Source of the DNA: Catalinimonas alkaloidigena
Lineage (GTDB): Bacteria > Bacteroidota > Bacteroidia > Cytophagales > Cyclobacteriaceae
Direction: 5' to 3'
Length of the DNA: 64,000 nucleotides
NCBI RefSeq assembly: GCF_029504655.1
Contig: NZ_JAQFIL010000001.1
Span: 4,965,001-5,029,000 of the forward strand
Every line of letters starts with the position of its first letter. Positions within the stretch are counted from its first letter, which is position 1. Position numbers and translations under genes: made by a program. Shown in pieces: positions 1 through 64,000 of the stretch. A model generated the notes under the pieces. That model saw only the letters and a list, made by a program, of their open reading frames with translations. It did no database searches and had not been told where the DNA came from.

Positions 1-2
1 GA

Positions 3-650
3 GCTTTGAATTTTGTACAACAAGCATCATTGGAGGGCAAAGTAAGTACTGCCAGTCTGGATGTACGTAACATCAGCGCATGCAAAGACTTTATTGACAA
101 ACAACTTGAGCAGAGGGGAACACCTTTTGGCCTGGTCAATCTCACTTTCACTTCCACTTCTAAAAAATTGGAAGAACTCACTGAAAAGGACGTTGATGAT
201 TCAAATCACGGTGGCTTGACTGCTACCTTATTGATTGCCAGACAAGTGGGTAGCGCTATGGCCATAGAAAAAAGAGGAAGTATCGTCCTCTTTTCCAGTA
301 TGTATGGCATTGTTTCTCCTAAGCCTGACATTTATGAAGCCCCCATGGTAAAAAACCCCATAGAGTATGGAATAGGAAAAGCAGGGGTTATTCAAATGAC
401 GCGCTACCTGGCAGTACACTGGGGCAACATGAACGTTAGGTGCAACTGCATTTCACCGGGCCCCTTTCCCAATCCTACAGTACAAAAAAACAACCCTTTA
501 TTTACCGCAAAGCTGGCGCAACAATCCCCTTTAGGCCGCATAGGACAGGCTCACGAAATGTCCGGGTCCGTGGCGTATTTACTCTCCGATTTATCATCCT
601 ATGTAAGCGGACATAACCTGATCGTGGATGGAGGGTGGACCTCCTGCTAG
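3..650 (+). CDS. SDR family oxidoreductase, 5' truncated by window edge
   Basis: This is a classical short-chain dehydrogenase/reductase that uses NAD(P) on a hydroxyl or keto substrate. The frame stays open to base 3, so the N-terminal TGxxxGxG nucleotide loop lies outside the window; the TTG at 6 is probably internal. Visible marks are a SSMYG segment holding the catalytic Ser, YGIGK (the YxxxK pair), CISPGP and a C-terminal VDGGW. Where most SDRs read NNAG, this one reads VNLTF, which is unusual. It converges on the sialidase-like gene with 15 bp between the stops. The layout resembles the SDR at 34330, so both may belong to the same locus. The substrate is unknown. Confidence 0.85.
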   Translation, partial: ALNFVQQASLEGKVSTASLDVRNISACKDFIDKQLEQRGTPFGLVNLTFTSTSKKLEELTEKDVDDSNHGGLTATLLIARQVGSAMAIEKRGSIVLFSSMYGIVSPKPDIYEAPMVKNPIEYGIGKAGVIQMTRYLAVHWGNMNVRCNCISPGPFPNPTVQKNNPLFTAKLAQQSPLGRIGQAHEMSGSVAYLLSDLSSYVSGHNLIVDGGWTSC

Positions 651-665
651 ATTTGAAATTTGTAA

Positions 666-1928
666 TCAGCCTGTTTTAAAATTCAGATTTGGGTTCTTCC
701 AGTGAATTCGGGCTACGTATACACTACCATCACTACCGTACTTTTCTACTCCCTGAGGTTGCATCCATTCAGCTACCGTGACCCATGTTTCATCGGGGCT
801 GACATCTGTCACGCCAAAATTACCCAGGCGTGCTCCTCTTTCAGGTACCAGTACCTGCTCTGTGTTACGAATGACACACAATTTTTCAGGATCTACCTGC
901 GCCATAAATAAGGGGGCTCTATGTCGAAAGACATGATCGTTATTGGCACCTTTGCGGGTATAAAGCAGAAAAAGTCCATCACTATGCGATACCCAGTGCT
1001 GCTGCGTATTGTAATTGCCCAATCCTGAGCCATCATCAAATTTCCACTCCTGAATCGGTTCATAATGCAGGCCATCCTCACTTATGCTTACGTACCCACG
1101 ATTGTCATTGCGGATGGTGAGGTAATACACACCATTGAAGCGTGTGATAGAAGGTTCATGCAAGCCACGGCTCTCATCCTGAATACTGAGTTCATTGCCG
1201 TGTTCCAGATGCCGGAGTTCCTTTCCATCAAAACTACATCGGACTACTGTTACCCTGGAATTTGACTGCTTAGGCTTAAAGTAGATTGGAAGCAGTATAT
1301 TGCCATCTGCCTCATCGTAGCGCTGAACACAACCTGCACCTGCGCTCATAAACTTTTCATCATCGGGCATTATAAGCTTCTTCCAAGCTGACCACTGATT
1401 ATTGTCAGGCTCATAAATAGCATAGGCGGTATGCCTGGGGCGAGGGTTTCTGATCTCCCACTCAGGGGTGTAGACAATGGTGTGCCCCGTACCTAATAGT
1501 GTTTTGGTAGTAGCATGATATCCCGGCCAGAAATCGCTGGCAGCGACCGGATGCTGTACTCCATCAATATTTTCATAGCGAGGGGCCAGGCTTACCAAAT
1601 GTTGGGGGGGCGTCCAGAATTTACCCAGATCATCAGTATGCATCCCAAACATACCTTTAAAGACATCACTACCGCTGAGGTCTAGCGTATTCATGGTCAT
1701 GACCACCCGTGGATTACTTTTTTTCTCTGTAAGTGGAATAATCCCTGCCCTGGGATGTGCCCAGCATTTCTCTCCATCAAACAAGCGGGTGGGGACCTCT
1801 AAAGACAAGCGGTGTTCAGCCCCATCCTGTTCATCAGAAATTAATCTCTTAACTTTCAAAGATGGCAGTACACTTATTGAAATGCCAGTAATTAATGAAG
1901 TTTTTATGAATTCACGACGCTCATTCAT
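666..1928 (-). CDS. Sialidase-fold (exo-alpha-sialidase-like) exported protein
   Basis: A 420-residue protein with a twin-arginine-like leader (RREFIK at residues 4-9, then a short hydrophobic stretch), so it is probably exported. The rest has the spaced aromatic and Gly pattern of a six-bladed sialidase/BNR propeller, with a SEDGLHY segment resembling a degenerate Asp-box. I do not see enough conserved residues to claim real sialidase activity; another glycoside hydrolase or a lyase with this fold is equally possible. It is the last gene of leftward unit A, 67 bp after the sulfatase gene. ATG start at 1928. Confidence 0.7.
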   Translation of the reverse strand: MNERREFIKTSLITGISISVLPSLKVKRLISDEQDGAEHRLSLEVPTRLFDGEKCWAHPRAGIIPLTEKKSNPRVVMTMNTLDLSGSDVFKGMFGMHTDDLGKFWTPPQHLVSLAPRYENIDGVQHPVAASDFWPGYHATTKTLLGTGHTIVYTPEWEIRNPRPRHTAYAIYEPDNNQWSAWKKLIMPDDEKFMSAGAGCVQRYDEADGNILLPIYFKPKQSNSRVTVVRCSFDGKELRHLEHGNELSIQDESRGLHEPSITRFNGVYYLTIRNDNRGYVSISEDGLHYEPIQEWKFDDGSGLGNYNTQQHWVSHSDGLFLLYTRKGANNDHVFRHRAPLFMAQVDPEKLCVIRNTEQVLVPERGARLGNFGVTDVSPDETWVTVAEWMQPQGVEKYGSDGSVYVARIHWKNPNLNFKTG

Positions 1929-1995
1929 TGGGTGGAATTAGGTTGTTATTAGATGGATGATAATCATTCTAAATCAGACATCCAATATATAAATA

Positions 1996-3483
1996 TCATT
2001 GGGAATGGTAAAGATAGCGAGGGTACTCCCAGTCATCCTTGAATCCATAGGAATAAACAGTATCATGCTCCTGACTTAGCTGTTCCAGCTTTAGATTATC
2101 TCTCAGAGGGTCATCTGTAGCCTCTTGCCATTGCTTCAGCGCTTGCAAAAGCCTCTCTTTAACTTCTACATAAGCTGTATCGTCAGCAAGGTCACGAAAT
2201 TCCCAGGGGTCATTGATCAAGTCAAACAACTGTATTTCCGGTGAGTTTATCCAGCGGCTGTAAACTTCCTGTATGGAGTCTGGCGCGCTTTCTATTTCTT
2301 CCCGTGTAGGAGAGCCATCCAGGGCTTCAGAACGGTTTTCAGTATAAGCCAATGCGCTTTCATTTTTTCTATCCTGCAGTAGGCTATAGATCAATTTGTA
2401 CTGATGGTCACGCACCGCTCTGCGTGGGAAATAGAGAATAGGGTCACAATTATATTCAGTGAAAAGGTATTCTCTGAAGTCTGTTTCAGTGTCTTCAAAG
2501 AGTGGGATCAGGCTTTTTCCACTTACCTTTTCCGGTATAGTTAAGCCAACTACATCAAGTATGGTAGGTACTATATCCACAGAAGAAATCAATGCACCAC
2601 TCGACCTGCCCGGCTTTATTTTTCCGGGCCACTTCACCAGGAACGGCACTTTGGTAGAAGCTTCGTACACATCAAATTTTCCTCTGGCCATTTCATCGCC
2701 ATGATCTGACAAATAAATCACCAGTGTATTTTCTTCTTTGCCAGAATGCTCCAGTGCTTCCATCAATTCACCTATGCACTTGTCCAGCCTCAGTAAACAA
2801 TTATAATAGCTGGCCGTGACATTACGTATTCTTTCATTATCAAACCCTATATAGGCAAAGGGCGTAACATCCTCAGGCAATATGGGATCTTCTGGATATC
2901 CATCTACAGAATTTTGCCAGGGATAATGCGCTTCCGGCAAATTGACCATCAGGAAAAAAGGTTTCTCCGAAGTCCGCATCATAGTATCAGCATAGGCGGC
3001 ATAGCGCCCCAACTCTTTCTTGGAGAAATTTGAGGCTGTAATAGGGTGATAATCTATTGGAAAGCTGCTTTCGGGATTAACATGAAGCTTACCGATCATT
3101 CCTGTCTGGTATCCGACTTCCTTTAATAAGCTATATATATTTTCAACATCACTAAGCATATGATAACCCTGGGTTGCCAGACCCAGTTGTCCGTTCTGAT
3201 GAGGATATAAGCCGGTCAGGATACTACTGCGAGAAGGGCTGCAAACCGACTGTGCGACATAAGCATTCTCAAATAACACCCCCTCTTGCGCTATCTGATC
3301 CAGATGAGGCGTACTAATAATGGTATCTCCATAGCATGAGAGATGAGGACCATGATCTTCTGATACGATGAGCAGCATATTAGGCGGCATCTCCCTTTGC
3401 TCATAATCTTTATGATCGGGCTGACAGGCCAGGTCAAACAGCATAATGGGTAGCAGAAGACAACGAATCAAAGAGTTTCCCAT
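1996..3483 (-). CDS. Sulfatase, heparan N-sulfatase (SGSH)-like, lipoprotein
   Basis: A type I sulfatase of 495 residues. Residues 15-20 (LFDLAC) are a lipobox, so it should be anchored in an outer membrane. CSPSR at 81-85 is the intact formylglycine motif, with the calcium-binding SEDHG at 41-45 and SDHGDE at 259-264. The segments around the motif (LTGLYPHQNGQ, then MIGKLHV) resemble N-sulfoglucosamine sulfohydrolase (SGSH) more than arylsulfatase A, which suggests a substrate sulfated on nitrogen or an amino sugar. That specificity is inference from similarity of short segments. It lies in unit A, 32 bp after the acyltransferase gene. Confidence 0.88.
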   Translation of the reverse strand: MGNSLIRCLLLPIMLFDLACQPDHKDYEQREMPPNMLLIVSEDHGPHLSCYGDTIISTPHLDQIAQEGVLFENAYVAQSVCSPSRSSILTGLYPHQNGQLGLATQGYHMLSDVENIYSLLKEVGYQTGMIGKLHVNPESSFPIDYHPITASNFSKKELGRYAAYADTMMRTSEKPFFLMVNLPEAHYPWQNSVDGYPEDPILPEDVTPFAYIGFDNERIRNVTASYYNCLLRLDKCIGELMEALEHSGKEENTLVIYLSDHGDEMARGKFDVYEASTKVPFLVKWPGKIKPGRSSGALISSVDIVPTILDVVGLTIPEKVSGKSLIPLFEDTETDFREYLFTEYNCDPILYFPRRAVRDHQYKLIYSLLQDRKNESALAYTENRSEALDGSPTREEIESAPDSIQEVYSRWINSPEIQLFDLINDPWEFRDLADDTAYVEVKERLLQALKQWQEATDDPLRDNLKLEQLSQEHDTVYSYGFKDDWEYPRYLYHSQ

Positions 3484-3515
3484 CTTTAAGTAAAAATGAA
3501 GTGAGTGTTTAAGGC

Positions 3516-4220
3516 TTATAAATTTTGGTCTTTAAGCCATTCTTCTTTACCGGGAAAGTCTTCCTCTTTCCAGCTACCATCATCTTCTTGTGGATGCCAT
3601 AAATCTAGTCCGGCAAATATCTGAGCGGGATCATTCCTTTTTCCAAATTTTTCAGGTAGTGGCTTGTAGCTGGCCGGTGTGCCGTATGCCAGGGAGTTGG
3701 GGGGTATATCTTTCAAAACAGTAGCACCCGCACCAATAAAAACATTGTCTCCAACCTTTACACCCGGACCAATGGTAACTCCCCCTCCTATTACGACCTG
3801 CCTGCCTATTTGGGGACCTGATACCCCGGGAGCACGCATGGGGAGCATGGCGTTCAAAAAGTTGACACCAGGTCCGATAAAGGTCATACTGCCAATCACA
3901 GTACCACTTGGAATATAAACATGAGCCATAATTTTCACGCCTTTGCCAATCGTAATTTTACCTTCCAGGGTGGTTCCATGCAATATCACTACCCTGTCTC
4001 CAATATCACAAGCTGCCCGGATGACTACATTATGTCCACAGGTAAACCTGGAACCAATTTGCGTATCAGCGTAAATCACAGTACCGGAATGTACCCTGCT
4101 TAGTTCACCAATTTTAGCGGGCTTTTTCCAGCCTTTGTACTGATACCCTAGTTGTACATTGGGAGCGATTTCACAATCAGGGCCCAGCTCGGCATTTTGA
4201 GTAGGTGGTTTTTGGCTCAT
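3516..4220 (-). CDS. Hexapeptide-repeat acyltransferase (left-handed beta-helix)
   Basis: A 234-residue protein built from hexapeptide repeats (for example IGSRFT, IGDRVV, IGKGVK, VGDNVF), which fold as a left-handed beta-helix. The family comprises O- or N-acetyltransferases using acetyl-CoA, often acting on nucleotide sugars (WbpD-type) or aminosugars. There is no signal peptide, so it is cytoplasmic. It is unusual inside a degradation operon, between a sulfatase and a propeller enzyme; it could acetylate a released amino compound. Acceptor unknown. Confidence 0.8.
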   Translation of the reverse strand: MSQKPPTQNAELGPDCEIAPNVQLGYQYKGWKKPAKIGELSRVHSGTVIYADTQIGSRFTCGHNVVIRAACDIGDRVVILHGTTLEGKITIGKGVKIMAHVYIPSGTVIGSMTFIGPGVNFLNAMLPMRAPGVSGPQIGRQVVIGGGVTIGPGVKVGDNVFIGAGATVLKDIPPNSLAYGTPASYKPLPEKFGKRNDPAQIFAGLDLWHPQEDDGSWKEEDFPGKEEWLKDQNL

Positions 4221-4292
4221 ATATTTTATGTATTGGTAAGCAAGCTAATCATGTGAGGTATATTATGAAACTTCAGCCTTAAAAGGTCTTAT

Positions 4293-5810
4293 CTATCTTA
4301 AGGAGTTCTTTTTAATTTTTTTGTAATCTCCATCTTCAAAGACTCCAAATGAATATAAATCCGCGTCCTTCATTACAAATTTTAACCGAACAGTCTTGCC
4401 CTTTAAATCTGACAGACTCTTACCGTTACTCCACTGTACCCTATGATTGATGAAATCACCTACGATTGTAGGCGCGTCCTTTTCCCCAAAGCCTTCTATT
4501 TCTTTTCCTTTAGCATCCAGTACGATCAGTTTAATGTAGCCAGCGCTTGAACTTGAATAATTCAGATAGAGGTTGGTCCCATCCAATTGTAAAGGTTTGG
4601 TAATCAGGCTGCCGGCTTCATAACCCGCACTGATGGAGGCAAAACCATCTGTACGCAAGCTCAGTCTTTCCAGCCATGTATCCTGAGTAGCATAAGCCCG
4701 AGTCACATAAATAGACATTTCATCCACTGCAGTAGGTATCACTCCCATAGCTGGTATGTTGCAGCGAGCACTCCAGTTTTGCAGATCTCTACCCGGACGA
4801 ATGAATGACTCTAAAAATGTACGGTCATATTGATTGCCTCCACGAGATGTCATAAATACTCCATCTGAAATCCCTTGCCATTGAGAAGTAAGGGTTCCGT
4901 TAAGAATTAGCTGATTGTCAGAAAGGACTTTTTTATCAGGAAAAAAGCGAAAGGGCATTGAGATTAATATTTGAGGAGCACGGAAATATTTATGCGTAGC
5001 ATTGGTGTACAAATGCTCAATTTCCGTATCGCCAAAGCCCATAAATTCAGGCTCAGACCAGCTTTTAAAATCTTTGGAGGTAGATCTGGCGATGGTTCTG
5101 ATACCACCTTCGGGATAGGGAACACCAGGCTTTGCCCCTGTCCAGCTCCTAAAATAGATCACATAGTTTTGCTCCTGCTCATCCCAGCTCAGCGCATTTT
5201 GCGAGTCCAAAGCATGATCGGGAAACAAATCTGCTGTATCTGCAGTGTAGCGAGACCAATGGATACCATCAGGAGAAACATATCGCTTTAAGCCAATATG
5301 CGTACTATTATCCCGGTTGGCGCCACCTACCCCTTTATATCTCTCTTCCTGAGGCACTCCTTCCCTGTCGTCAAAATAAACTGTAAAATTGTGGGCTACT
5401 TCGCTTTCGTCATTTACCATGATGACGTTGTTTTTCTTACTGCCATAAATCTCGTATATGCCCAGATTAGGCTTGGTCCAATGTATGCCATCATGGCTTT
5501 CCGCATAGCAGGTTAGGTCAGTACCTTTATGATTGATGTGAGCGCTGCCACGATAGTACATTTGAAAAAAAGTGCCATTATCAATGATGGTAATATAGGC
5601 TGGCGTTACACCCTCCCAGGGTTTATCAAAATGCAGCCCTTCCCCAGTAGGATGTGGTTTATGAAGTCTTTGCTCTACATTGTTTAATTCTGAAATTATA
5701 TAGTTATCGACAAAAAGCTCTCTTTGGTTTTGTAATACTATAGGTGCTTGTGCATTCGCATAGGTGCTCATTGTAGCCGCTATCACTAAACTCAAAATTA
5801 GTTTAATCAT
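4293..5810 (-). CDS. Exported GH32/GH43-like five-bladed propeller protein
   Basis: A 505-residue protein with a cleavable signal peptide (about residues 1-20, ending ANAQ). It begins with the RELFVDNYII segment typical of bacterial proteins annotated as glycoside hydrolase family 32-like, followed by a beta-propeller and a C-terminal beta-sandwich-like region (from about residue 400) as in GH32 enzymes. I cannot place the catalytic acids with confidence, so the glycosidase call rests on fold resemblance. It lies in unit A, 74 bp after the second ceramidase-family gene. Confidence 0.65.
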   Translation of the reverse strand: MIKLILSLVIAATMSTYANAQAPIVLQNQRELFVDNYIISELNNVEQRLHKPHPTGEGLHFDKPWEGVTPAYITIIDNGTFFQMYYRGSAHINHKGTDLTCYAESHDGIHWTKPNLGIYEIYGSKKNNVIMVNDESEVAHNFTVYFDDREGVPQEERYKGVGGANRDNSTHIGLKRYVSPDGIHWSRYTADTADLFPDHALDSQNALSWDEQEQNYVIYFRSWTGAKPGVPYPEGGIRTIARSTSKDFKSWSEPEFMGFGDTEIEHLYTNATHKYFRAPQILISMPFRFFPDKKVLSDNQLILNGTLTSQWQGISDGVFMTSRGGNQYDRTFLESFIRPGRDLQNWSARCNIPAMGVIPTAVDEMSIYVTRAYATQDTWLERLSLRTDGFASISAGYEAGSLITKPLQLDGTNLYLNYSSSSAGYIKLIVLDAKGKEIEGFGEKDAPTIVGDFINHRVQWSNGKSLSDLKGKTVRLKFVMKDADLYSFGVFEDGDYKKIKKNSLR

Positions 5811-5884
5811 TATTGTTGTAAGTAATTAGTTTGGTGGTTGTGAATATCTTAAATATGCTATTTTGTATATCAATTCAATATAGC

Positions 5885-7453
5885 CTAACGTGCCATTCCA
5901 GAAAGTATATCTATAGCATCTATAGCAAAGGCATCTCCTGCAGGCGCTTTGTATGGAGGGCAGTATCTGTGAGCATTATAAAGGTCAGCAGGAACTGAAT
6001 CTTTCCTGCTCATCCACTCTTTAAACAGGCCCGGACGGTAGCGGTAATTTCCAGACATATATTCCATATCATCCGCCCCCTTAGCATCTGGAATGTATCC
6101 GTATGCACCATTGGTATAACCACAGGTAAGCACGTAGGGAAGGTCTGCCTCCCTTTTGATTTTAAGCCCAGTCTCTACAAAAGCTTCATAAGGCAGTCCT
6201 ACAAAGCCTACATCTCCGAAGCGTGCTACTACCATAGGCACCGGCAATTCATCTGGAATATTATTTAAATTAAAAGTAGTGTGTTGTTCCAATGCCCATA
6301 CATACCAGGGCCTTACCATATCTACCAGTTTGGCTCTATAGGGAGGAGAAAGCGCTTTGGGGAAATTCATGCCAATACACTCTAGTGTATTTTCATCACC
6401 ATCATTTCCTCTTTTGATAAAATCATCAATACGCTCCAGGTCTTTTCTGAGTTGTGCTTCGCTGGGTAGTTCATTTAATGGGACTTTGACAATAATCTGC
6501 TTCAGTTCAATACCACTTCGTTTTGAAGGTTTCAGTCTGGTAGTAGCCAGGATCAATGATTCTCCCAGTTGCTCTCCCAGTTCACGGGCCTGTTCAATAG
6601 TACCGGTAAGCATATGCTTAGAATTGATATTTCCGGCACAACCCTGAACAAACGCGACGGGTGCTCCTCCCAGATGCTCAGACAGAATTTCAGATCCCAG
6701 TTGTGGAAACTGACCATAACTGATGAGCTTTTCCGGATTGTAGGCGGCTACCGGATGGCCCGTAAAAAAAGATATAGCCGCGATAGGTTTGGCATCAACA
6801 TCCTTAAATATTACGACAGCTGCATCTGGATCAATCACACCATGATAGCCTTTTCCCTCTATATTTAAGCGATCCTCTTCCCTTACAAAATAGGAGCGTC
6901 CGTCTTCACGATACCCTTTGCGATTATAGGTAATTCTGTTTTCCTCAGCTACCCCCCACTCCACAGTTACTGGGGTGCTTTCCTTTGATAATTTTTCAGT
7001 GGCTTTCTCTATTTCAGTTTCAAATTCTTTTCCCAGTTCCCAAGTGAGGTATTCTGGACTTGATTGATCCGGCATTTCAGAGAGAAGGAAGTCCACGGTT
7101 GGCACCGTATGGTCATGAGAAGAATTAATAATCACAGCTTCTTTAGGAATGTTTAATAAAGCTGATAGTTTCCCAGAGATATAATCAAAAGCTTTTTCAT
7201 TAACAAGAGCCAATGGTGTTGTAAATAGACATACCTGCTCATCATCATCTTTCAAAAGTAATATGGTGTTTTTTAGATCACCGTATACAGATTTTATTTT
7301 ATGTCCTGTACGTGAAGAAGTACTGGGGCTGCCAACTTTTGGATGTATGCTAAATGTAACAGCAGATACCTCTAGTTGCGCTGTCTGGGCAAAAGCACCT
7401 GCCCCAAAAAAGAGGACCCAGATAAGCAACCAGGGTAAGATCTTGATTCTCAT
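5885..7453 (-). CDS. Neutral/alkaline ceramidase-family hydrolase, exported (copy 2)
   Basis: A 522-residue exported protein (signal peptide about 1-22, ending AFAQ) of the neutral/alkaline ceramidase N-terminal family. Candidate zinc ligands are His in SSHDHT (111-116) and in GHP (232-234), plus the Glu of GLPYE and the Tyr of YGYIP near the C-terminal third. The nucleophile region of true bacterial ceramidases (GDVSPN) reads GCAGNIN (271-277), with no serine at the expected place, so ceramide hydrolysis should not be assumed. It is a tandem paralogue of the next gene upstream, with near-identical blocks (YNRKGY, ISYGQFPQ, FPKALSPPYRAKL). Likely an amidase or other zinc hydrolase. Confidence 0.8.
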   Translation of the reverse strand: MRIKILPWLLIWVLFFGAGAFAQTAQLEVSAVTFSIHPKVGSPSTSSRTGHKIKSVYGDLKNTILLLKDDDEQVCLFTTPLALVNEKAFDYISGKLSALLNIPKEAVIINSSHDHTVPTVDFLLSEMPDQSSPEYLTWELGKEFETEIEKATEKLSKESTPVTVEWGVAEENRITYNRKGYREDGRSYFVREEDRLNIEGKGYHGVIDPDAAVVIFKDVDAKPIAAISFFTGHPVAAYNPEKLISYGQFPQLGSEILSEHLGGAPVAFVQGCAGNINSKHMLTGTIEQARELGEQLGESLILATTRLKPSKRSGIELKQIIVKVPLNELPSEAQLRKDLERIDDFIKRGNDGDENTLECIGMNFPKALSPPYRAKLVDMVRPWYVWALEQHTTFNLNNIPDELPVPMVVARFGDVGFVGLPYEAFVETGLKIKREADLPYVLTCGYTNGAYGYIPDAKGADDMEYMSGNYRYRPGLFKEWMSRKDSVPADLYNAHRYCPPYKAPAGDAFAIDAIDILSGMAR

Positions 7454-7589
7454 TACAGTAGTATTTTTATGTAATTTTCCTGACCAGAAGTTAGTTTATA
7501 AAGCCTGTTTCCGTCGCTTTCATTTTACAGACATAGCTATTCTTTTTATATGCAGTTTCAAATAGTTCAGTCTGATTCTGATAGACTTC

Positions 7590-9089
7590 CTACCGGGCAA
7601 ATTCAGACAATGCCTCTATGGCTACTTCAGAGCACATATCTCCGGCAGGGGCTTTGTAGGGTGCTATGTTCTTTTTGTAGCGAAAAAAGCCAGACATGTA
7701 TTCCCTGTCATCTGCTCCCCGGGCATCCGGAATGTAACCGTAATGGCCGTCGGTATAGCCTCCGGTAATCACGCAGGGTAGTACGGAAGCCTGCTTAATC
7801 TTCAGGCCCGTCATCACGAAGGGTTCGTACGGAAGCCCCACAAGCCCTACATCCCCGAAACGGGCTACTACGATTTCTATCGGCAGGTATTCCGGCAGTT
7901 CGCCCAGTTTGTCCTGCTCATAGTGCTCTAATGCCCAAACATACCAGGGCCGGACCAATTCAACCAGTTTGGCCCGATAGGGTGGGCTGAGTGCTTTAGG
8001 GAAATTCATGCCTACGCAGTGCAAGGTATTCTCGTCTCCGGCATTTCCTCTCCGGATAAAATCATCTATGGTAGCCAGGTCTTTCCGCAGGCTCTCTTCG
8101 CTGGGTAGTTCGGCAAAAGGGATTTTCACCTCTTCCCTGCTCCACTCCAGCCCAATACGCTTTGAGGGGCGCAACGTTTTGCTTGCGTGGATGAAGGTTT
8201 CACCTAAATATTCCCCCAACTGCCGGGCCTGTTCAATGGTACCGGACAACATATATTTTTCGTTAATGTCGCCCGCGCAGCCCTGCACAAAACCTACCGG
8301 AACACCTCCTAGATGCTCAGAGAGCATTTCAGATGCGGTTTGAGGAAACTGCCCGTAACTAATCAGTTTCTCCGGATCATAGGCGGCCACCGGGTGTCCG
8401 GTAAAAGAGGTGAGTGCCGCTACTGCTTTATGTTTCTCGTTTTTAAAAACCACCACGATGGCGTCCGGATCAATCAGCCCTCTATACCCTTCGCCAGCCA
8501 GTTTGATTCTGTCTTCTTCCCGCATAAAATAAGTCTTGCCATTAGGATAATAGCCTTTACGATTATAAGTAATCCGGTTTTCTTCCGCTTTTCCCCATTC
8601 TACATAAACAGGCTCCAGGTTTTTTGATACATAGTCAGCTGCTTGTTGGAGTTTCTTTTTAAAATCAAGCCCTAATTCCCAGGAAAGTACTTGCGGTGAG
8701 TCTGCATCAGGTTTTTTATCACTAACATTAAGAAAAGGAATTGTGTGGTTATGAGAACTGGAAGCTGATATTGCGCCCGGATCTATCTTTAAGGTATTTG
8801 AGAGTATTTTTACGCTAGCTTTTCTTAGTGCTCCTGATTCCACTCCTAAGGCAGAGGTAATCATACAAAACCTGTTCTCTCCCTGTTTAAAGTAGAGTAC
8901 CGTAGTTTTTAAATCTCCATAAACTTCTTCTATGAGATGGGCAGTTCTGGTATGCCCACTAGGCGTACCCACTTTTGGCTGTACCGCAAAAGTATAGGCA
9001 GCCACTTCCAGTTTTTCCTGCTGGGCGAATAATTCACTATTAATTCCAACGAATAAAAAAAGTATCAGGTAATAGGTTTTCATCTTCAT
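7590..9089 (-). CDS. Neutral/alkaline ceramidase-family hydrolase, exported (copy 1)
   Basis: A 499-residue paralogue of the gene at 5885, sharing motif order: SSHNHT, GHP, GCAGDIN, GLPYE, YGYIPD. The signal peptide ends near residue 22 (LFAQ). Two in-frame ATGs (9089 and 9083) make the start slightly uncertain. As in its twin, the ceramidase serine is absent. It is the first enzyme gene after susC1-susD1, separated from susD1 by 115 bp carrying an 11-bp hairpin, so its expression is probably lower than that of susCD. Both copies should act outside the cytoplasm, before or at uptake. Confidence 0.8.
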   Translation of the reverse strand: MKMKTYYLILFLFVGINSELFAQQEKLEVAAYTFAVQPKVGTPSGHTRTAHLIEEVYGDLKTTVLYFKQGENRFCMITSALGVESGALRKASVKILSNTLKIDPGAISASSSHNHTIPFLNVSDKKPDADSPQVLSWELGLDFKKKLQQAADYVSKNLEPVYVEWGKAEENRITYNRKGYYPNGKTYFMREEDRIKLAGEGYRGLIDPDAIVVVFKNEKHKAVAALTSFTGHPVAAYDPEKLISYGQFPQTASEMLSEHLGGVPVGFVQGCAGDINEKYMLSGTIEQARQLGEYLGETFIHASKTLRPSKRIGLEWSREEVKIPFAELPSEESLRKDLATIDDFIRRGNAGDENTLHCVGMNFPKALSPPYRAKLVELVRPWYVWALEHYEQDKLGELPEYLPIEIVVARFGDVGLVGLPYEPFVMTGLKIKQASVLPCVITGGYTDGHYGYIPDARGADDREYMSGFFRYKKNIAPYKAPAGDMCSEVAIEALSEFAR

Positions 9090-9133
9090 AATGTCTGCAA
9101 TCCGTATCTATAAAATTTCAAATCAAAATTCGT

Positions 9134-9179
9134 AAACAGAAAATTACAACTGGCCATATGCTAAATAACCAGTTGTAAT
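9134..9179 (-). terminator. Hairpin between susD1 and ceramidase-family gene
   Basis: A perfect 11-bp inverted repeat (9143-9153 with 9169-9179; arm ATTACAACTGG) with a 15-nt loop, followed on the minus strand by TTTCTGTTT. It sits just after the susD1 stop. It may be a partial terminator or an mRNA-stabilising 3' structure lowering downstream expression relative to susCD. Confidence 0.6.
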
Positions 9180-9204
9180 CAGAGCTTAACTTAAAGCATA
9201 GCAA

Positions 9205-10683
9205 TTAATATCCGGGATTTTGTTGAATCAGGGGTTCTAAGCTTAGAATATCTGACCCAATGGGATAAAGCAAAGCGTTTTCATCTTCTCCTTCCAATCC
9301 GGGAACCAACTCCTGTGCCTTACCAAACCTTAGCAGATCCCACCAGTATTTACCTTCATTTAAAAACTCCAGTAGCCTTTCCTTTAAAATAACCTCATCA
9401 TTAAATTCCTGCGAAGCACTCACAAATACATGTTCTGAGAAAGCATCTCCATAAGCTCTTTGTCGTATCAAGTTGATCTCTTCTGAAGGGTCCTGCCCCA
9501 GTGCGTTTTTAGCTTCGGCCCTCATAAGAATAACATCGGCATAACGGTAGATAATATAATCGTCATACATATTACGCGTACTTCCAATAATCTGTCCGGG
9601 CCATTTCTGATCTATATTATACAGCAGGCTTGTACCCGCCTCAGTGGTTTCATATACTTCTATAACAGAGCTTTCTTTTCTCAAGTCATCTTCATCAAAT
9701 TCTTCTGTAACTATTGATGACACTTGCCAATAGGCAGATTTGCCACTATAGGGTGTAATTTTGTCAATGACTTCCTGTGCAGTATTGGGATATGTTGGCG
9801 CGGCCAGGGCAGTGACTCCCCCTAATACGGTGCGTACTGACGACTCTCCTTCCTCAAAGTGGACACTCATCAGGATTTCATTATTCCCATTGTTGTCAAT
9901 CTCAAAAATACTTCCGAAGTCACTTAGCAATTCTACTTCACTATTTTCAATTTCTTCCAGCGCAGAAAGGGCTTCATTGAAGTCAGCATCACCTCCCCCT
10001 AATCTTTTGCCAGTCCACAGAAAAACATCCGCTTTGAGCGCATTGGCAGCGGGTCTTGACCACATAATCCGGCCTTCAGCATAAGAATCATCAGAATATA
10101 AACTTATTGCCATTTCAAGATCTGATTTTATCAGGTCAAAAACTACGCTTTGGTCCGCACGTTCTTTATAAATCTCCTCAGGGTTAAAACCTTCTGTCGG
10201 CTCGGTTACCAGCATAACATCTCCCCAGGTTCTTGTCATGATGTAGTACAGATACGCACGCATAGTGTAAGCCTGTGCAATGATGTTATTTTTTTCAGAC
10301 TCACTGCTAAACGCTATTTCCGGTACATATTTAATAATCAGATTCGCATCATGCACCACAGAATAGAGGGAGGTCCAATTGGGTCCGGGATTAGCACTGC
10401 TGAGCGCATTGGTATAAGCGTAGAAATTTACGGATGGGTCAAAACCAAAGTTTTGCACCCAATTTTCACTCCTTGCTTCTCCCCACACAAAAATATTATT
10501 CACCTGTGTTCTCATTCGGGCATACATACCGTTTAAGCCCGCAAATGCTTCTTCCTCTGATTGCCAGAATGAGGTATTACTGATTTGACTTATGGGGGTT
10601 AAGGACAAATCATCGGTACAGGCATGCGAAATCAATAACAGAAATAAGCTATATATTGAGATTATGATCGTCTTCTTATTCAT
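9205..10683 (-). CDS. SusD/RagB family nutrient-binding lipoprotein 1
   Basis: A 492-residue surface lipoprotein (lipobox LLISHAC near residue 22) of the RagB/SusD family, with the N-terminal SFWQSEEEAFAGLNGMY signature and TPR-like helices (RAYLYYIMTRTWGD). It captures substrate on the cell surface and lids the SusC pore. It starts 19 bp after susC1 ends. It is clearly paralogous to SusD2 at 17046 (shared RTWGD/KTWGD, EAKN.LGQDPS, IRQRAYGDAF). Ligand unknown. Confidence 0.93.
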   Translation of the reverse strand: MNKKTIIISIYSLFLLLISHACTDDLSLTPISQISNTSFWQSEEEAFAGLNGMYARMRTQVNNIFVWGEARSENWVQNFGFDPSVNFYAYTNALSSANPGPNWTSLYSVVHDANLIIKYVPEIAFSSESEKNNIIAQAYTMRAYLYYIMTRTWGDVMLVTEPTEGFNPEEIYKERADQSVVFDLIKSDLEMAISLYSDDSYAEGRIMWSRPAANALKADVFLWTGKRLGGGDADFNEALSALEEIENSEVELLSDFGSIFEIDNNGNNEILMSVHFEEGESSVRTVLGGVTALAAPTYPNTAQEVIDKITPYSGKSAYWQVSSIVTEEFDEDDLRKESSVIEVYETTEAGTSLLYNIDQKWPGQIIGSTRNMYDDYIIYRYADVILMRAEAKNALGQDPSEEINLIRQRAYGDAFSEHVFVSASQEFNDEVILKERLLEFLNEGKYWWDLLRFGKAQELVPGLEGEDENALLYPIGSDILSLEPLIQQNPGY

Positions 10684-10702
10684 GATCTTGCGTATTAAAA
10701 GA

Positions 10703-13700
10703 TTATAATGAGGGAGAGATTTTCACACCGAAAGTGATATTTCTGGGGTTTGGATACCTACCATTATCTGTACCACCCTCTTCAGGATTCAAACCGCCGA
10801 AGTTTGTAAAATAGTGTAAGTTATTGGCGGTGAGGTTAAAGCGCACATTACTCATTCTGAGTCTTTCGGATATTTCCTGAGGCAGGCTATACACCAGCGA
10901 AACTTCACGGATGCAGAGAAAATCTCCGGACTGATAAAACCTAGAGTTACCTCTCCTCAAATTTTGCTTCTGGTTCTGATCAGCCCAATAATATCTTGGT
11001 ATATCAGTTACATCTCCTTGCTCCTCCCAGGAGCGGGTTATATCCGCACCAATAGCATTCTGTCCACTAAAATTACCTAGCACTCGGGCGGCAGTTTCGT
11101 TATAAATGGTGTGCCCCAGCGTATAATCCAAAGCGATGGTCAGCCCCAGATTCTTGTAATTAAAGTTATTACGTATACCTCCGGTCCAATCGGGATATAT
11201 ATTCCCCATATAAACTCGATCTGTTTCGTCAATGATGCCATTTCCGTCTATATCTTTCCAGTTTACATCTCCGCCTCCTTTGGTTTTATCATCTCCGATC
11301 ACAAGCATATCTACCGGTCCGGCCAGGGCTTCTTCATCTGTAGCATAAATACTCTCCTGCACATAACCATACAAGTCTCCTATCTGCCCTCCTTCCTGCA
11401 ATCCTCCTTTGTACAGATAGTCACCAGCATCTTCGTCCCATACCAGTATACCACCAATCCTGTTGTTCTCCTGTCCGTTTTCCGGAAGCTCTACTATTTC
11501 GGTATTTACATAACCTGCATTCAGGGAGAGGTTCCATTGAAACTCTGATTCCAGAGGTAATACCTGTACCGCTAAAGAGACCTCCAATCCTTTATTTTCA
11601 AGGCTTCCCAGATTGGTAAGGATGCTGGAGAAACCGGTACTACTGGGGAGGGCCTGATTTGTCAACAGATTTTCAGTTATTCTACTGTATACATCCACAA
11701 TACCGGTCACTCTATCGTTAAACAAGCCAAAATCCACCCCAAAATTTAAGGTTTTAGAGCGCTCCCACTGCAGGTCCCTGTTGGCGAGACTCGAATTGTA
11801 GATGGCAGCCCCTCCATAATATCTGTCTCCCACAGAATACTGACCTTGTGCTTCGTATGGCCCTAACCCACTGATATTACCATTAACACCATAGCTTGCT
11901 CTTAATTTAAGTGTGGTTAGCAGAAAAGCATTCTGATTCCAGAAGTTCTCACGGTGAATATTCCAGCCAGCAGATATGCCGGGAAAGAACCCCCATTTGT
12001 CTTCTCCCAGATTAGAAGCTCCATCATAACGGGCACTCAATGTGAGCAGATATTTGAGGTCATAATTGTAGTTTATCCTTCCGAAGTATCCATACAGAAG
12101 TTGCTCTGTCTCTTCACCACCTACTGCCCAGGGAGTAGCCGAAGCGTTCAAGGTAGGAATAAGATCAGTTGCCGCATACCTACCTGATGCTGAAGTATAT
12201 CTGTTCAGGTAATTATAGTAAGAATATCCACCTACGGCATCTACATCGTGTAAGCCAAAATTTTTATAATATTGGAATACCGCATCCGCCTGATATTGGT
12301 GTGAAGTGGTCTGCGTGACAGAAGCCTGACGGTTTTCCACATAGGTACCCACGCCATTTTCATAAGCCATTAAAAAGTTTCTGTTATAGAAGTTATCATT
12401 TACCATGGAAATTTTTGGCTTGAATGAGAGTCCGGGTAAAAGTTCCCATTCCGCACCGGCGAAAATCATGTAGTTGTCACGCTCTCGCTTGGAGTCATAC
12501 CTGCTGATGTAGTAGGCTGGATTTCCATTGGTAAAAAGCCTGCCAGGGGCCAGTGACCCATCTTCATATTGATATTTGGAGGTTTGAGCAGTATTGATAT
12601 TATTTTTGAATACGACTCCGGTATTAGGCACCTGCGTATCCTGGATATTCGCGTATACGATCCCTCCATTAAAACTCAGCCTGTCCGTAACATTGATCAC
12701 TCCATCCAGGTTGACAGTTAGTCTCCTAAAATCTGTATTGATGGTGGTTCCTTCATTGTCCAGGTATCCTAAGCCGAGATTGAAATTCGCCTGTTCAGAA
12801 CCACCTGATATATTTAAGCTATGATCGTTGGAGTAAGCACGCTTAAAAATGGTCTCCTGAAAATCCATTCCCTTAAATATAAGCGTCTGAGAAGGATCTA
12901 AGGGGTCCTGTATAGTTTCCCACACCGCACCCCACTGATCGGCCGGCAGATCCAGCAGGTATTCATTTTCCGCAGAGAGTAACATGGTAGTAAAGCGGGT
13001 ATCATTGGTAAGGTCGTTACCTATCCCCCCCGCATTGGCCTGAGTTAAGAAGTTAAGTACACTGGGAGATCTTTCTCCACTGGCAGCGATTCCTAATCGC
13101 ATATAATACACAAAGTCACTGGGGCTGGCTAAATCATACGTTTTACCTACTTCTGACTGCGTAAGTCTGTAATTGTAGTCCACGCTGATCTGACCTGCTT
13201 CTCCGGATTTAGTTTCTACGATTACGACACCATTTGAAGCTCTGGCGCCATAGATAGCAGTAGAAGCAGCATCCTTTAGTACCTGAATTGACTCTATGTC
13301 ATTTGGGTTGATATAATCTATATCATCTCTGATCACTCCATTCACAACATATAAAGGAGTAGAACCATCTGGATTATTGATTGATGTACCCCCTCTTAAT
13401 ATTATTCTTGGACTTGCTCCGGGCTGGCCGGAAACACTCTGTACCCTCAAACCGGGAATGTTACCCTGAAGTGCAGAAGCTGTATTCGCATATGAAACAT
13501 TTTCCAGCACATTGTTATCCAGTTTACTTACAGATGAGGTCAGCGTTTCACGGGATTGCTCTCCGTAGCCGATTACAACGACTTCACCTAGCTGCTGAAT
13601 ATCCGGGATAAGGACCACGTCTACCACACTTCGCTGATTTATCATTTCTTCTTCACTCAAATATCCCACAAATGAAAAAACTAAAGTAGCATCAGGAGCA

Positions 13701-13930
13701 GCCTGAATCCGGTATTCCCCATCGATATTGGTGATGGTTCCCTGATCACTGCCTGAGACAAGAACATTGACACCTGGTAAAGTTTCTCCTTCAGCGGAGG
13801 TAACTGTACCCGTAACTATGTTATCCTGGGCGTAAGCAGAAAATGTGGTTATCAACATAAGCACTAAGAGAGACTTGTACCTCTGCATGATTGGCCACCA
13901 TTGATAATTTTGTAGAAGGTTCCTTTTCAT
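10703..13930 (-). CDS. SusC/RagA family TonB-dependent transporter 1
   Basis: A 1075-residue outer-membrane importer: leader about 1-34 (ATG at 13930; an alternative ATG at 13888 gives a cleaner signal peptide), a carboxypeptidase-regulatory-like domain (about 38-115, LPGVNVLV..GTITNIDGEY), the GEVVVIGYG segment, a plug with GNIPGLRV and DAASTAIYGARASNGV, then the barrel. It uses TonB energy to import oligomers together with SusD1. It leads unit A and is preceded by a long (about 190 nt) leader and an operator/promoter of the type shared with susC2, phyH and ridA. Confidence 0.95.
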   Translation of the reverse strand: MKRNLLQNYQWWPIMQRYKSLLVLMLITTFSAYAQDNIVTGTVTSAEGETLPGVNVLVSGSDQGTITNIDGEYRIQAAPDATLVFSFVGYLSEEEMINQRSVVDVVLIPDIQQLGEVVVIGYGEQSRETLTSSVSKLDNNVLENVSYANTASALQGNIPGLRVQSVSGQPGASPRIILRGGTSINNPDGSTPLYVVNGVIRDDIDYINPNDIESIQVLKDAASTAIYGARASNGVVIVETKSGEAGQISVDYNYRLTQSEVGKTYDLASPSDFVYYMRLGIAASGERSPSVLNFLTQANAGGIGNDLTNDTRFTTMLLSAENEYLLDLPADQWGAVWETIQDPLDPSQTLIFKGMDFQETIFKRAYSNDHSLNISGGSEQANFNLGLGYLDNEGTTINTDFRRLTVNLDGVINVTDRLSFNGGIVYANIQDTQVPNTGVVFKNNINTAQTSKYQYEDGSLAPGRLFTNGNPAYYISRYDSKRERDNYMIFAGAEWELLPGLSFKPKISMVNDNFYNRNFLMAYENGVGTYVENRQASVTQTTSHQYQADAVFQYYKNFGLHDVDAVGGYSYYNYLNRYTSASGRYAATDLIPTLNASATPWAVGGEETEQLLYGYFGRINYNYDLKYLLTLSARYDGASNLGEDKWGFFPGISAGWNIHRENFWNQNAFLLTTLKLRASYGVNGNISGLGPYEAQGQYSVGDRYYGGAAIYNSSLANRDLQWERSKTLNFGVDFGLFNDRVTGIVDVYSRITENLLTNQALPSSTGFSSILTNLGSLENKGLEVSLAVQVLPLESEFQWNLSLNAGYVNTEIVELPENGQENNRIGGILVWDEDAGDYLYKGGLQEGGQIGDLYGYVQESIYATDEEALAGPVDMLVIGDDKTKGGGDVNWKDIDGNGIIDETDRVYMGNIYPDWTGGIRNNFNYKNLGLTIALDYTLGHTIYNETAARVLGNFSGQNAIGADITRSWEEQGDVTDIPRYYWADQNQKQNLRRGNSRFYQSGDFLCIREVSLVYSLPQEISERLRMSNVRFNLTANNLHYFTNFGGLNPEEGGTDNGRYPNPRNITFGVKISPSL

Positions 13931-14125
13931 TGGTTAAGTGTTAGATAGTTTACAAATTTTGTGGGTTAGAATATTCAATTACCTTACGTCTTATTTATAG
14001 ATTTCACACGTTAAACCATTCATTTTCAGACAGTAACAAGCCTATAAAAGCATATTAACAGCTGATTCTACAAAAACATATGGCGAACAAGACAACATTT
14101 AGAACGTGCTTTTCATAATGGTAAA

Positions 14126-14184
14126 CAAACATAGTTCCCTCTACCAAATTATACTATTACTATTCTTTACGTTTATGATACTTT
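14126..14184 (-). promoter_or_regulatory. susC1 promoter with AraC-type operator
   Basis: On the minus strand a 31-bp element (14184 to 14154) contains GTA at its positions 4, 15 and 25, so the outer pair is 21 bp apart, as in AraC-type direct repeats. Exactly 20 bp downstream is TATGTTTG (14133-14126), a match to the Bacteroidota -7 consensus TAnnTTTG. No good -33 TTG is present, as expected for an activator-dependent promoter. By hand count the element matches the ridA copy at 26 of 31 positions and the susC2 copy at 25 of 31. Confidence 0.75.
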
Positions 14185-14433
14185 CTTTTGAAAAAAATAA
14201 CTTTATGTTAAGTTATTGTTAAATATCTTGCCGCATTAGCAGAATTATATGCTCTCTATATTACCTTGCTTGGTGGACATGGACTTACCTCAAAAGTCAG
14301 AGGCCTGCTTAATAATGCTTAAGCACTATTTATTTTAATTAAATCAAGCCTGAGCTGCTTTATACTTTTAGGGATGAATTTTTTTAAATATCACAATTAA
14401 CCCCCAGGGGGCTTCAGATCAGACCGGAGAGGT

Positions 14434-14507
14434 GAAAAAAACAAACTCCTGACTGTTCAGCTTTTGCGCATTCCAGTACAATAACCGGTACAGCAAAGGA
14501 GTTTGTT
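14434..14507 (-). terminator. Terminator of unit B
   Basis: An 11-bp perfect inverted repeat (14440-14450 with 14497-14507; arm AACAAACTCCT) followed on the minus strand by a run of seven T. The 46-nt loop is long but may fold internally. It lies 50 bp after the last gene of unit B and so would end the susC2 transcript before the susC1 control region. Confidence 0.6.
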
Positions 14508-14558
14508 ATCACAATCTACCACAAAATTAAAGATCAGGAAAAGTAGTTTAAATATTGG

Positions 14559-15752
14559 TCATGGTAACTCCCAAATGGCAGTGGCCATATGATAACGCTG
14601 ATGGCTGCTAGCCTCTGCCGCATAGTAAGCAGTAACTATTTTACCGTCAGGTCGCTGCACTGATGCCGGATAACCTAAATCCCAGGTATCGAGATCGTTC
14701 ACGATCTGAATTTCATCACTCCAGCTTTTCCCTTCATCCTCACTTATCTTTATCGCAACGCCATAGCTTCCAGCTATACGGTTACCATAAGTGATCAGTA
14801 ATTTACCGTCGTCGAGACGCATCAGGTGAGCAGGGTGTTGTTTTTCCTGTGTCAGTGGCCCTTCCAGCGTCCAGGTTTTGCCATCGTCAGTACTGCGAAA
14901 AAGATCAGTAGCAGCACCGGCTCTCCACCTTCGGGCAGCGGCAATCCACTCTCCATCTCCTAAATGAAATAATGCGGTCTCATTATGCCCACCGCTAAAG
15001 GCAGTGTCACCCTGCCCATCACTGATCACAGACATCTGCTCCCAGCTTACACCATCATCATCACTACGGAACATCACTACGATATTGATGCGCTCTTCAT
15101 TTATCGTTTGGCCTGCATAAGCCAGCATACGGAGTGAACCATCTTCCGCAGGAAGGATATCACCAAAAGGAATGAATTCTGAAGTTTCCTGCTCCCCACT
15201 GGAAGCAGGAAAAGTGTCTTTATCAACTTTCCAGGATTTACCGCCATCCGAAGAACGAGCTACCCAGGGTCGGAGCACTGAAACTAATTTATAGTCATGA
15301 TCATATTCTTCAGTGCGGGTCGCAGGCTCTAATGACCAACCGGATGGTATCACAATCAAATCACCGTTATTTGCCAGGCCAGCAGCCAGGTTCATCCGGT
15401 TTGTCATCGGGTCCGGGCTCACCGGACTACCAGTTTTTTCCCAAAATACGCCATCTTTACTCGCCCAGCATTCCACTTCACCAATGGTACGCGCATGACT
15501 GGGCTGGTTGAATATTGAAGCTATGATGGTACCATCTTTTAGGGTAGTCAGGTTGGGCCAGGCGCAGACATTGTCAATAGCAATAAAACGGCGCTCAACT
15601 TTTGCCATCTGTACACTATCCGTAGAATCCGGAGCAGTGGTCAATATAGCATGACTTTCTTCCTGAGGACTCTCTTTTTTGTCACAGCTAACAGTAAAAA
15701 TAAGTAGTAAAAGCAAATAGAATGAAAAATCGTAAGCTTTTCTATTGTTCAT
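14559..15752 (-). CDS. Asp-box (BNR) sialidase-fold lipoprotein
   Basis: A 397-residue lipoprotein (lipobox TVSC near residue 23) with four Asp-box motifs: SSDGGKSW, SDDDGVSW, STDDGKTW and SEDEGKSW, spread over residues about 180-350, the hallmark of the six-bladed sialidase/neuraminidase propeller. Asp-boxes are structural and occur in many non-sialidases, and the Arg triad cannot be assigned by eye. It is paralogous in plan to the gene immediately upstream and ends unit B. It probably acts on or binds the surface substrate imported by SusC2/SusD2. Confidence 0.8.
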   Translation of the reverse strand: MNNRKAYDFSFYLLLLLIFTVSCDKKESPQEESHAILTTAPDSTDSVQMAKVERRFIAIDNVCAWPNLTTLKDGTIIASIFNQPSHARTIGEVECWASKDGVFWEKTGSPVSPDPMTNRMNLAAGLANNGDLIVIPSGWSLEPATRTEEYDHDYKLVSVLRPWVARSSDGGKSWKVDKDTFPASSGEQETSEFIPFGDILPAEDGSLRMLAYAGQTINEERINIVVMFRSDDDGVSWEQMSVISDGQGDTAFSGGHNETALFHLGDGEWIAAARRWRAGAATDLFRSTDDGKTWTLEGPLTQEKQHPAHLMRLDDGKLLITYGNRIAGSYGVAIKISEDEGKSWSDEIQIVNDLDTWDLGYPASVQRPDGKIVTAYYAAEASSHQRYHMATAIWELP

Positions 15753-15807
15753 ATTTGAGTAGTTTTATGATCGTTAATCAAATTACTTATAATTACGCGA
15801 ATTCAAT

Positions 15808-17034
15808 TTACTCTATTTCCAATATAGTTCCGGCTATGTGTCGGGTACCATCCTCAATATTATAATAATAGGTGACAAGCACTCTCTTTTCATCCAGTTG
15901 AACTGACCAGGGATAACCGATGTCTGTTGTCCCTCCATCTTCACGTAATATAATCTCCGGAGCCGTTGCATAGTCTGTGCACTCAGGGTTCAGGATACGC
16001 GCCCGGATGCCTAGTGGCTCATGCCTGTAACCATAGACGAGCAGTACGCGCTTGTCCGGCAAGCGCATCGCCTGCAGAGGATGCCCCTTAAAACCCATAC
16101 TTTTCCAGGGCTGGAAGCTTTTGCCTCCATCTGTAGATCGGGCGATACAGGCCTGTCCATCAAAATTAGCAGTCCTCAAAAAGGCCACAAGGTCCCCTTT
16201 GGGAGTCTCATAAATAGAAGTTTCATTAAAAGCGACCTCATCATCTACTGCTACCGGACATGAGTATTTCCAGGTGAAGCCCTGATCTTCAGAGATTAAG
16301 AGATAGTTAGAAGTCCGCTTGGAATTTTCGGTCAGAGCAGCTACCACCCAAAAGATACGGCCGTCCTTACCTTCGTACAAAGCGCCTCGGTTATGAGCGG
16401 GCATGGGCATACCCAGCGCATTGTAGCGAGATTCCGGCTCAATAGTGGGTGGAAAAAATGGTCCTTCCCAGCTATGTCCCATATCTGCGGATCGTAAGCT
16501 ATAACCTCCAAATGCGATAGAGCCAGGCAAGTTTTCACTGAAGGGCTTTTTAAGATTAGGGACTCCGTCAGGGCGCACAAATGTCCAGGCATAGGACATA
16601 CAAAGTAAATTTCCATTGCGCAATTGCAAGAGGCAGGGATCCTGTGATCCACCAAACGCAAACGCATGAATGAGTTCTGGTTTCTGCCCCCATTCTTCAC
16701 CATTGCTGGAGCGTAGGCCTACCAGATAGCTATTAGGGTCTACATGATAAGTTTTTTCTTCTTCAAATATTTTCCGATCAGGGGCTCGCCGGAAGGCCAG
16801 GAAAAACTCTCCATCGGCTAATCTCACCACAGAAGGGAAGGCAGCATGGAACATAGAATCCTGATAGATAATAATATCTTTGATTTTGCGTACCCCAAGC
16901 GTACTACTGTCTCCCTCTGAAAAGAAAGAATTACCCCAACGCCCATAAACGGGGGTATTCAATCCCAGACAAACTACACCCAAGAAAAGTAAAACAGAAA
17001 AAAACTTGTTTAAGGTAATTAATTTTTGAAGCAT
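15808..17034 (-). CDS. Asp-box (BNR) sialidase-fold exported protein
   Basis: A 408-residue protein with an N-terminal hydrophobic leader (about 10-30) and Asp-boxes SADMGHSW, SEDQGFTW and STDGGKSF at about residues 180, 250 and 300. Same fold class as the gene at 14559. It begins 11 bp after the susD2 stop, so it is tightly coupled to the transporter genes, unlike the hairpin-separated enzymes of unit A. Substrate and true activity are not determined. Confidence 0.78.
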   Translation of the reverse strand: MLQKLITLNKFFSVLLFLGVVCLGLNTPVYGRWGNSFFSEGDSSTLGVRKIKDIIIYQDSMFHAAFPSVVRLADGEFFLAFRRAPDRKIFEEEKTYHVDPNSYLVGLRSSNGEEWGQKPELIHAFAFGGSQDPCLLQLRNGNLLCMSYAWTFVRPDGVPNLKKPFSENLPGSIAFGGYSLRSADMGHSWEGPFFPPTIEPESRYNALGMPMPAHNRGALYEGKDGRIFWVVAALTENSKRTSNYLLISEDQGFTWKYSCPVAVDDEVAFNETSIYETPKGDLVAFLRTANFDGQACIARSTDGGKSFQPWKSMGFKGHPLQAMRLPDKRVLLVYGYRHEPLGIRARILNPECTDYATAPEIILREDGGTTDIGYPWSVQLDEKRVLVTYYYNIEDGTRHIAGTILEIE

Positions 17035-17045
17035 TATGTCATTTT

Positions 17046-18518
17046 TTAGTTTGCCTGATAGGCCGGGTTCTGCTCTACAAGAGGTTCCAGACTTAAAACA
17101 GAAGTGGATATTGGAAATAATATTTTACCTTCAGGATCATCAAGTGCTGCCAGACCCGGCAACATTTCCACGGCTTTATCAAAACGCACAAGGTCCCACC
17201 AGCGCTTGCCTTCAAATCCAAATTCAAGTTTTCTTTCCTCCAGAATGGCCGCATCATTCTCCTCTGCAGAACCATTGACAAACACATGCGCAGCAAAAGC
17301 ATCTCCGTAAGCTCTTTGTCGTATCATATTCATTTCTGCTGAGGGGTCCTGCCCCAGCCCGTTTTTGGCTTCCGCTTTCATCAAAAGTACATCCGCGTAC
17401 CGGAATAGAATGTAGTCATCCAGGAACAGTCGGCTTCCACTGACTACTGTACCTCTCCCTTTTACATTCACGGTAGTATAGTAGCTCCCATCGTTAAGAT
17501 AAATTTCAAAGAAGGTAGCATCCTTTCTGCTATCATCAGTGCTAAAAGAGTCTTTGAATGAATCGGTAGGCACAGTAATGTTGTTTCCCCCGATAGGCAA
17601 AAGAAAATCCTGTGTTTCAGAAGTAATATCACTGGGTAACGCACTTTGAATCAGGTACATATCAGCGAAGTAATTGTCACCCGTTTCATACTGTGCAAAC
17701 TTTACGGACATCAGAATCTCTTCATTGGCTTTGTTGTCATAGTTAAAGATGTCCGAATAGTCAGTTACTAAAGCAACATCTGCTGTTTCTATTTCTTCCA
17801 GGGCAGTGAGCGCCGTATTCAGATCGGTAGCCCCACCACCCAGCTGTTTTGCTGTCCAAAGATACACCTCTCCTTTCAGTGCGTTTACTGAAGGTTTAGA
17901 CCACATGGTCCGGCCAGAGGCAAAAGTATTATCCGGAAAAAGATCCAAAGAAGTATCTATATCTGATTTGATCAGGGAGAATACATTCTCTACAGGCTCA
18001 CGTTCTTTGATCGTAATTTCTGCGCTTACTCCCTCTACAGGTTCAGTACGTATGATCAGATCACCCCAGGTTTTGGACATCACAAAATATGTATATGCCC
18101 GCATGGCATAAGCCTGTGCCAGAATCAGGTTTTTATTAGCATCATCCGTAAACTCAATTTCAGGTACGTACTTGATGATCAGGTTTGCGCTATTGATCAG
18201 GGTATAAAAACTCTGCCAGCTGGGCCCTGCATTATCAGGTGTTAACAAGTGATTATAATATTTATCCCATCCTCCTGAACCCACTGTTCCTAACTGAAGT
18301 ATGTCAGCACGTGCTTCTCCCACATAATACAGATTTCTGGAAGCGATGGTACGTAGGTTAACGTACATGCCTACCAGGGCTCCCTGAGCATCTCCCTCTG
18401 TTTTCCAGAAAGAGTTGGAGGTGATTACACTGGTTGGGTCTACTTCCAACTGATCTGAGCAGGAAGTGATGATAAATATGGACATGATAAGCATGCCGAT
18501 TCGCTGTATCTTTTTCAT
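17046..18518 (-). CDS. SusD/RagB family nutrient-binding lipoprotein 2
   Basis: A 490-residue SusD-family lipoprotein (lipobox IITSC near residue 20) with SFWKTEGDAQGALVGMY, YFVMSKTWGDL, and a C-terminal RRWWDLVRFDKA-like block. Paralogue of SusD1. It follows susC2 by 23 bp and pairs with it at the cell surface. The paralogy with SusD1 and common control suggest two related ligands or two chain forms of one substrate. Confidence 0.93.
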   Translation of the reverse strand: MKKIQRIGMLIMSIFIITSCSDQLEVDPTSVITSNSFWKTEGDAQGALVGMYVNLRTIASRNLYYVGEARADILQLGTVGSGGWDKYYNHLLTPDNAGPSWQSFYTLINSANLIIKYVPEIEFTDDANKNLILAQAYAMRAYTYFVMSKTWGDLIIRTEPVEGVSAEITIKEREPVENVFSLIKSDIDTSLDLFPDNTFASGRTMWSKPSVNALKGEVYLWTAKQLGGGATDLNTALTALEEIETADVALVTDYSDIFNYDNKANEEILMSVKFAQYETGDNYFADMYLIQSALPSDITSETQDFLLPIGGNNITVPTDSFKDSFSTDDSRKDATFFEIYLNDGSYYTTVNVKGRGTVVSGSRLFLDDYILFRYADVLLMKAEAKNGLGQDPSAEMNMIRQRAYGDAFAAHVFVNGSAEENDAAILEERKLEFGFEGKRWWDLVRFDKAVEMLPGLAALDDPEGKILFPISTSVLSLEPLVEQNPAYQAN

Positions 18519-18541
18519 GAATTCTTGCTTTAAAGGTTTTG

Positions 18542-21500
18542 TTAGAAGGTTATATTAGCACCAAAGGTAATATTTCTGGGAACAGGATAGCGTCCATAAT
18601 CCCTACCTCCTTCCTCTGGGTTCAACCCTTTGTAATTAGAAAAATAATGCAGATTATTTCCGGTCGCATTCAGGCGAATGCTATATACTTTGATTTTTTC
18701 CAAAAGCGCAGCGGGGACATTATAAGTCAATGTCAGCTCCCGAACTGCCAGGAAGTTACCTGACTCATAGTAAAACTGTCCCAGACGGGAAGGAGAAATA
18801 TCGGATGCTCCTCTTGCACTGTACCATCCATAAACTGACATATTGGTAATATCGCCTTGCTGTTTCCATGATTGGTCAACCATCTCCTGCGTCATGTTCA
18901 TGTTCAGCTTCCACATACCATTCATAAATCCACGGGCGTAATTTTGTATTGTATGACCTGTGGTAAAGTCAAAGCGTGCCAGCAAAGAGAAGTTTTTGTA
19001 GCTCAGGGTATTGGTGAAGCCACCTGTCCATTCAGGGTAAATATTGCCCATATATACCATATCTCTGGAATCTATGGTGCCATTGCCGTCTGTATCCTGC
19101 CAGATGATATTCCCTCCTCTTTTTTCCTGAACACTGGCTCTGATATCTGCTGGTGCTGACACCGCATCCTCATCGGTGGCGTATACCCCTAACTGATAGT
19201 ATTCATAGTAGTCACCAATGGTACCCCCTTCCTGCAGGCCACCCTTCCAGACGTAATCCTGGGCAGACTCATCCCACACATTGTAGCCACCCACACGATT
19301 GTTCTCTGTGCCATTATCCGGAAGTTGAAGTATCTTGTTTGTCACCTTAGCAGCATTGAAAGACACGTTCCACTGAAGTGCTGATTCAGCCGGTAGCACC
19401 TGAGCACTTAATTCAATCTCAAATCCTTTATTTTCCAGCGTCCCCAGGTTGGTAAGGATACTACTATATCCGGTAGATGGAGGCAGAGTAAAATCTGTCA
19501 GCAGGTTATCTGTTTCTCTGACATAATAATCGAGCATCAGCCCAATGCGATTGTTGAGCAGTCCAAGATCAGCACCAATATCAAATGTAGTAGAACGTTC
19601 CCACTGCAGCGCAGGATTGGGAATCACGGAATTATTGATGCCTGACTGTCCATCATAGATTGATCCCACATCATATGATCCCTGAGCGGCAAAGTCGCCA
19701 AGCGTACCGATATTACCATTAATACCATAACTAGCTCTGATCTTTAAGTTTGTCAGGTAGTCAGTAGGCATCATATTACTCCAGAATTGTTCCTGATGCA
19801 CATTCCAACCAGCAGATATGCCCGGGAAAAAGCCCCACTTGTTTTCTGCTCCCAGGTTAGAGGCACCGTCATAACGCATGCTGAGCGAGAGCAGGTATTT
19901 GTACTGATAGTTATAGTTGGCCCTTGAGAAATAGCCAAGAATAGTGCGGTCACTTATTGACCCTCCTACGGCAGTAGGTTCTGCGGAAGCATTCAAAGTA
20001 GGGATCAAATCGGTAGAAGCACCCTGTCCGGAAGCACTGAAGCCAGAAATTTTTCTACCGAAATAGGAGTAACCTGCTTTTAAATTCAGATTATGATCTC
20101 CACCAAATGAATTTACATAAGACAATACAGCATCTGCCTGAACCTGTGTACTTTTACTGAAGTAGGCACTGGCAGCACGACTATCCACATAATTACTGGG
20201 GCCATCATAAAATGAAGGCTGGAAAGCATGACCATTCTCAGACTTTTCGTAGAAGGATATCTGAGGTTCAAAAGATAATCCTGGTAAGATAAACCACTGG
20301 CTACCAAAGGCTAAAGTAATATTGTCTTCCGTATTATCATTGACCACATTGGTAAGAAAGTATTCAGGGTTCCCTTCAGACCTGCGTTGTCCGGGTGCCA
20401 GGGTACCATCTTCAAACATATATTTGGTGGTGGGGGGTAAGGTAGTAGCCCTTGCGAACACACTAGACATGCTCGGTATCTCATTATCACCAGCTCTTGA
20501 CAACATAGCGCGAGCAGAGAAACTCAAATTTTCGCCAGCCTTTACTTCACCGTTCAGACTCAGTGAAAATCGCTCATAGTCAGATGTGATGGCGATCCCT
20601 TCACTGTTCAGATATCCTACACTGGCACTGAAGGAGGCCTTATCAGAACCTCCGGATACAGACAAATGGTGATTATGCGAAATAGCCGTTCTGAACAGGA
20701 CATCCTGCCAGTCGGTATCCTTAAAAATTATTGTTTGTGAAGGATCTACCGGGTCAGGCATACTTTCCCAGCCTTCGTTAAGTTTATACTCATTCTCTGA
20801 AGTAAGATACTGCGTGGTGTAGGCAGTATTATTGGTCAGGTCATTTCCGGTTCCAAAGCCAGAGGCCAGCTGGTTTCGCCCACTGGCATCAGCATAACGG
20901 TCGTCGCCCAATACACCAAGTCTGGAGAGGGTTATATAATCTCTTGCATTGGCCAAATCATAGGTTTTGCCTACCTGTGACTGGGTGAGGTCGTAAGAAT
21001 AGTTTACCCTTACCTTCCCCGATTGCCCTGACTTAGTAGTGACTACCACCACACCATTTGACCCTCTGGCACCATAAATCGCAGTGGATGCGGCATCTTT
21101 TAACACCTGAATGGATTCTATGTCTTCCGAGGCGATATTATTCATATCCGGGCGGATCACGCCATCAATCACATACAAAGGATTGGCACCATTGGGATTA
21201 TTAATGGAGGTTCCTCCCCTCACAACTACCCTGGGTGCTGCTCCCGGTTGTCCGGAGGTACTTTGAACTCTTACCCCAGGTAGCGTTCCCTGCAATGCAG
21301 AGGTAGCATTTGGATAAACCACATTTTCTAATACCTCATTATCTAGTTTGGAGACCGAAGTAGAGATCGTTTCTCTTGACTGCTCTCCATAACCAATGAC
21401 CACCACTTCCCCAAGTTGCTGCACATCAGGTTCCAGCGTCACATTGATCATACTCTGACCATGTACCCCAACTTCCTTTGTATAGTAACCCACAAAAGAA

Positions 21501-21757
21501 AAAACCAGCGTAGCATCATCGGAAGCCTGTATTTTGTAGGCTCCGTCAATATCAGTAATGGTACCCTGGTTACTCCCTTTAACAAGTACATTTACCCCAG
21601 GAAGTGATTCTCCATCAGATGAACTCACTTTACCTGTAACAATACCATCCTGAGCTTGCAAACGGCCGGTAAAAGCGGTTACACAAATACACAAGAACAG
21701 GCTACTCTTCAGTATATAGGATGATATACTGCTAATCCGTTGATATAACTTTTTCAT
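18542..21757 (-). CDS. SusC/RagA family TonB-dependent transporter 2
   Basis: A 1071-residue importer when started at the ATG at 21757 (MKKLYQ); the frame extends to a TTG at 21787, which I judge less likely. Carboxypeptidase-regulatory-like domain (LPGVNVLVKG, GTITDIDGAY), GEVVVIGYGEQSRET, a plug with DAASTAIYGARGSNGV, then the barrel. Long blocks are nearly identical to SusC1, so the susCD pair was duplicated and diverged. It leads unit B and carries the same operator/promoter as susC1. Confidence 0.95.
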   Translation of the reverse strand: MKKLYQRISSISSYILKSSLFLCICVTAFTGRLQAQDGIVTGKVSSSDGESLPGVNVLVKGSNQGTITDIDGAYKIQASDDATLVFSFVGYYTKEVGVHGQSMINVTLEPDVQQLGEVVVIGYGEQSRETISTSVSKLDNEVLENVVYPNATSALQGTLPGVRVQSTSGQPGAAPRVVVRGGTSINNPNGANPLYVIDGVIRPDMNNIASEDIESIQVLKDAASTAIYGARGSNGVVVVTTKSGQSGKVRVNYSYDLTQSQVGKTYDLANARDYITLSRLGVLGDDRYADASGRNQLASGFGTGNDLTNNTAYTTQYLTSENEYKLNEGWESMPDPVDPSQTIIFKDTDWQDVLFRTAISHNHHLSVSGGSDKASFSASVGYLNSEGIAITSDYERFSLSLNGEVKAGENLSFSARAMLSRAGDNEIPSMSSVFARATTLPPTTKYMFEDGTLAPGQRRSEGNPEYFLTNVVNDNTEDNITLAFGSQWFILPGLSFEPQISFYEKSENGHAFQPSFYDGPSNYVDSRAASAYFSKSTQVQADAVLSYVNSFGGDHNLNLKAGYSYFGRKISGFSASGQGASTDLIPTLNASAEPTAVGGSISDRTILGYFSRANYNYQYKYLLSLSMRYDGASNLGAENKWGFFPGISAGWNVHQEQFWSNMMPTDYLTNLKIRASYGINGNIGTLGDFAAQGSYDVGSIYDGQSGINNSVIPNPALQWERSTTFDIGADLGLLNNRIGLMLDYYVRETDNLLTDFTLPPSTGYSSILTNLGTLENKGFEIELSAQVLPAESALQWNVSFNAAKVTNKILQLPDNGTENNRVGGYNVWDESAQDYVWKGGLQEGGTIGDYYEYYQLGVYATDEDAVSAPADIRASVQEKRGGNIIWQDTDGNGTIDSRDMVYMGNIYPEWTGGFTNTLSYKNFSLLARFDFTTGHTIQNYARGFMNGMWKLNMNMTQEMVDQSWKQQGDITNMSVYGWYSARGASDISPSRLGQFYYESGNFLAVRELTLTYNVPAALLEKIKVYSIRLNATGNNLHYFSNYKGLNPEEGGRDYGRYPVPRNITFGANITF

Positions 21758-22023
21758 AAGCGTATGGAAATAAATTAGTTTTCGCAATAGCGATGGTGCA
21801 ATAGTTTAATTGTTGCCACTGGTAGTGGGTGTTGGCATACTATCCTATACAATTTTTTTTCACTTTAAACACATACTGTCAAATCCCAGCTAATTTCCTC
21901 TCGGGTGTCATGATCTCACGGAAATTGTAGGTTGACAGTCTGAAGTAGATTTGAAATCAGTATACAGCTCAGCGTATAGCTTTCCTGTAATCCTGATACA
22001 ATGACAAAACATATGTTATGCAC

Positions 22024-22082
22024 CAAAAGTAGAAAAGAGCAACCTATCGTTCTATTACTATCCTTTATATTTGTGGTACTAT
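22024..22082 (-). promoter_or_regulatory. susC2 promoter with AraC-type operator
   Basis: Minus-strand 31-bp element (22082 to 22052) matching the susC1 copy at 25 of 31 positions by hand count, including an identical ATAGTAATAG end. Exactly 20 bp downstream lies TACTTTTG (22031-22024), a TAnnTTTG -7 box. The identical spacing in independently diverged flanks argues for function rather than recent duplication. Confidence 0.75.
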
Positions 22083-22219
22083 TTTTCCTGACTATAAAAA
22101 GCTAAGCAGAGTACATCCTTATCTATTAAAAGAAATAAGGTTTCCTGTGATACCACGGACAGAACGTATTGCCCGACAGATTGACAATACTAAGCTTGAC
22201 TTCGTCATCAGAATGAAAA

Positions 22220-22278
22220 ATTGTATTATCATTTACGATAATGGTATAAGATAAAAGAAAATATATTATCCAAATTTG
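22220..22278 (+). promoter_or_regulatory. phyH promoter with weaker AraC-type operator
   Basis: A plus-strand element at 22220-22250 keeps GTA at motif positions 4-6 and 25-27 and a terminal AG, and matches the ridA copy at 19 of 31 positions. Exactly 20 bp further is CAAATTTG (22271-22278), one base off the TAnnTTTG -7 consensus, 28 bp before the phyH ATG. It is the weakest of the four sites, and its centre is partly palindromic (ATTATC/GATAAT). Confidence 0.55.
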
Positions 22279-22305
22279 TATGCATAGCGACCATTACTAA
22301 AACTT

Positions 22306-23085
22306 ATGGAAAAGCTCAGTCCAGCACAGATCAAAGAGAATTTTGACAGAGACGGTTTTGTCTTTCTTCCAGGATTTTTATCCACTAAGGAGATGGCTGA
22401 GTTGAACAGTAAGCTGGAATTGTTTATTAAGGAAAAGGTTCCGGCTTTAGCTGCTCAGCATGCTTTCTATGAAGATAAAAGTGATAGTTCTACCCTGAAG
22501 CAATTGTTTGAACTACACACGTATGATACTTTCTTTAAAGCATTACTGTACCAGCGTAAATTAAAAAAACTGGCAGAAGATATCCTGGGAGAAGAAGTGA
22601 TCGCTCAGAATCTGGAGTATTTTAATAAGCCTGCCCGAATAGGCAAACCTACACCTCCACATCAGGATAACTATTATTTCATGCTAAGCCCACCCTCAGC
22701 AATCACCATGTGGCTGGCACTGGAAGATGTAGACGAAACTAATGGCTGTGTACGCTATGTCAGAGGTTCACACCTACAAGGAATGCGTCCTCATGTCAAA
22801 ACAGAGGTATTCGGATTTTCTCAGGGCATTATCAATTATGGTAGGGAGGAAGACATAAAAAATGAGCTTGCTTTTCCAGCAAGTCCGGGAGACCTGCTCA
22901 TCCACCACGCTATGACAGTACATCGCGCGGACGCTAACACACATCACTCCCGTTCACGCAAAGCCCTGGGCTTAGTATACTGGGGTAAATGCGTCGCGAA
23001 AGAAAATATGGAGATCAAAGAAGCTTATAAAAGGATTGTGGCTGATGAAATCAAGGCCAACGCCATTGAAAAGTCAAGTATATAA
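22306..23085 (+). CDS. Phytanoyl-CoA dioxygenase (PhyH) family oxygenase
   Basis: A 259-residue Fe(II)/2-oxoglutarate dioxygenase of the PhyH family. The metal triad is visible as H119 and D121 (PPHQDNY) with a distal His about H206 (AMTVHRAD), and R216/R218 is available for 2-oxoglutarate. It would hydroxylate, or oxidatively cleave, an unknown small molecule in the cytoplasm. It is monocistronic: own promoter and a strong terminator. It shares the putative operator with the surrounding units, so it likely performs a step on the same substrate. Confidence 0.85.
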   Translation: MEKLSPAQIKENFDRDGFVFLPGFLSTKEMAELNSKLELFIKEKVPALAAQHAFYEDKSDSSTLKQLFELHTYDTFFKALLYQRKLKKLAEDILGEEVIAQNLEYFNKPARIGKPTPPHQDNYYFMLSPPSAITMWLALEDVDETNGCVRYVRGSHLQGMRPHVKTEVFGFSQGIINYGREEDIKNELAFPASPGDLLIHHAMTVHRADANTHHSRSRKALGLVYWGKCVAKENMEIKEAYKRIVADEIKANAIEKSSI

Positions 23086-23109
23086 ACATACCACTTGTTT
23101 AGTTAAATC

Positions 23110-23151
23110 AATCAGCAATCAGACCTATGTTTGTATTGCTGATTTTTTTTT
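23110..23151 (+). terminator. Rho-independent terminator of phyH
   Basis: Perfect 10-bp stem (23110-23119 with 23135-23144; arm AATCAGCAAT), 15-nt loop, followed by a nine-T run ending at 23151. It starts 25 bp after the phyH stop codon and ends the transcript before the oppositely oriented araC-type gene. Confidence 0.9.
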
Positions 23152-23205
23152 GTAAAAAGGAAACACAGTTGCTATGCTGGCATCTGTAAAATAGCACTAA
23201 ATTAG

Positions 23206-24087
23206 TCAGGCGACTTCCACATTGATGTTCACAATCTTTCTGTATTCACTAGGCGTCATTTTTTTATACTTCTTAAACTGACGGTTGAAGTTGGCCAGAT
23301 TGTTAAAGCCACATTTGTAAGCCACCTCTACAATATGAAAATCACTTTCAGATAATAGCTTACAGGCATACCCTACTCTCAGGGTGTTAACATATTCTAC
23401 AAAAGTCATTCTGAAATTCTCTTTAAAGAAATTACAGAAAGTTGTTACTGCCATATTGGCTACTTGAGCTACTTCGGATAATGATATTTCTTCCTGAAAA
23501 TTCAGCATGATGTATTCAGTGACTTTTCTGAACTGATCAGAGCTTCTCAGGGATATTTTCTGTACAAATCCATGGCTCGCCAGCGCTTTATATTCAGTGG
23601 TTTGGGAAAGAATATCAAATATGGAAAGTAAGGATGCCAGACGTTGGATGCCGTTCATAGATATCATCTTCTTCATGATCCTATTGATCTCCGTACGGGC
23701 CTTTCCATGTATGGCAAGTCCTTGATTTGTACATTTCAGAAAATTAATAAAAGATTCCATTTCAGGGATTTTAAAAAAATCCGCACCTAAAAACTCTTCA
23801 TTAAAATGGATTACGATCGCATCCGCCACATCACTGGCTTCTCCATTAAAAAACTGTGGATCATTAACCCATACATGTGGCAAATACGGGGGCATAAATA
23901 CTAAATCCTCATCTTCAAAATATCCAATATGATCACCAACCATTCTTCTTCCGCTACTTTTAATTACCAGCACCAGTTCATACTCCGGATGATAATGCCA
24001 GGGACAGGGAAAGTATTCACCGACTTCTCTAAATACTGTAAAAGACTTATCAAATTCCTGGGGTAATCTTTGTTCTACGTATTTCAT
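23206..24087 (-). CDS. AraC-family transcriptional regulator with cupin sensor domain
   Basis: Taken from the ATG at 24087 (293 residues; an in-frame TTG at 24096 adds three). The N-terminal half is a cupin-like sensor (HYHPEYELVLV near residues 30-40); the C-terminal 100 residues carry two helix-turn-helix motifs (ISLSEVAQVANMAVTTFCNFF and the GFNNLANFNRQFKKY signature, ending MTPSEYRKI). It is the only one-component regulator in the locus and lies between phyH and the ridA operon. I propose it binds the 31-bp elements at the four promoters of region 1 and activates them when bound to a breakdown product. Confidence 0.93.
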   Translation of the reverse strand: MKYVEQRLPQEFDKSFTVFREVGEYFPCPWHYHPEYELVLVIKSSGRRMVGDHIGYFEDEDLVFMPPYLPHVWVNDPQFFNGEASDVADAIVIHFNEEFLGADFFKIPEMESFINFLKCTNQGLAIHGKARTEINRIMKKMISMNGIQRLASLLSIFDILSQTTEYKALASHGFVQKISLRSSDQFRKVTEYIMLNFQEEISLSEVAQVANMAVTTFCNFFKENFRMTFVEYVNTLRVGYACKLLSESDFHIVEVAYKCGFNNLANFNRQFKKYKKMTPSEYRKIVNINVEVA

Positions 24088-24163
24088 AGCAGGCAATTTT
24101 GTTTAAAACAATATTTTATATAAGTATAAACAATTGAAAGATTATTCTGTAGCTTTTTGAAAG

Positions 24164-24222
24164 AAAGTATAATAAATGTAAATGATAGTAAAAGGAATTC
24201 GGGCAGCATCCTCCTACATTTG
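24164..24222 (+). promoter_or_regulatory. ridA-operon promoter with AraC-type operator
   Basis: Plus-strand 31-bp element at 24164-24194 (26 of 31 matches to susC1, 24 of 31 to susC2) followed after exactly 20 bp by TACATTTG (24215-24222), a perfect TAnnTTTG -7 box. The predicted transcript starts about 40 nt before the ridA ATG at 24268. The site also lies about 80 bp upstream of the divergent regulator gene, so it could serve autoregulation. Confidence 0.78.
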
Positions 24223-24267
24223 TTAATGTAAACATTCCGAACTTTTGTTATACATAAACCTATATAT

Positions 24268-24657
24268 ATGAGCAAGAAGAAAGTTATACATCCTGACAGA
24301 AGTCCTGACTTTGTTACAGGTGCTTATTCAGATGGCGTGATTATCAACGGCATACTCTACATAAGTGGACAGGCCGCTGTAGATTTCAAAAGCTCCCAAT
24401 TTGTGTTAGGCACTATACAGGAAGAAACAAAAAGAACGCTGAATAACATCAAAGCAATAGTGGAAGCGGCAGGTGCGGGCATGAATGATGTAGTAAAATG
24501 TACTGTCCACCTTTCTGATATTGCCGACTTTGACCAATTCAATGAAGTATATGCACAGTTTTTCTCGGGGATCAGGCCTGCCAGAACTACCGTGCAGTCT
24601 GTACTGGGAGAAGGGATAAAAGTAGAAATAGATTGTATTGTTCATCTACCTGCCTGA
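24268..24657 (+). CDS. RidA/YjgF family enamine/imine deaminase
   Basis: A 129-residue RidA-family protein with the family core (YISGQAAVD, GIRPARTTVQ) and the conserved Arg at about R106. RidA proteins hydrolyse reactive enamines and imines formed by PLP enzymes. As the first gene of an operon with two PLP enzymes it probably clears such intermediates, or takes part in the pathway directly. ATG at 24268; 8 bp to the next gene. Confidence 0.92.
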   Translation: MSKKKVIHPDRSPDFVTGAYSDGVIINGILYISGQAAVDFKSSQFVLGTIQEETKRTLNNIKAIVEAAGAGMNDVVKCTVHLSDIADFDQFNEVYAQFFSGIRPARTTVQSVLGEGIKVEIDCIVHLPA

Positions 24658-24665
24658 TATAATCT

Positions 24666-25655
24666 ATGATGCTAGAAAATATAGATACCAGTAAAATTCC
24701 TATTGGTGTGGTAGGCCTGGGCCTGATGGGGACAAGCATTGCTACTACCTTCATACTGGCAGGCCATCCGGTTGTAGCTTTAGCTCCCATTCCTGAAGAT
24801 ATGAATCATGCTACCACCCACATCAGGAAGCAACTTGAGCACTGTCAGTCAACGGGCTTGCTCTCTAAACCTATCGATGCATACCTCGCTAAGCTTTCAA
24901 TCACCGAAGACTACCAGCAACTCAAAGACTGTCAGATGGTGCTTGAATGTGTCATTGAAATTTTAGAGATCAAGACAGAAGTATATCATAAAATAGCAGA
25001 AGCGATTGAAGATGACGCCATTGTTGCGAGCAATACCTCAGCTATTCCGATCAGCGTGTTGCAAAAAAATATTCCGAACCCGAAACGCTTTCTCGGCATT
25101 CATTGGGGCGAACCTGCTTATTTGTCAAGGTTTCTGGAGATCGTTTGTGGTGAACAGACTGACATAAACAAGGCTAAATGGGCGAAAACGCTTGCCCCCT
25201 ACTGGAGCAAAGAACCAACGCTTTTGCGCAAAGACATCAGAGGATTTGTGACCAACAGGCTAATGTACTCCATTTACCGGGAAGCTTTGACCCTGGTAGA
25301 AGAGGGAGAGACTACGCTGGAAGATACTGACAAAGTATTCAGGTACGACGCTGGCTCCTGGATTACACTTATGGGCCTATTCAGGAGAATGGATTTCAAT
25401 GGTCTGAAAGATTATACTACTATCCTGAACAATCTTTTCCCTGGCCTGAGCAATCGTGAGGACGTGCCTCTGCTAATGCAAAAACTCATTGAAGAGAAGA
25501 GCAGGGGCGTTCAAAATACAAAAGGACTTTATCAATATAGCAAGGAGGAAGCTAAACGCTGGGAGGAGGCATTCTCTTTATTCAATGGTGACATATATCA
25601 CCTGGCTAAAAAGTATCCCGTCAACCTCGCCAAAAATATTAACGCTAAAGATTGA
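24666..25655 (+). CDS. 3-hydroxyacyl-CoA dehydrogenase-like NAD-dependent oxidoreductase (intact copy)
   Basis: 329 residues. The N-terminal Rossmann domain has an intact GLGLMG (17-22) followed by AGHPVVAL; NTSAIP (123-128) and H146 (GIHWGEP) fit the catalytic region of the 3-hydroxyacyl-CoA / carnitine / gulonate dehydrogenase superfamily, where the usual HFFNP is here HWGEP. The helical C-terminal domain contains RGFVTNRLM. The substrate is probably a free beta-hydroxy acid rather than a CoA ester, but this is inference. A paralogue with lost motifs lies two genes downstream. Confidence 0.85.
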   Translation: MMLENIDTSKIPIGVVGLGLMGTSIATTFILAGHPVVALAPIPEDMNHATTHIRKQLEHCQSTGLLSKPIDAYLAKLSITEDYQQLKDCQMVLECVIEILEIKTEVYHKIAEAIEDDAIVASNTSAIPISVLQKNIPNPKRFLGIHWGEPAYLSRFLEIVCGEQTDINKAKWAKTLAPYWSKEPTLLRKDIRGFVTNRLMYSIYREALTLVEEGETTLEDTDKVFRYDAGSWITLMGLFRRMDFNGLKDYTTILNNLFPGLSNREDVPLLMQKLIEEKSRGVQNTKGLYQYSKEEAKRWEEAFSLFNGDIYHLAKKYPVNLAKNINAKD

Positions 25656-25667
25656 AAAATCTAACCT

Positions 25668-26975
25668 ATGAAAATTGAGACTCATGCAAATTCTGAAGAA
25701 TTACTAAACAGAGCCAAGAAAGTATTGGCTGGTGGTGTTTCTTCTGAGTTTAGAAAATACAGTTACCCGCATGCGCTATTTTATTCGCATGGCAAAGGAA
25801 GTAGAATATATGATGTTGATGGAAATGAATATCTTGACTTTACACTCAGCCAGGGCCCACTTATTTTAGGCCATTCACATCCTGAGGTATTAAAAGCTGT
25901 ACACGAATATTCTGAAAAAGGACAGCTATTTGCAGGGCAGCATATACAAGAAATAGAACTTGCCGAGAAACTTAACCGTCTCATTCCCTCAGCTGAAATG
26001 ATGCGCTTCTGCCTGGATGGTTCAGAAGCAGTACATACTGCCTTCAGACTGGCCAGAGCCAAAACCGAAAAGCAAAAATTTTTACGTTTTGAGGGCCACT
26101 ATCATGGCTGGCTGGATAATGTGTGCTGGGGAATTTCCGCGCCTAGCCTTGACGCGCTCGGCGAGAGAGAATCTCCTACTGTCTCTCCCTGGTCTAATGG
26201 CCTTCCTGCTCAGTCTGGAGAAGAATCTATCGTGCTGCCCTGGAATGACCTGGAACTTGTACAAAAAACTGTGGCCAATCACCATCAGGAAATAGCCGCC
26301 ATCATTACTGAGCCTATCATGTGCAATAATGGCTGTATATTACCGGAAGAAGGATTTCTGCAAGGGCTACGAGATATTTGTGACAAATATAATATCACCT
26401 TAATTTTTGATGAGGTCATTACCGGTTTTAGGGTAGGATTGGGTGGCGCGCAGCAGTATTATGGTGTTACGCCTGACCTTTCCATCTTTGCCAAAGCTAT
26501 GGGGAGTGGATACCCAATCAGTGCTATCGTCGGAAAATCTGCCTGGATGTCGCTGATAGAAGAAGGGAAAGTCATACATGCCGGTACCATGAATTCATGC
26601 AATCCTACAGTTGCCGCTGCGCTGGCAACCATTGAAGTACTGGAAAGAGAAAAAGCGCATGAACGAATTTATCGTTTAGGCAGAAAACTTATGATGGGGC
26701 TACAACAAGCCGCAGAAGAAAGCGGACACTCCCTGCTGGTTCAGGGCCTTGGCCCTATGCTCCATACCGGTTTTTCACCGCTGGAAAAAGTAAAAGACTA
26801 CCGGGATACCTTCTCTTATGACAAAAAGCTACTTAGCAGCTTTGTAGCCGGGATGCATCAAAGAGGCATTCGCATTATTGGAAGAGGTTTATGGTATATA
26901 AGCGCTGTGCATACTGAATCAGATATTGATTTTGCAATACAAAACGCGCGCGAACTACTTAAGGAAATCAAATAA
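25668..26975 (+). CDS. Class III aminotransferase, glutamate-1-semialdehyde aminomutase-like
   Basis: A 435-residue PLP enzyme of fold type I. GSEAVHTAFRLAR (118-130) binds the cofactor phosphate, D248 (FDEVITGFR) the pyridine nitrogen, and K276 (FAKAMGSGYP) is the Schiff-base lysine. The closest recognisable relative is glutamate-1-semialdehyde 2,1-aminomutase. Context (catabolic operon, no haem genes nearby) argues for another role, such as transamination or amino migration on a degraded amino compound. 12 bp after the preceding gene. Confidence 0.9.
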   Translation: MKIETHANSEELLNRAKKVLAGGVSSEFRKYSYPHALFYSHGKGSRIYDVDGNEYLDFTLSQGPLILGHSHPEVLKAVHEYSEKGQLFAGQHIQEIELAEKLNRLIPSAEMMRFCLDGSEAVHTAFRLARAKTEKQKFLRFEGHYHGWLDNVCWGISAPSLDALGERESPTVSPWSNGLPAQSGEESIVLPWNDLELVQKTVANHHQEIAAIITEPIMCNNGCILPEEGFLQGLRDICDKYNITLIFDEVITGFRVGLGGAQQYYGVTPDLSIFAKAMGSGYPISAIVGKSAWMSLIEEGKVIHAGTMNSCNPTVAAALATIEVLEREKAHERIYRLGRKLMMGLQQAAEESGHSLLVQGLGPMLHTGFSPLEKVKDYRDTFSYDKKLLSSFVAGMHQRGIRIIGRGLWYISAVHTESDIDFAIQNARELLKEIK

Positions 26976-27013
26976 TACATTCAGCTGAGGGATCAGCTGG
27001 TAAACCTAGTTAT

Positions 27014-27985
27014 ATGAAAAATGACGGGTCCCCCAAGGCCAAAATACTGGTAGTGGGCAGTGACAAGGTAGCCTATAGCCTGGTAGTATGCTTACTACAG
27101 GCCGGTCATCCTGTTAAACTTTATACAGAGCAAGGCAAACAGGCCAGGCAGATTATCAACACTCATTTAGATGACTGCTTCAATTTTCAGTCTGAGTACA
27201 TTTCCGCATCTGCTGATTATGAAGTACTTACTTCATTAGAAGACAAACTGGATGTAGCTATTGCCATGGTCATCACTTCAGAAAACTTATCTGAGAAGAG
27301 GGCTGTGCTGGAAAAAACGGAAAAAGCTCTTTCTAAAAATGCTATCATCGCAATCAATACAGAAAGCTTTGCCCTTCAGGAGGTTCACCTGCATGCTACG
27401 CATCAGGAACGTGTCATAGGCGCCAATTGGACAGAGCCCGTCCATACTACTTTATTTCTTGAAATCATTACGAATAAACTGACATCGAAAAGTGTAGTAA
27501 AAGACTTTTTCCATTTAGCCAAAACGTACTGGAGAAAAGACCCCTACATTCTGAATCACGGCAATGGGATAAGAAGTAAAATGATGTGCGCTATGATACG
27601 TGAAGCCTTTTTTCTGATAGAAAAAGGCTATGTAACTCCCGAAGATATTGATCGCGCATGCCGGAATGATCCGGGATACTATTTTCCATTTGCGGGAAAC
27701 TTCCGCTACATGGACCTGATGGGAGCCTACATTTATGGTGTAGTCATGAAGGATCTGAACCCCAACCTGTCTAAGGAGCGTCACATCCCCGATTTCTTCA
27801 ACCTGCTTATGGAAAAAGGATGCTACGGAATGGAAAGCGGCCGGGGTTTTTTTGAGTACGATGAAAATGAAGTGAATAATTGGAACAAATTATTCCGTAG
27901 GTTTAGCTATGAGATACAGGAAATAATTGAAAAGTATCCGTTCAAATATCTGGAAGAGCTTAAAGAAGAAAATAAGAACAAATGA
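27014..27985 (+). CDS. 3-hydroxyacyl-CoA dehydrogenase-like protein with degenerate active site
   Basis: A 323-residue paralogue of the gene at 24666 with the same domain order. The nucleotide loop reads GSDKVA (15-20) instead of GxGxxG, and the catalytic-His position reads N138 (GANWTEP) where the paralogue has H146 (GIHWGEP). Both changes suggest it no longer works alone as a dehydrogenase; it could be a partner subunit, a binding protein or an enzyme of altered chemistry. A small inverted repeat (CAGCTG twice, 26982-26999) precedes it. It overlaps the next gene by 4 bp (ATGA), indicating coupled translation. Confidence 0.8.
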   Translation: MKNDGSPKAKILVVGSDKVAYSLVVCLLQAGHPVKLYTEQGKQARQIINTHLDDCFNFQSEYISASADYEVLTSLEDKLDVAIAMVITSENLSEKRAVLEKTEKALSKNAIIAINTESFALQEVHLHATHQERVIGANWTEPVHTTLFLEIITNKLTSKSVVKDFFHLAKTYWRKDPYILNHGNGIRSKMMCAMIREAFFLIEKGYVTPEDIDRACRNDPGYYFPFAGNFRYMDLMGAYIYGVVMKDLNPNLSKERHIPDFFNLLMEKGCYGMESGRGFFEYDENEVNNWNKLFRRFSYEIQEIIEKYPFKYLEELKEENKNK

Positions 27986-29067
27986 CACCAAGTCTCATTA
28001 TTGATGCCCACCTGGACCTGGCCATGAATGCGATTGAATGGAACAGAGATCTCTCTCGCCCTCTGCAGGAAATACGGATGAGGGAGATGCATATGCAAGA
28101 CAAGCCCGACCGGGGAAGAGGTACTGTTTGTATACCGGAACTTAAAAAAGGAAAAATAGGGCTGGTAGTAGCTACTCAACTGTCCAGATATACCCCTCCC
28201 GGAAGCGCATTGCCCGGCTGGCACTCTCCTCAACAAGCCTGGGCGATGACGCAGGCGCAGCTCGCCTGGTACAAAGAGATGGAAGCAATAGGAGAAATGG
28301 TACAAATTACCAACCTTAACCAGCTAGACCAGCACCTTGCCTTATGGAATGATGATCAAATTCCAGATGAAAACAAGCCTCTTGGCTACATTCTTAGCCT
28401 GGAAGGCGCAGACTCCCTGGTAGACATATCTTATTTACATAAAGCTTATGAGTACGGACTAAGAGCTTTAGGATTGTCTCATTTTGGTCCGGGTAGGTAT
28501 GCTCCGGGCACTAAAATGGAAGGTCCTCTTACTGCTTTAGGGGTTGAACTCCTCAGGGAGATGAACAGCCTGAATATTATTCTTGATGTCACGCATCTCA
28601 CTGATGAAGGTTTTACGCAGGCACTAGATATTTATGAGGGTCCTATCTGGGCAAGCCATCATAATGTAAGGGAAATAGTACCCACCCAACGGCAACTCAC
28701 TGATGAACAAATTAAGCTGCTGATTGAACGTGGCGCGGTGATTGGCGGTATGCTGGACTGCTGGGCTATGGATATACGGTTTATAGATACGGTGTCAGAC
28801 CCCTGGCAACTAAATGTACGCCTGGAAAACCTGGTAGATCACTGGGACCATATCTGCCAGATAGCAGGAAATACAGAACATATCGCTATTGGTAGTGACC
28901 TGGACGGTATCTTTGGTACTGAGCAATCTCCCTGGGATATGGATTCTATCGCTGACCTGCAAAAATACCAGGGTATATTAGCTCAAAGAGGTTACACACA
29001 GAAAGATATTAATAATATTTTTCATGGCAATTGGTTAAGATTTTTAAGAAAATCCTGGAAAGCATAA
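27982..29067 (+). CDS. Membrane dipeptidase (peptidase M19) family hydrolase
   Basis: A 361-residue M19 (renal dipeptidase) family zinc hydrolase: DAHLDLA (HxD metal pair) near the N-terminus, LSLEGADSL (bridging Glu), HHNVRE with a further His, and GSDLDG with the Asp. There is no signal peptide, so it is cytoplasmic. The family cleaves dipeptides including D-amino-acid ones and some amide antibiotics. Beside a D-threonine-aldolase-like enzyme it may release a D-configured or N-acylated amino acid. Confidence 0.9.
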   Translation: MTPSLIIDAHLDLAMNAIEWNRDLSRPLQEIRMREMHMQDKPDRGRGTVCIPELKKGKIGLVVATQLSRYTPPGSALPGWHSPQQAWAMTQAQLAWYKEMEAIGEMVQITNLNQLDQHLALWNDDQIPDENKPLGYILSLEGADSLVDISYLHKAYEYGLRALGLSHFGPGRYAPGTKMEGPLTALGVELLREMNSLNIILDVTHLTDEGFTQALDIYEGPIWASHHNVREIVPTQRQLTDEQIKLLIERGAVIGGMLDCWAMDIRFIDTVSDPWQLNVRLENLVDHWDHICQIAGNTEHIAIGSDLDGIFGTEQSPWDMDSIADLQKYQGILAQRGYTQKDINNIFHGNWLRFLRKSWKA

Positions 29068-29071
29068 GCTA

Positions 29072-30436
29072 ATGAACACTCATACCCTTAAAGCAGGTAC
29101 TGCTAAAATTGATATTACCCCTCCACTGGGCACTATTATCAATGGAGATCATATTATGCATTATGCCCGCTATATTCATGATCCCCTTTTTGCCAAAGCA
29201 ATGGTGCTGCATAATGGAAAGTCAACAATCGCCATAATGGTTGTGGATATTTGTGCTATGGACCAGCATTTTTTGGATCAGGTCAAGCAGGAGATACAGG
29301 ATAAAACTTCCATTCCTGCTACTCATATTCTTATTTCCAGCACACATACACATGCCGCAGGCTCAATTATGAGCTTACTGATGTCTCCGGCTGATCTCCC
29401 TTACAGACAACAGTTACTTCCATTACTTGTAGAAGCCGTAGTACAGGCGCATAAGCATTTACAAAACGCTAGAATAGCTTTTGGCGCTGTTGATATTCCG
29501 GAACACCTCACCTGCCGAAGGTATCAGATGCAGGAATCTTATACGCCTCAAAACCCCTTAAATGATCAACCAGATCTGGTAAAGACCAACCCTTTCGGAC
29601 TGGAACATCTCATTGTAAAACCCACTACCCAGACTGATCCCCAGCTTAGTTATCTGGCGGTACAAAGCCATGAGGGCAAATGGCTGGGTCTACTTGCTAA
29701 TTACTCATTACACTACGTGGGTGACTGGGAAAATGGTACGATTACAGCTGATTATTTTGGTCGGTTCGCTCATTATCTTCAGGCTGAAATATCTGCTGAC
29801 AATAGTTTTGTAGGGATCATGAGCAATGGCACCAGTGGCGAGGTCAATATCTGGGACTTTCAAAATTCCGATCGGTATCCTCATGAACATTTTGCCAAAA
29901 GTGAGCTAATAGGAAGCCAGATTGCTAAAAAAGTAGCTCAATCTTTACAACATATCAGCTGGCAATACGAAGCTGAACTTTCCGCACTATATAGTAAAGT
30001 GCAGGTGAAACGGCGTAAGCCTGATGAAGAAGAGTTAGCATCTGCCAGGTCCTTGATAGGACCTGCAGATCTGGAAAATGTAATCGCTGATGAAAATGGA
30101 TTGAAAACCATATACGCACGCGAACAAATCCTGCTCAATGAACTTCCTGATACTCATGATTTCCCGTTGCAGGCGCTTCGGATTGGTGATGGCATTATTG
30201 GTGCATTAGGCGGTGAGTTCTTTTCTGAAACTGGGCTTAAATTAAAAAAAGAAGCAGGTATTGAGCACTACTTTACTATTACGCTGGCCAATGATTACGT
30301 AGGCTATGTACCTCCTGCACATGAGTTAGAGAAAGGAGGGTATGAGTGCTGGAGATGTCGTACTTCCTGTCTGGCCCATGAAACAGAAAATCTACTTAGT
30401 GAACAACTTTTACAATTAATTCATACCCTCAAGTAA
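29072..30436 (+). CDS. Neutral/alkaline ceramidase-family hydrolase, cytoplasmic
   Basis: A 454-residue member of the same family as the two exported copies at 5885 and 7590, but diverged and without a signal peptide. It has KIDITPPLG at the start, STHTHAA (90-96), a second His in SLHYVGD, GGEFFSETG with the Glu, and DYVGYVP with the Tyr. The nucleophile region reads NGTSGEVN, so a serine is near but the GDVSPN pattern is missing. It may repeat inside the cell the same type of bond cleavage begun outside. Confidence 0.8.
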   Translation: MNTHTLKAGTAKIDITPPLGTIINGDHIMHYARYIHDPLFAKAMVLHNGKSTIAIMVVDICAMDQHFLDQVKQEIQDKTSIPATHILISSTHTHAAGSIMSLLMSPADLPYRQQLLPLLVEAVVQAHKHLQNARIAFGAVDIPEHLTCRRYQMQESYTPQNPLNDQPDLVKTNPFGLEHLIVKPTTQTDPQLSYLAVQSHEGKWLGLLANYSLHYVGDWENGTITADYFGRFAHYLQAEISADNSFVGIMSNGTSGEVNIWDFQNSDRYPHEHFAKSELIGSQIAKKVAQSLQHISWQYEAELSALYSKVQVKRRKPDEEELASARSLIGPADLENVIADENGLKTIYAREQILLNELPDTHDFPLQALRIGDGIIGALGGEFFSETGLKLKKEAGIEHYFTITLANDYVGYVPPAHELEKGGYECWRCRTSCLAHETENLLSEQLLQLIHTLK

Positions 30437-30442
30437 GTGCGC

Positions 30443-31570
30443 ATGAGCAAAAGTAATACGGAAGATAAGTGGTATATCATTGATGAAATAGAAAAGGTGG
30501 ATTCACCCACTTTGGTAATTTACCCGGAAAGGGTAAAGTCCAATATCCGGCTGTTAAAATCTATGATAGATGATAGCCTTCGACTTCGTCCTCATATTAA
30601 AACACATAAAACAAGAGAAGTCAGCAGGCTCCTGATGGAAGAGGGTATCCAAAAGTTTAAATGCGCTACCATCGCCGAAGCCGAGATGCTGGGAAGCTGT
30701 CATGCACCGGATGTGCTGCTTGCATATCAGCCGGTGGGGCCAAAACTTGAACGGTTTATAAAGCTTGTTCAGTATTATCCAGACACTCTATTCTCTTGCC
30801 TTTGTGATCATCCTGAAGCTGCCCGTCATATGAGTGAACTGGCCGAGTCGCATGAGCTTGTGATACCCATATATATTGACCTTAATGTGGGTATGAACCG
30901 TACCGGGATCTCATCAGAAAAAGAGGCCTTTGAACTATCAGAGCTTTGCTCTCACCTGCCTGGATTGCAATTCATGGGTTTTCATGTCTATGACGGGCAT
31001 TTATCCATCACGGACCTAAATTTAAGGACGAAAGCCTGCAATGAAGGTTATTCAATGGTTGAAAGCCTGGTAGAAACGTTAATTGAGAAAGGATACCCCA
31101 AACCTGGGATCGTTGCTGGAGGTTCCCTCTCTTTTCCCATTCATGCTCAACGCAAGGATGTAGAGTGCAGCCCCGGAACTTTTGTGTACTGGGACAAAGG
31201 CTATCAGGATCTTTTACCTGAACAGCCCTTTTTACCTGCAGCAGTCCTGCTGAGCCGGGTAGTTTCCCTGCTCGACGAACAGAAATTTTGCCTTGACCTG
31301 GGCTATAAAGCTATTGCCGCAGAAAACCCACTAGACCACCGAGTATATTTTCTAAATGCACCTGAGCTGAAAGTAGTTAGCCAGAGTGAGGAGCATCTGG
31401 TTGTAGAGGCTGATACAAAACATGGTTGGAAAATAGGTGATGTCCTCTATGCCCTGCCCATCCATATTTGCCCTACCTGTGCCCTTTATGAAACTGTGCA
31501 GGTGGTGAGTGAGGGGAAAGTGGCTGACGAATGGGAAGTTGTAGCCAGAAAAAGAAGTATACATATATAA
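30443..31570 (+). CDS. D-threonine aldolase-like PLP enzyme (alanine racemase fold)
   Basis: 375 residues from the ATG at 30443; an in-frame GTG at 30437, directly after the upstream stop, is an alternative. N-terminal alanine-racemase barrel with the PLP lysine in HIKTHKT (51-57); C-terminal domain with HICPTC, the metal site of D-threonine aldolases and D-serine dehydratases. Such enzymes cleave or dehydrate D-beta-hydroxy-alpha-amino acids. In this operon it probably splits a D-configured hydroxy amino acid to glycine plus an aldehyde, or deaminates it, which fits the presence of RidA. Confidence 0.87.
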   Translation: MSKSNTEDKWYIIDEIEKVDSPTLVIYPERVKSNIRLLKSMIDDSLRLRPHIKTHKTREVSRLLMEEGIQKFKCATIAEAEMLGSCHAPDVLLAYQPVGPKLERFIKLVQYYPDTLFSCLCDHPEAARHMSELAESHELVIPIYIDLNVGMNRTGISSEKEAFELSELCSHLPGLQFMGFHVYDGHLSITDLNLRTKACNEGYSMVESLVETLIEKGYPKPGIVAGGSLSFPIHAQRKDVECSPGTFVYWDKGYQDLLPEQPFLPAAVLLSRVVSLLDEQKFCLDLGYKAIAAENPLDHRVYFLNAPELKVVSQSEEHLVVEADTKHGWKIGDVLYALPIHICPTCALYETVQVVSEGKVADEWEVVARKRSIHI

Positions 31571-31609
31571 ATATTTAACATATCAATTAATCTAGCAACA
31601 CCCACACAT

Positions 31610-32377
31610 ATGAGAGAAAGTAGAGTACTCAGAAAATTAAGAGAGGGAGAAGCCGCCAGTTGTTTTAAGGTAAACCTGGGAGATGGACAGGCTTCAGAAA
31701 TTGCGTCTATCTCTGGCTTTGACTGCCTGTGGATAGACAGGGAACATCTGGCACAGGACTGGTCGGTACTTGCCAGTCAAATCTGGTCTGCCAAAGCCCA
31801 TAATACAGATGTTATGGTTAGAGTTCCAAGAGGAAGTTATAGCGATTACATTAAACCTCTGGAAATGGATGCTACGGGCATCATGGTGCCCCATATCATG
31901 AGCCTTGATGATGCCAGGAAAGTGGTAGAAATGACCCGCTTCCATCCTATAGGAAAGCGTGCCATTGATGGTGGAAGTGCCGATGGAGCGTATACCAATA
32001 TGGACTTTACGTCTTATCTGAAACAATCTAATGAACAAAAGTTTATCGTGTTGCAGATTGAAGACCCTGAGCCGCTGGATGAACTGGAGGAAATTGCCGC
32101 TCTAGAGGGGTACGACATGCTCTTTTTTGGTCCGGGAGACTTTAGTCAGGCCATAGGTGCTCCGGGAGAGTGGAACCATCCTAAGCTGGTAGAAACGCGA
32201 AAGCGGGTGGCAGAGGTAGCCAGAAAACATGGAAAGTTTGCCGCTACATCAGGTAGCATTGATATGCTGCCAGAGTTTAGGTCTTTGGGCTATCAGTTTG
32301 TGAGTATAGGGGCCGATGTAGTGGGTTTAAGCCTGTATTGTAAGCAGTTGCAGGAAAAATTTCATCAGACCAAATAA
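31610..32377 (+). CDS. HpcH/HpaI family class II aldolase
   Basis: 255 residues of the HpcH/HpaI (2-keto-3-deoxy acid aldolase / citrate lyase beta) family. WIDREH near the start, VMVRVPRG, the metal-binding LQIEDPEPLDE and GPGDFSQAIG follow the family order of the active site. It would cleave a 2-keto-3-deoxy acid to pyruvate and an aldehyde. 39 bp after the preceding gene. Confidence 0.88.
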   Translation: MRESRVLRKLREGEAASCFKVNLGDGQASEIASISGFDCLWIDREHLAQDWSVLASQIWSAKAHNTDVMVRVPRGSYSDYIKPLEMDATGIMVPHIMSLDDARKVVEMTRFHPIGKRAIDGGSADGAYTNMDFTSYLKQSNEQKFIVLQIEDPEPLDELEEIAALEGYDMLFFGPGDFSQAIGAPGEWNHPKLVETRKRVAEVARKHGKFAATSGSIDMLPEFRSLGYQFVSIGADVVGLSLYCKQLQEKFHQTK

Positions 32378-32385
32378 GGGCAGAC

Positions 32386-33342
32386 ATGCGCAAAAGACGC
32401 TTAGGCAGCACAGAACTTGAAGTTTCGGAAGTAGCTTTTGGAGGCGTAGAAATCGGTATACCCTATGGCATAGGTATCGCCAGCGAGTCCGATATGATCA
32501 CCGAGAAGGAGGCGATTCATTTGCTTCATACTGCATTGGATGAAGGTATAAATTTTTTTGATACTGCTCGTCTGTATGGCAAAAGTGAAAACATCATGGG
32601 CAAAGCATTTCTGGACAGGCGAAACCAGGCCGTTATCGCCAGTAAATGTGTATATATTAAAGATGAAAAAGGCAATATTCCTGATTATCCCCAGCTTAAA
32701 AAACTTATAGAATCCTCCTTAGACGCAAGTCTAAAGGCTTTACAAACCGATTATATAGATATATATATGCTGCATCAGGCAGATGAGGAGATAATAACTC
32801 ACGAGGGCGTATGCAGCATTTTTGAAGATTTAGTACAGTCGGGTAAAATACGGGCAAAGGGAGCATCTGTCTATTCCAGTGAGCAAACACAAACTGCTAT
32901 AGCAACAGGGCATTGGGATATGATTCAGCTTCCGTTCAACCTCATGGATCAAAGGCAGGCAGATACATTTTCCGCCGCAAAAGAAGCAGGTGTAGGCATC
33001 GTTGTTCGTTCTGTCCTATTTAAAGGTATTCTTAGTGAACGTAGTAAGAACCTCCACCCTGCCCTTAAAAAAGTAGAAGCCCATATCAAAAACTATCAAT
33101 CATTTGTCGACGATACGTTTCCAGACCTGCCTACGCTGGCCAGCAAGTTTGCGCTTTCCTTTGAGGAGGTATCTTCTATATTGGTAGGCATAGACAGAAT
33201 GGAATATTTGCGTAAATCTCTGGAAGCTGCAGACGGTAAATATATGGATGAAAGTACACTGTTAAGAGCAAGAGCAGCACAATACCCTGACCCTGAATTT
33301 CTGGACTTACCTGCCTGGGACAGATCTGGCTGGCTAAAATAA
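32386..33342 (+). CDS. Aldo/keto reductase
   Basis: A 318-residue TIM-barrel aldo/keto reductase. The tetrad is visible as Asp and Tyr in FDTARLYG, Lys in VIASKC and His in MLHQAD; the NADPH-binding end contains SFEEVSSILVGI. It probably reduces or oxidises an aldehyde released by the adjacent aldolase. 8 bp after that gene. Confidence 0.92.
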   Translation: MRKRRLGSTELEVSEVAFGGVEIGIPYGIGIASESDMITEKEAIHLLHTALDEGINFFDTARLYGKSENIMGKAFLDRRNQAVIASKCVYIKDEKGNIPDYPQLKKLIESSLDASLKALQTDYIDIYMLHQADEEIITHEGVCSIFEDLVQSGKIRAKGASVYSSEQTQTAIATGHWDMIQLPFNLMDQRQADTFSAAKEAGVGIVVRSVLFKGILSERSKNLHPALKKVEAHIKNYQSFVDDTFPDLPTLASKFALSFEEVSSILVGIDRMEYLRKSLEAADGKYMDESTLLRARAAQYPDPEFLDLPAWDRSGWLK

Positions 33343-33373
33343 ATACACTCTTATAATCTGAACAAATAGCAAT

Positions 33374-34291
33374 ATGATAAAACTGGGCATTATTGGCATG
33401 AGTCCTGGAAACGCACACCCATATTCATGGTCATCTATCGTCAATGGTTACTATGACGGAGAAGAAATTAGGCGAGTGGGTTATGAGGGCATCACCAATT
33501 ACCTGAACGCCAACCAGGATACACTAGGTATAGAAGGTGCCACTGTTACCCATGTGTGGACACAAGACAAGTCAATATCAGAAAGTATCATGAAAGCTTC
33601 TGGTGTTAAGCATGTTGCTGAGCGTATGGAAGATATGATCGGACAGGTAGATGCGGTTATACTGGCCAGAGATGATGCTGGTGAACATGTTAATATGGCC
33701 CGACCATTCCTTGAAGCAGATGTTCCTATTTTTATTGACAAACCTTTGGCTACTACTTATGAAGATCTGGAGTTTTTCACCAGTCAACAGGAAAAGGGTA
33801 AGTTTATTATGTCCTGCTCCTCCATGCGTTATTCTACAGAATGCCGTGCTGTTAAGATAGATAAGGATAAATTAGGTAAGATTGAACTCATCACTGCTGT
33901 AGGTAAAAAAGACTGGCTTAAATACGGTATTCATATGCTGGAAGCCATTTTTGCTTTTCTGGATGATGCCCAACCTCAAACAGTACAACATCTTGGTTCA
34001 ACGAATAAAGACATAGTACTCATTGAGTTTGAAAATGGTATCAAAGTAAGTGTACACCTCTTTATGGACATTGCATTAACTTTTCAAATGTCGGTATATG
34101 GTCAGAAGGGATGGGAACTTATAGAAATGAAGAACTACTATGCCATGTTCAGAGATAATCTGATAGAATTTATTCGCTCAGTTAATGAAGGAAAGTCCAG
34201 GCTTAGCTATGACAAAACGGAAAGACTCATCCGTACACTAATCGGTGCTGTAGAAAGTAGAAACGAGGGAGGTAAGCTCATTTATTTATAA
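33374..34291 (+). CDS. Gfo/Idh/MocA family oxidoreductase
   Basis: 305 residues. The N-terminal Rossmann segment is atypical (IGMSPGNAHPYSW in place of GxGxxG), but FIDKPLATT matches the EKP-type NAD/active-site motif, and the C-terminal sheet follows the family. Members oxidise sugars, inositols and amino sugars. The conserved N-terminus with NAHPYSW suggests a distinct subfamily. 31 bp after the aldo/keto reductase. Confidence 0.8.
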   Translation: MIKLGIIGMSPGNAHPYSWSSIVNGYYDGEEIRRVGYEGITNYLNANQDTLGIEGATVTHVWTQDKSISESIMKASGVKHVAERMEDMIGQVDAVILARDDAGEHVNMARPFLEADVPIFIDKPLATTYEDLEFFTSQQEKGKFIMSCSSMRYSTECRAVKIDKDKLGKIELITAVGKKDWLKYGIHMLEAIFAFLDDAQPQTVQHLGSTNKDIVLIEFENGIKVSVHLFMDIALTFQMSVYGQKGWELIEMKNYYAMFRDNLIEFIRSVNEGKSRLSYDKTERLIRTLIGAVESRNEGGKLIYL

Positions 34292-34329
34292 AATATTTTT
34301 AAAGTCATTTTTTCAAAAACACCTATAAA

Positions 34330-35106
34330 ATGCACGTAAAAGAGCTTTTAAGCTTAAAAGATAAAGTAGTTTTAGTTACGGGCGGTAGTGGTATGTATGG
34401 CCAATCCATTGTGGAAGGCCTGGCGGAAGCGGATGCCAAAGTAATTATCGGCTCTCGTAATAAGGAGCGTGCCCAGGAAGTAGCACAAAGATTTAGCGAG
34501 CAGGGATATGATGTACATGCTCTTCAAATAGATCAGTCAGATCATACGTCTGTACTGGATGCAAAACAGGAGCTACTCAACACCTATGGAAAACTGGACG
34601 TCTTTATCAACAATGCCGTATCACGTCCGATGAAAGGTTATGATGAGCCTATAAGCCAGTTTGAAGAATCCATGCAGGTGAATGCCACCGGTATGATGGA
34701 TGTATTAAGAGAACTATCAGAGCTGATTATCCAGAGTGGTGGAGGAAGCATTATCAATATAAGTTCTTTCATGGGCATGTATGGACCGGATTTGTCAAAT
34801 TACGATGGAACAGATATGGGAACGCCACCTCCTGATTATTTTTTCCATAAAGCAGGCATGATTAATATTACCCGTTATCTGACCCGGGTATTAGCAAATA
34901 AAAATATTCGTATCAACTGCATTAGTCCCGGAGGATTATTTAACCACCAGCCTGAGCGCTTTCTTAAGAATTACTGTAAAAAAGTTCCGCTGGGCAGAAT
35001 GGCTAACAAAGATGACATTAAAGGCCTGGTAGTACTTTTATCTTCAGATGCAGGGGCATATATCAACGGAGAAAATATAGTGATGGATGGCGGATATTGT
35101 GCCTAA
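34330..35106 (+). CDS. SDR family oxidoreductase
   Basis: A 258-residue classical SDR with all signatures: TGGSGMYG nucleotide loop, INNAVS, catalytic Ser in NISSF, YFFHK (YxxxK) and CISPGG, ending VMDGGY. It lies at the end of the ridA operon. Same family and size class as the truncated SDR at the left edge. The substrate is probably a sugar-derived polyol or keto acid of the same pathway. Confidence 0.93.
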   Translation: MHVKELLSLKDKVVLVTGGSGMYGQSIVEGLAEADAKVIIGSRNKERAQEVAQRFSEQGYDVHALQIDQSDHTSVLDAKQELLNTYGKLDVFINNAVSRPMKGYDEPISQFEESMQVNATGMMDVLRELSELIIQSGGGSIINISSFMGMYGPDLSNYDGTDMGTPPPDYFFHKAGMINITRYLTRVLANKNIRINCISPGGLFNHQPERFLKNYCKKVPLGRMANKDDIKGLVVLLSSDAGAYINGENIVMDGGYCA

Positions 35107-35459
35107 GAAATAAAGTTGAGCAAAGCCTATGATCAGTGGTGTTTATTCTTTTAGAATAGCTGGAGTTGAAACTGACAGAGTAATATTACCGGAATAACCA
35201 GAAGGTACTTTAATAAAACAGAAGCAAACTAAGGTTTTAGCGCCTGTAGATTGATAATGATGCTATGTAGGGTTTAAGCTTCTGTTTGCTAATGAACTCA
35301 TATGGTTTGCACAAATATTTATGCCTGAAGTCACTTATATATGCTGCGCCAGCAACTTTTATCATCTTATTTATGCAAGAGTAACTCTGCTAAAATAATG
35401 ATTTACTGTACCCTTTATTCTACTTTCCGAACCTATCATTTTATAAAACAATCAAAACG
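35107..35459. other. Gene-free region after the ridA operon
   Basis: 353 bp of AT-rich sequence between the SDR and the metallophosphoesterase. A weak 5-bp hairpin (ATTCT/AGAAT near 35144) follows the SDR gene. I see no convincing terminator, -7 box or copy of the 31-bp element. Confidence 0.5.
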
Positions 35460-37409
35460 ATGAAATACCATTTCATTTCGCTGTTACTCCTATTACTTTA
35501 TACTACCTCCTATAGTCAACAGGATGACAGTTCAGAATTTACATCTGAAGCTTTTGAGGAGGCCGTACCCTGGACACATTTAAATTTTCATAACAATCCT
35601 GATAACTTTCAATTTGCGATCGTGAGTGACCGGACAGGAGGGCATCGGCCGGGAGTGTTTGGCAAAGCAGTGGAAAAGCTCAATTTACTTCAACCTGAAT
35701 TTGTCATGTGTGTGGGAGATCTTATTGAGGGTTACAGTAAAGATTCCGCTGTGGTAAACGCACAATGGGATGAGTTTCATGACATATTAGAACCGCTTGA
35801 AATGCCATTCTTTTACCTTCCTGGCAACCATGATTTTACCAATGCTATGATGAAAAATCAATGGCTGTATCGCTATGGCAGAGACTATTACTATTTCGTG
35901 TACAAAAATGTGCTATTCATCACCATGAATACCAATGATGGCAATGGTGTAGAGGTAAGCAGAGAACAAATTGACTATACCAAACAGGTACTTGAAAAAT
36001 TTCCCGATGTACGCCATACTTTCATTTTTATGCATCATCCCATTTGGAGCTATGGGAGCACTGATCAGTTTACTGAAATAGAGCAATATCTTGAAGGAAG
36101 GAAATTTACAGTATTTGCCGGTCACACCCATAGGTATCTGTTTGAGAAAAGGAAACAAAATAACTATTATGTCTTAGCCACTACGGGTGGAGGGACTCCT
36201 TTACAAGGTCCTAAATTTGGTCGGTTTGATCATGTTACCTGGGTTACCATGACTGAAGAAGAACCCACCATTGTTAACCTTAAACTTGATGGTATTATCA
36301 ATCATGATGTGTCTACTCGTGAAACGGCCCAAATGACAGGATCATTAATCAACAGTACCAGATTTAAAACCCAGGTTCTCCTCTCCCCGAGTAAAAAGGG
36401 TGAAGGGATTCGCTCATTTTCAAATATATTTACCAAGGGGCTATTAAAACTTCAGGTTCAAAATACGGCAGATGAGCCCCTGCAGTTCAGTGGTAGCTTC
36501 TTTCACAACCATCAAATTGCGGTAGATATCTTAAAGATCAATGAGGATATTCCTCCTAATTCTTCCAAAGAATTTGAGATCAACTTATCTGCGCTGAAAA
36601 ACATACCCATTGCTGACCTAAATTCACTGGAGATGGATTGGACTATCGGTTATAAAACTGCTAAACTAGAACAACCTTTTCAACTTGAAGGAATTCATAA
36701 TATTGACATAAACCCGAGTCCTCAACACATTACTTTTTCAGCAGACACTATTTTTCTGGAGGCAGTACCCCTTGAAATAAAGCAACCTTTCCAGGACATT
36801 AACATTCATTATACTTTGGACGGTACAGAGCCTACATTGCAGTCTCCTGTATATCAATCTCCTTTAACGCTGGAAGGTACCACCGAGCTAAAAGTAAAGT
36901 TCTTTACATCTAAGGGTGATCATTCTGGCCTGATGGCACAAACTTTTAGAAAAACGGCTCCCAAAAAAGCGATAAAACGTAAAAGTAAAGCTGGGCTGAA
37001 GTATGCTTATTATGAAGGAGAATTTACCACTCTGCCAGATTATGAGTCTTTAGAGCCAATCAATACAGATGTGATAGCTAGTTTCAATATAGATTCTCTT
37101 GCTGGTCCACGGGGAGATTACTATGGGTTTACTTTTGATGGTTTCCTTGAAATTCCAACTGATGGAGTTTATACATTTTATCTGAACTCAAACGATGGCA
37201 GCCGACTCTATATTGCCGATGAACTTGTTGTGGATAATGATGGTATCCATATTTCAACCATCAAGCCTGGACAGATTGCTCTAAAAAAAGGAAAGCACCC
37301 TATAAAAATTGAGTATTTTGAAGGTAAAGACTATCAAAATTTATGGCTCGGATGGGAAGGGCCTGGCTTTGATAGAGAAAGTGTTCCTTTTAAAAATTTA
37401 TCTCATTAA
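35460..37409 (+). CDS. Exported calcineurin-like phosphoesterase with chitobiase-C-type and PA14 domains
   Basis: 649 residues with a signal peptide (about 1-19, SYSQ). Metallophosphoesterase domain about 50-280: SDRTGG (first motif, DxT rather than the usual DxH), VGDLIEG, PGNHDF, HHPIW, GHTHRY. About residues 410-500 there is a chitobiase/hexosaminidase C-terminal-like beta domain (LDGTEPTLQSPVY), and residues about 530-645 form a PA14 carbohydrate-binding domain (GVYTFYLNSNDGSRLYI). It is probably a surface phosphatase or phosphodiesterase tethered to glycans. It lacks the shared operator, so membership of the AraC-type regulon is uncertain. Confidence 0.88.
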   Translation: MKYHFISLLLLLLYTTSYSQQDDSSEFTSEAFEEAVPWTHLNFHNNPDNFQFAIVSDRTGGHRPGVFGKAVEKLNLLQPEFVMCVGDLIEGYSKDSAVVNAQWDEFHDILEPLEMPFFYLPGNHDFTNAMMKNQWLYRYGRDYYYFVYKNVLFITMNTNDGNGVEVSREQIDYTKQVLEKFPDVRHTFIFMHHPIWSYGSTDQFTEIEQYLEGRKFTVFAGHTHRYLFEKRKQNNYYVLATTGGGTPLQGPKFGRFDHVTWVTMTEEEPTIVNLKLDGIINHDVSTRETAQMTGSLINSTRFKTQVLLSPSKKGEGIRSFSNIFTKGLLKLQVQNTADEPLQFSGSFFHNHQIAVDILKINEDIPPNSSKEFEINLSALKNIPIADLNSLEMDWTIGYKTAKLEQPFQLEGIHNIDINPSPQHITFSADTIFLEAVPLEIKQPFQDINIHYTLDGTEPTLQSPVYQSPLTLEGTTELKVKFFTSKGDHSGLMAQTFRKTAPKKAIKRKSKAGLKYAYYEGEFTTLPDYESLEPINTDVIASFNIDSLAGPRGDYYGFTFDGFLEIPTDGVYTFYLNSNDGSRLYIADELVVDNDGIHISTIKPGQIALKKGKHPIKIEYFEGKDYQNLWLGWEGPGFDRESVPFKNLSH

Positions 37410-37736
37410 GTAATACTCCTGAATATAGCTATATCTCTTTTCATTAGACTTATGGCGCATAAAGCTATATGTTCTCGTTTAGATATATGGACCATTACAC
37501 ATAAAAGAAGCGGGCTACTACCCGCTTCCTTCAGCTAGATTTTTTGTACCCGAAGTCTGGTGAGAGCAGGAATAAAGTATACCGACACATATGATTACAA
37601 TTATGCTTCCTCCTTGACTCACACTCATTCAGCATCCTCTGCCCTACCTTATCATGAGATCATGACATAGTAAAAGCATTTGACGCTCAGAATCACTTAC
37701 AGGTGAGGAAGTATACAAGTTTATTGGCGAGCGTTT
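37410..37736. other. Gene-free convergent region
   Basis: 327 bp between the convergent phosphoesterase and mntR-like genes. It contains one strong hairpin (37507-37528); the remainder shows nothing recognisable. Confidence 0.6.
37500..37545. terminator. Bidirectional terminator hairpin
   Basis: Perfect 8-bp GC-rich stem (37507-37514 with 37521-37528; arm GAAGCGGG) and 6-nt loop. On the minus strand it is followed at once by TTTTATGT; on the plus strand a six-T run comes 11 nt later. It suits the convergent gene pair on either side. Confidence 0.75.
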
Positions 37737-38396
37737 TTACTTCAACTGTTTGACCAGCACATGCTCGGCGACTTTGTGGCTGACCTGCACTTCTTCATCA
37801 CGGATTTTCAGCTTTACACTGCCGTCAAACACCTCTTTCTCCAGCACCTGCAAAGTATCTCCTATGCGCAGCCGTATCTTGTCCAGGTACTGCAGCAGGG
37901 CCGCCTGATCGCTGGCTACCGACACAAAGGTAATGCTTTGCCCGGCTGAGATTTCTGAAAGTGGCAGGGTAATAGCCTCCGGTAAAATACCGTCTTTGGA
38001 GGGTATAGGATCGCCATGAGGGTCAAACTCAGGATTGCCTAAAAAATCATCCAACTTATTGATTAGTAGTTCGGAATGTACATGTTCCAACTGGTCGGCG
38101 ATTTCGTGTACTTCTTCCCAGCCAAACTTTAGTTTCTCTACCAGAAACACCTCCCAGATTCGGTGCTTGCGTACTACCTGCAATACCACCCGCTTACCCT
38201 TTTCCGTGAGGGTCACGCCATGAGATTTTTTGTAATGGATCAGGTTTTTCTCAGATAATTTTCTCAACATATCTGTCACCGAAGCAGGTTTGTTAGAGAG
38301 ATGATCCGCCAAAGTAGAGGTCCCAACCTTCTCATCCTCCTGCCCTGTGAAATGATAAATCGCTTTCAGATAATCTTCTTCCGTCTTTGAATACAT
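37737..38396 (-). CDS. mntR: DtxR/MntR family metal-dependent repressor
   Basis: 219 residues from the ATG at 38396. The frame extends 38 codons further, but the extension (basic, no conserved features) runs through the promoter, so I reject it. Winged-helix DNA-binding domain about 1-65 (DYLKAIYH, ADHLSNKPASVTDMLRKL), metal-binding dimerisation domain (HRIWEVFLVEKL, HVHSELL), and a C-terminal SH3-like/FeoA-type domain (about 150-219). The family represses manganese or iron uptake genes when metal-loaded; no transporter gene is adjacent. A dyad overlapping its -7 box suggests autoregulation. The gene symbol is by family and not verified. Confidence 0.88.
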   Translation of the reverse strand: MYSKTEEDYLKAIYHFTGQEDEKVGTSTLADHLSNKPASVTDMLRKLSEKNLIHYKKSHGVTLTEKGKRVVLQVVRKHRIWEVFLVEKLKFGWEEVHEIADQLEHVHSELLINKLDDFLGNPEFDPHGDPIPSKDGILPEAITLPLSEISAGQSITFVSVASDQAALLQYLDKIRLRIGDTLQVLEKEVFDGSVKLKIRDEEVQVSHKVAEHVLVKQLK

Positions 38397-38405
38397 GCCT
38401 GTTGT

Positions 38406-38429
38406 TTTGATACGGCAAAGATAATCAAA
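38406..38429 (-). promoter_or_regulatory. mntR promoter/operator
   Basis: A 24-bp imperfect dyad with TTTGAT and ATCAAA ends surrounds TATCTTTG (minus strand, 38422-38415), a perfect TAnnTTTG -7 box. The start codon follows after 9 nt, so the mRNA is almost leaderless. The whole block recurs at 43582-43630. Confidence 0.6.
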
Positions 38430-38613
38430 TCGAAAAGACCTGTATTGAACTACGTATTTAGATTTTCTCCTGAGGTCAAATAATTGCGCTTTCACGCCCC
38501 GTGTTCCCACCTACAATACCCCTGGCCATCGGAGAACGCATGCATTCGCATAAGCTGAAAAGCACACAGAGCATGGGCAGGCACAACAGCCGCCCTATCT
38601 GTTGAGCAGATGA

Positions 38614-39765
38614 TTATTTTAAAAACTCTGCTTTAAAACTGATATCGGCCGTAATCCCGAAAAAAGGGCGAAAGTATATGCTATCGTCTATATCGATAGG
38701 CAGATTGCTGCTGGGATCATTGCTCGCCTGGTTTTGAAGAATCGTTACTCCTCCGGAAAACCTGATGAATTCGTATAGCTGATACCCCAGGCCTAGATAC
38801 AAAGGGCGCTTTACGATAGGACCACTCACCTTGATACCCTCAACGTTTTCAAAATCTTTAAAATAAAAACCTGCCACTACCGCCGTATTACTCATCAGCT
38901 GTGGAGCAAAAGTTTGTTTACCTAAAGGTAAGGTAATGCCTGCCATTCCACCTGAAGAGTTATTTACTCCTTCCAGTTTGTGCTGCAGCAGTATGCCACC
39001 ATATCCTCCATGGACAATCATAGCACTTTTTATTTTTTCTGTCGGGTATTTACTAATCTCACGGCTATCCACCAGAATTGAAAGCCCCTTGTCCATATGA
39101 AGATTCAACTCAAAACCTATCAGGCCCATTAACTCCCCTAGCTGCTGCCGGATCGCCTGTTCTTCATCTTCAGTCTCTGAAGGCTGAAGGTACAGTATTT
39201 TCAGTTTGCCCTTCACGATATCTGAAAAGCCTTCAAAAGGAATGTTCCGATGGAAGCGGTAATGGGCGAGCCTGGCCTGTGTCATGGCCTGCATCTCACT
39301 AAGCATCAAAGAAATTCTTGACATTTTACGGATTCCCCGCCTGGGCAGATGTAGGCTTTGCCCTACATAGGTTTCCAAAGTGAAAAGCATATCGTTTTTT
39401 ATCTCCTGAACTTCCCAAGGTTCTGCTTTCCGGTAATAATTAATGAGAAAGTCATACTCCGTATTACTTCTCAGGTAATAGTTAATCGGCAGTAAGAAGT
39501 GCTGTGAACGATCATTATAGCTTCGCTTCCATAGATTCTGATAAAGTACATGCTCTCCATGTCTTTTGCCGGACATGATTATCACTTCCACCATGTTGGT
39601 ACTACCCTCAATCTCTCCGCTCATAAAAAAATATTTCTCTGCCGGCAGAGGCTGATCCATATTAAAGGAGGACCTTTCGTAATCAAAAGTAATGGTCTGT
39701 TTCTGTGCCAGCAGCAATGAGCAGCTACATAACAAACCGAGTATGGTCAAACTTATTTTTTTCAT
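38614..39765 (-). CDS. Exported protein of unknown function (383 aa)
   Basis: Signal peptide about residues 1-20 (LLLAQ). The middle is predicted mixed with amphipathic strands; the C-terminal 150 residues alternate hydrophobic and polar residues with Gly (GGYGGILLQHKL, GLGYQLYEFIRF) and end in a near-aromatic position (FLK), suggesting an outer-membrane beta-barrel end. I recognise no family. It lies last in a leftward row of four uncharacterised genes that begins at 41730. Confidence 0.75.
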   Translation of the reverse strand: MKKISLTILGLLCSCSLLLAQKQTITFDYERSSFNMDQPLPAEKYFFMSGEIEGSTNMVEVIIMSGKRHGEHVLYQNLWKRSYNDRSQHFLLPINYYLRSNTEYDFLINYYRKAEPWEVQEIKNDMLFTLETYVGQSLHLPRRGIRKMSRISLMLSEMQAMTQARLAHYRFHRNIPFEGFSDIVKGKLKILYLQPSETEDEEQAIRQQLGELMGLIGFELNLHMDKGLSILVDSREISKYPTEKIKSAMIVHGGYGGILLQHKLEGVNNSSGGMAGITLPLGKQTFAPQLMSNTAVVAGFYFKDFENVEGIKVSGPIVKRPLYLGLGYQLYEFIRFSGGVTILQNQASNDPSSNLPIDIDDSIYFRPFFGITADISFKAEFLK

Positions 39766-39862
39766 TTTATTAAATTTTTGGAGTAAAAAAGGGTTGGTAC
39801 TCTTGATCAGGCAGTAGGGTTATGTTCCCCCATTGGCCACGCCAGTGAGGGCTAAGTTCTCT

Positions 39863-40477
39863 CTACTGGCTCAGCAGAAATGGCTGGAATACTTCCGGCT
39901 GAAAATTAGCTACCAGACTACCCATACGTACATCATATCCCATCAGAGGAGTGGAAGCAAAGTACTCTCCCCCAGCGGCACTTTCTACCATAGTGGCACT
40001 ATTGCTGAGCAAAGCAGGAGGATAAGCACTGGCAAATGCCTGTCCTACCATTTTCTTATTACTTGCCATGATGATGTTGCCTTCAGGATCTACAACCATG
40101 ACAGAAGCTACATACTTCTCTTTTACAAACTGGGCCAGGTAAGTATCAATCTGTTCGCGGTTGTCGCGAATCATTTCAGCCCTTACTGCCCAGGCCAGGG
40201 GTTTCATTAGCATATGTACATAAGTCCGATTACTAAATTCAATGAAGGTTTCCGCCTGTATTCTCAGTTCGGCCATCGCCTGACTGTTTTGCTCTGTCAG
40301 GGTGGTTATCGCTGCTTCGTGCGCTTGCGTTGCCCTCCGTAAACGGCTCTCCATAATAAAATAGGTGAGTGCCACACTTAGCAGCAGAGCGAGTATCAAT
40401 ATATTTTTGAGGCGATCTTTCAGATTATTTTTGGGCAGCTTTATGTCCTCAAGTTCAGGGGTGTTTTTAGTTTTCAT
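39863..40477 (-). CDS. Membrane-anchored protein with periplasmic Cache/PAS-like sensor segment
   Basis: 204 residues: a basic N-terminus, one transmembrane helix (about 26-42, ILILALLLSVALTYFIM), a coiled-coil linker, then a periplasmic region with VVDPEGNIIMASNKKMVG, a pattern seen in Cache/PAS-type sensors. There is no kinase or cyclase output domain, so it may sense for, or anchor, a partner protein. Function not known. 97 bp before the 383-residue gene in the same direction. Confidence 0.7.
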   Translation of the reverse strand: MKTKNTPELEDIKLPKNNLKDRLKNILILALLLSVALTYFIMESRLRRATQAHEAAITTLTEQNSQAMAELRIQAETFIEFSNRTYVHMLMKPLAWAVRAEMIRDNREQIDTYLAQFVKEKYVASVMVVDPEGNIIMASNKKMVGQAFASAYPPALLSNSATMVESAAGGEYFASTPLMGYDVRMGSLVANFQPEVFQPFLLSQ

Positions 40478-40540
40478 TGTATTGAATTTAAGTGGTTAAA
40501 TCTTGATTAATGCTTTTCGCGATTCTCACAGCACATTGCC

Positions 40541-40867
40541 TTAAGCTTCTTTTTCTGACTTTTTGGGCAGCTCATCTTCTTTCTTTTCTTCGTAAAATTT
40601 GTTGAATACTTCCGACAGCTCATAGGTCAGATGGTCGTATGCCTCCATAAATTTATCCCGGATATCATCACTCCATTTCTCGATGGAATCGCCTTCCACG
40701 ATTTTAAGCAGTTGACGTTTCTGCTGCTTCAACCTGCGAATAATCGCACTCGTGGCCTTTTGACTAACTTCCGATTTTCTGTTGAGGCTTTCATTCAATC
40801 TTATGATCATATGATCATATTCTTTTATTTTAAGCCTTGCCTTGCTTATAAAATTTTGCTTTTCCAT
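40541..40867 (-). CDS. Small charged coiled-coil protein (108 aa)
   Basis: A highly charged, Lys/Glu-rich helical protein with no signal peptide or membrane segment; heptad-like spacing over about residues 8-55 and again 70-100. I recognise no family. It lies in the same leftward row as its neighbours, 63 bp before the Cache-like gene. Confidence 0.65.
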   Translation of the reverse strand: MEKQNFISKARLKIKEYDHMIIRLNESLNRKSEVSQKATSAIIRRLKQQKRQLLKIVEGDSIEKWSDDIRDKFMEAYDHLTYELSEVFNKFYEEKKEDELPKKSEKEA

Positions 40868-40902
40868 GTGCTTAATGTTAAAAGGGTAATATCAATATGA
40901 GT

Positions 40903-40939
40903 AAAGAAAAAAGACGGAGCGGAAACCAAACCGCCTTTT
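40903..40939 (-). terminator. Terminator after the 254-aa exported gene
   Basis: A 9-bp stem with one G-U pair (40909-40917 with 40931-40939; CCGCCTTTT/AAAAGACGG on the plus strand), 13-nt loop, followed on the minus strand by a T-rich tail (TTTTCTTT). It ends the first gene of the leftward row, perhaps partially. Confidence 0.6.
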
Positions 40940-40965
40940 AGTATTAATTAAGGGTTACCTGAAGA

Positions 40966-41730
40966 TTACTGGTTAACCATGGGTACTACATCATCTGCAA
41001 ACTGTAACTCCAGCATGCTGATGGCTGACCGATGCTGCTCTATATTTTTGTTCAGCAGCATAAGTTCTTTTTTTAGGTTTTCGATGATCTCATCCAGGGC
41101 GATTAGCCGTGAACGGTTGGAGACGTTCTCATTTTTCAGCGTAATCTTTTTCTCTTCTTTGGTTTTTTCCGATGCGATCAGTTCTTCTACTTTAGGTACT
41201 CGCTTGCCCAGATTCTTGTACTCTTTTTCATTCTTTTTAAGCGTAGACTTCAACCTTTTCTCCTGCTGCTCATCCGCTTCGATCAGCGCATTGAGTTTCT
41301 CTGTTTTGTAGTGTTTTACAAAGTTTTTAGTAAAGCTACGCAGGTTGCTCATTTCCTGGGGGTAGTCCAGGCTGTTCAGCCCAATGTCATAACCCAGCAA
41401 AAAAGCTACGGCCAGGGTAGTTTCTCCTCCTTCGGTAAAAAACCTGGCTTTCAGGTCGCCTTCTTTCTGCGCAATGCCGGGGATCAGGACCTCTTCGGCC
41501 ATGAGCAAATCTCTACCTGACTTTTTAACTTTTACATTCAATTGTCTTTTAGCAAATTTTTTATAACTTTTCTTCAGTGGATCCATAGGTTCATCCACCT
41601 GCATTACCCAGGCATCAACCATATGCTTCCCCATTTCTACTTTTTTTTCTACTGGCCGGTACACCTGTGCATAAGCAGTGGAAGCGACCAGCACAGTAAA
41701 AGCAATGAACAGTACGTGTAAGGTTTTCAT
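40966..41730 (-). CDS. Exported coiled-coil protein of unknown function (254 aa)
   Basis: Signal peptide 1-21 (TAYAQ), then a compact domain (about 25-140) and a long coiled coil (about 150-245) rich in Glu, Lys and Leu. I recognise no family. Its promoter has the same TGTGACTT-N13-CTGTC elements as the divergent sigma factor gene, so it is probably a direct target of that sigma factor and an envelope-stress or surface function is plausible. Confidence 0.75.
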   Translation of the reverse strand: MKTLHVLFIAFTVLVASTAYAQVYRPVEKKVEMGKHMVDAWVMQVDEPMDPLKKSYKKFAKRQLNVKVKKSGRDLLMAEEVLIPGIAQKEGDLKARFFTEGGETTLAVAFLLGYDIGLNSLDYPQEMSNLRSFTKNFVKHYKTEKLNALIEADEQQEKRLKSTLKKNEKEYKNLGKRVPKVEELIASEKTKEEKKITLKNENVSNRSRLIALDEIIENLKKELMLLNKNIEQHRSAISMLELQFADDVVPMVNQ

Positions 41731-41771
41731 GATGTATGTGATTTAAGGTTTGTGATAAAAACTACTCTTAT

Positions 41772-41797
41772 GACAGCTTATAAGACAGGAAGTCACA
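41772..41797 (-). promoter_or_regulatory. ECF-type promoter of the 254-aa gene
   Basis: Minus strand: TGTGACTT (41797-41790), 13 bp, CTGTC (41776-41772), which lies 41 bp before the start codon. GTGACTT to GTC spacing is that of ECF promoters (GAACTT-type -35, CGTC-type -10). It mirrors the sigma gene's own promoter. Confidence 0.6.
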
Positions 41798-41898
41798 TTT
41801 TTTCGAAAATAATACTTAAGTAAATTTTATCAGTATGCACTATCTTAAACTATGGCCGGGAACAGCCGGGAGCCAGGACAAAAAAAATTTCGGAAAGA

Positions 41899-41924
41899 TG
41901 TGACTTTTCAAAAAAACTGCTGTC
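41899..41924 (+). promoter_or_regulatory. ECF-type autoregulatory promoter of the sigma factor gene
   Basis: Plus strand: TGTGACTT (41899-41906), 13 bp, CTGTC (41920-41924), 27 bp before the GTG start. Identical boxes and spacing to the divergent promoter; together the two form a 16-bp-armed inverted repeat with 14 of 16 matching positions. Confidence 0.6.
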
Positions 41925-41951
41925 TAAATAAATTCTTATGATACCTAAACT

Positions 41952-42509
41952 GTGAAACCCAAACAATTACATAAGCTCAGTGATGAAGAAATTACTGCGT
42001 TTATTGTAAAACACAAGGATTCCCGACCATTCCGTATTCTCTATGAGCGGTATGCGAATAAGGTATACGCCAAATGCCTGAGCTTTACCAAAAGTCAGGC
42101 GGAGGCCGAGGACCTGGCCCACGATATATTTCTAAAAGTATATCTAAAGCTCAGGACATTTAAAGCGAGTGCCCGGTTTTCTACCTGGCTCTATAGTATT
42201 ACATATCATTACTGTGTGGACTTTGTCAACAAAGTTCGCAGGGACAAAGCGCATCACGAAGCCTATGTCAGTGAAATAAATGCCTATGAAGAAGACACGC
42301 ATGAGGAAGAGATTCTTCAGATTCAGATAGAGAAGCTAAAGCAGATATTGGAGCAGATCAAACCGGAAGACAAAGCCTTGCTGCTGATGAAATACCAGGA
42401 TGATCTGCCCATCAAAGATATTATGGTAATCACTGCGCTCTCAGAAAGTGCGGTAAAAATGCGGTTGAAAAGAGCCAAAGCTAAAATCATTGAATTATCC
42501 CGATCATGA
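41952..42509 (+). CDS. ECF sigma-70 family RNA polymerase sigma factor
   Basis: 185 residues with GTG start at 41952 (the nearby ATG at 41938 is closed by a stop). Region 2 about 25-95 (AEDLAHDIFLKVYLKL, FSTWLYSITYHYCVDF), region 4 about 130-182 (LLLMKYQDDLPIKDIM, SESAVKMRLKRAKAKI). No FecR or classical anti-sigma gene follows; instead a 61-residue protein overlaps its end. Likely autoregulated through the promoter at 41899. Confidence 0.9.
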   Translation: MKPKQLHKLSDEEITAFIVKHKDSRPFRILYERYANKVYAKCLSFTKSQAEAEDLAHDIFLKVYLKLRTFKASARFSTWLYSITYHYCVDFVNKVRRDKAHHEAYVSEINAYEEDTHEEEILQIQIEKLKQILEQIKPEDKALLLMKYQDDLPIKDIMVITALSESAVKMRLKRAKAKIIELSRS

Positions 42510-42691
42510 ACACTAACCCATTTAAAGCACTGGAAGAAGAGGCCCAAGCGCCCGAAAAGCTGGGAGACAAAGTAATGGAAAGCATAGTATTAAGTGAACT
42601 GATCATGGATATCGCTGATCTGTTCATCGTAAAAACAGGAAAAACGATTGCCAGCCTTTTTAAAACTGATCAACTTCACAAAAACCCCTAG
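42506..42691 (+). CDS. Small protein translationally coupled to the sigma factor gene
   Basis: 61 residues; its ATG overlaps the sigma factor stop (ATGA), which argues for real, coupled translation. An acidic N-terminal half is followed by an amphipathic stretch (SIVLSELIMDIADLFI) and a basic tail. There is no membrane helix long enough to be certain. Position suggests a sigma-factor modulator (anti-sigma or adaptor), but I recognise no family. Confidence 0.6.
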   Translation: MNTNPFKALEEEAQAPEKLGDKVMESIVLSELIMDIADLFIVKTGKTIASLFKTDQLHKNP

Positions 42692-42694
42692 GTT

Positions 42695-43525
42695 ATGGAA
42701 ACACTTAGCGAATGGGAAAGCATCGCTTTTTCTTCATTGCATGCCTTTGGCAATACCCTTATGAACGCCCTGCCCAATATATTGGGGGCTGTGGTACTGC
42801 TCCTTATCGGCTGGCTCATAGCCCGAACCATGCGCTACATTACCAGAAAGCTCATGCGTACCCACCCCATGCAAAGCATAAGTGAACGCCTTCATGAATT
42901 GCCATGGTTAAGAAGTTCGGACGTTAAAACTGAGGGCGCCAATGTCATTGCCAGGTTTGTTTACTGGGTTGTGCTTCTGTTTTTCTTTGTTGCCGCTTCA
43001 GAAACGCTGGGGTGGTCGGCAGTTTCTCAAACAATAGGCATGTTGCTAAATTACCTGCCAGCCCTCTTAAGTGCCGTACTGATTGCCATTATCGGCCTGT
43101 ATATTGCTCAGGTGGTAAAAAACCTCTTACTGACAGCCCTGCACTCCCTGGAAATGCACTCTGCCCATATCATCAGCAGTTTTGTATTCTACATTATTGC
43201 TGTTTTTGTAATACTCACCGCACTGGAACAGGCAGGAATTGATACCAGCATAATCACCTCCAATATTACACTGGTCATAGGTGCCATTATGATTGCCTTT
43301 GCCATCGCTTTTGCTATGGCCGCCAAAGATATCCTGCAAAATATTTTGTCCTCTTACTACAGCAGGCAAAACTTCCAGGTAGGTAATATCATTAAAATAG
43401 GAGAAGTCAAGGGAGAAATTATTCGGCTGGATAATATATCGGTGGTAGTCAAAACTTTTTCTTCTGAAGTGGTATTGCCAGCCCGGCTACTGATCACTGA
43501 AAAAGTGGAGAAGATAACAGAATAA
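42695..43525 (+). CDS. MscS-type small-conductance mechanosensitive channel
   Basis: 276 residues starting 3 bp after the small protein stop. Four or more hydrophobic helices (about 20-45, 85-110, 120-145, 165-190) including conserved TM-helix repeats, then a Gly/Ala-rich pore helix (AFAIAFAMAAKDILQNILS) and the MscS beta domain (FQVGNIIKIGEVKGEIIRLD). It releases solutes on osmotic down-shock. In an operon with an ECF sigma factor it points to envelope or osmotic stress. Confidence 0.9.
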   Translation: METLSEWESIAFSSLHAFGNTLMNALPNILGAVVLLLIGWLIARTMRYITRKLMRTHPMQSISERLHELPWLRSSDVKTEGANVIARFVYWVVLLFFFVAASETLGWSAVSQTIGMLLNYLPALLSAVLIAIIGLYIAQVVKNLLLTALHSLEMHSAHIISSFVFYIIAVFVILTALEQAGIDTSIITSNITLVIGAIMIAFAIAFAMAAKDILQNILSSYYSRQNFQVGNIIKIGEVKGEIIRLDNISVVVKTFSSEVVLPARLLITEKVEKITE

Positions 43526-43905
43526 ACTTCTAAATACGGCTGACTTCGGCTCTCTTTACTATTTTCTTATTCCATCTTTGCATACATGCCTGTTGTTTTG
43601 ATACAGCAGAGATAATCAAATCGGAAAGACAAGTGAGTAGCACGCATATTTAATTTGGCAGGCTGATAAGAGTCGCTCCAGTCCCCGCTTTGTGAGACCG
43701 ACAGTCTCCATTGCGGAGCACATCGGCACGGGGTGCCCCCGCACAAACCGCAAGCATCAGTACGCTTATCATCTTAAGTAACTGAGCATAAGTAACAAGG
43801 TCTTTTTACTGTAAAATACTGACGTGCAGAATTTTATGCTCGTAATAAAATAGCACCCGGCGTGGGTCGCTGTTGCTTATTGCGCCTCTTCTCAGCCTGC
43901 AATGA
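43526..43905. other. Gene-free region with mntR-promoter relic and GC-rich block
   Basis: 380 bp between the channel gene and the next leftward gene. The left part is a degenerate copy of the mntR promoter. 43675-43765 is GC-rich and rich in short dyads (GAGAC-N5-GTCTC near 43696), unlike its AT-rich surroundings. No coding signal seen. Confidence 0.55.
43565..43632 (-). repeat. Relic copy of the mntR promoter and first codons
   Basis: 43582-43630 matches 38391-38439 at 46 of 49 positions by hand count, including both dyad ends; similarity decays on both sides. On the minus strand it begins ATG TAT GCA AAG and reaches a stop after six codons, so the gene itself is gone. The -7 box is TATCTCTG here rather than TATCTTTG. 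Confidence 0.8.
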
Positions 43906-44418
43906 TTATTCGGGTAATACGAGAAATATGTGAGCTTCTTTAATGCTGCTTTCTACCAGCGTTTTTACCTGCTCAATCGCAGCATTTTGTAGCTGCAGAA
44001 CGCGGATAAGATTCGTAGTATCATCAGGCAGCACACTTACCGCTACTTCAGCATTGGTGGATTGCGCATCGTACATCTTATGCACTTTTTTCACATTGTG
44101 CCCCCATTGCATCATGGCTTCATCAGCCTTTTCCAGCTTTTGTACGATTTCCTGCATGCGCTGAAGCAGGTCTGTATTCATTTCCTCTCCCCCTCTTTGT
44201 TGCAAGGTATCAATACGCTTGTTCAACAGACTTTTTAAGCGCGCGATCTCATCCATATGAGACATTACTTCCTCATGCACTTCAATAGCTTCCTGATAAA
44301 TCTCCTGTGCCTGCACATACTTCTCATCGGTAACGCTAGCCTTAGATGAGGGCTGGCAGCTCATGGTGAGCAAAAAAGCTATTACATACAGGTTTATGAA
44401 AACACTATGCATATACAA
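43906..44418 (-). CDS. Helical lipoprotein of unknown function
   Basis: 170 residues with lipobox TMSC (Cys about 20) and a largely helical, Glu/Gln-rich body with heptad-like repeats (EIARLKSLLNKRIDTLQ). Similar Bacteroidota proteins are usually left as hypothetical. It lies 19 bp after the CDxCGC protein gene in the same direction, so it may be the last gene of the copper-type unit. Confidence 0.7.
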   Translation of the reverse strand: MYMHSVFINLYVIAFLLTMSCQPSSKASVTDEKYVQAQEIYQEAIEVHEEVMSHMDEIARLKSLLNKRIDTLQQRGGEEMNTDLLQRMQEIVQKLEKADEAMMQWGHNVKKVHKMYDAQSTNAEVAVSVLPDDTTNLIRVLQLQNAAIEQVKTLVESSIKEAHIFLVLPE

Positions 44419-44437
44419 ATATGATGGGTTATAGGGT

Positions 44438-45358
44438 TTAAAAATTATAAATCAGGCTGATCATGATGCGTTCTTTGGACTCAATGGCCGCAACCTCATC
44501 ACTATTCATCTGCTGGGATACCGGGTTTTTAAAAGTAAACCCAACTGCCACATCACGATAATAAATATCCAGCCCCACCTGAGCCAACCAGACTTCTCCT
44601 CCACTGTTCAACTGCCTGATGCCATTATCCGTATGCATCTCTCCGGTTTCGTAGTACATACCGATATTCGGAAGTATGGATAGATACTTCATCTGCCTCC
44701 AGTAAAACAGTTGAGTCGAAGCATTCCATTGATTGCCAAAACGATAGCCTTCAGGATTTTCTGTATTCAACTGGGCAGTCGTGCCCAGGTTCAATCCTAC
44801 GTTCTGGAAACGCACCGTATAAATAGTATTTAGTACAAAGTCAGTACTTCCGGTGCCCAACTGAAAATTAGGATTGACCAATAGTCCCTGATCCTGCTGA
44901 CGAAAATCTCCGGTAGGCAGTTTTACGCCTCCTCCGGCCAGCCAGGTATGCCGCCAGGGATTCCCCACATCTTCTCCGGTATTGACGAGTGTATAATTCG
45001 CTAAGACAGAAATATCACCAAGACCTGCTGCCGTAACTTTCTGATGGCTGCCCTCCATCTGATTGAACGAATAGGGAATGGAAGCAAATAGCTGAATGCG
45101 GTCTGTCAGATAAAGCCGGCTCCACAATTCAAAAGTCTGGTAGGTGTCATTGGAATACTCATCTTCCATATACTCGCTATTATGGTCCATACGTGCAAAG
45201 AAAGAACTGTAATACCAACGCAATCCCACAAAATTTTTGTCATACTGCGGCAGGATTCCGAAATAATTGCTTCCCAGCGAGCAACCGCAGACATCGCAGG
45301 CCAGGCTGGCAGTAAGTGAAATACTAAAAGCAAAAAGCGTAAAGCATATATTTTTCAT
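44438..45358 (-). CDS. Exported CDxCGC-motif barrel-like protein
   Basis: 306 residues from the ATG at 45358; the frame runs 25 codons further into the upstream gene, which I reject. The signal peptide ends near residue 20 and the mature protein starts CDVCGC (21-26), a probable metal-binding cluster. Aromatic, alternating strands follow (GLRWYYSSFF, LFASIPYSFN) and the protein ends with a Phe (ISLIYNF), typical of outer-membrane barrels. Its start is 4 bp from the stop of the dihaem protein gene. Probably an outer-membrane partner in copper handling. Confidence 0.75.
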   Translation of the reverse strand: MKNICFTLFAFSISLTASLACDVCGCSLGSNYFGILPQYDKNFVGLRWYYSSFFARMDHNSEYMEDEYSNDTYQTFELWSRLYLTDRIQLFASIPYSFNQMEGSHQKVTAAGLGDISVLANYTLVNTGEDVGNPWRHTWLAGGGVKLPTGDFRQQDQGLLVNPNFQLGTGSTDFVLNTIYTVRFQNVGLNLGTTAQLNTENPEGYRFGNQWNASTQLFYWRQMKYLSILPNIGMYYETGEMHTDNGIRQLNSGGEVWLAQVGLDIYYRDVAVGFTFKNPVSQQMNSDEVAAIESKERIMISLIYNF

Positions 45359-45362
45359 AATG

Positions 45363-46439
45363 TCAGTGGTTTGGGTTCGTAAATCGTTGGTCAGCAACAA
45401 AGTCGTAGTCGCTGAGGGTTTTGAGGAAAGCAATAATTTTTGTCTGTTCTTCTTCTGTCATGGAAATGCCCAACTGCGCTCCATTGCTGAGCAAAGGATC
45501 TAAAGTAGGCGAGTCCACTACCCCACCTGCATAGTGGCGCAGTACCTCTTCCAGCGTCTGGAAACGGGCATTGTGCATATAGGGCGCTGTACGCCCCACA
45601 TTCCTCAGGCTCGGCACTCTGAACTTGCCCTGATCGGCACTGTGCTCAGTAATTCTGGCCCTACCTTCATCACCGAAACTGGCATTGATTCCATTATTGC
45701 GAAAGCTAAAGTCAGAAAACAGTATGCCTTCATGGCAGGAGGCGCATTTCTCTTCAAAAAGCTTCATCCCTTCTAATTCAGCATCCGTCAGGCTTTCCCC
45801 TTCGTTTCGCATGTACTTGTCATATTTGGAATTGGCCGAGACCATCATCACCAGAAACTGGGAAAAGGCATGCAGCATATAAGGTGAAGTGATGGTATCT
45901 ATGCCAAAAGCTTCTTTGAACAATGCCGGGTACTCATCATCCTGGTTAAGCTTATCCACCACATTGGCCAGGCTTTCATCCATCTCCTGCGCATTTTCAA
46001 TGGCATTGGTAGGCACAAAGTCCAGATGCGTTACGCCTCCATCCCAGAAGAACTCCCGCATAAAAGCAAGGTTGGTCAGAGCGGGAGCATTGCGTGTACC
46101 TCTCCGATTATCTACACCTACACTCATAGGATGCTGCGGCCCATCGGCAAAAGCTGTTGCCTGTATGTGACAATTATTGCAGGACACTGAACCGTCACGC
46201 GACAGTACAGGATCAAAAAACAGCTTTCTGCCCAGCTCAAATCCTTTCTCTGTCACAGGGTTATTGTCAAAGGTGTAGGTAGGCTCAGGAAAGTTATCCG
46301 GTTTAACAAATATATATTTCCGATCTACCATACCTTCTATTTCATCTGTCTGACAGGAAAACAGCAGCGTCAGGCAGACACCGAGTATAAGGCTGCCTAC
46401 CCATCTGCATACATTTGCGGTAAATCTACTGATGTACAT
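45363..46439 (-). CDS. Dihaem cytochrome-c peroxidase family protein, MbnH/MauG-like lipoprotein
   Basis: 358 residues from the ATG at 46439, giving a lipoprotein signal (LLFSC, Cys about 29) and a 14-bp overlap with the MbnP gene; the longer frame to 46538 lacks a signal. Two c-haem sites: CNNCH (87-91) and CASCH (232-236). In methanotrophs MbnH, a MauG-like member of this family, converts a Trp of its partner MbnP to kynurenine to build a copper site. The overlapping MbnP gene makes that role the best guess here. Confidence 0.88.
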   Translation of the reverse strand: MYISRFTANVCRWVGSLILGVCLTLLFSCQTDEIEGMVDRKYIFVKPDNFPEPTYTFDNNPVTEKGFELGRKLFFDPVLSRDGSVSCNNCHIQATAFADGPQHPMSVGVDNRRGTRNAPALTNLAFMREFFWDGGVTHLDFVPTNAIENAQEMDESLANVVDKLNQDDEYPALFKEAFGIDTITSPYMLHAFSQFLVMMVSANSKYDKYMRNEGESLTDAELEGMKLFEEKCASCHEGILFSDFSFRNNGINASFGDEGRARITEHSADQGKFRVPSLRNVGRTAPYMHNARFQTLEEVLRHYAGGVVDSPTLDPLLSNGAQLGISMTEEEQTKIIAFLKTLSDYDFVADQRFTNPNH

Positions 46440-47277
46440 GATCCACAGTGAAGGCAGCAGGTATCTGGTCTGCCAGGGGCGCTCCCAGTAAAGGTGAATG
46501 TACGGAGTAGGTTTGTGAAAAATCAATGGCTGCGCCATCCAGAATTTTCAGCAGGTCAAATACGATATGGACCTGCGGTTTCATGTCCTCGCTTACGGTT
46601 ACCGCTGCGCCTAAGTCAAGCGTAACTGTACGGATGTTATTGACATAATTATCGTCAGGCTCCACCTCTTTCCATCCTCCTACGTGCAGCCCAAAGGTAT
46701 TTTCCTCAACTAGCCAGCCATCCCCTTCTATCCTTTCCTGTGGAGAGTCGGCAGCTGTGCCTTCTATGCCCAGGTTGATGTAGCCAGCGTTCCAGTTCCA
46801 GAACCAGGCGTCTTCGGCAGGGTCCAGTATGCCTCCGGCAGCACCTTCCTGCACGCCTTCTTCAGCGATGCCAAGTATAAACGTGATTTTATCATAGGCT
46901 CCTGTAGGAACATCATTCAAAGTAATAAACTGAGAAGAAGCATCACTTTCCAGTACCAGGTAATAGCCTTCCACATCATCAGCATTGGCACTGACGTTCA
47001 TCACGTCTTCAAACCGCTCTCCATCCGGTCCTTCCAGTTTGATATTGCTGACGTAGTAGCGGAAAGTAGAAAGGTTAAATTCCTGACCCGATGCATTGGC
47101 GTAACGATAATCTGTAGAGCCTGCCGGATCAAGCTGCATCTGCTGCGTACCTACATAATTATCAAACTCTACGACAAAAGCGCCGGAAGCTTCGAGAGAC
47201 ATATTCTCATCTTCATCACAGGCAATGAATAGTGTCAGTAATAATATACTTAGTAAAATATTGTGAGTGGTTTTCAT
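46426..47277 (-). CDS. MbnP family copper-binding-type lipoprotein 1
   Basis: 283 residues with lipobox LFIAC (Cys20), the MbnP core (FNLSTFRYYVSNIKL, about 67-81) and the Trp-rich motif WNWNAGY (160-166), where a Trp is the expected modification site in characterised MbnP. The stop overlaps the start of the dihaem gene, as for MbnPH pairs. It binds copper at or near the outer membrane if it follows the family. A paralogue lies at 47934. Confidence 0.88.
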   Translation of the reverse strand: MKTTHNILLSILLLTLFIACDEDENMSLEASGAFVVEFDNYVGTQQMQLDPAGSTDYRYANASGQEFNLSTFRYYVSNIKLEGPDGERFEDVMNVSANADDVEGYYLVLESDASSQFITLNDVPTGAYDKITFILGIAEEGVQEGAAGGILDPAEDAWFWNWNAGYINLGIEGTAADSPQERIEGDGWLVEENTFGLHVGGWKEVEPDDNYVNNIRTVTLDLGAAVTVSEDMKPQVHIVFDLLKILDGAAIDFSQTYSVHSPLLGAPLADQIPAAFTVDHVHQ

Positions 47278-47546
47278 CTTTTTTTTAGAATATTGATTAT
47301 GAATTGTCTGGCTGATCTATTGCAGCTTAGTAATAGGAATAAGCGCTTCTCTCCTGATAGGACATACTTATGCCATCAGATAAAGAAGACCCGTATAAGA
47401 AATCAAAATAGTTAGCTCCTCTCTCACCCCTACCGTAATTATTGGGTAAATGTGTTTTCCTGCTATTGCAAAGGATATACTTCAGCTTCCTATAGGCTTC
47501 TGGGAAGTATAGTAGTTGAGGGTGGTTTGGGTAAAAAAGGAGCTTA

Positions 47547-47921
47547 CTAAGCTCGGGGAGGATGAAAAAAACCCTGGGAGAGAAGCAGCTGATACTCCTG
47601 AGGGGGAAAAGGGAAAAATATCTGTATATAATATTGCGATGCTTTCAGCGCATCTCTGCTTTCCATCTGCATACAAAGTGGTGACCAGCAGAGCTTGACT
47701 TCATGCTCATTGGTACTTTCCTGCTGGCTCGCATGGTCTATGCTATCCTGGAGAAAGCACTTTCCATTGCACTGTAATTCCGGTCTGTCCTGGTTTTCAC
47801 AGAACAATCGCACAAATACCTCCTGGTTGTATTCATAGTTGAGCACAATCAAAGACATCTGCCAGGCATGCAGGCAAAGCAGAACTGCCAGAAAGAGCGA
47901 TATGTACGATTTAGCGTTCAA
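47547..47921 (-). CDS. Small exported Cys-motif protein (family 1 of 2 in the locus)
   Basis: 124 residues: hydrophobic leader (about 6-26), then three cysteines C41, C51 and C55 in a C-x9-C-x3-C pattern (CENQDRPELQCNGKC), a variable middle, and the C-terminal FFHPPRA. The second copy (48826) keeps the same spacing and ending. No family name known to me. Each copy directly precedes an MbnP gene in the transcript, so a metal-related chaperone or sensor role is likely. 12 bp after MbnP 2. Confidence 0.72.
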   Translation of the reverse strand: MNAKSYISLFLAVLLCLHAWQMSLIVLNYEYNQEVFVRLFCENQDRPELQCNGKCFLQDSIDHASQQESTNEHEVKLCWSPLCMQMESRDALKASQYYIQIFFPFPPQEYQLLLSQGFFHPPRA

Positions 47922-47933
47922 AAACAGATAAGT

Positions 47934-48701
47934 TTATTCAACAGCAGTAATCTCAAACATATTAGCAGCATAATTATCGGCTACACTTTGAGAAAAAGGA
48001 TCATGCATGACTACCGGATGCTCGGCAAAACTCACCGGATTGGGTTCAGCAAACATAGCAGCTACATCAGCTTCTATGGCTAAGCTTTGCATACCATTAT
48101 TCTCCAGGCTCAGCGTGGGAAGGCTAAGCTGCTTCAGGTTAAATTTCAGCACTCGGTAATTAGGATCACCCCCGATATGATAGACATAAGCATCATGCAT
48201 ACCCTCTTCTGACGCACCGAACTGCCCTTCCAGCAAGAGAAATTTGTAGCCGGTATTCCAGTCCCAGGCCATCTCATTACTCGGATCCAGAGCCCCCACT
48301 TTGTCGGTAGAAGTATTGGCGGCATTGTCTACGCCAATGGCAAATTCCACTTCATTGTATTCTCCGGCAGGAACACCATCTATTTCAATCCGAAAAGCTT
48401 CTCCATCTTCGGGGCGCACCAGATGATAGCTGTACGGTTCCAGATAAAAGGCTCCGGTAGAAGAATTCCTGAGCTTTACATTACTGAGATAGTACTTAAA
48501 ATCCTGAATCACAAAGCTTTCTCCTACGGCATTAGCATAGGTCTGTGTATTAAGCATTAGCACTTCGCCATTCACCAGGTGGGTGAGGTTTAGCGTAAGG
48601 GTGGCACCTTGCACCATATCGTCGGTAGATTCTTCCTGGCAGCTGCTTAAGCCTAGCAACAGCAGAAATGAGGTGATGATGTTGATATACTTCATCTTCA
48701 T
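47934..48701 (-). CDS. MbnP family copper-binding-type lipoprotein 2
   Basis: 255 residues with lipobox LSSC (Cys21), FVIQDFKYYLSNVKL (about 63-77) and the Trp motif WDWNTGY (146-152). Same order as MbnP 1 but clearly diverged. It has no dihaem gene directly after it; the single dihaem protein downstream could serve both. Confidence 0.87.
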   Translation of the reverse strand: MKMKYINIITSFLLLLGLSSCQEESTDDMVQGATLTLNLTHLVNGEVLMLNTQTYANAVGESFVIQDFKYYLSNVKLRNSSTGAFYLEPYSYHLVRPEDGEAFRIEIDGVPAGEYNEVEFAIGVDNAANTSTDKVGALDPSNEMAWDWNTGYKFLLLEGQFGASEEGMHDAYVYHIGGDPNYRVLKFNLKQLSLPTLSLENNGMQSLAIEADVAAMFAEPNPVSFAEHPVVMHDPFSQSVADNYAANMFEITAVE

Positions 48702-48825
48702 AAAATTTGAATGTGTAATAGGTAAACGAAGCTGTCATACCTTAATTTTACGCAAGATCCCTTACCCTGATATTTGTTCCGGGCAATAACTCGCGTAATG
48801 AACAGTGAGAAAAGATATGCGTGTG

Positions 48826-49191
48826 TTATACGCGGGGAGGATGGAAAAATAGCTCAGCTATAGGAGTAGCATGCAGGTTTTCCTGAAAAGCAGAAAATAT
48901 AATAGCCGGAGATTCAGGCGTTAAGAAGGTGTTTTCCCAATAAGAAGGGATAAAGAAAACCGCAAATACCACATGTGATAGCTGGTTTTGCTCCTGCTGG
49001 TCTTCCGCCTGTTTGAGCTTATCCTTAAGAAAACAAGTACCACGACAAACGGTGATCTCCTTTTCTCTTTCTATGCAAAGAAACTCAGCGATGTAGTCCC
49101 TGTTCAGCTCAAAGCTCAGCTGCACCGCACTCAACGACATCGCATTGAGGGCAATAATCCAGACAAGGCCTAATGACAGGAATCTTTGCAT
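48826..49191 (-). CDS. Small exported Cys-motif protein (family 2 of 2 in the locus)
   Basis: 121 residues from the ATG at 49191 (the frame runs 19 codons further without signal features). Hydrophobic leader about 3-24, then C39, C49 and C53 with the same C-x9-C-x3-C spacing as its paralogue (CIEREKEITVCRGTC), ending FFHPPRV. First gene of the copper-type unit; the terminator at 49246 isolates it from the protease gene upstream. Confidence 0.7.
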   Translation of the reverse strand: MQRFLSLGLVWIIALNAMSLSAVQLSFELNRDYIAEFLCIEREKEITVCRGTCFLKDKLKQAEDQQEQNQLSHVVFAVFFIPSYWENTFLTPESPAIIFSAFQENLHATPIAELFFHPPRV

Positions 49192-49245
49192 GGGTATAAA
49201 TGTAGAAGAGGAAAGGCATATTTGCAACAAAATTGCAGTTTCACT

Positions 49246-49290
49246 CAAAAAAATAAAGCCCTCAGCGCCAAATAAGACACTAAGGGCTTT
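49246..49290 (-). terminator. Rho-independent terminator of the S41 protease gene
   Basis: Perfect 8-bp stem (49255-49262 with 49283-49290; arm AAAGCCCT), 20-nt loop, followed on the minus strand by A and a seven-T run (49253-49246). It begins 27 bp after the protease stop. Confidence 0.85.
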
Positions 49291-49316
49291 ATAAGAACTA
49301 ACAGCTTTAGACGATT

Positions 49317-50756
49317 CTATTCAATTTCCGGTACCAGGCTGTCATCGATAAACAGCTTGTTCTTTTTAATTTTTAGAGGGTTTCCCAGCTCCTGATAAGG
49401 CTTGAAACTTTCCCTGCTTTTCAGTCTGGCACTCAAGCCTCCTGAGATCAGGTCCAGCGCGGTAGCCAGCAGTGGATCGCTTTCATCACCGAAGGGTTTG
49501 GCATCCAGCAGATTGTCCTCTACCGGATAGTCGGGCGTAAGCCCTTCACTAAAATCTGTTACACCTTCGGCATTGGTATATTTAAGTACAATCGGCATGA
49601 TCGCCCAGTCATGACGGGCAGGCTCTGCTAAATCAGGGATCACCCACGAGCCATAATATTTACCCACTGTATGCTCACCTATCATCACCACATCCATATA
49701 AGGCTTGAGGCCGTTGATCAGCAGCTCACTGGCAGAAGCGGTTCCGCTCCCGGTCAAAAAGTATATACGGCTCAGGTTCAGGTTATGACCATTGGAGACA
49801 AACTTGCTGACCAGATTTTCAGAATCATCGCCTTCGTAAGCTACAATTGATGATTCCAGCAAAGTATTATAGTCAAATTTGACCAGCACTTCTTCGCTGT
49901 TAACGACATTTACCGGCGCCAGGGCGCTGGCAAAATACTGCGCGGTATATATCTCTCCTCCCGGATTATAGCGAAGATCAATAATTACCTCCCTTACATT
50001 TGCCTGGGCAAATTCGTCCAGCGTACTGCCCAGATTGTTTAACCACTCTTCATTCTCTCCGGAAATAAATTCGGTATATACCATATAGCCCACTTTCTTG
50101 CCGGCAGCGGTTTTCACTTCTTTGTACAGGACAGGATCGGTCTCAATCACCTCCGCAAATAATGAAATGGTCTGGTCTGTGGGGTTGATGCCTTCTGCCT
50201 CATCATATGCTGCAAGCGTAACCATATACTGGCTTTGGCCGTAAAGCTCATAGTAATTCTCAGTATTTAATGTTTCTCCATCAATAGCCAGAATGATATC
50301 GCCTCTCTCCAGACCGGCACGATCTGCCGGTGAGTCAGGGTAAACATATTCTACCACGATAAACACTTCATTGGAAGCAGACAGTAATCCAAAGGCAGGG
50401 GAATAGCCCATACTGCTGTACACGCCGCTGAACTCTTCCATCAGCCCTTCGTAATCATCAGTGATATAAGAAAACTCATCTGCATCATTAATGAGAGAGT
50501 AGAAGTAATCTTCAGGCTCTTCACCGGAGGAATCAGGAAGGCTCACCTCCTCATTCCAGTAGTAGTAGGAGCTCATCACTTCGTAGATCCAGTTGTTCAG
50601 CAGATCGTTCTGTGCGTTGTCTGCCGTATGATCCCCGCTGACGTCATCAGTCGTTAGCGGAGACACAATGTCTTCATCCTGCTTGCAGGCAGGAAGAAGC
50701 AAAATTATAAAGCTTAGTGAAGCTAAGAATATCCATACGCTCTTTTTCATGCTCAT
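49317..50756 (-). CDS. S41 family (C-terminal processing) peptidase, lipoprotein
   Basis: 479 residues with lipobox LLPAC (Cys about 24). A PDZ-like domain (about 110-200, SPADRAGLERGDIILAIDG) precedes the S41 core: DLRYNPGGE, the Ser in GSGTASASELLI and the Lys in HTVGKYYGS. It would process or degrade periplasmic or surface proteins. Last gene of a row with the Kelch and DUF4270 genes (40-bp gap), ended by a strong terminator. Confidence 0.9.
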   Translation of the reverse strand: MSMKKSVWIFLASLSFIILLLPACKQDEDIVSPLTTDDVSGDHTADNAQNDLLNNWIYEVMSSYYYWNEEVSLPDSSGEEPEDYFYSLINDADEFSYITDDYEGLMEEFSGVYSSMGYSPAFGLLSASNEVFIVVEYVYPDSPADRAGLERGDIILAIDGETLNTENYYELYGQSQYMVTLAAYDEAEGINPTDQTISLFAEVIETDPVLYKEVKTAAGKKVGYMVYTEFISGENEEWLNNLGSTLDEFAQANVREVIIDLRYNPGGEIYTAQYFASALAPVNVVNSEEVLVKFDYNTLLESSIVAYEGDDSENLVSKFVSNGHNLNLSRIYFLTGSGTASASELLINGLKPYMDVVMIGEHTVGKYYGSWVIPDLAEPARHDWAIMPIVLKYTNAEGVTDFSEGLTPDYPVEDNLLDAKPFGDESDPLLATALDLISGGLSARLKSRESFKPYQELGNPLKIKKNKLFIDDSLVPEIE

Positions 50757-50796
50757 TGGGTTTGAGAGATTACATCATTAGTCTCTACAGGCTTAC

Positions 50797-51792
50797 TTAA
50801 TCTTCCTCATCATACTCAGCGGTAGGGTCAAATTTCCATAGGTCGTCAAAACGGGACTGACCGTTTCTTCCGGTAGCCACATAGGCCACAGCCTCTCCTT
50901 CTCCTGTAGTCAGTACAAAAGCAACGGCTTCTTCTCTGGAGGCTCCTTCCATACTCGTCATTTGTGCCCAGGTGTCAGTCACCGGACTATATTCCCAGGT
51001 ATCTCTCACCGCAGAACCTGTAGAGCCGGTGGTGACATAGCCCTTACCGTTAATCGCAAAGCTTACCGCATTCTCTCGGGCAATGGGATCATCTTCTTCG
51101 TCCAGGTCCAGCATGGCGGTCCAACGGATGTCAATGGGGTCAAACTGCCAGAAGCCCTGCTCATACAGACCGTTGTTTCTTCCCCCTCCGATATAGGCCA
51201 TGCCGTCAATGACGAAGGCAAAAGCATCTACCCTTTTGGAACCACTAAACGGAATCTGTGTCCAGTTACCGGAAGCAGGGTCGTATTCCCAGAAATCTTT
51301 CAGGTCATTGTCGCCATTGTTGCCTGTCCCCACATAGCCTTTGCCATCAATGCTGAAAGCCACAGCACCAATTCTGGCATCTCCGGGAAAATCTTCTTTC
51401 TGTGTCCAACTGTCAGCAGCAGGATCATACTCCCAGAAGTCTTTGAGTTCATTTTGTCCGTCATAACCGCTAGTCACATAGCCTTTGCCATTGACAGCAA
51501 ATGCAACCGCGGCATTGCGGGCATTGCCGGGAAAACTAGCCCGCTGTACCCAGAAATTTCTCTCTTCATCATATTCCCAGAAATCATTCAGGCGGTCGCT
51601 TCCATCATAGCCCAGTCCGACATAGGCACGTGAACCAATGGAGAAGGAAACCGCTCCGCTGCGGGAAGGCCCGTCAAAGTCAGCCACTTCTATCCAGTTG
51701 CCTTCAATGTCTGCTTCATCTTCATCATCTGTTGTACAGGCAGACAGGCTTAATGTGATTACTAGCAAGAGTAGTAAGTATTTATTATTCAT
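50797..51792 (-). CDS. Kelch-repeat lipoprotein
   Basis: 331 residues with lipobox LSAC (Cys19) and six Kelch-type blades of about 48 residues, each with a KGYV-GxGxDG turn and a FWEYDP..W segment, closing a beta-propeller. Likely a surface binding protein. It begins 5 bp after the end of the DUF4270 reading. Confidence 0.88.
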   Translation of the reverse strand: MNNKYLLLLLVITLSLSACTTDDEDEADIEGNWIEVADFDGPSRSGAVSFSIGSRAYVGLGYDGSDRLNDFWEYDEERNFWVQRASFPGNARNAAVAFAVNGKGYVTSGYDGQNELKDFWEYDPAADSWTQKEDFPGDARIGAVAFSIDGKGYVGTGNNGDNDLKDFWEYDPASGNWTQIPFSGSKRVDAFAFVIDGMAYIGGGRNNGLYEQGFWQFDPIDIRWTAMLDLDEEDDPIARENAVSFAINGKGYVTTGSTGSAVRDTWEYSPVTDTWAQMTSMEGASREEAVAFVLTTGEGEAVAYVATGRNGQSRFDDLWKFDPTAEYDEED

Positions 51793-51797
51793 AGTAA

Positions 51798-53130
51798 TTA
51801 ATAATTAGTGCTGTTTAATTGTGTATATGAAATCTCTAATCTGGTAATATATTCTTCGTGCTGACTACTGCCCAGATATAGCCGGCTTACACTTTTGTTG
51901 TAAGAAGGAACGGTCAGCAGCAGAAAATCTTCGCTGATGGCATCGTTTAGTAGCTTCTCAGTGACATAATCTGTAATGTCAAAGCGATACCGGGTTTTCG
52001 CGATCATACTCATCATCCAGCTCTAACAGAGTAGTCCAGACCTGGGTAGACGTGCTGGTAGTACCATATGACAGCAGCGGAATAATTTCATTGTTATGAT
52101 TGGCAGAAAGAAGGATCAGGCTGTCGGGCAGTGGAAGTTCCTGTGCGTGATTGACCACGGGCTGAATCACTAACTCTGCTTGGGTAACATACATGTATTC
52201 TCCCAGCTCAGGAAAATCTTCCAGATGAGGAATGCTCAGCTTAGTCATGATACCCGTGCCTCCCTGGGCATAAGTTTGCATCTGTGTACTACTGTCTGCC
52301 AGGGGATTCCTAACATCCTGAAGAACGGACAAGCGTGTAGCCGAGCGGTTGGCAGCAATATGGTTGAATTGCAAGCTGGTATTGGTCAAAGGAAAATCAT
52401 AGGTACTCCGCTGAACCTCCTCTGTGGTTTCATGATAATAAAGACGCATATATACTTGCTCAGCAGAAGCCGTATAGCCTACAACTGCTGTATTTTGTGT
52501 GCTGTCAGCTACCAGGCTAAAGCCGGGTAGATAATCCTGAAAGTCTTCAGTATCCTGAAGAACAGGATCATTGTTGAGGGCCATCTCAAATAAACTTTGC
52601 CCCCATTCATCGGACAGACGAATCGCCAGGGAGTCCCTTCCCTGCGCATTAGATAAAAAGTGTACTTCACCTGCTATACTTTCGGCATAAGGTATAGTCT
52701 GGGTGTTATAGAAATATGCACCTTCTTCCGGCGATAGTTCTTCGGTAAGACGATGAAGCCTCAGGTGTTGGAGCCGGGTAGTATCCCCGTACACATACTC
52801 ATGGGCAGTCAGATAAAGCACCAGGGAGTCAAACACAGTGTTTTCAGAAAGAGAAAGCGTCCCGTTCAAGCCCAGCTGAAAATAAGACTGCGCCATAATT
52901 TTACCCAGTTGTTCATCTTCATAGTAGCCACTCAGTATCCTTCCGGAACCGGAAGAGACCATGGAATCGGCCAGCACGGTTGCCATATCCAGGCTTAGGG
53001 TATCTGTATAGCCCAGGTAAAAGGGAGCAACCAGCTCTTCTTCCAGCATCAGGTCTTCATCGCCGCAGGCGCTCATAAACAGAGTGATCCCGCCAGCTAT
53101 CCATAGGAAAGCCAAATTTTTTATTCGCAT
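51798..53130 (-). pseudogene. DUF4270 family lipoprotein gene, single frameshift
   Basis: The first frame (53130 to 51979, 383 codons) has lipobox FMSAC and DUF4270 features, but ends out of phase (DRENPVSL stop). A second frame from 52016 to 51798 carries what looks like the missing C-terminus (RYRFDITDYV..FLLLTVP..RLEISYTQLN). Removing one base in the T4 run at 51995-51998 (AAAA on the coding strand) joins them as DRETRYRFDITDYV, giving a product of about 443 residues. Causes: true mutation, slippage, or a base-calling error in a homopolymer. Role unknown; surface-associated by its lipobox. Confidence 0.8.
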
Positions 53131-53223
53131 TGTATGATTATTACTTTAAATCAAGGGTGCTTAATGCTTTAAGCAGTTTGCTCAGCAATAGAAAGGGATA
53201 ATGACTAACAGCCAAAGGTGAAA

Positions 53224-53249
53224 GAGCCTTTCCTATCAAGCAAAGGCTC
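53224..53249 (-). terminator. Hairpin terminator after the 290-aa lipoprotein gene
   Basis: Perfect 8-bp stem (53224-53231 with 53242-53249; arm GAGCCTTT) and 10-nt loop, 18 bp after the stop codon. The following T tract on the minus strand is short (TTTCACCTTT). Confidence 0.6.
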
Positions 53250-53267
53250 CCAGTCCACCATACTCTA

Positions 53268-54140
53268 CTAGCCTCTGCGGTGTCTGTACATACGCTTTAC
53301 ACGGAAATCCATTGTGATCTCTTCTGTCTCTCCATCTAGGGTGCTGGTAGCGATATTGTCGCAGGTGCCATCACCAAAGTCTATGATGGTGGTCACATCA
53401 TCCACGGTGCTTTCTATAGTTCCGCTGGTGATCCAACGACAGTCACGTGAAGATACCAGAGGACTGGTGATGGTCTTACTATACCTCACTCCATCGGGAG
53501 TAGTCCCGCTTGAAGCTCCGCTAGTATGATACACATTATCATCGCGATCTTCCGTATCCTGTCCGCTGACGATCTCGCGGGTGCGGTTGGATGAGCGGGT
53601 AAAGGTTTCTCCTTCAGGTGTAGTGATAGCGCTTTCTTCCGTGGTGGAAGTAATGGCCTCACTTATTATGATATGCTGAAAAGTACCTTCAACCTGATGG
53701 TCATTTACTGTAAAATCTTCAAAGGTAGTGATGATTTCAGTACCTACTTCATTTCTGGGACCACTGATGGTAGTGATAATTTTTCCTGACATTACCGCTC
53801 CATTCCAGAAATCACAGCTATCCCCATAATCCAGGGTCATCACGATTGGGTATTCCTCTCCTTCAGATGTTTCTACTGTCCGTGTGGCACAGCCAAATTT
53901 ACCCAATCCACCACCGAAACGTCCGTTAATGGCGAAGGATGCAGGCAGGGCATCCTCCACTTCCAGCATAATGCTGCTGAATAAATTTTCAGCAAATGCG
54001 GTTTCTTCCAGTATCGTTTCCGAGGAAACGTTTGAAACTTCATCCTCCTTACAGGATACCGCTACCAACATCAATAAAATGCCTGCCATCAGCATCAAAT
54101 GATGGCTAACTCGTGATTTTGTTTGCTTCTCTCGTTTCAT
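53268..54140 (-). CDS. Lipoprotein of unknown function, Thr/Ser-rich
   Basis: 290 residues with lipobox VAVSC (Cys about 30). The mature part is Thr/Ser/Glu-rich with beta-strand periodicity (TTISGPRNEVGTEIITTFED) and two Cys in the central domain (FGCATRT, YGDSCDFW). I recognise no family. It stands between the TonB receptor and the DUF4270 gene, same direction, with gaps of 194 and 137 bp. Confidence 0.7.
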   Translation of the reverse strand: MKREKQTKSRVSHHLMLMAGILLMLVAVSCKEDEVSNVSSETILEETAFAENLFSSIMLEVEDALPASFAINGRFGGGLGKFGCATRTVETSEGEEYPIVMTLDYGDSCDFWNGAVMSGKIITTISGPRNEVGTEIITTFEDFTVNDHQVEGTFQHIIISEAITSTTEESAITTPEGETFTRSSNRTREIVSGQDTEDRDDNVYHTSGASSGTTPDGVRYSKTITSPLVSSRDCRWITSGTIESTVDDVTTIIDFGDGTCDNIATSTLDGETEEITMDFRVKRMYRHRRG

Positions 54141-54334
54141 AATTCATAAAGTTTACTTATTTATACTTCATTTTAGGTTTATGCTCACTGTAAGAAGACA
54201 TAGATCTTCCATCTACCAAAGCGCTCAAAATCGCGCCTGGCGTAAATTTTTCAGGCTTGAAGTCTTAAAAGCTTAGCCTTGATTCAACACTTCTTTACTT
54301 AGTCTGCTTTTATCAAATCAATGGTGGACCATCG

Positions 54335-57103
54335 TCAAAAATTGAAATTCAGAAATATGCTAAACGTACGTTCCATCAGCAACTGATCTACTGTAACAAG
54401 TTGTATTGTGCTGGGACTCCTCTCCCTTTGAAAGACACCGAAGCGATCAAACAAAAAAGTCCTGCTACCTACGTTCTGCTGGTCATACAGGTTAAAGACC
54501 GATAAGCCTATATTGGCTTTACTTTTCCCAATCTTAAATCCATAGTTTACTGAGGCGTCCATGCGATGATACGCAGGCAGGCGGTTGTTATTTTTCTCAT
54601 GGTATATCAGCCTTGTTCTTCCGTTTTCATAAGCGAGCTCACTTGGAGCAGAGTATGGTTGACCAGAACCATAGACCCAGTTGAGCGAGAAGGTCCAGGG
54701 ACTGAACTCCCACTGACTACTCAACTTGAACTCATGGCGCTGGTCACCATCTGCGAAAAAAGGTGCTCCTTCATTAATTTCATTAAACTGCTGCACAGCC
54801 GAAGACAGGCTGTAGCTGAGTGAACTGCTGTTATGCTCCCAGTTTTTGCTCAGCATCACATCCAGGCCTTTGACCTCACTTGTGCCGTCGGTGATCACCT
54901 TATTAAAATTCCAATAAGGACGCGTACCGCTGACATCCACATAACTTTCATAGCCTCCCCTCATCAGGCCACTGATATTTTTTTGGTATACTTCAGCATC
55001 CACTAACCAATTGTTTTTGGTATAGCTAAAGCCCGTCATGTACTGCTGTGATGAAAGTACAGACAGGTTATCACTGCCTGACAGAAGCCAGAAATCCTGA
55101 TCAAAAGCAAGCCCTAAATTGGAATTGGCTTTGTTGATAAACTGATAGTATTGCCCGGCTGCCCCCTTGAGAAACAGGCCTTCCCTGAGTTCGTAATTTG
55201 CCGACAGGCGAGGCTCAACATAAAGCTGCTGATCCGCTGAATAGTAGGTAGTCCGTATGCCAGTATTCACTTCCAGCTTCCCTAACGGTCTATATATATG
55301 CTGCACATAGATTCCGCTCTGCGTTCCCTGATTCAGAATCTGAGAGCCTCTTCCCTGCTGTTGATTCTGGTCGGCGTACAGGATTTCGTTAGAGGTCATA
55401 AAAAAACCGAAATCTACTTCATGACGGGGGGTAGCAGTGTACTCAAAATCCAGCTTTACGGCATACTCTTCCAGTGTGTTTTCCCTTTCTAATGACATTG
55501 AGGCTGCCGGACTGGCAGTGATTTCACCTTCGTAGGCTGCCATAGAAAGCTGGTACTGCGTATGATAATGCGAATAGCCCAGACTGAAATTACTAAACAG
55601 TCGATCATTCCAGATACGGCTCCAGCTTATACCCAGCCCCGTATTACCCAATTGATGTTGTTCCTGAATGCTCTCCCCATAGGCTATATTGGGAGAATCA
55701 ACCCGCAAGTCGGTACTTTTATCATAATCATCTGCCCCTTGATAAAAGCTCAGGCTTAGTTTATCTTTATCACCCGGACGGTAGCTGAACTTAATATTGG
55801 TATCATAATAATAGAATAGCTCATGCTCATCACGTCCGCGATTGGAGAACTCGGAAACCAAAGGGGGCAAATCATCATCCGCATACCTGATCAAAGTATT
55901 GTATAAGCCTGTTTGCCATATATCAGTGTAGGAGCGCCGGAAAGCAAGAAATGCGGTGGCTTTTTCCCCTATGGGTGTTTCGGCTTTGAGATTAGCACTC
56001 AGTGGGTTTAAACCCAGACTCAGAGAGGGCTTGTACTGATTACCACTTTTACCCGTAATGTCTATCACGCCAGATGCTCTGCCGCCATATTTGACGCCAA
56101 ACCCACCTTTGTATACCCTGATATCTTTGATCGCATCACTATTGAGAGAGCTAAAAAATCCATACAAATGATCCAGATGATAAAGGGTGAAGCCGTCAAA
56201 AAGTACGAGGTTCTGGTCAGAAGAACTCCCCCTTATGCTGAGTTTTGCTGAAGTCTCATTGGCGATGCTGATACCAGGTAAGAGCTGCAGGCTACGAAAA
56301 ACATCCTTTTCACCAATCTGCGGCATGCGTTCTGTTCTGGCGGGATTTACAATATGCTGACCGCTCCTTTTACTTAAAGCTACCAGTCCGATGGCAGGCT
56401 GATCCACTACTTCTATCTCACTCAATATTGAATAAGTTGATTTTAAGCTTACCTCTTTCTGTCCCCTACGCTGCCTATCCAGGCTTAGTACCGAAGGGGC
56501 ATAGCCCAGATGGCTTACGACAAGTGAGTCCTGCAAAGACGACAAATGAGATAATGAGAAGAAGCCTTCCTGATTTGCTACTGTACCCTGTGAAGTACCG
56601 GCTATGGAAACTGTGGCATAAGGTATGCGTTCACCCGTTTCAATATCACGAACCACAGCAGCATAGGTATACGCCTGTGCTGATATAGTATTTTTCTCTG
56701 AGTTTGCGGCGTATACCAGCTCAGGCAGTGCCCTGCGAATCACCACCTTTCCATTGCCCAGCAGCAGACAGGTCAGAGGCGTACCGGAGAGGATACTTTC
56801 CCAGGCTTCCTCCAGAGGCCGCTGCTGAAGCACAAGGTCAACCTGATAGGGCTGGACCAGTTTGCGCTCATAGGCAATTTTCAGATGGTATTTTTTTTGC
56901 ATATGTTTAATGACTTTCAATAAGCTTTCTCCCTCAAAAACCTCATTTACAAATACTGTTTCTTTATGCTTTTGCCCTATTACTTTAGTAGTAAGAAGTA
57001 GACACAGCATTACCGTTAAGGAAAAAAACAGCACTTTTCCCACAGTTAAAGCGTCTAGTGGAAGTCGCTTTACATCTACTTCACTGCTAAATCCAAGAGG
57101 CAT
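54335..57103 (-). CDS. TonB-dependent receptor with STN signalling domain (FecA type)
   Basis: 922 residues. After a leader (about 22-43) comes an STN domain (about 50-120, LLKVIKHMQKKYHLKIAYE), then a carboxypeptidase-regulatory-like domain (about 150-225, ATVSIAGTSQGTVANQEGFF), a plug (LQLLPGISI, KLSIRGSSSDQNLVLFDG) and a beta-barrel. The STN domain is used in surface signalling to FecR. Its start is 5 bp after the fecR-like stop. Ligand unknown (metal chelate, haem or glycan). Confidence 0.92.
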   Translation of the reverse strand: MPLGFSSEVDVKRLPLDALTVGKVLFFSLTVMLCLLLTTKVIGQKHKETVFVNEVFEGESLLKVIKHMQKKYHLKIAYERKLVQPYQVDLVLQQRPLEEAWESILSGTPLTCLLLGNGKVVIRRALPELVYAANSEKNTISAQAYTYAAVVRDIETGERIPYATVSIAGTSQGTVANQEGFFSLSHLSSLQDSLVVSHLGYAPSVLSLDRQRRGQKEVSLKSTYSILSEIEVVDQPAIGLVALSKRSGQHIVNPARTERMPQIGEKDVFRSLQLLPGISIANETSAKLSIRGSSSDQNLVLFDGFTLYHLDHLYGFFSSLNSDAIKDIRVYKGGFGVKYGGRASGVIDITGKSGNQYKPSLSLGLNPLSANLKAETPIGEKATAFLAFRRSYTDIWQTGLYNTLIRYADDDLPPLVSEFSNRGRDEHELFYYYDTNIKFSYRPGDKDKLSLSFYQGADDYDKSTDLRVDSPNIAYGESIQEQHQLGNTGLGISWSRIWNDRLFSNFSLGYSHYHTQYQLSMAAYEGEITASPAASMSLERENTLEEYAVKLDFEYTATPRHEVDFGFFMTSNEILYADQNQQQGRGSQILNQGTQSGIYVQHIYRPLGKLEVNTGIRTTYYSADQQLYVEPRLSANYELREGLFLKGAAGQYYQFINKANSNLGLAFDQDFWLLSGSDNLSVLSSQQYMTGFSYTKNNWLVDAEVYQKNISGLMRGGYESYVDVSGTRPYWNFNKVITDGTSEVKGLDVMLSKNWEHNSSSLSYSLSSAVQQFNEINEGAPFFADGDQRHEFKLSSQWEFSPWTFSLNWVYGSGQPYSAPSELAYENGRTRLIYHEKNNNRLPAYHRMDASVNYGFKIGKSKANIGLSVFNLYDQQNVGSRTFLFDRFGVFQRERSPSTIQLVTVDQLLMERTFSIFLNFNF

Positions 57104-57108
57104 TAAAT

Positions 57109-58107
57109 TTATTCCTGCCGAATAATCACTTTATTGTTAGCACTATCTAATTCATATGTTAATTCCATGGGCAGGCAGATCATCTGCAATGCTCCATCCA
57201 AATCATGATTGGTAAACTGCCCGGAGTATTTTCTTCCCAGTACATCTGCTTGAAGGATGACTTTCAGCTTGTACTGCCGTTTCAATTCTTCCAGCACTTC
57301 TACCAGAGGGACATCTTCAAAGATGAACTCGCCTCTTCTCCAGCCTACACCTTCTTCCACATCAATGTCAAAGGGTTGCACTTCATGTTGGGTAAGCAAT
57401 ACTCCTTTTCCCGGACTCAGTAGTTGCGCGACATTCCCCTCAGTATCACTTACCTTTACTTTTCCCGTGAGGCAGGCTACTTCCAGCTTTTGCCCGCGGG
57501 CATATACATTAAAACTTGTACCCAAGACTTCCACTGTTCCATTTGGGCTGCTGACCCGAAAACTGCTACCTTTTTCCACTTCAAAGAAGGCTTCCCCCAC
57601 TAAGTGTAGCTTCCGCTGATCTTCCCAGCCTGTAGGGTCAAAAGTAATTTCAGAACCCGCATTCAAAGTTACCACTGACTTATCCGGTAGGGTGTAACTC
57701 AACTGCTGACCCTGTGCTGCCCGGATGGTTTCGCTGCTACTTCTCAATAAAAAGAAGGAGATCAGCAGCACAGTAATCATGGCGGCGGCGGCAAATTTCC
57801 ACCTGTGCAATTGCCAGAGGCCAGTTGAAGGTTTGATTGCTTCAGCCTGACTTCCCATGCCTTCTGATATCTGCTTCCACAGGCTTTCAATCTGTATTTC
57901 GGAAGGCTCTCTTTCCGGAGCCTGCATCAGTTGTACCAGGGCTTTAGCATGAATGATCTCTTCATTTTTTTCAGGATGTGCTTCACACCATGCCTCCCAA
58001 AAGCCATCTTCAACCGCAGCTCCTGTCCTTACCCACGCGATGAATCGCTCATCCTGGGCAAAGTCTTCAGCTTGATAGTGGTCATATTTATTTTCATTCT
58101 GAATCAT
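57109..58107 (-). CDS. FecR family anti-sigma factor
   Basis: 332 residues: cytoplasmic N-terminal anti-sigma part with FIAWVRTGAAVEDGFWEAW, one transmembrane helix (about 108-126, FAAAAMITVLLISFFLL), periplasmic FecR domain (TLPDKSVVTLNAGSEITFD, FFEVEKGSSFRV) and a C-terminal STN-like DUF4974 domain (LKRQYKLKVIL). It transmits the receptor signal to the sigma factor encoded upstream, 96 bp away. Confidence 0.93.
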   Translation of the reverse strand: MIQNENKYDHYQAEDFAQDERFIAWVRTGAAVEDGFWEAWCEAHPEKNEEIIHAKALVQLMQAPEREPSEIQIESLWKQISEGMGSQAEAIKPSTGLWQLHRWKFAAAAMITVLLISFFLLRSSSETIRAAQGQQLSYTLPDKSVVTLNAGSEITFDPTGWEDQRKLHLVGEAFFEVEKGSSFRVSSPNGTVEVLGTSFNVYARGQKLEVACLTGKVKVSDTEGNVAQLLSPGKGVLLTQHEVQPFDIDVEEGVGWRRGEFIFEDVPLVEVLEELKRQYKLKVILQADVLGRKYSGQFTNHDLDGALQMICLPMELTYELDSANNKVIIRQE

Positions 58108-58203
58108 ATATGCGGCTTTGTACAGTTAAGACAGGAGTGATGACTTTGTAATCAAAAAAAGAAATGATTTTTTGAAGTTTATTCATAAGCTATTGATTAT
58201 CAA

Positions 58204-58791
58204 TTACAAAAAGTTTGCAAACACACCAACCAATACAAGCTTAAGTAGCTGCGCATACTGCTTCAATACTTTGAGGGACTGGTAGACCAGGTTACGAGCT
58301 GCCTGATAAGTTATGTGCATCACCTCCGCAATTTCATCATATGACAGCTGCTGGAAATACTTCAGGTAGATAACTTCTCGCTGGCGTTTGCTGAGCTGCA
58401 CCATTGCTCCTTCCAACCCTGCCCGCTTTTCTGTAGTTTTCTCTTCGGAAATGATGTGTTCTTCAATGTTCAGCACCAGCGCAAAGTCATAATGTGCATC
58501 GTCCAGCGGATGGTGGAAGGCTGGTTTTTGCTGTAATTTGCGAATGATTCTGCGGCGCAGCGCTCCCAGCAAATATCGTTTGATAGAGTCAGTTGAACCC
58601 AGTGTGCTGCGTTTCTGCCAAAGGTCCAGAAAAAGATCCTGTATGCAATCTTCTACCAGGGTAGGATCATAGGTAAAACGGCTACCATACTTGTACAGCA
58701 CACGGATATGGGCACGAAATATCTCTTCAAAGCGCATGCGATCACCGCTTTTGAAGGCTTCCCATATTTGTTCATCTGTCATCTTGCTCAC
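58204..58791 (-). CDS. FecI-type ECF sigma factor
   Basis: 195 residues. Region 2 about 20-85 (VEDCIQDLFLDLWQKR) and region 4 about 130-185 (YLKYFQQLSYDEIAEVMHITYQAARNLV). Start ATG at 58791, with a second in-frame ATG at 58782. It is controlled by the FecR protein next to it and should drive transcription of the receptor unit. Confidence 0.92.
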   Translation of the reverse strand: MSKMTDEQIWEAFKSGDRMRFEEIFRAHIRVLYKYGSRFTYDPTLVEDCIQDLFLDLWQKRSTLGSTDSIKRYLLGALRRRIIRKLQQKPAFHHPLDDAHYDFALVLNIEEHIISEEKTTEKRAGLEGAMVQLSKRQREVIYLKYFQQLSYDEIAEVMHITYQAARNLVYQSLKVLKQYAQLLKLVLVGVFANFL

Positions 58792-59012
58792 CTATTTGAT
58801 ATATAGTTAGTTGTCTATTGTTCTGGTTTTTGACACTAGCTAATAGCAAAGGTTTAAAAGCGTGAATATTTATACTTCTCTGTAAAAGCTGTTTTAACCG
58901 CTGGGCACATTATTGGATCGTAAATAATTATATTTTTTATTAAAATTATCAGATATGTTTTAAACTTTTATGAAGTAAAGGCCTCTAAGAAGTGTACAAA
59001 AATTCAATTACG

Positions 59013-59537
59013 ATGAAGGAACCAAAAAAATACATACGGACAATATTTTTAATGATAGTCATATCCGCGCTGGTACTCGTGGCTGAAAGGGCGGAAGCCC
59101 AGCGCAGGGTACAAGGCCAGAGGTATACAATCGTAAAGTCCGCTCCCAAATCCTCGCTAAAGGTAAGCTACAATAATGTAGAATATCGCGTTCACAATCA
59201 TGTATACTATAAGCCAGTGAAGGGAAAACATATAGTCGTCAGCGCGCCTCTTGGCATTCGGGTAAAGCGTCTGCCTGCTGCTGCAAGCCCAATAGTCGTA
59301 AGAAATCATGTTTACTATGAGTATCAGGGGAGCTATTACTTAGCGCAGGATGAAGAATATGTAGTAGTACAAGCTCCGGTGGGAGCTCTGGTAGAACATT
59401 TACCTGAAGAATACGAGCACCTAGAAATCAATGGGGAGCACTATTATGTAGCGGATGGTGTGCAGTATAAAGCCGTACTCAAAGGGGATGAGCTTTGGTA
59501 TGAGGTCATCAAAGTTAGTGACAAAGCATATTCATAA
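59013..59537 (+). CDS. Exported DUF6515-like protein
   Basis: 174 residues from the ATG at 59013; the frame also opens at a GTG (58992), giving seven extra residues that spoil the signal peptide. Leader about 8-29 (VLVAERAEAQ). The mature part has three repeats built around a Tyr-rich strand (NVEYRVHNHVYYKP, IVVRNHVYYEYQ, LEINGEHYYVADG) alternating with a APxGxxVxxLP strand. Resembles DUF6515 proteins of Bacteroidota. Function unknown. Confidence 0.72.
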   Translation: MKEPKKYIRTIFLMIVISALVLVAERAEAQRRVQGQRYTIVKSAPKSSLKVSYNNVEYRVHNHVYYKPVKGKHIVVSAPLGIRVKRLPAAASPIVVRNHVYYEYQGSYYLAQDEEYVVVQAPVGALVEHLPEEYEHLEINGEHYYVADGVQYKAVLKGDELWYEVIKVSDKAYS

Positions 59538-59547
59538 TAAACACAAC

Positions 59548-59578
59548 AGAAAGCCACCCATCAAAGTACTGGGTGGCC
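59548..59578. terminator. Bidirectional terminator between convergent genes
   Basis: Perfect 8-bp GC-rich stem (59554-59561 with 59571-59578; arm GCCACCCA), 9-nt loop. On the minus strand it is followed by TTTCTGTTGTG. It lies between the DUF6515-like gene and the sulfatase stop. Confidence 0.7.
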
Positions 59579-59612
59579 TTAGCCCCACTATGCTGTATAT
59601 TTTTGTGCTTTT

Positions 59613-61223
59613 TTATTCTGTTCCTGCTTCTGATTTTTCAGATATGTGGTGATAACGATCCTGCTGATTGACAGGCATTTCCATAGCTTCTACTGTCGTT
59701 TTCCCTCCAATTCGCTCTCCCCACTGGTCATAAGTAAGCACCATGTCGGAGACACGTTTGGGAAATTGCTCAGCTACATTATTCATTTCCGAGCGATCTT
59801 TAGCGAGATCGTATAACTCCCAGCCCCTTCCCCTCTCTCCTACCAGCTTCCAGTTTCCGTCCCGGATGGCTCTGCTGCCCCGGTATTCCCAGTACATAGG
59901 CTTTTCTCTGCTGAGTGATGCTCCTTCAAAAATTGGCAGCAGGCTTACACCTTCCAGGGGCAGCAGCTCTCTACCCTGATAGCCCTCGGGATAAGAGGTT
60001 CCTGCCACTTCAATTAAGGTAGGCATAATATCCACAATCTGTCCCGGACTTTCTGAAATGCTGTTGGCCTCCACTTTTTCCGGCCAGCGGATAATCATCG
60101 GACTGGAAATCCCTCCTTCATGTATCCATTGTTTGTACTTACGAAAAGGCGTGTTGGAAGCCTGTGCCCATTCTGTATCATAGGTTCTGGCAGACTCCGC
60201 CGACCCTGCTGCCACAACAGGTGCATGATTGGCATCAAAAGGACAACCTCCGTTATCCGACATGAACATGATAAGCGTATTTTCAGCAATACCCAACTCA
60301 TCCAGTTGGTCAAGGAGTAAGCCAATCTGCTGATCCAGGCGGTCAATCATACCGGCATAGGTAGCCATCAGTAGCTGTTCTTCTTCTTTTTGTACCCGAC
60401 TCAGACTCGCCCATGCAGGGGCGATGCTGTCGCGAGGGGAGAGCGCCCAATCCGCGTCTATGAGACCCATCTCCTGCATGCGCTGGTAGCGGGCGGTCCT
60501 CAGGCTGTCCCACCCAATGCTGTAGGTATCAGCATACTTTTGAATGTACGCATCGTGAACCTGCAAAGGAAAATGAGGAGCATTGTGTGCCAGATACAGG
60601 AAAAACGGCTGGTCATGCTGAGACGCCTGCGTCACTTCCTCAATGGCATATTCCGTGAAAGCATCGGTTGAATAAAAGTCTTCAGGCACTTCATAAACTT
60701 CTCTGTCTTTCCTCATGTAATTAACGCCTGAACCATAATCAAGTCCGGTAAAAAAATTGATTGCTCCGCATAAAAAGCCAAAATAGTGGTCAAATCCCCG
60801 CTGATTCGGCGTATCTATATCTTCCTGCCAATGCCCCAGATGCCACTTCCCACTCATGATGGTTTGGTATCCGGCTTCTTTCAGCACTTCCGCGAGCGTC
60901 ACATTATTATCTGTACGATTGAGGTTATCTGTCTGCTGATGGTACAGCCCGGTGAGCAGGGTAGCACGAGTTTCGGTACATTTGGCAGTATTGTAGAATT
61001 GCGTCATCCGCATGCCTTCGGCTGCCAGCCGGTCCAGGTTAGGCGTATTAATTTCTGAGCCATAACAACCCAGGTCAGAATACCCCATATCATCTGCCAT
61101 GATGAGGATAATGTTGGGCCTCTGATTAGCTTCTGAAGCTGAGGCCTCCTCAGGGGGAGAGGAACATCCACTCCATGTGAGTATACTAAACGAAAGAAAA
61201 TAAGCTAGAGACAGGCGTTGCAT
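59613..61223 (-). CDS. Arylsulfatase-type lipoprotein with atypical CTETR active-site motif
   Basis: 536 residues with lipobox TWSGC (Cys20). The sulfatase fold is clear: IMADDMGYSDLG (41-52), SDNGGCPFDANH, and a GGISSPMIIRWP segment typical of arylsulfatase-A-like enzymes. The formylglycine motif reads CTETR (82-86), with Glu in place of the consensus Pro of CxPxR. Such a change may impair conversion of Cys82 or mark a subfamily. It is the downstream gene of susC3-susD3, behind a 15-bp hairpin. If active it desulfates the glycan taken up by that pair. Confidence 0.87.
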   Translation of the reverse strand: MQRLSLAYFLSFSILTWSGCSSPPEEASASEANQRPNIILIMADDMGYSDLGCYGSEINTPNLDRLAAEGMRMTQFYNTAKCTETRATLLTGLYHQQTDNLNRTDNNVTLAEVLKEAGYQTIMSGKWHLGHWQEDIDTPNQRGFDHYFGFLCGAINFFTGLDYGSGVNYMRKDREVYEVPEDFYSTDAFTEYAIEEVTQASQHDQPFFLYLAHNAPHFPLQVHDAYIQKYADTYSIGWDSLRTARYQRMQEMGLIDADWALSPRDSIAPAWASLSRVQKEEEQLLMATYAGMIDRLDQQIGLLLDQLDELGIAENTLIMFMSDNGGCPFDANHAPVVAAGSAESARTYDTEWAQASNTPFRKYKQWIHEGGISSPMIIRWPEKVEANSISESPGQIVDIMPTLIEVAGTSYPEGYQGRELLPLEGVSLLPIFEGASLSREKPMYWEYRGSRAIRDGNWKLVGERGRGWELYDLAKDRSEMNNVAEQFPKRVSDMVLTYDQWGERIGGKTTVEAMEMPVNQQDRYHHISEKSEAGTE

Positions 61224-61249
61224 AGTCGTTGTATTAATCAGATAATAGC

Positions 61250-61289
61250 TAAAGGTTCTTTATGCTCTAACTTACATAAAGAACCTTTA
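61250..61289 (-). terminator. Long hairpin between susD3 and sulfatase
   Basis: Perfect 15-bp inverted repeat (61250-61264 with 61275-61289; core AAAGGTTCTTTATG), 10-nt loop, no T run after it on the minus strand. It sits 21 bp after the susD3 stop. More likely an mRNA-stabilising or attenuating structure than a simple terminator. Confidence 0.65.
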
Positions 61290-61309
61290 TTAATAAAGAC
61301 AAGCGATTT

Positions 61310-62836
61310 TTATCTATATCCGTTATTGCTAGGGTCAGATTCTAACAAAGCGGGGTTGAGCCGAAGCTCTTCTACTGGAATAGGCAGCAACACATGATGC
61401 GGCTGAATGTTGGCAGCGGGATTATAAATCCGATACTCCGTATTTTGCACTACATCCAACAAGATTCCCCAGCGAATCAGGTCCAGCCGCCGGTGGCCTT
61501 CACCCCCCAGTTCCCAACGCCGCTCATCATAGATCGCTTCTCTGAAAGCTTGCTGCGACAGGCCAGACAAAGGCTGATTCGGCTCATAAGCCCTTTCTCT
61601 TACCTGATTGATGTACTGATAGGCATCAGCGGGGCCATTGAGTTCATTCTCCGCTTCGGCAGCCATAAGATAGACATCCGCCATCCTAAAGATGATTTTG
61701 TTGTCACCGTGGTTGCCCCGGGGAGAGTTGATCTGGTCCAGGTTCCACATTTTAGGCATGTAAGGAAAGTTAAGTGCATAGCCCAAATAAGTTTCCACGA
61801 TATTGGATGACCTTCTCAAATCATTCTCAGGAAACTCATTGACATAGTCGGGAAGGGGTATGGCCAGTCCATAGCCGGTAAATCCTTCACTCCTTTCGCT
61901 AAGAGCACTGCTCAGGGCAGGTCTTTCATCACTGTTTTGAGGCTCATCGCGTATCCGGGGGGTAAAATGATCCGGCCAGTCATCCTGGTTGATGTCTTTC
62001 ACAAAGTCAATGGCCCAGATGACCTCATCATTGTATTCATTGTCGGGAGCAAAAACATCGGCATAGTTATCCAATAAAGCATGCGAAGAGTTGTTGATGA
62101 TCTCTACCGCCTTATCTCGTGCTTCCTGCCACTTTTCCTGGATCAGGTAAATTTTTACCATTGCGGTAGCCGCTGCCCATTTGGAAGCCCTTCCTAATTC
62201 GCTGTCGCCATAGCTATCGGGTAAGAGGTCCTGGGCAGTCTGTAAATCCTGCAGTATCTCATTACGAATCTCATTGACATCAGTACGTCCCAATACCCTG
62301 ATCTCCTCTATGGGAAGCACATCCCGGAAGTAAGGCACATCTCCCCAGAGATTGGTCAGGTGATAGTAGGCATAAGCTCTTAAAAACAAGGTCTCTCCCA
62401 CAAACTGATCTCTGTTTTCAGCACTGATATCTTCATTCCCTTCCACATTGGCCAGAATGATATTGGCGTTTTGTATGATGCGGTACAAATCCTGCCAGGT
62501 GATGGGAGCACCCCCTCCCTGGGAGATATCGCCTACGTTTCCTTCATTCAGGGTATAATTCTGAATGGGTTCCACCTGCCCGAACTCCCGGTTGGGACCA
62601 ATCACATCAGCACCGTTCTCATAAAATCTGTCCAGGCCGATTTTCGCATGCAGCGAATTATTTTTGTAGATGTTATACAAACCGTTGACTGCCGACTGCA
62701 CTTCCGATGCTGAATTAAAGAAGTTGGAAGGAGAAACAATTTGACGTGGCTCTTCGGCCAGGAAATCCTCGCAGCTTGTAAAAGTAAATACCATCAACAA
62801 GCTCAGGAGTGAATTATATATATAATTTTTCATCAC
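61310..62836 (-). CDS. SusD/RagB family nutrient-binding lipoprotein 3
   Basis: 508 residues with lipobox TFTSC (Cys about 22). SusD signature FNSASEVQSAVNGLYNIY, RAYAYYHLTNLWGDVPYF, and a C-terminal ERRWELGGEGHRRLDLIRWG block. It belongs to a different SusD branch from copies 1 and 2. It follows susC3 by 33 bp. The sulfatase neighbour points to a sulfated polysaccharide. Confidence 0.93.
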   Translation of the reverse strand: MMKNYIYNSLLSLLMVFTFTSCEDFLAEEPRQIVSPSNFFNSASEVQSAVNGLYNIYKNNSLHAKIGLDRFYENGADVIGPNREFGQVEPIQNYTLNEGNVGDISQGGGAPITWQDLYRIIQNANIILANVEGNEDISAENRDQFVGETLFLRAYAYYHLTNLWGDVPYFRDVLPIEEIRVLGRTDVNEIRNEILQDLQTAQDLLPDSYGDSELGRASKWAAATAMVKIYLIQEKWQEARDKAVEIINNSSHALLDNYADVFAPDNEYNDEVIWAIDFVKDINQDDWPDHFTPRIRDEPQNSDERPALSSALSERSEGFTGYGLAIPLPDYVNEFPENDLRRSSNIVETYLGYALNFPYMPKMWNLDQINSPRGNHGDNKIIFRMADVYLMAAEAENELNGPADAYQYINQVRERAYEPNQPLSGLSQQAFREAIYDERRWELGGEGHRRLDLIRWGILLDVVQNTEYRIYNPAANIQPHHVLLPIPVEELRLNPALLESDPSNNGYR

Positions 62837-62869
62837 TATTCTGGATTATTCATTTTTTATAAAACTGAC

Positions 62870-64000
62870 TTAAAGAATGGCCTTGATACCAAGCGATAAT
62901 ATCCTGGCACTGGGGTATTCGCCCTGAGAAAAACCAAGCGCTACATTATCTCTACCGAACATACTTGTTTCGGGATCATTCAACCTAAAGTCAGACAGGA
63001 CAAATAAATTAGTACCTGTGAAGTACACGCTGATACTTTTGAAGCCATTTAAGCCCCAGCGCTCAACCGGAAGATTATAGGTAAGCTTCAGGTTTTTGAG
63101 CCGCATATGGGTACCATCCTCTATCATTTCAGAATTATTTTTAATTTCTGACAAGGCCGCTACCGCACCTGCCCGGGGTATATCCGAATCGGGGTTTTCA
63201 GGAGTCCATCTGTCTAAGGTCTCAGCGTATTTGGTTCTTTCCGCTCTTCCGAAGAAAGCTGTTTGTGTCAGGCTGTTAAACACTTCATTGCCGTAGGTGC
63301 CCTGAAAGAAAAAATCAAGGCTCCAGTTTCCGTAAGAGACCGTGTTCTGAAACCCATAGATAAAATCCGGTTGCGGGCTTCCCAGTACGATGAAGTCATC
63401 TTCCGTAATCTGCTGATCTCCATCGGTATCTCCGAAGCGGGGGCCACCTACATCCTGCCCTACCTGGCCGGAAGCATCTATCTCTTCCTGCGATTTCCAG
63501 GTACCCAGATAATTCACGCCAACAAATACCGGAGCAGTCTCTCCAACGATTAAGCGGCCTCCGGGACCACCCTGTCCGGTAGCTGAAGGATCTACCACAT
63601 CAATCAAATCAACGCCACCCAGGTCTACCACTTCGTTTCTGTTACCGGAAAGTGTAAGCATGCTGGACCACCGCCAGTCATTTTGAGAAACGTTTACCGT
63701 GTTCAGGATAAACTCTAATCCGCTATTCCTCATTTCTCCGAGGTTTTGCAGACGGCTCACGAAGCCAGTCTGACGGGGAATCTGCACATTCAGCAGCAGG
63801 TCTTCTGTTCTTTTGTTGTAATAGTCCAGTTCAAAGGAAAGCCTGCCTTCCAGGAAAGAAGCTTCCAGACCGATATCAAACTGATTCGTGGTTTCCCACC
63901 TCAGCTCATCATTAGCCGGTCTTCCCAAAGTAACTCCCGCCTGCTCCAATCCATTAAAAGTTGTATTGGCGTTGTCCAGCAGGGCGAGTGTTCGGAAAGA
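62870..64000 (-). CDS. SusC/RagA family TonB-dependent transporter 3 (3' part only)
   Basis: The C-terminal 377 residues of a SusC-type barrel; the frame is open to the window edge (base 64000), so plug and signal lie outside. Typical segments are ELRWETTNQFDIGLEASFL, GLEFILNT, FGDTDGDQQITEDD, and an end at SLGIKAIL. It is not closely similar to SusC1 or SusC2. It pairs with SusD3. Confidence 0.92.
   Translation of the reverse strand, partial: SFRTLALLDNANTTFNGLEQAGVTLGRPANDELRWETTNQFDIGLEASFLEGRLSFELDYYNKRTEDLLLNVQIPRQTGFVSRLQNLGEMRNSGLEFILNTVNVSQNDWRWSSMLTLSGNRNEVVDLGGVDLIDVVDPSATGQGGPGGRLIVGETAPVFVGVNYLGTWKSQEEIDASGQVGQDVGGPRFGDTDGDQQITEDDFIVLGSPQPDFIYGFQNTVSYGNWSLDFFFQGTYGNEVFNSLTQTAFFGRAERTKYAETLDRWTPENPDSDIPRAGAVAALSEIKNNSEMIEDGTHMRLKNLKLTYNLPVERWGLNGFKSISVYFTGTNLFVLSDFRLNDPETSMFGRDNVALGFSQGEYPSARILSLGIKAIL

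Follow-up and report, generated by a model that had tools for sequence, protein, structure and literature searches.

The window, the whole stretch of 64,000 nucleotides analysed here, holds two SusC/SusD gene clusters, a phyH gene, an AraC-family regulator gene and a cluster that starts with ridA. Four promoters among these genes carry a candidate operator followed by a -7 or -7-like box.

666..13930, minus strand: predicted susC1 operon (from adjacency only)
14126..14133, minus strand: susC1 -7 box TATGTTTG, 20 bp from the element
14154..14190, minus strand: predicted susC1 operator (31-bp element 14184-14154 plus a 5' extension to 14190)
14559..21787, minus strand: predicted susC2 operon, SusC, SusD and two BNR-repeat proteins (from adjacency only)
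22024..22031, minus strand: susC2 -7 box TACTTTTG, 20 bp from the element
22052..22088, minus strand: predicted susC2 operator (31-bp element 22082-22052 plus extension)
22214..22250, plus strand: predicted phyH operator, weaker (31-bp element 22220-22250 plus TGAAAA extension)
22271..22278, plus strand: phyH -7-like box CAAATTTG, 20 bp from the element
22306..23085, plus strand: phyH, phytanoyl-CoA dioxygenase family protein (Pfam PF05721, E 6.9e-36)
23206..24087, minus strand: AraC-family regulator gene, ATG at 24087, 76 bp from the ridA element
24158..24194, plus strand: predicted ridA operator, between the regulator gene and ridA (31-bp element 24164-24194 plus extension)
24215..24222, plus strand: ridA -7 box TACATTTG, 20 bp from the element
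24268..35106, plus strand: predicted ridA operon, 11 genes (from adjacency only)

According to ORFs and Pfam, the susC1 operon encodes SusC, SusD, two uncharacterised proteins with a faint resemblance to ceramidase, the uncharacterised protein HP4293, a hexapeptide protein, a sulfatase and the uncharacterised protein HP666. The ridA operon runs from RidA through a 3HCDH protein, a class-III aminotransferase, a second 3HCDH protein, an M19 dipeptidase and a ceramidase-like protein to a D-Ser dehydratase-like protein, an HpcH aldolase, an AKR, a GFO/IDH and an SDR protein. A fifth promoter with the element was found 4.3 kb left of the window, at C1:4960611, using the extended form described below, and its predicted operon, outside the window, includes a sodium:solute symporter. 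The predicted target clusters look suited to the uptake and breakdown of a nutrient. RidA clears an NCBIfam subfamily cut-off; the regulon enzymes submitted to NCBIfam equivalog models all fell below the cut-offs, and these models gave no pathway name. The regulator has a C-terminal AraC-type helix-turn-helix, and its structure model shows a cupin-like, AraC/RhaR-like N-terminal domain, closest to AraC. Pfam found only HTH_18 and HTH_AraC in the 296-aa ORF and no periplasmic sensor, histidine kinase or receiver domain, which sets the protein apart from an HTCS.

The element and its distance from the -7 box

The first-pass annotation had described four 31-bp elements, each placed 20 bp upstream of a -7 box. 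The elements lie at the coordinates listed above and align without gaps, GTA occupies element positions 4-6 and 25-27 in all four, and the spacer to each of the boxes TATGTTTG, TACTTTTG, TACATTTG and CAAATTTG is exactly 20 bp. The identity of 24-26 of 31 positions claimed for the three strong sites is also right (susC1/susC2 25, susC1/ridA 26, susC2/ridA 24). For phyH, the claimed 17-19 holds against susC1 (17) and ridA (19) and drops to 16 against susC2. Likewise, the susC1, susC2 and ridA boxes match TAnnTTTG, and the phyH box departs at its first base; since it starts with CA, it is not an exact match.

The element itself is real, but it extends over about 37 bp and not 31, with TGAAAA located 5' of the 31-mer. 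The extended element forms a head-to-tail repeat with a 21-bp period: in a direct-repeat test, column similarity is 0.693 at lag 21 and 0.406 at the runner-up lag, and the half-site consensus is roughly t(G/A)AAaA(A/T)AGTA(t/a)cA. With the -7 box set at -12 to -5, following a passage of PMC9723704, the 31-bp element would occupy positions -63 to -33. The -33 region of 64 sites holds TTTG in none and TTG in 5 (shuffled mean for TTG, 7.5). As in class II-type activation, the predicted operator thus placed extends into the -35/-33 region and keeps a constant spacing to the other promoter box.

The phyH site is weaker. On the 31 bp of the element it is indistinguishable from chance, with window rank 9 by a matrix of relatives' sites only and rank 22 by the three-site matrix. 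When spacer and box are added, it ranks 4 (score 8.5; next 5.9; reversed top 2.0), and with the 5' extension and no box it again ranks 4 (score 21.2; next 11.2; reversed top 13.8). In simulated sequence of 8 Mb under two models, elements scoring as high as phyH occurred 1 and 2 times, and element plus box 0 and 0 times. It is unlikely, in our estimate, that only the other three window sites are real and the phyH likeness is chance. The low ranks on 31 bp and the CA of its box would fit such a coincidence, as would the absence of the site from the genome-wide profile lists for the 7.92-Mb genome and its presence among the seeds of the refinement that gathered the relatives' sites. Against it, the TGAAAA extension fits phyH though it was unused in site collection, the element plus box has no equal in the simulations, and in locus L088 a phyH homologue is preceded, at 71 bp, by a site. 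Once the 5' extension is counted, the weak site of the window is supported.

Recurrence in the genome and among relatives

In the 7.92-Mb genome, the pattern ANAGTAY-N14-ANAGTANNAG-N20-TANNTTTG gives 18 matches with up to 3 mismatches, against 8 for the reversed control. Its only perfect matches are susC1, susC2 and ridA; phyH matches with 3 mismatches. Profiles R2 and R3, built from sites of other species without those of the window, rank the susC2 site first in the genome, ridA second and susC1 third. This ranking is partly expected, because the relatives' sites were gathered with matrices seeded by the window's sites. Such seeding accounts neither for the offset of the box, nor for the surplus of matches relative to the reversed matrix, nor for the TGAAAA extension, which played no part in collecting the sites. 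Many unrelated genome matches would have spoken against a regulon; the other-species profiles find few, with two beyond the strong three at E<0.01, one adjoining a homologue of a regulon gene and the other probably due to chance. The match at C1:3137688 (E 8.7e-4, 2.2e-3 and 2.4e-3), which falls within the beginning of a Peptidase_S24 gene that neighbours an impB/mucB/samB gene, was taken as chance. A looser pattern, GTA-N18-GTA-N20..28-TAnnTTTG, was rejected as a regulon definition for being too weak (20 genome matches vs 12 for the control); at exact spacing it has 4 genome matches, 3 of which are the window sites.

Relatives of the regulator occur in three Bacteroidota orders, Cytophagales, Chitinophagales and Sphingobacteriales. 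The three-site window matrix, which carries no -7 information, gives 71 matches in 64 loci with such a relative (orthologue loci), and the reversed matrix gives 8. TAnnTTTG starts exactly 20 bp downstream of 47 of the 71 matches, and one match has it elsewhere between offsets 0 and 45. The element had been expected to persist in relatives that keep the regulator. This is true of 40 of the 64 orthologue loci, where element and box are present in a count that admits a loose box, and not of the other 24, where none is recognisable. Presence of the element with box follows regulator identity: 21/23 loci at 65% or above, 5/7 at 63-64%, 10/18 at 61-62%, 3/12 at 59-60% and 1/4 below that. In 20 of the 24 loci without a recognisable site with box, the regulator is less than 63% identical. 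Exact boxes accompany 51 sites in 36 of the 64 loci, and the next ORF, at a median distance of 64 bp, is 3HCDH_1 (13), susC2 (12), ridA (10), AKR (2), 3HCDH_2, phyH or susC1 (1 each) or another ORF (9), with none in 2 cases. An exact-pattern search with spacers of 12-28 in 395 genomes of the class gave 24 matches, and its reversed control 22. Spacer 20 accounts for 8 of them; 3 are the genome's own, and 4 of the 5 others lie beside homologues of ridA, susC2, 3HCDH_1 or HP4293.

The promoters might resemble each other through common descent after duplication, as with the paralogues susC1 and susC2 (SusC proteins 52% identical), without any working site. We regard this as extremely improbable. 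The 20-bp spacers between element and box agree at just 4-7 of 20 positions between sites, the upstream regions do not align beyond element and box, and ridA and phyH are unrelated genes. In addition, element and spacing recur in other genera, where the spacer itself is low in information.

Among 98 related genomes, sites at E<=1e-4 occur in exactly the four with a regulator at least 62% identical (4/4 with the regulator, 0/94 without), and two same-genus genomes have neither regulator nor site. The test is partly circular, since sites from G032 and G019 were fed into R3; G000 and G035 gave none. At E<=0.01, R3 also yields 11 weak matches in 10 genomes without a close regulator (best 7.2e-4). 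The M19 dipeptidase, at least 75% identical in G000, G032, G019 and G076, was rejected as an operon marker. G076, with a 78% identical enzyme, lacks both a close regulator and any site at E<=0.01, and G035 has the regulator with an enzyme of just 59%, so operon and regulator are not always together.

The element might instead be recognised by a different DNA-binding protein, for instance an ECF sigma factor or a hybrid two-component regulator, with the AraC-type gene a mere neighbour. Bacteroides HTCS motifs are direct repeats too, averaging 21 bp in the sections of PMC3878776 that describe them, and an ECF sigma/FecR pair lies in the window at 57109-58791. We consider this very unlikely, as the element tracks the AraC-type regulator across genomes and with its identity level and sits in that regulator's own divergent promoter in several genera, as at the window's ridA site. 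Moreover, the -7 box is of sigma-A type.

Predicted mode of regulation

The prediction of an AraC-type regulon is supported by the scarcity of stray genome matches and by a site whose presence follows that of the regulator across 98 genomes; from these sequence features we infer regulator binding, activation, the operons and an inducer. With high confidence, we propose that the product of the AraC-family gene at 23206-24087 uses the elements as its operators and would activate the two SusCD operons, phyH, the ridA operon and the fifth operon. A head-to-tail regulator dimer would bind two half-sites 21 bp, or two helical turns, apart on one DNA face, with a small ligand probably held in the cupin-like domain of the bound protein. 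The downstream half-site ends 20 bp upstream of the -7 box, at the usual place of a -33 element, and the bound regulator would recruit RNA polymerase to promoters without a -33 box in a class II-like manner. This recruitment would turn on the two SusCD import operons, phyH and the catabolic ridA operon, and likewise the fifth operon, outside the window, with its sodium:solute symporter.

E. coli AraC switches between repression and activation. The same protein could bind here mainly as a repressor, or alternate between the two roles, in which case the copies close to the regulator gene would act in autoregulation or looping. The second codon of the regulator and the nearest element are 72-85 bp apart in 20 of 30 loci of relatives (79 in the window), and in Cyclobacterium and Lunatimonas the copy close to the regulator gene lacks a -7 box at +20. 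In addition, a TATACTT box in the regulator direction is found at offset 35-36 in 9 of 31 loci, which are the window and eight Larkinella loci. We find a mainly repressing or an alternating role rather doubtful, because an operator that ends at the would-be -33, upstream of the -7 box in promoters without a -33 box, gives the usual picture of activation, and repression alone does not require a fixed 20-bp spacer.

At E. coli araBAD, AraC occupies a pair of direct half-sites spaced by about 21 bp, of which the downstream one adjoins the -35. The sites described here share the direct half-sites and their distance, and the N-terminal domain of the regulator model is closest to AraC; unlike at araBAD, the promoters have a Bacteroidota -7 box and lack a -33 box, and several operons would be targeted. 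The proposed activator system resembles the predicted HTCS regulons of Bacteroides in the relevant sections of PMC3878776, where direct repeats control SusC/SusD operons and the mean distance of 21 bp between tandem sites is interpreted as a dimer bound to one face of the DNA. It differs in relying on an AraC protein of 293 aa that stands alone, has a cupin-like domain and lacks a kinase. The fixed 20-bp spacer to a -7 box is a further difference from that account, the main text of which has 0 occurrences of TTTG and 'transcription start' and 1 of 'box'. RhaR of Bacteroides thetaiotaomicron, in the same phylum, is likewise a stand-alone AraC-family regulator of a catabolic operon; its regulon is a single operon in the part of PMC3878776 that treats it, in contrast to four or five promoters here. 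No description of this regulon was found in the open-access literature by title or abstract start. Most likely it is of a known kind, an AraC-type operator activating from the -33 position.

The regulon is a concrete, testable one for an uncharacterised regulator and would join the two SusCD systems, the symporter and the 11-gene catabolic cluster in a single pathway. Its predicted AraC-type operators keep a constant spacing to the -7 box of this phylum, in promoters that lack a -33 box. This may offer a handle on what the pathway consumes and on the way AraC-type activators cooperate with RNA polymerase in Bacteroidota.

A possible wider spacing rule

More tentatively, the 21-bp-period repeat and exactly 20 bp to the -7 box might be a docking rule common to a subfamily of stand-alone Bacteroidota AraC activators, in which the protein replaces the missing -33 contact and only the half-site bases vary by regulator. 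We judge such a rule possible but not probable. If it is true, sequence could reveal the regulons of many regulators that are as yet uncharacterised. With an AGTA pattern and up to 2 mismatches, 98 genomes give 62 rows at spacer 20, 58 for the reversed control and 55 at control spacer 22. At 0-1 mismatch the counts are 17 at spacer 20 vs 5 at spacer 22, and regulator-bearing genomes supply all 5 perfect and 6 of 12 one-mismatch rows at spacer 20. Removal of the four regulator-bearing genomes leaves 6 vs 5, so a broad spacer rule is not shown at the sequence level, and this recount lowers the odds for the docking rule.

A divergent-promoter grid peaks at 14/20 (7 of 30 loci, up to 4 mismatches) and is also raised, at 3 to 6 loci, at 11/20, 11/23, 14/18, 14/19, 16/20, 17/17 and 17/20; the other raised cells are provisionally attributed to the orthologues and to self-similarity within AGTAATAG. 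Row 14 was rerun without orthologues, upstream of 30 non-orthologous AraC-type genes. With up to 3 mismatches in divergent orientation, spacer 20 gives 5 matches there and the 20 other spacers (10-30) together give 1. Two of the five come from 26 genes of other genomes and three from this genome, where 3 of 5 full-length AraC paralogues have such a spacer-20 site.

Four elements and their recurrence at orthologous loci

Four 31-bp elements lie where the first-pass annotation placed them, upstream of susC1, susC2, ridA and phyH, each with a -7-like box exactly 20 bp away. The identity claimed for the three strong sites, 24-26 of 31 positions, was reproduced (25, 26 and 24 among susC1, susC2 and ridA). 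For phyH the claim was 17-19; its element agrees with those of susC1, susC2 and ridA at 17, 16 and 19 positions, so that 17 and 19 stand and 16 falls below the range. The phyH box, CAAATTTG, does not match TAnnTTTG as had been claimed. The 20-bp spacers agree between sites at just 4 to 7 positions, and therefore the likeness is limited to the element and the box.

The putative regulator is the following AraC-family gene:
23206-24087, minus strand: AraC-family regulator

Of the 97 other related genomes searched, three (G032, G019, G035) carry homologues 62-68% identical to it; the next best match is at 49%. Scanning named genomes yielded 72 loci, from which 64 of at least 54% identity were used (L069-L132) and 8 weak ones excluded (L133-L140). 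We scanned the 1.21 Mb of these 64 loci with a 31-bp matrix built from the susC1, susC2 and ridA sites and carrying no -7 information. At scores of at least 16, there were 71 matches versus 8 with the reversed matrix, and TAnnTTTG stood at offset 20 in 47 cases and once at any other offset of 0-45. Score 13 gave 93 versus 35 matches (51 boxes at offset 20, 4 elsewhere) and score 10 gave 221 versus 148 (53 and 10). Because spacing played no part in site finding, the fixed offset is the strongest single result.

At these loci, 51 sites (score at least 13, exact box at 20 bp) are present in 36 of 64. Reading on in the same direction, the first ORF is 3HCDH_1 after 13 sites, susC2 after 12, ridA after 10, AKR after 2, and 3HCDH_2, phyH and susC1 after 1 each; another ORF follows 9 sites and none follows 2. 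The ORF lies within 400 bp in 44 of 49 cases (median 64 bp), and one of the 51 sites was flagged within a long ORF. Commonly, the regulator is divergent from a predicted ridA/3HCDH_1 operon with the site between them, and a second site precedes susC2. The frequency of a site with a loose box drops with regulator identity: 21/23 loci at 65% or more, 5/7 at 63-64%, 10/18 at 61-62%, 3/12 at 59-60% and 1/4 below. The 40 positive loci include Cyclobacterium (Cytophagales), Chitinophagaceae (Chitinophagales) and Parapedobacter (Sphingobacteriales).

In a metagenome bin (L097, 5023-5904) a stop codon interrupts the regulator frame. On G035 contig C67 (L041, L099), two tandem regulator copies flank a BNR-protein gene; they share 65% and 62% identity with the regulator of the window.

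Standing of the sites within and among genomes

The window corresponds to C1:4965001-5029000 in a genome of 7.92 Mb. Allowing up to 3 mismatches, the pattern ANAGTAY-N14-ANAGTANNAG-N20-TANNTTTG occurs 18 times in this genome versus 8 for the reversed control. Only the susC1, susC2 and ridA sites match perfectly; the phyH site is among the 3-mismatch matches. When the genome is ranked by a sequence-only profile of 21 sites from other species (R2), the top three places go to the strong window sites (E 1.7e-8, 1.9e-5, 9.8e-5). C1:3137688 (2.2e-3) and C1:4960618 (7.8e-3) come next, with nothing further before 0.285. An extended profile of 26 relatives' sites (R3) gives 1.2e-10, 3.2e-8 and 3.6e-6 for the strong sites, then C1:4960611 (2.2e-5) and C1:3137688 (2.4e-3). 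Profiles from other species put the strong sites first with few matches beyond, a ranking not fully independent because the relatives' sites were gathered with window-seeded matrices.

Among 98 genomes, R3 sites at E<=1e-4 occur only in G000, G019, G032 and G035, exactly the regulator-bearing ones; half of this test is circular because G032 and G019 supplied sites to R3, and G000 and G035 supplied none. The other 94 genomes, two of the same genus among them, have no site at this threshold, and E<=0.01 adds ten genomes with one or two weak matches each.

The C1:4960611 site, 4.3 kb left of the window, precedes genes for two proteins, one of 493 aa that is 53% identical to HP4293 from the predicted susC1 operon and one of 832 aa that contains a sodium:solute symporter domain. 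Homologues of the latter (51-54%) adjoin phyH at ten regulator loci, which belong to Cyclobacterium, Lunatimonas and Pleomorphovibrio. We count this site as a fifth promoter of the predicted regulon.

Element structure, possible autoregulation and a proposed wider geometry

TGAAAA directly precedes position 1 of the 31-mer. Across 39 thinned relatives, the information content is 0.70 to 2.00 bits at these six positions and at most 0.36 at the preceding six. The columns resemble each other most at lag 21 (0.693; second 0.406), and therefore the element is a direct repeat. This agrees with a report on Bacteroides, in which predicted motifs of AraC-type HTCS regulators average 21 bp and the HTCS_Man layout is 16 + 5 bp (PMC3878776). 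With the extension, the phyH site ranks fourth in the window; site-collecting refinement was seeded with all four window sites, phyH included, and the extended matrix was built from relatives only. In 8 Mb simulated under each of two models, an element at phyH's score arises once with the first and twice with the second, and such an element plus box never does.

The element nearest the regulator lies 79 bp from its second codon in the window and at 72-85 bp in 20 of 30 relatives' loci. A TATACTT box in regulator direction, at offset 35 or 36, occurs in 9 of 31 loci (the window and 8 Larkinella loci). In Cyclobacterium and Lunatimonas, the regulator-proximal copy has no -7 box at +20. Together, these observations suggest possible control of the regulator's own gene, and the copies lacking the box are candidate autoregulatory or looping sites:
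L069, L072-L075, L078, L079, L124, L130, about 9740-9924: very high-scoring regulator-proximal copy, no -7 box at +20

A search upstream of 30 AraC-type genes that are not orthologues of the regulator gave 5 divergent matches to the 14/20 geometry (N14 within the element, N20 to the box; up to 3 mismatches) versus 1 for the 20 other spacers pooled. Three of the five are from the own genome, all among its five full-length regulator paralogues and in the genome pattern list, each a looser element with the same spacing at a divergent promoter:
C1:1981170 (L054): before an alcohol dehydrogenase-like gene
C1:485188 (L057): before a PhyH-family gene
C1:4590579 (L063): before a SusC-like gene

Paralogue C1:4017523 has no 14/20 site, and C1:3937118 has none among the matches listed in the genome pattern search. 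Other genomes contribute matches at 2 of 26 AraC-type genes, and whole-genome pattern counts show no enrichment outside the four regulator-bearing genomes. A general rule of this geometry for AraC-type genes would be novel, but we consider it less likely than not and do not adopt it as the main reading.

Predicted regulon contents and neighboring genes

By Pfam, the predicted regulon holds two SusCD pairs, a sulfatase, BNR proteins, a symporter, dehydrogenases, an aminotransferase, a dipeptidase and an aldolase; no NCBIfam equivalog scored over its cut-off for the regulon enzymes submitted. Our guess is that these genes may serve to import and degrade a glycoconjugate that has an amino or amide moiety. 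A ceramidase domain is found in one predicted-regulon protein and a faint resemblance in two (window 5885-7453, 7590-9089, 29072-30436). A Pseudomonas study on sphingosine sensing reportedly touches on AraC, a lead only for the ceramidase-type proteins. Elsewhere, window 54335-63949 carries genes for an ECF sigma factor, a FecR anti-sigma factor, a TonB-dependent receptor, a sulfatase, SusD and SusC (Pfam), apparently a sigma/anti-sigma uptake system in its own right.
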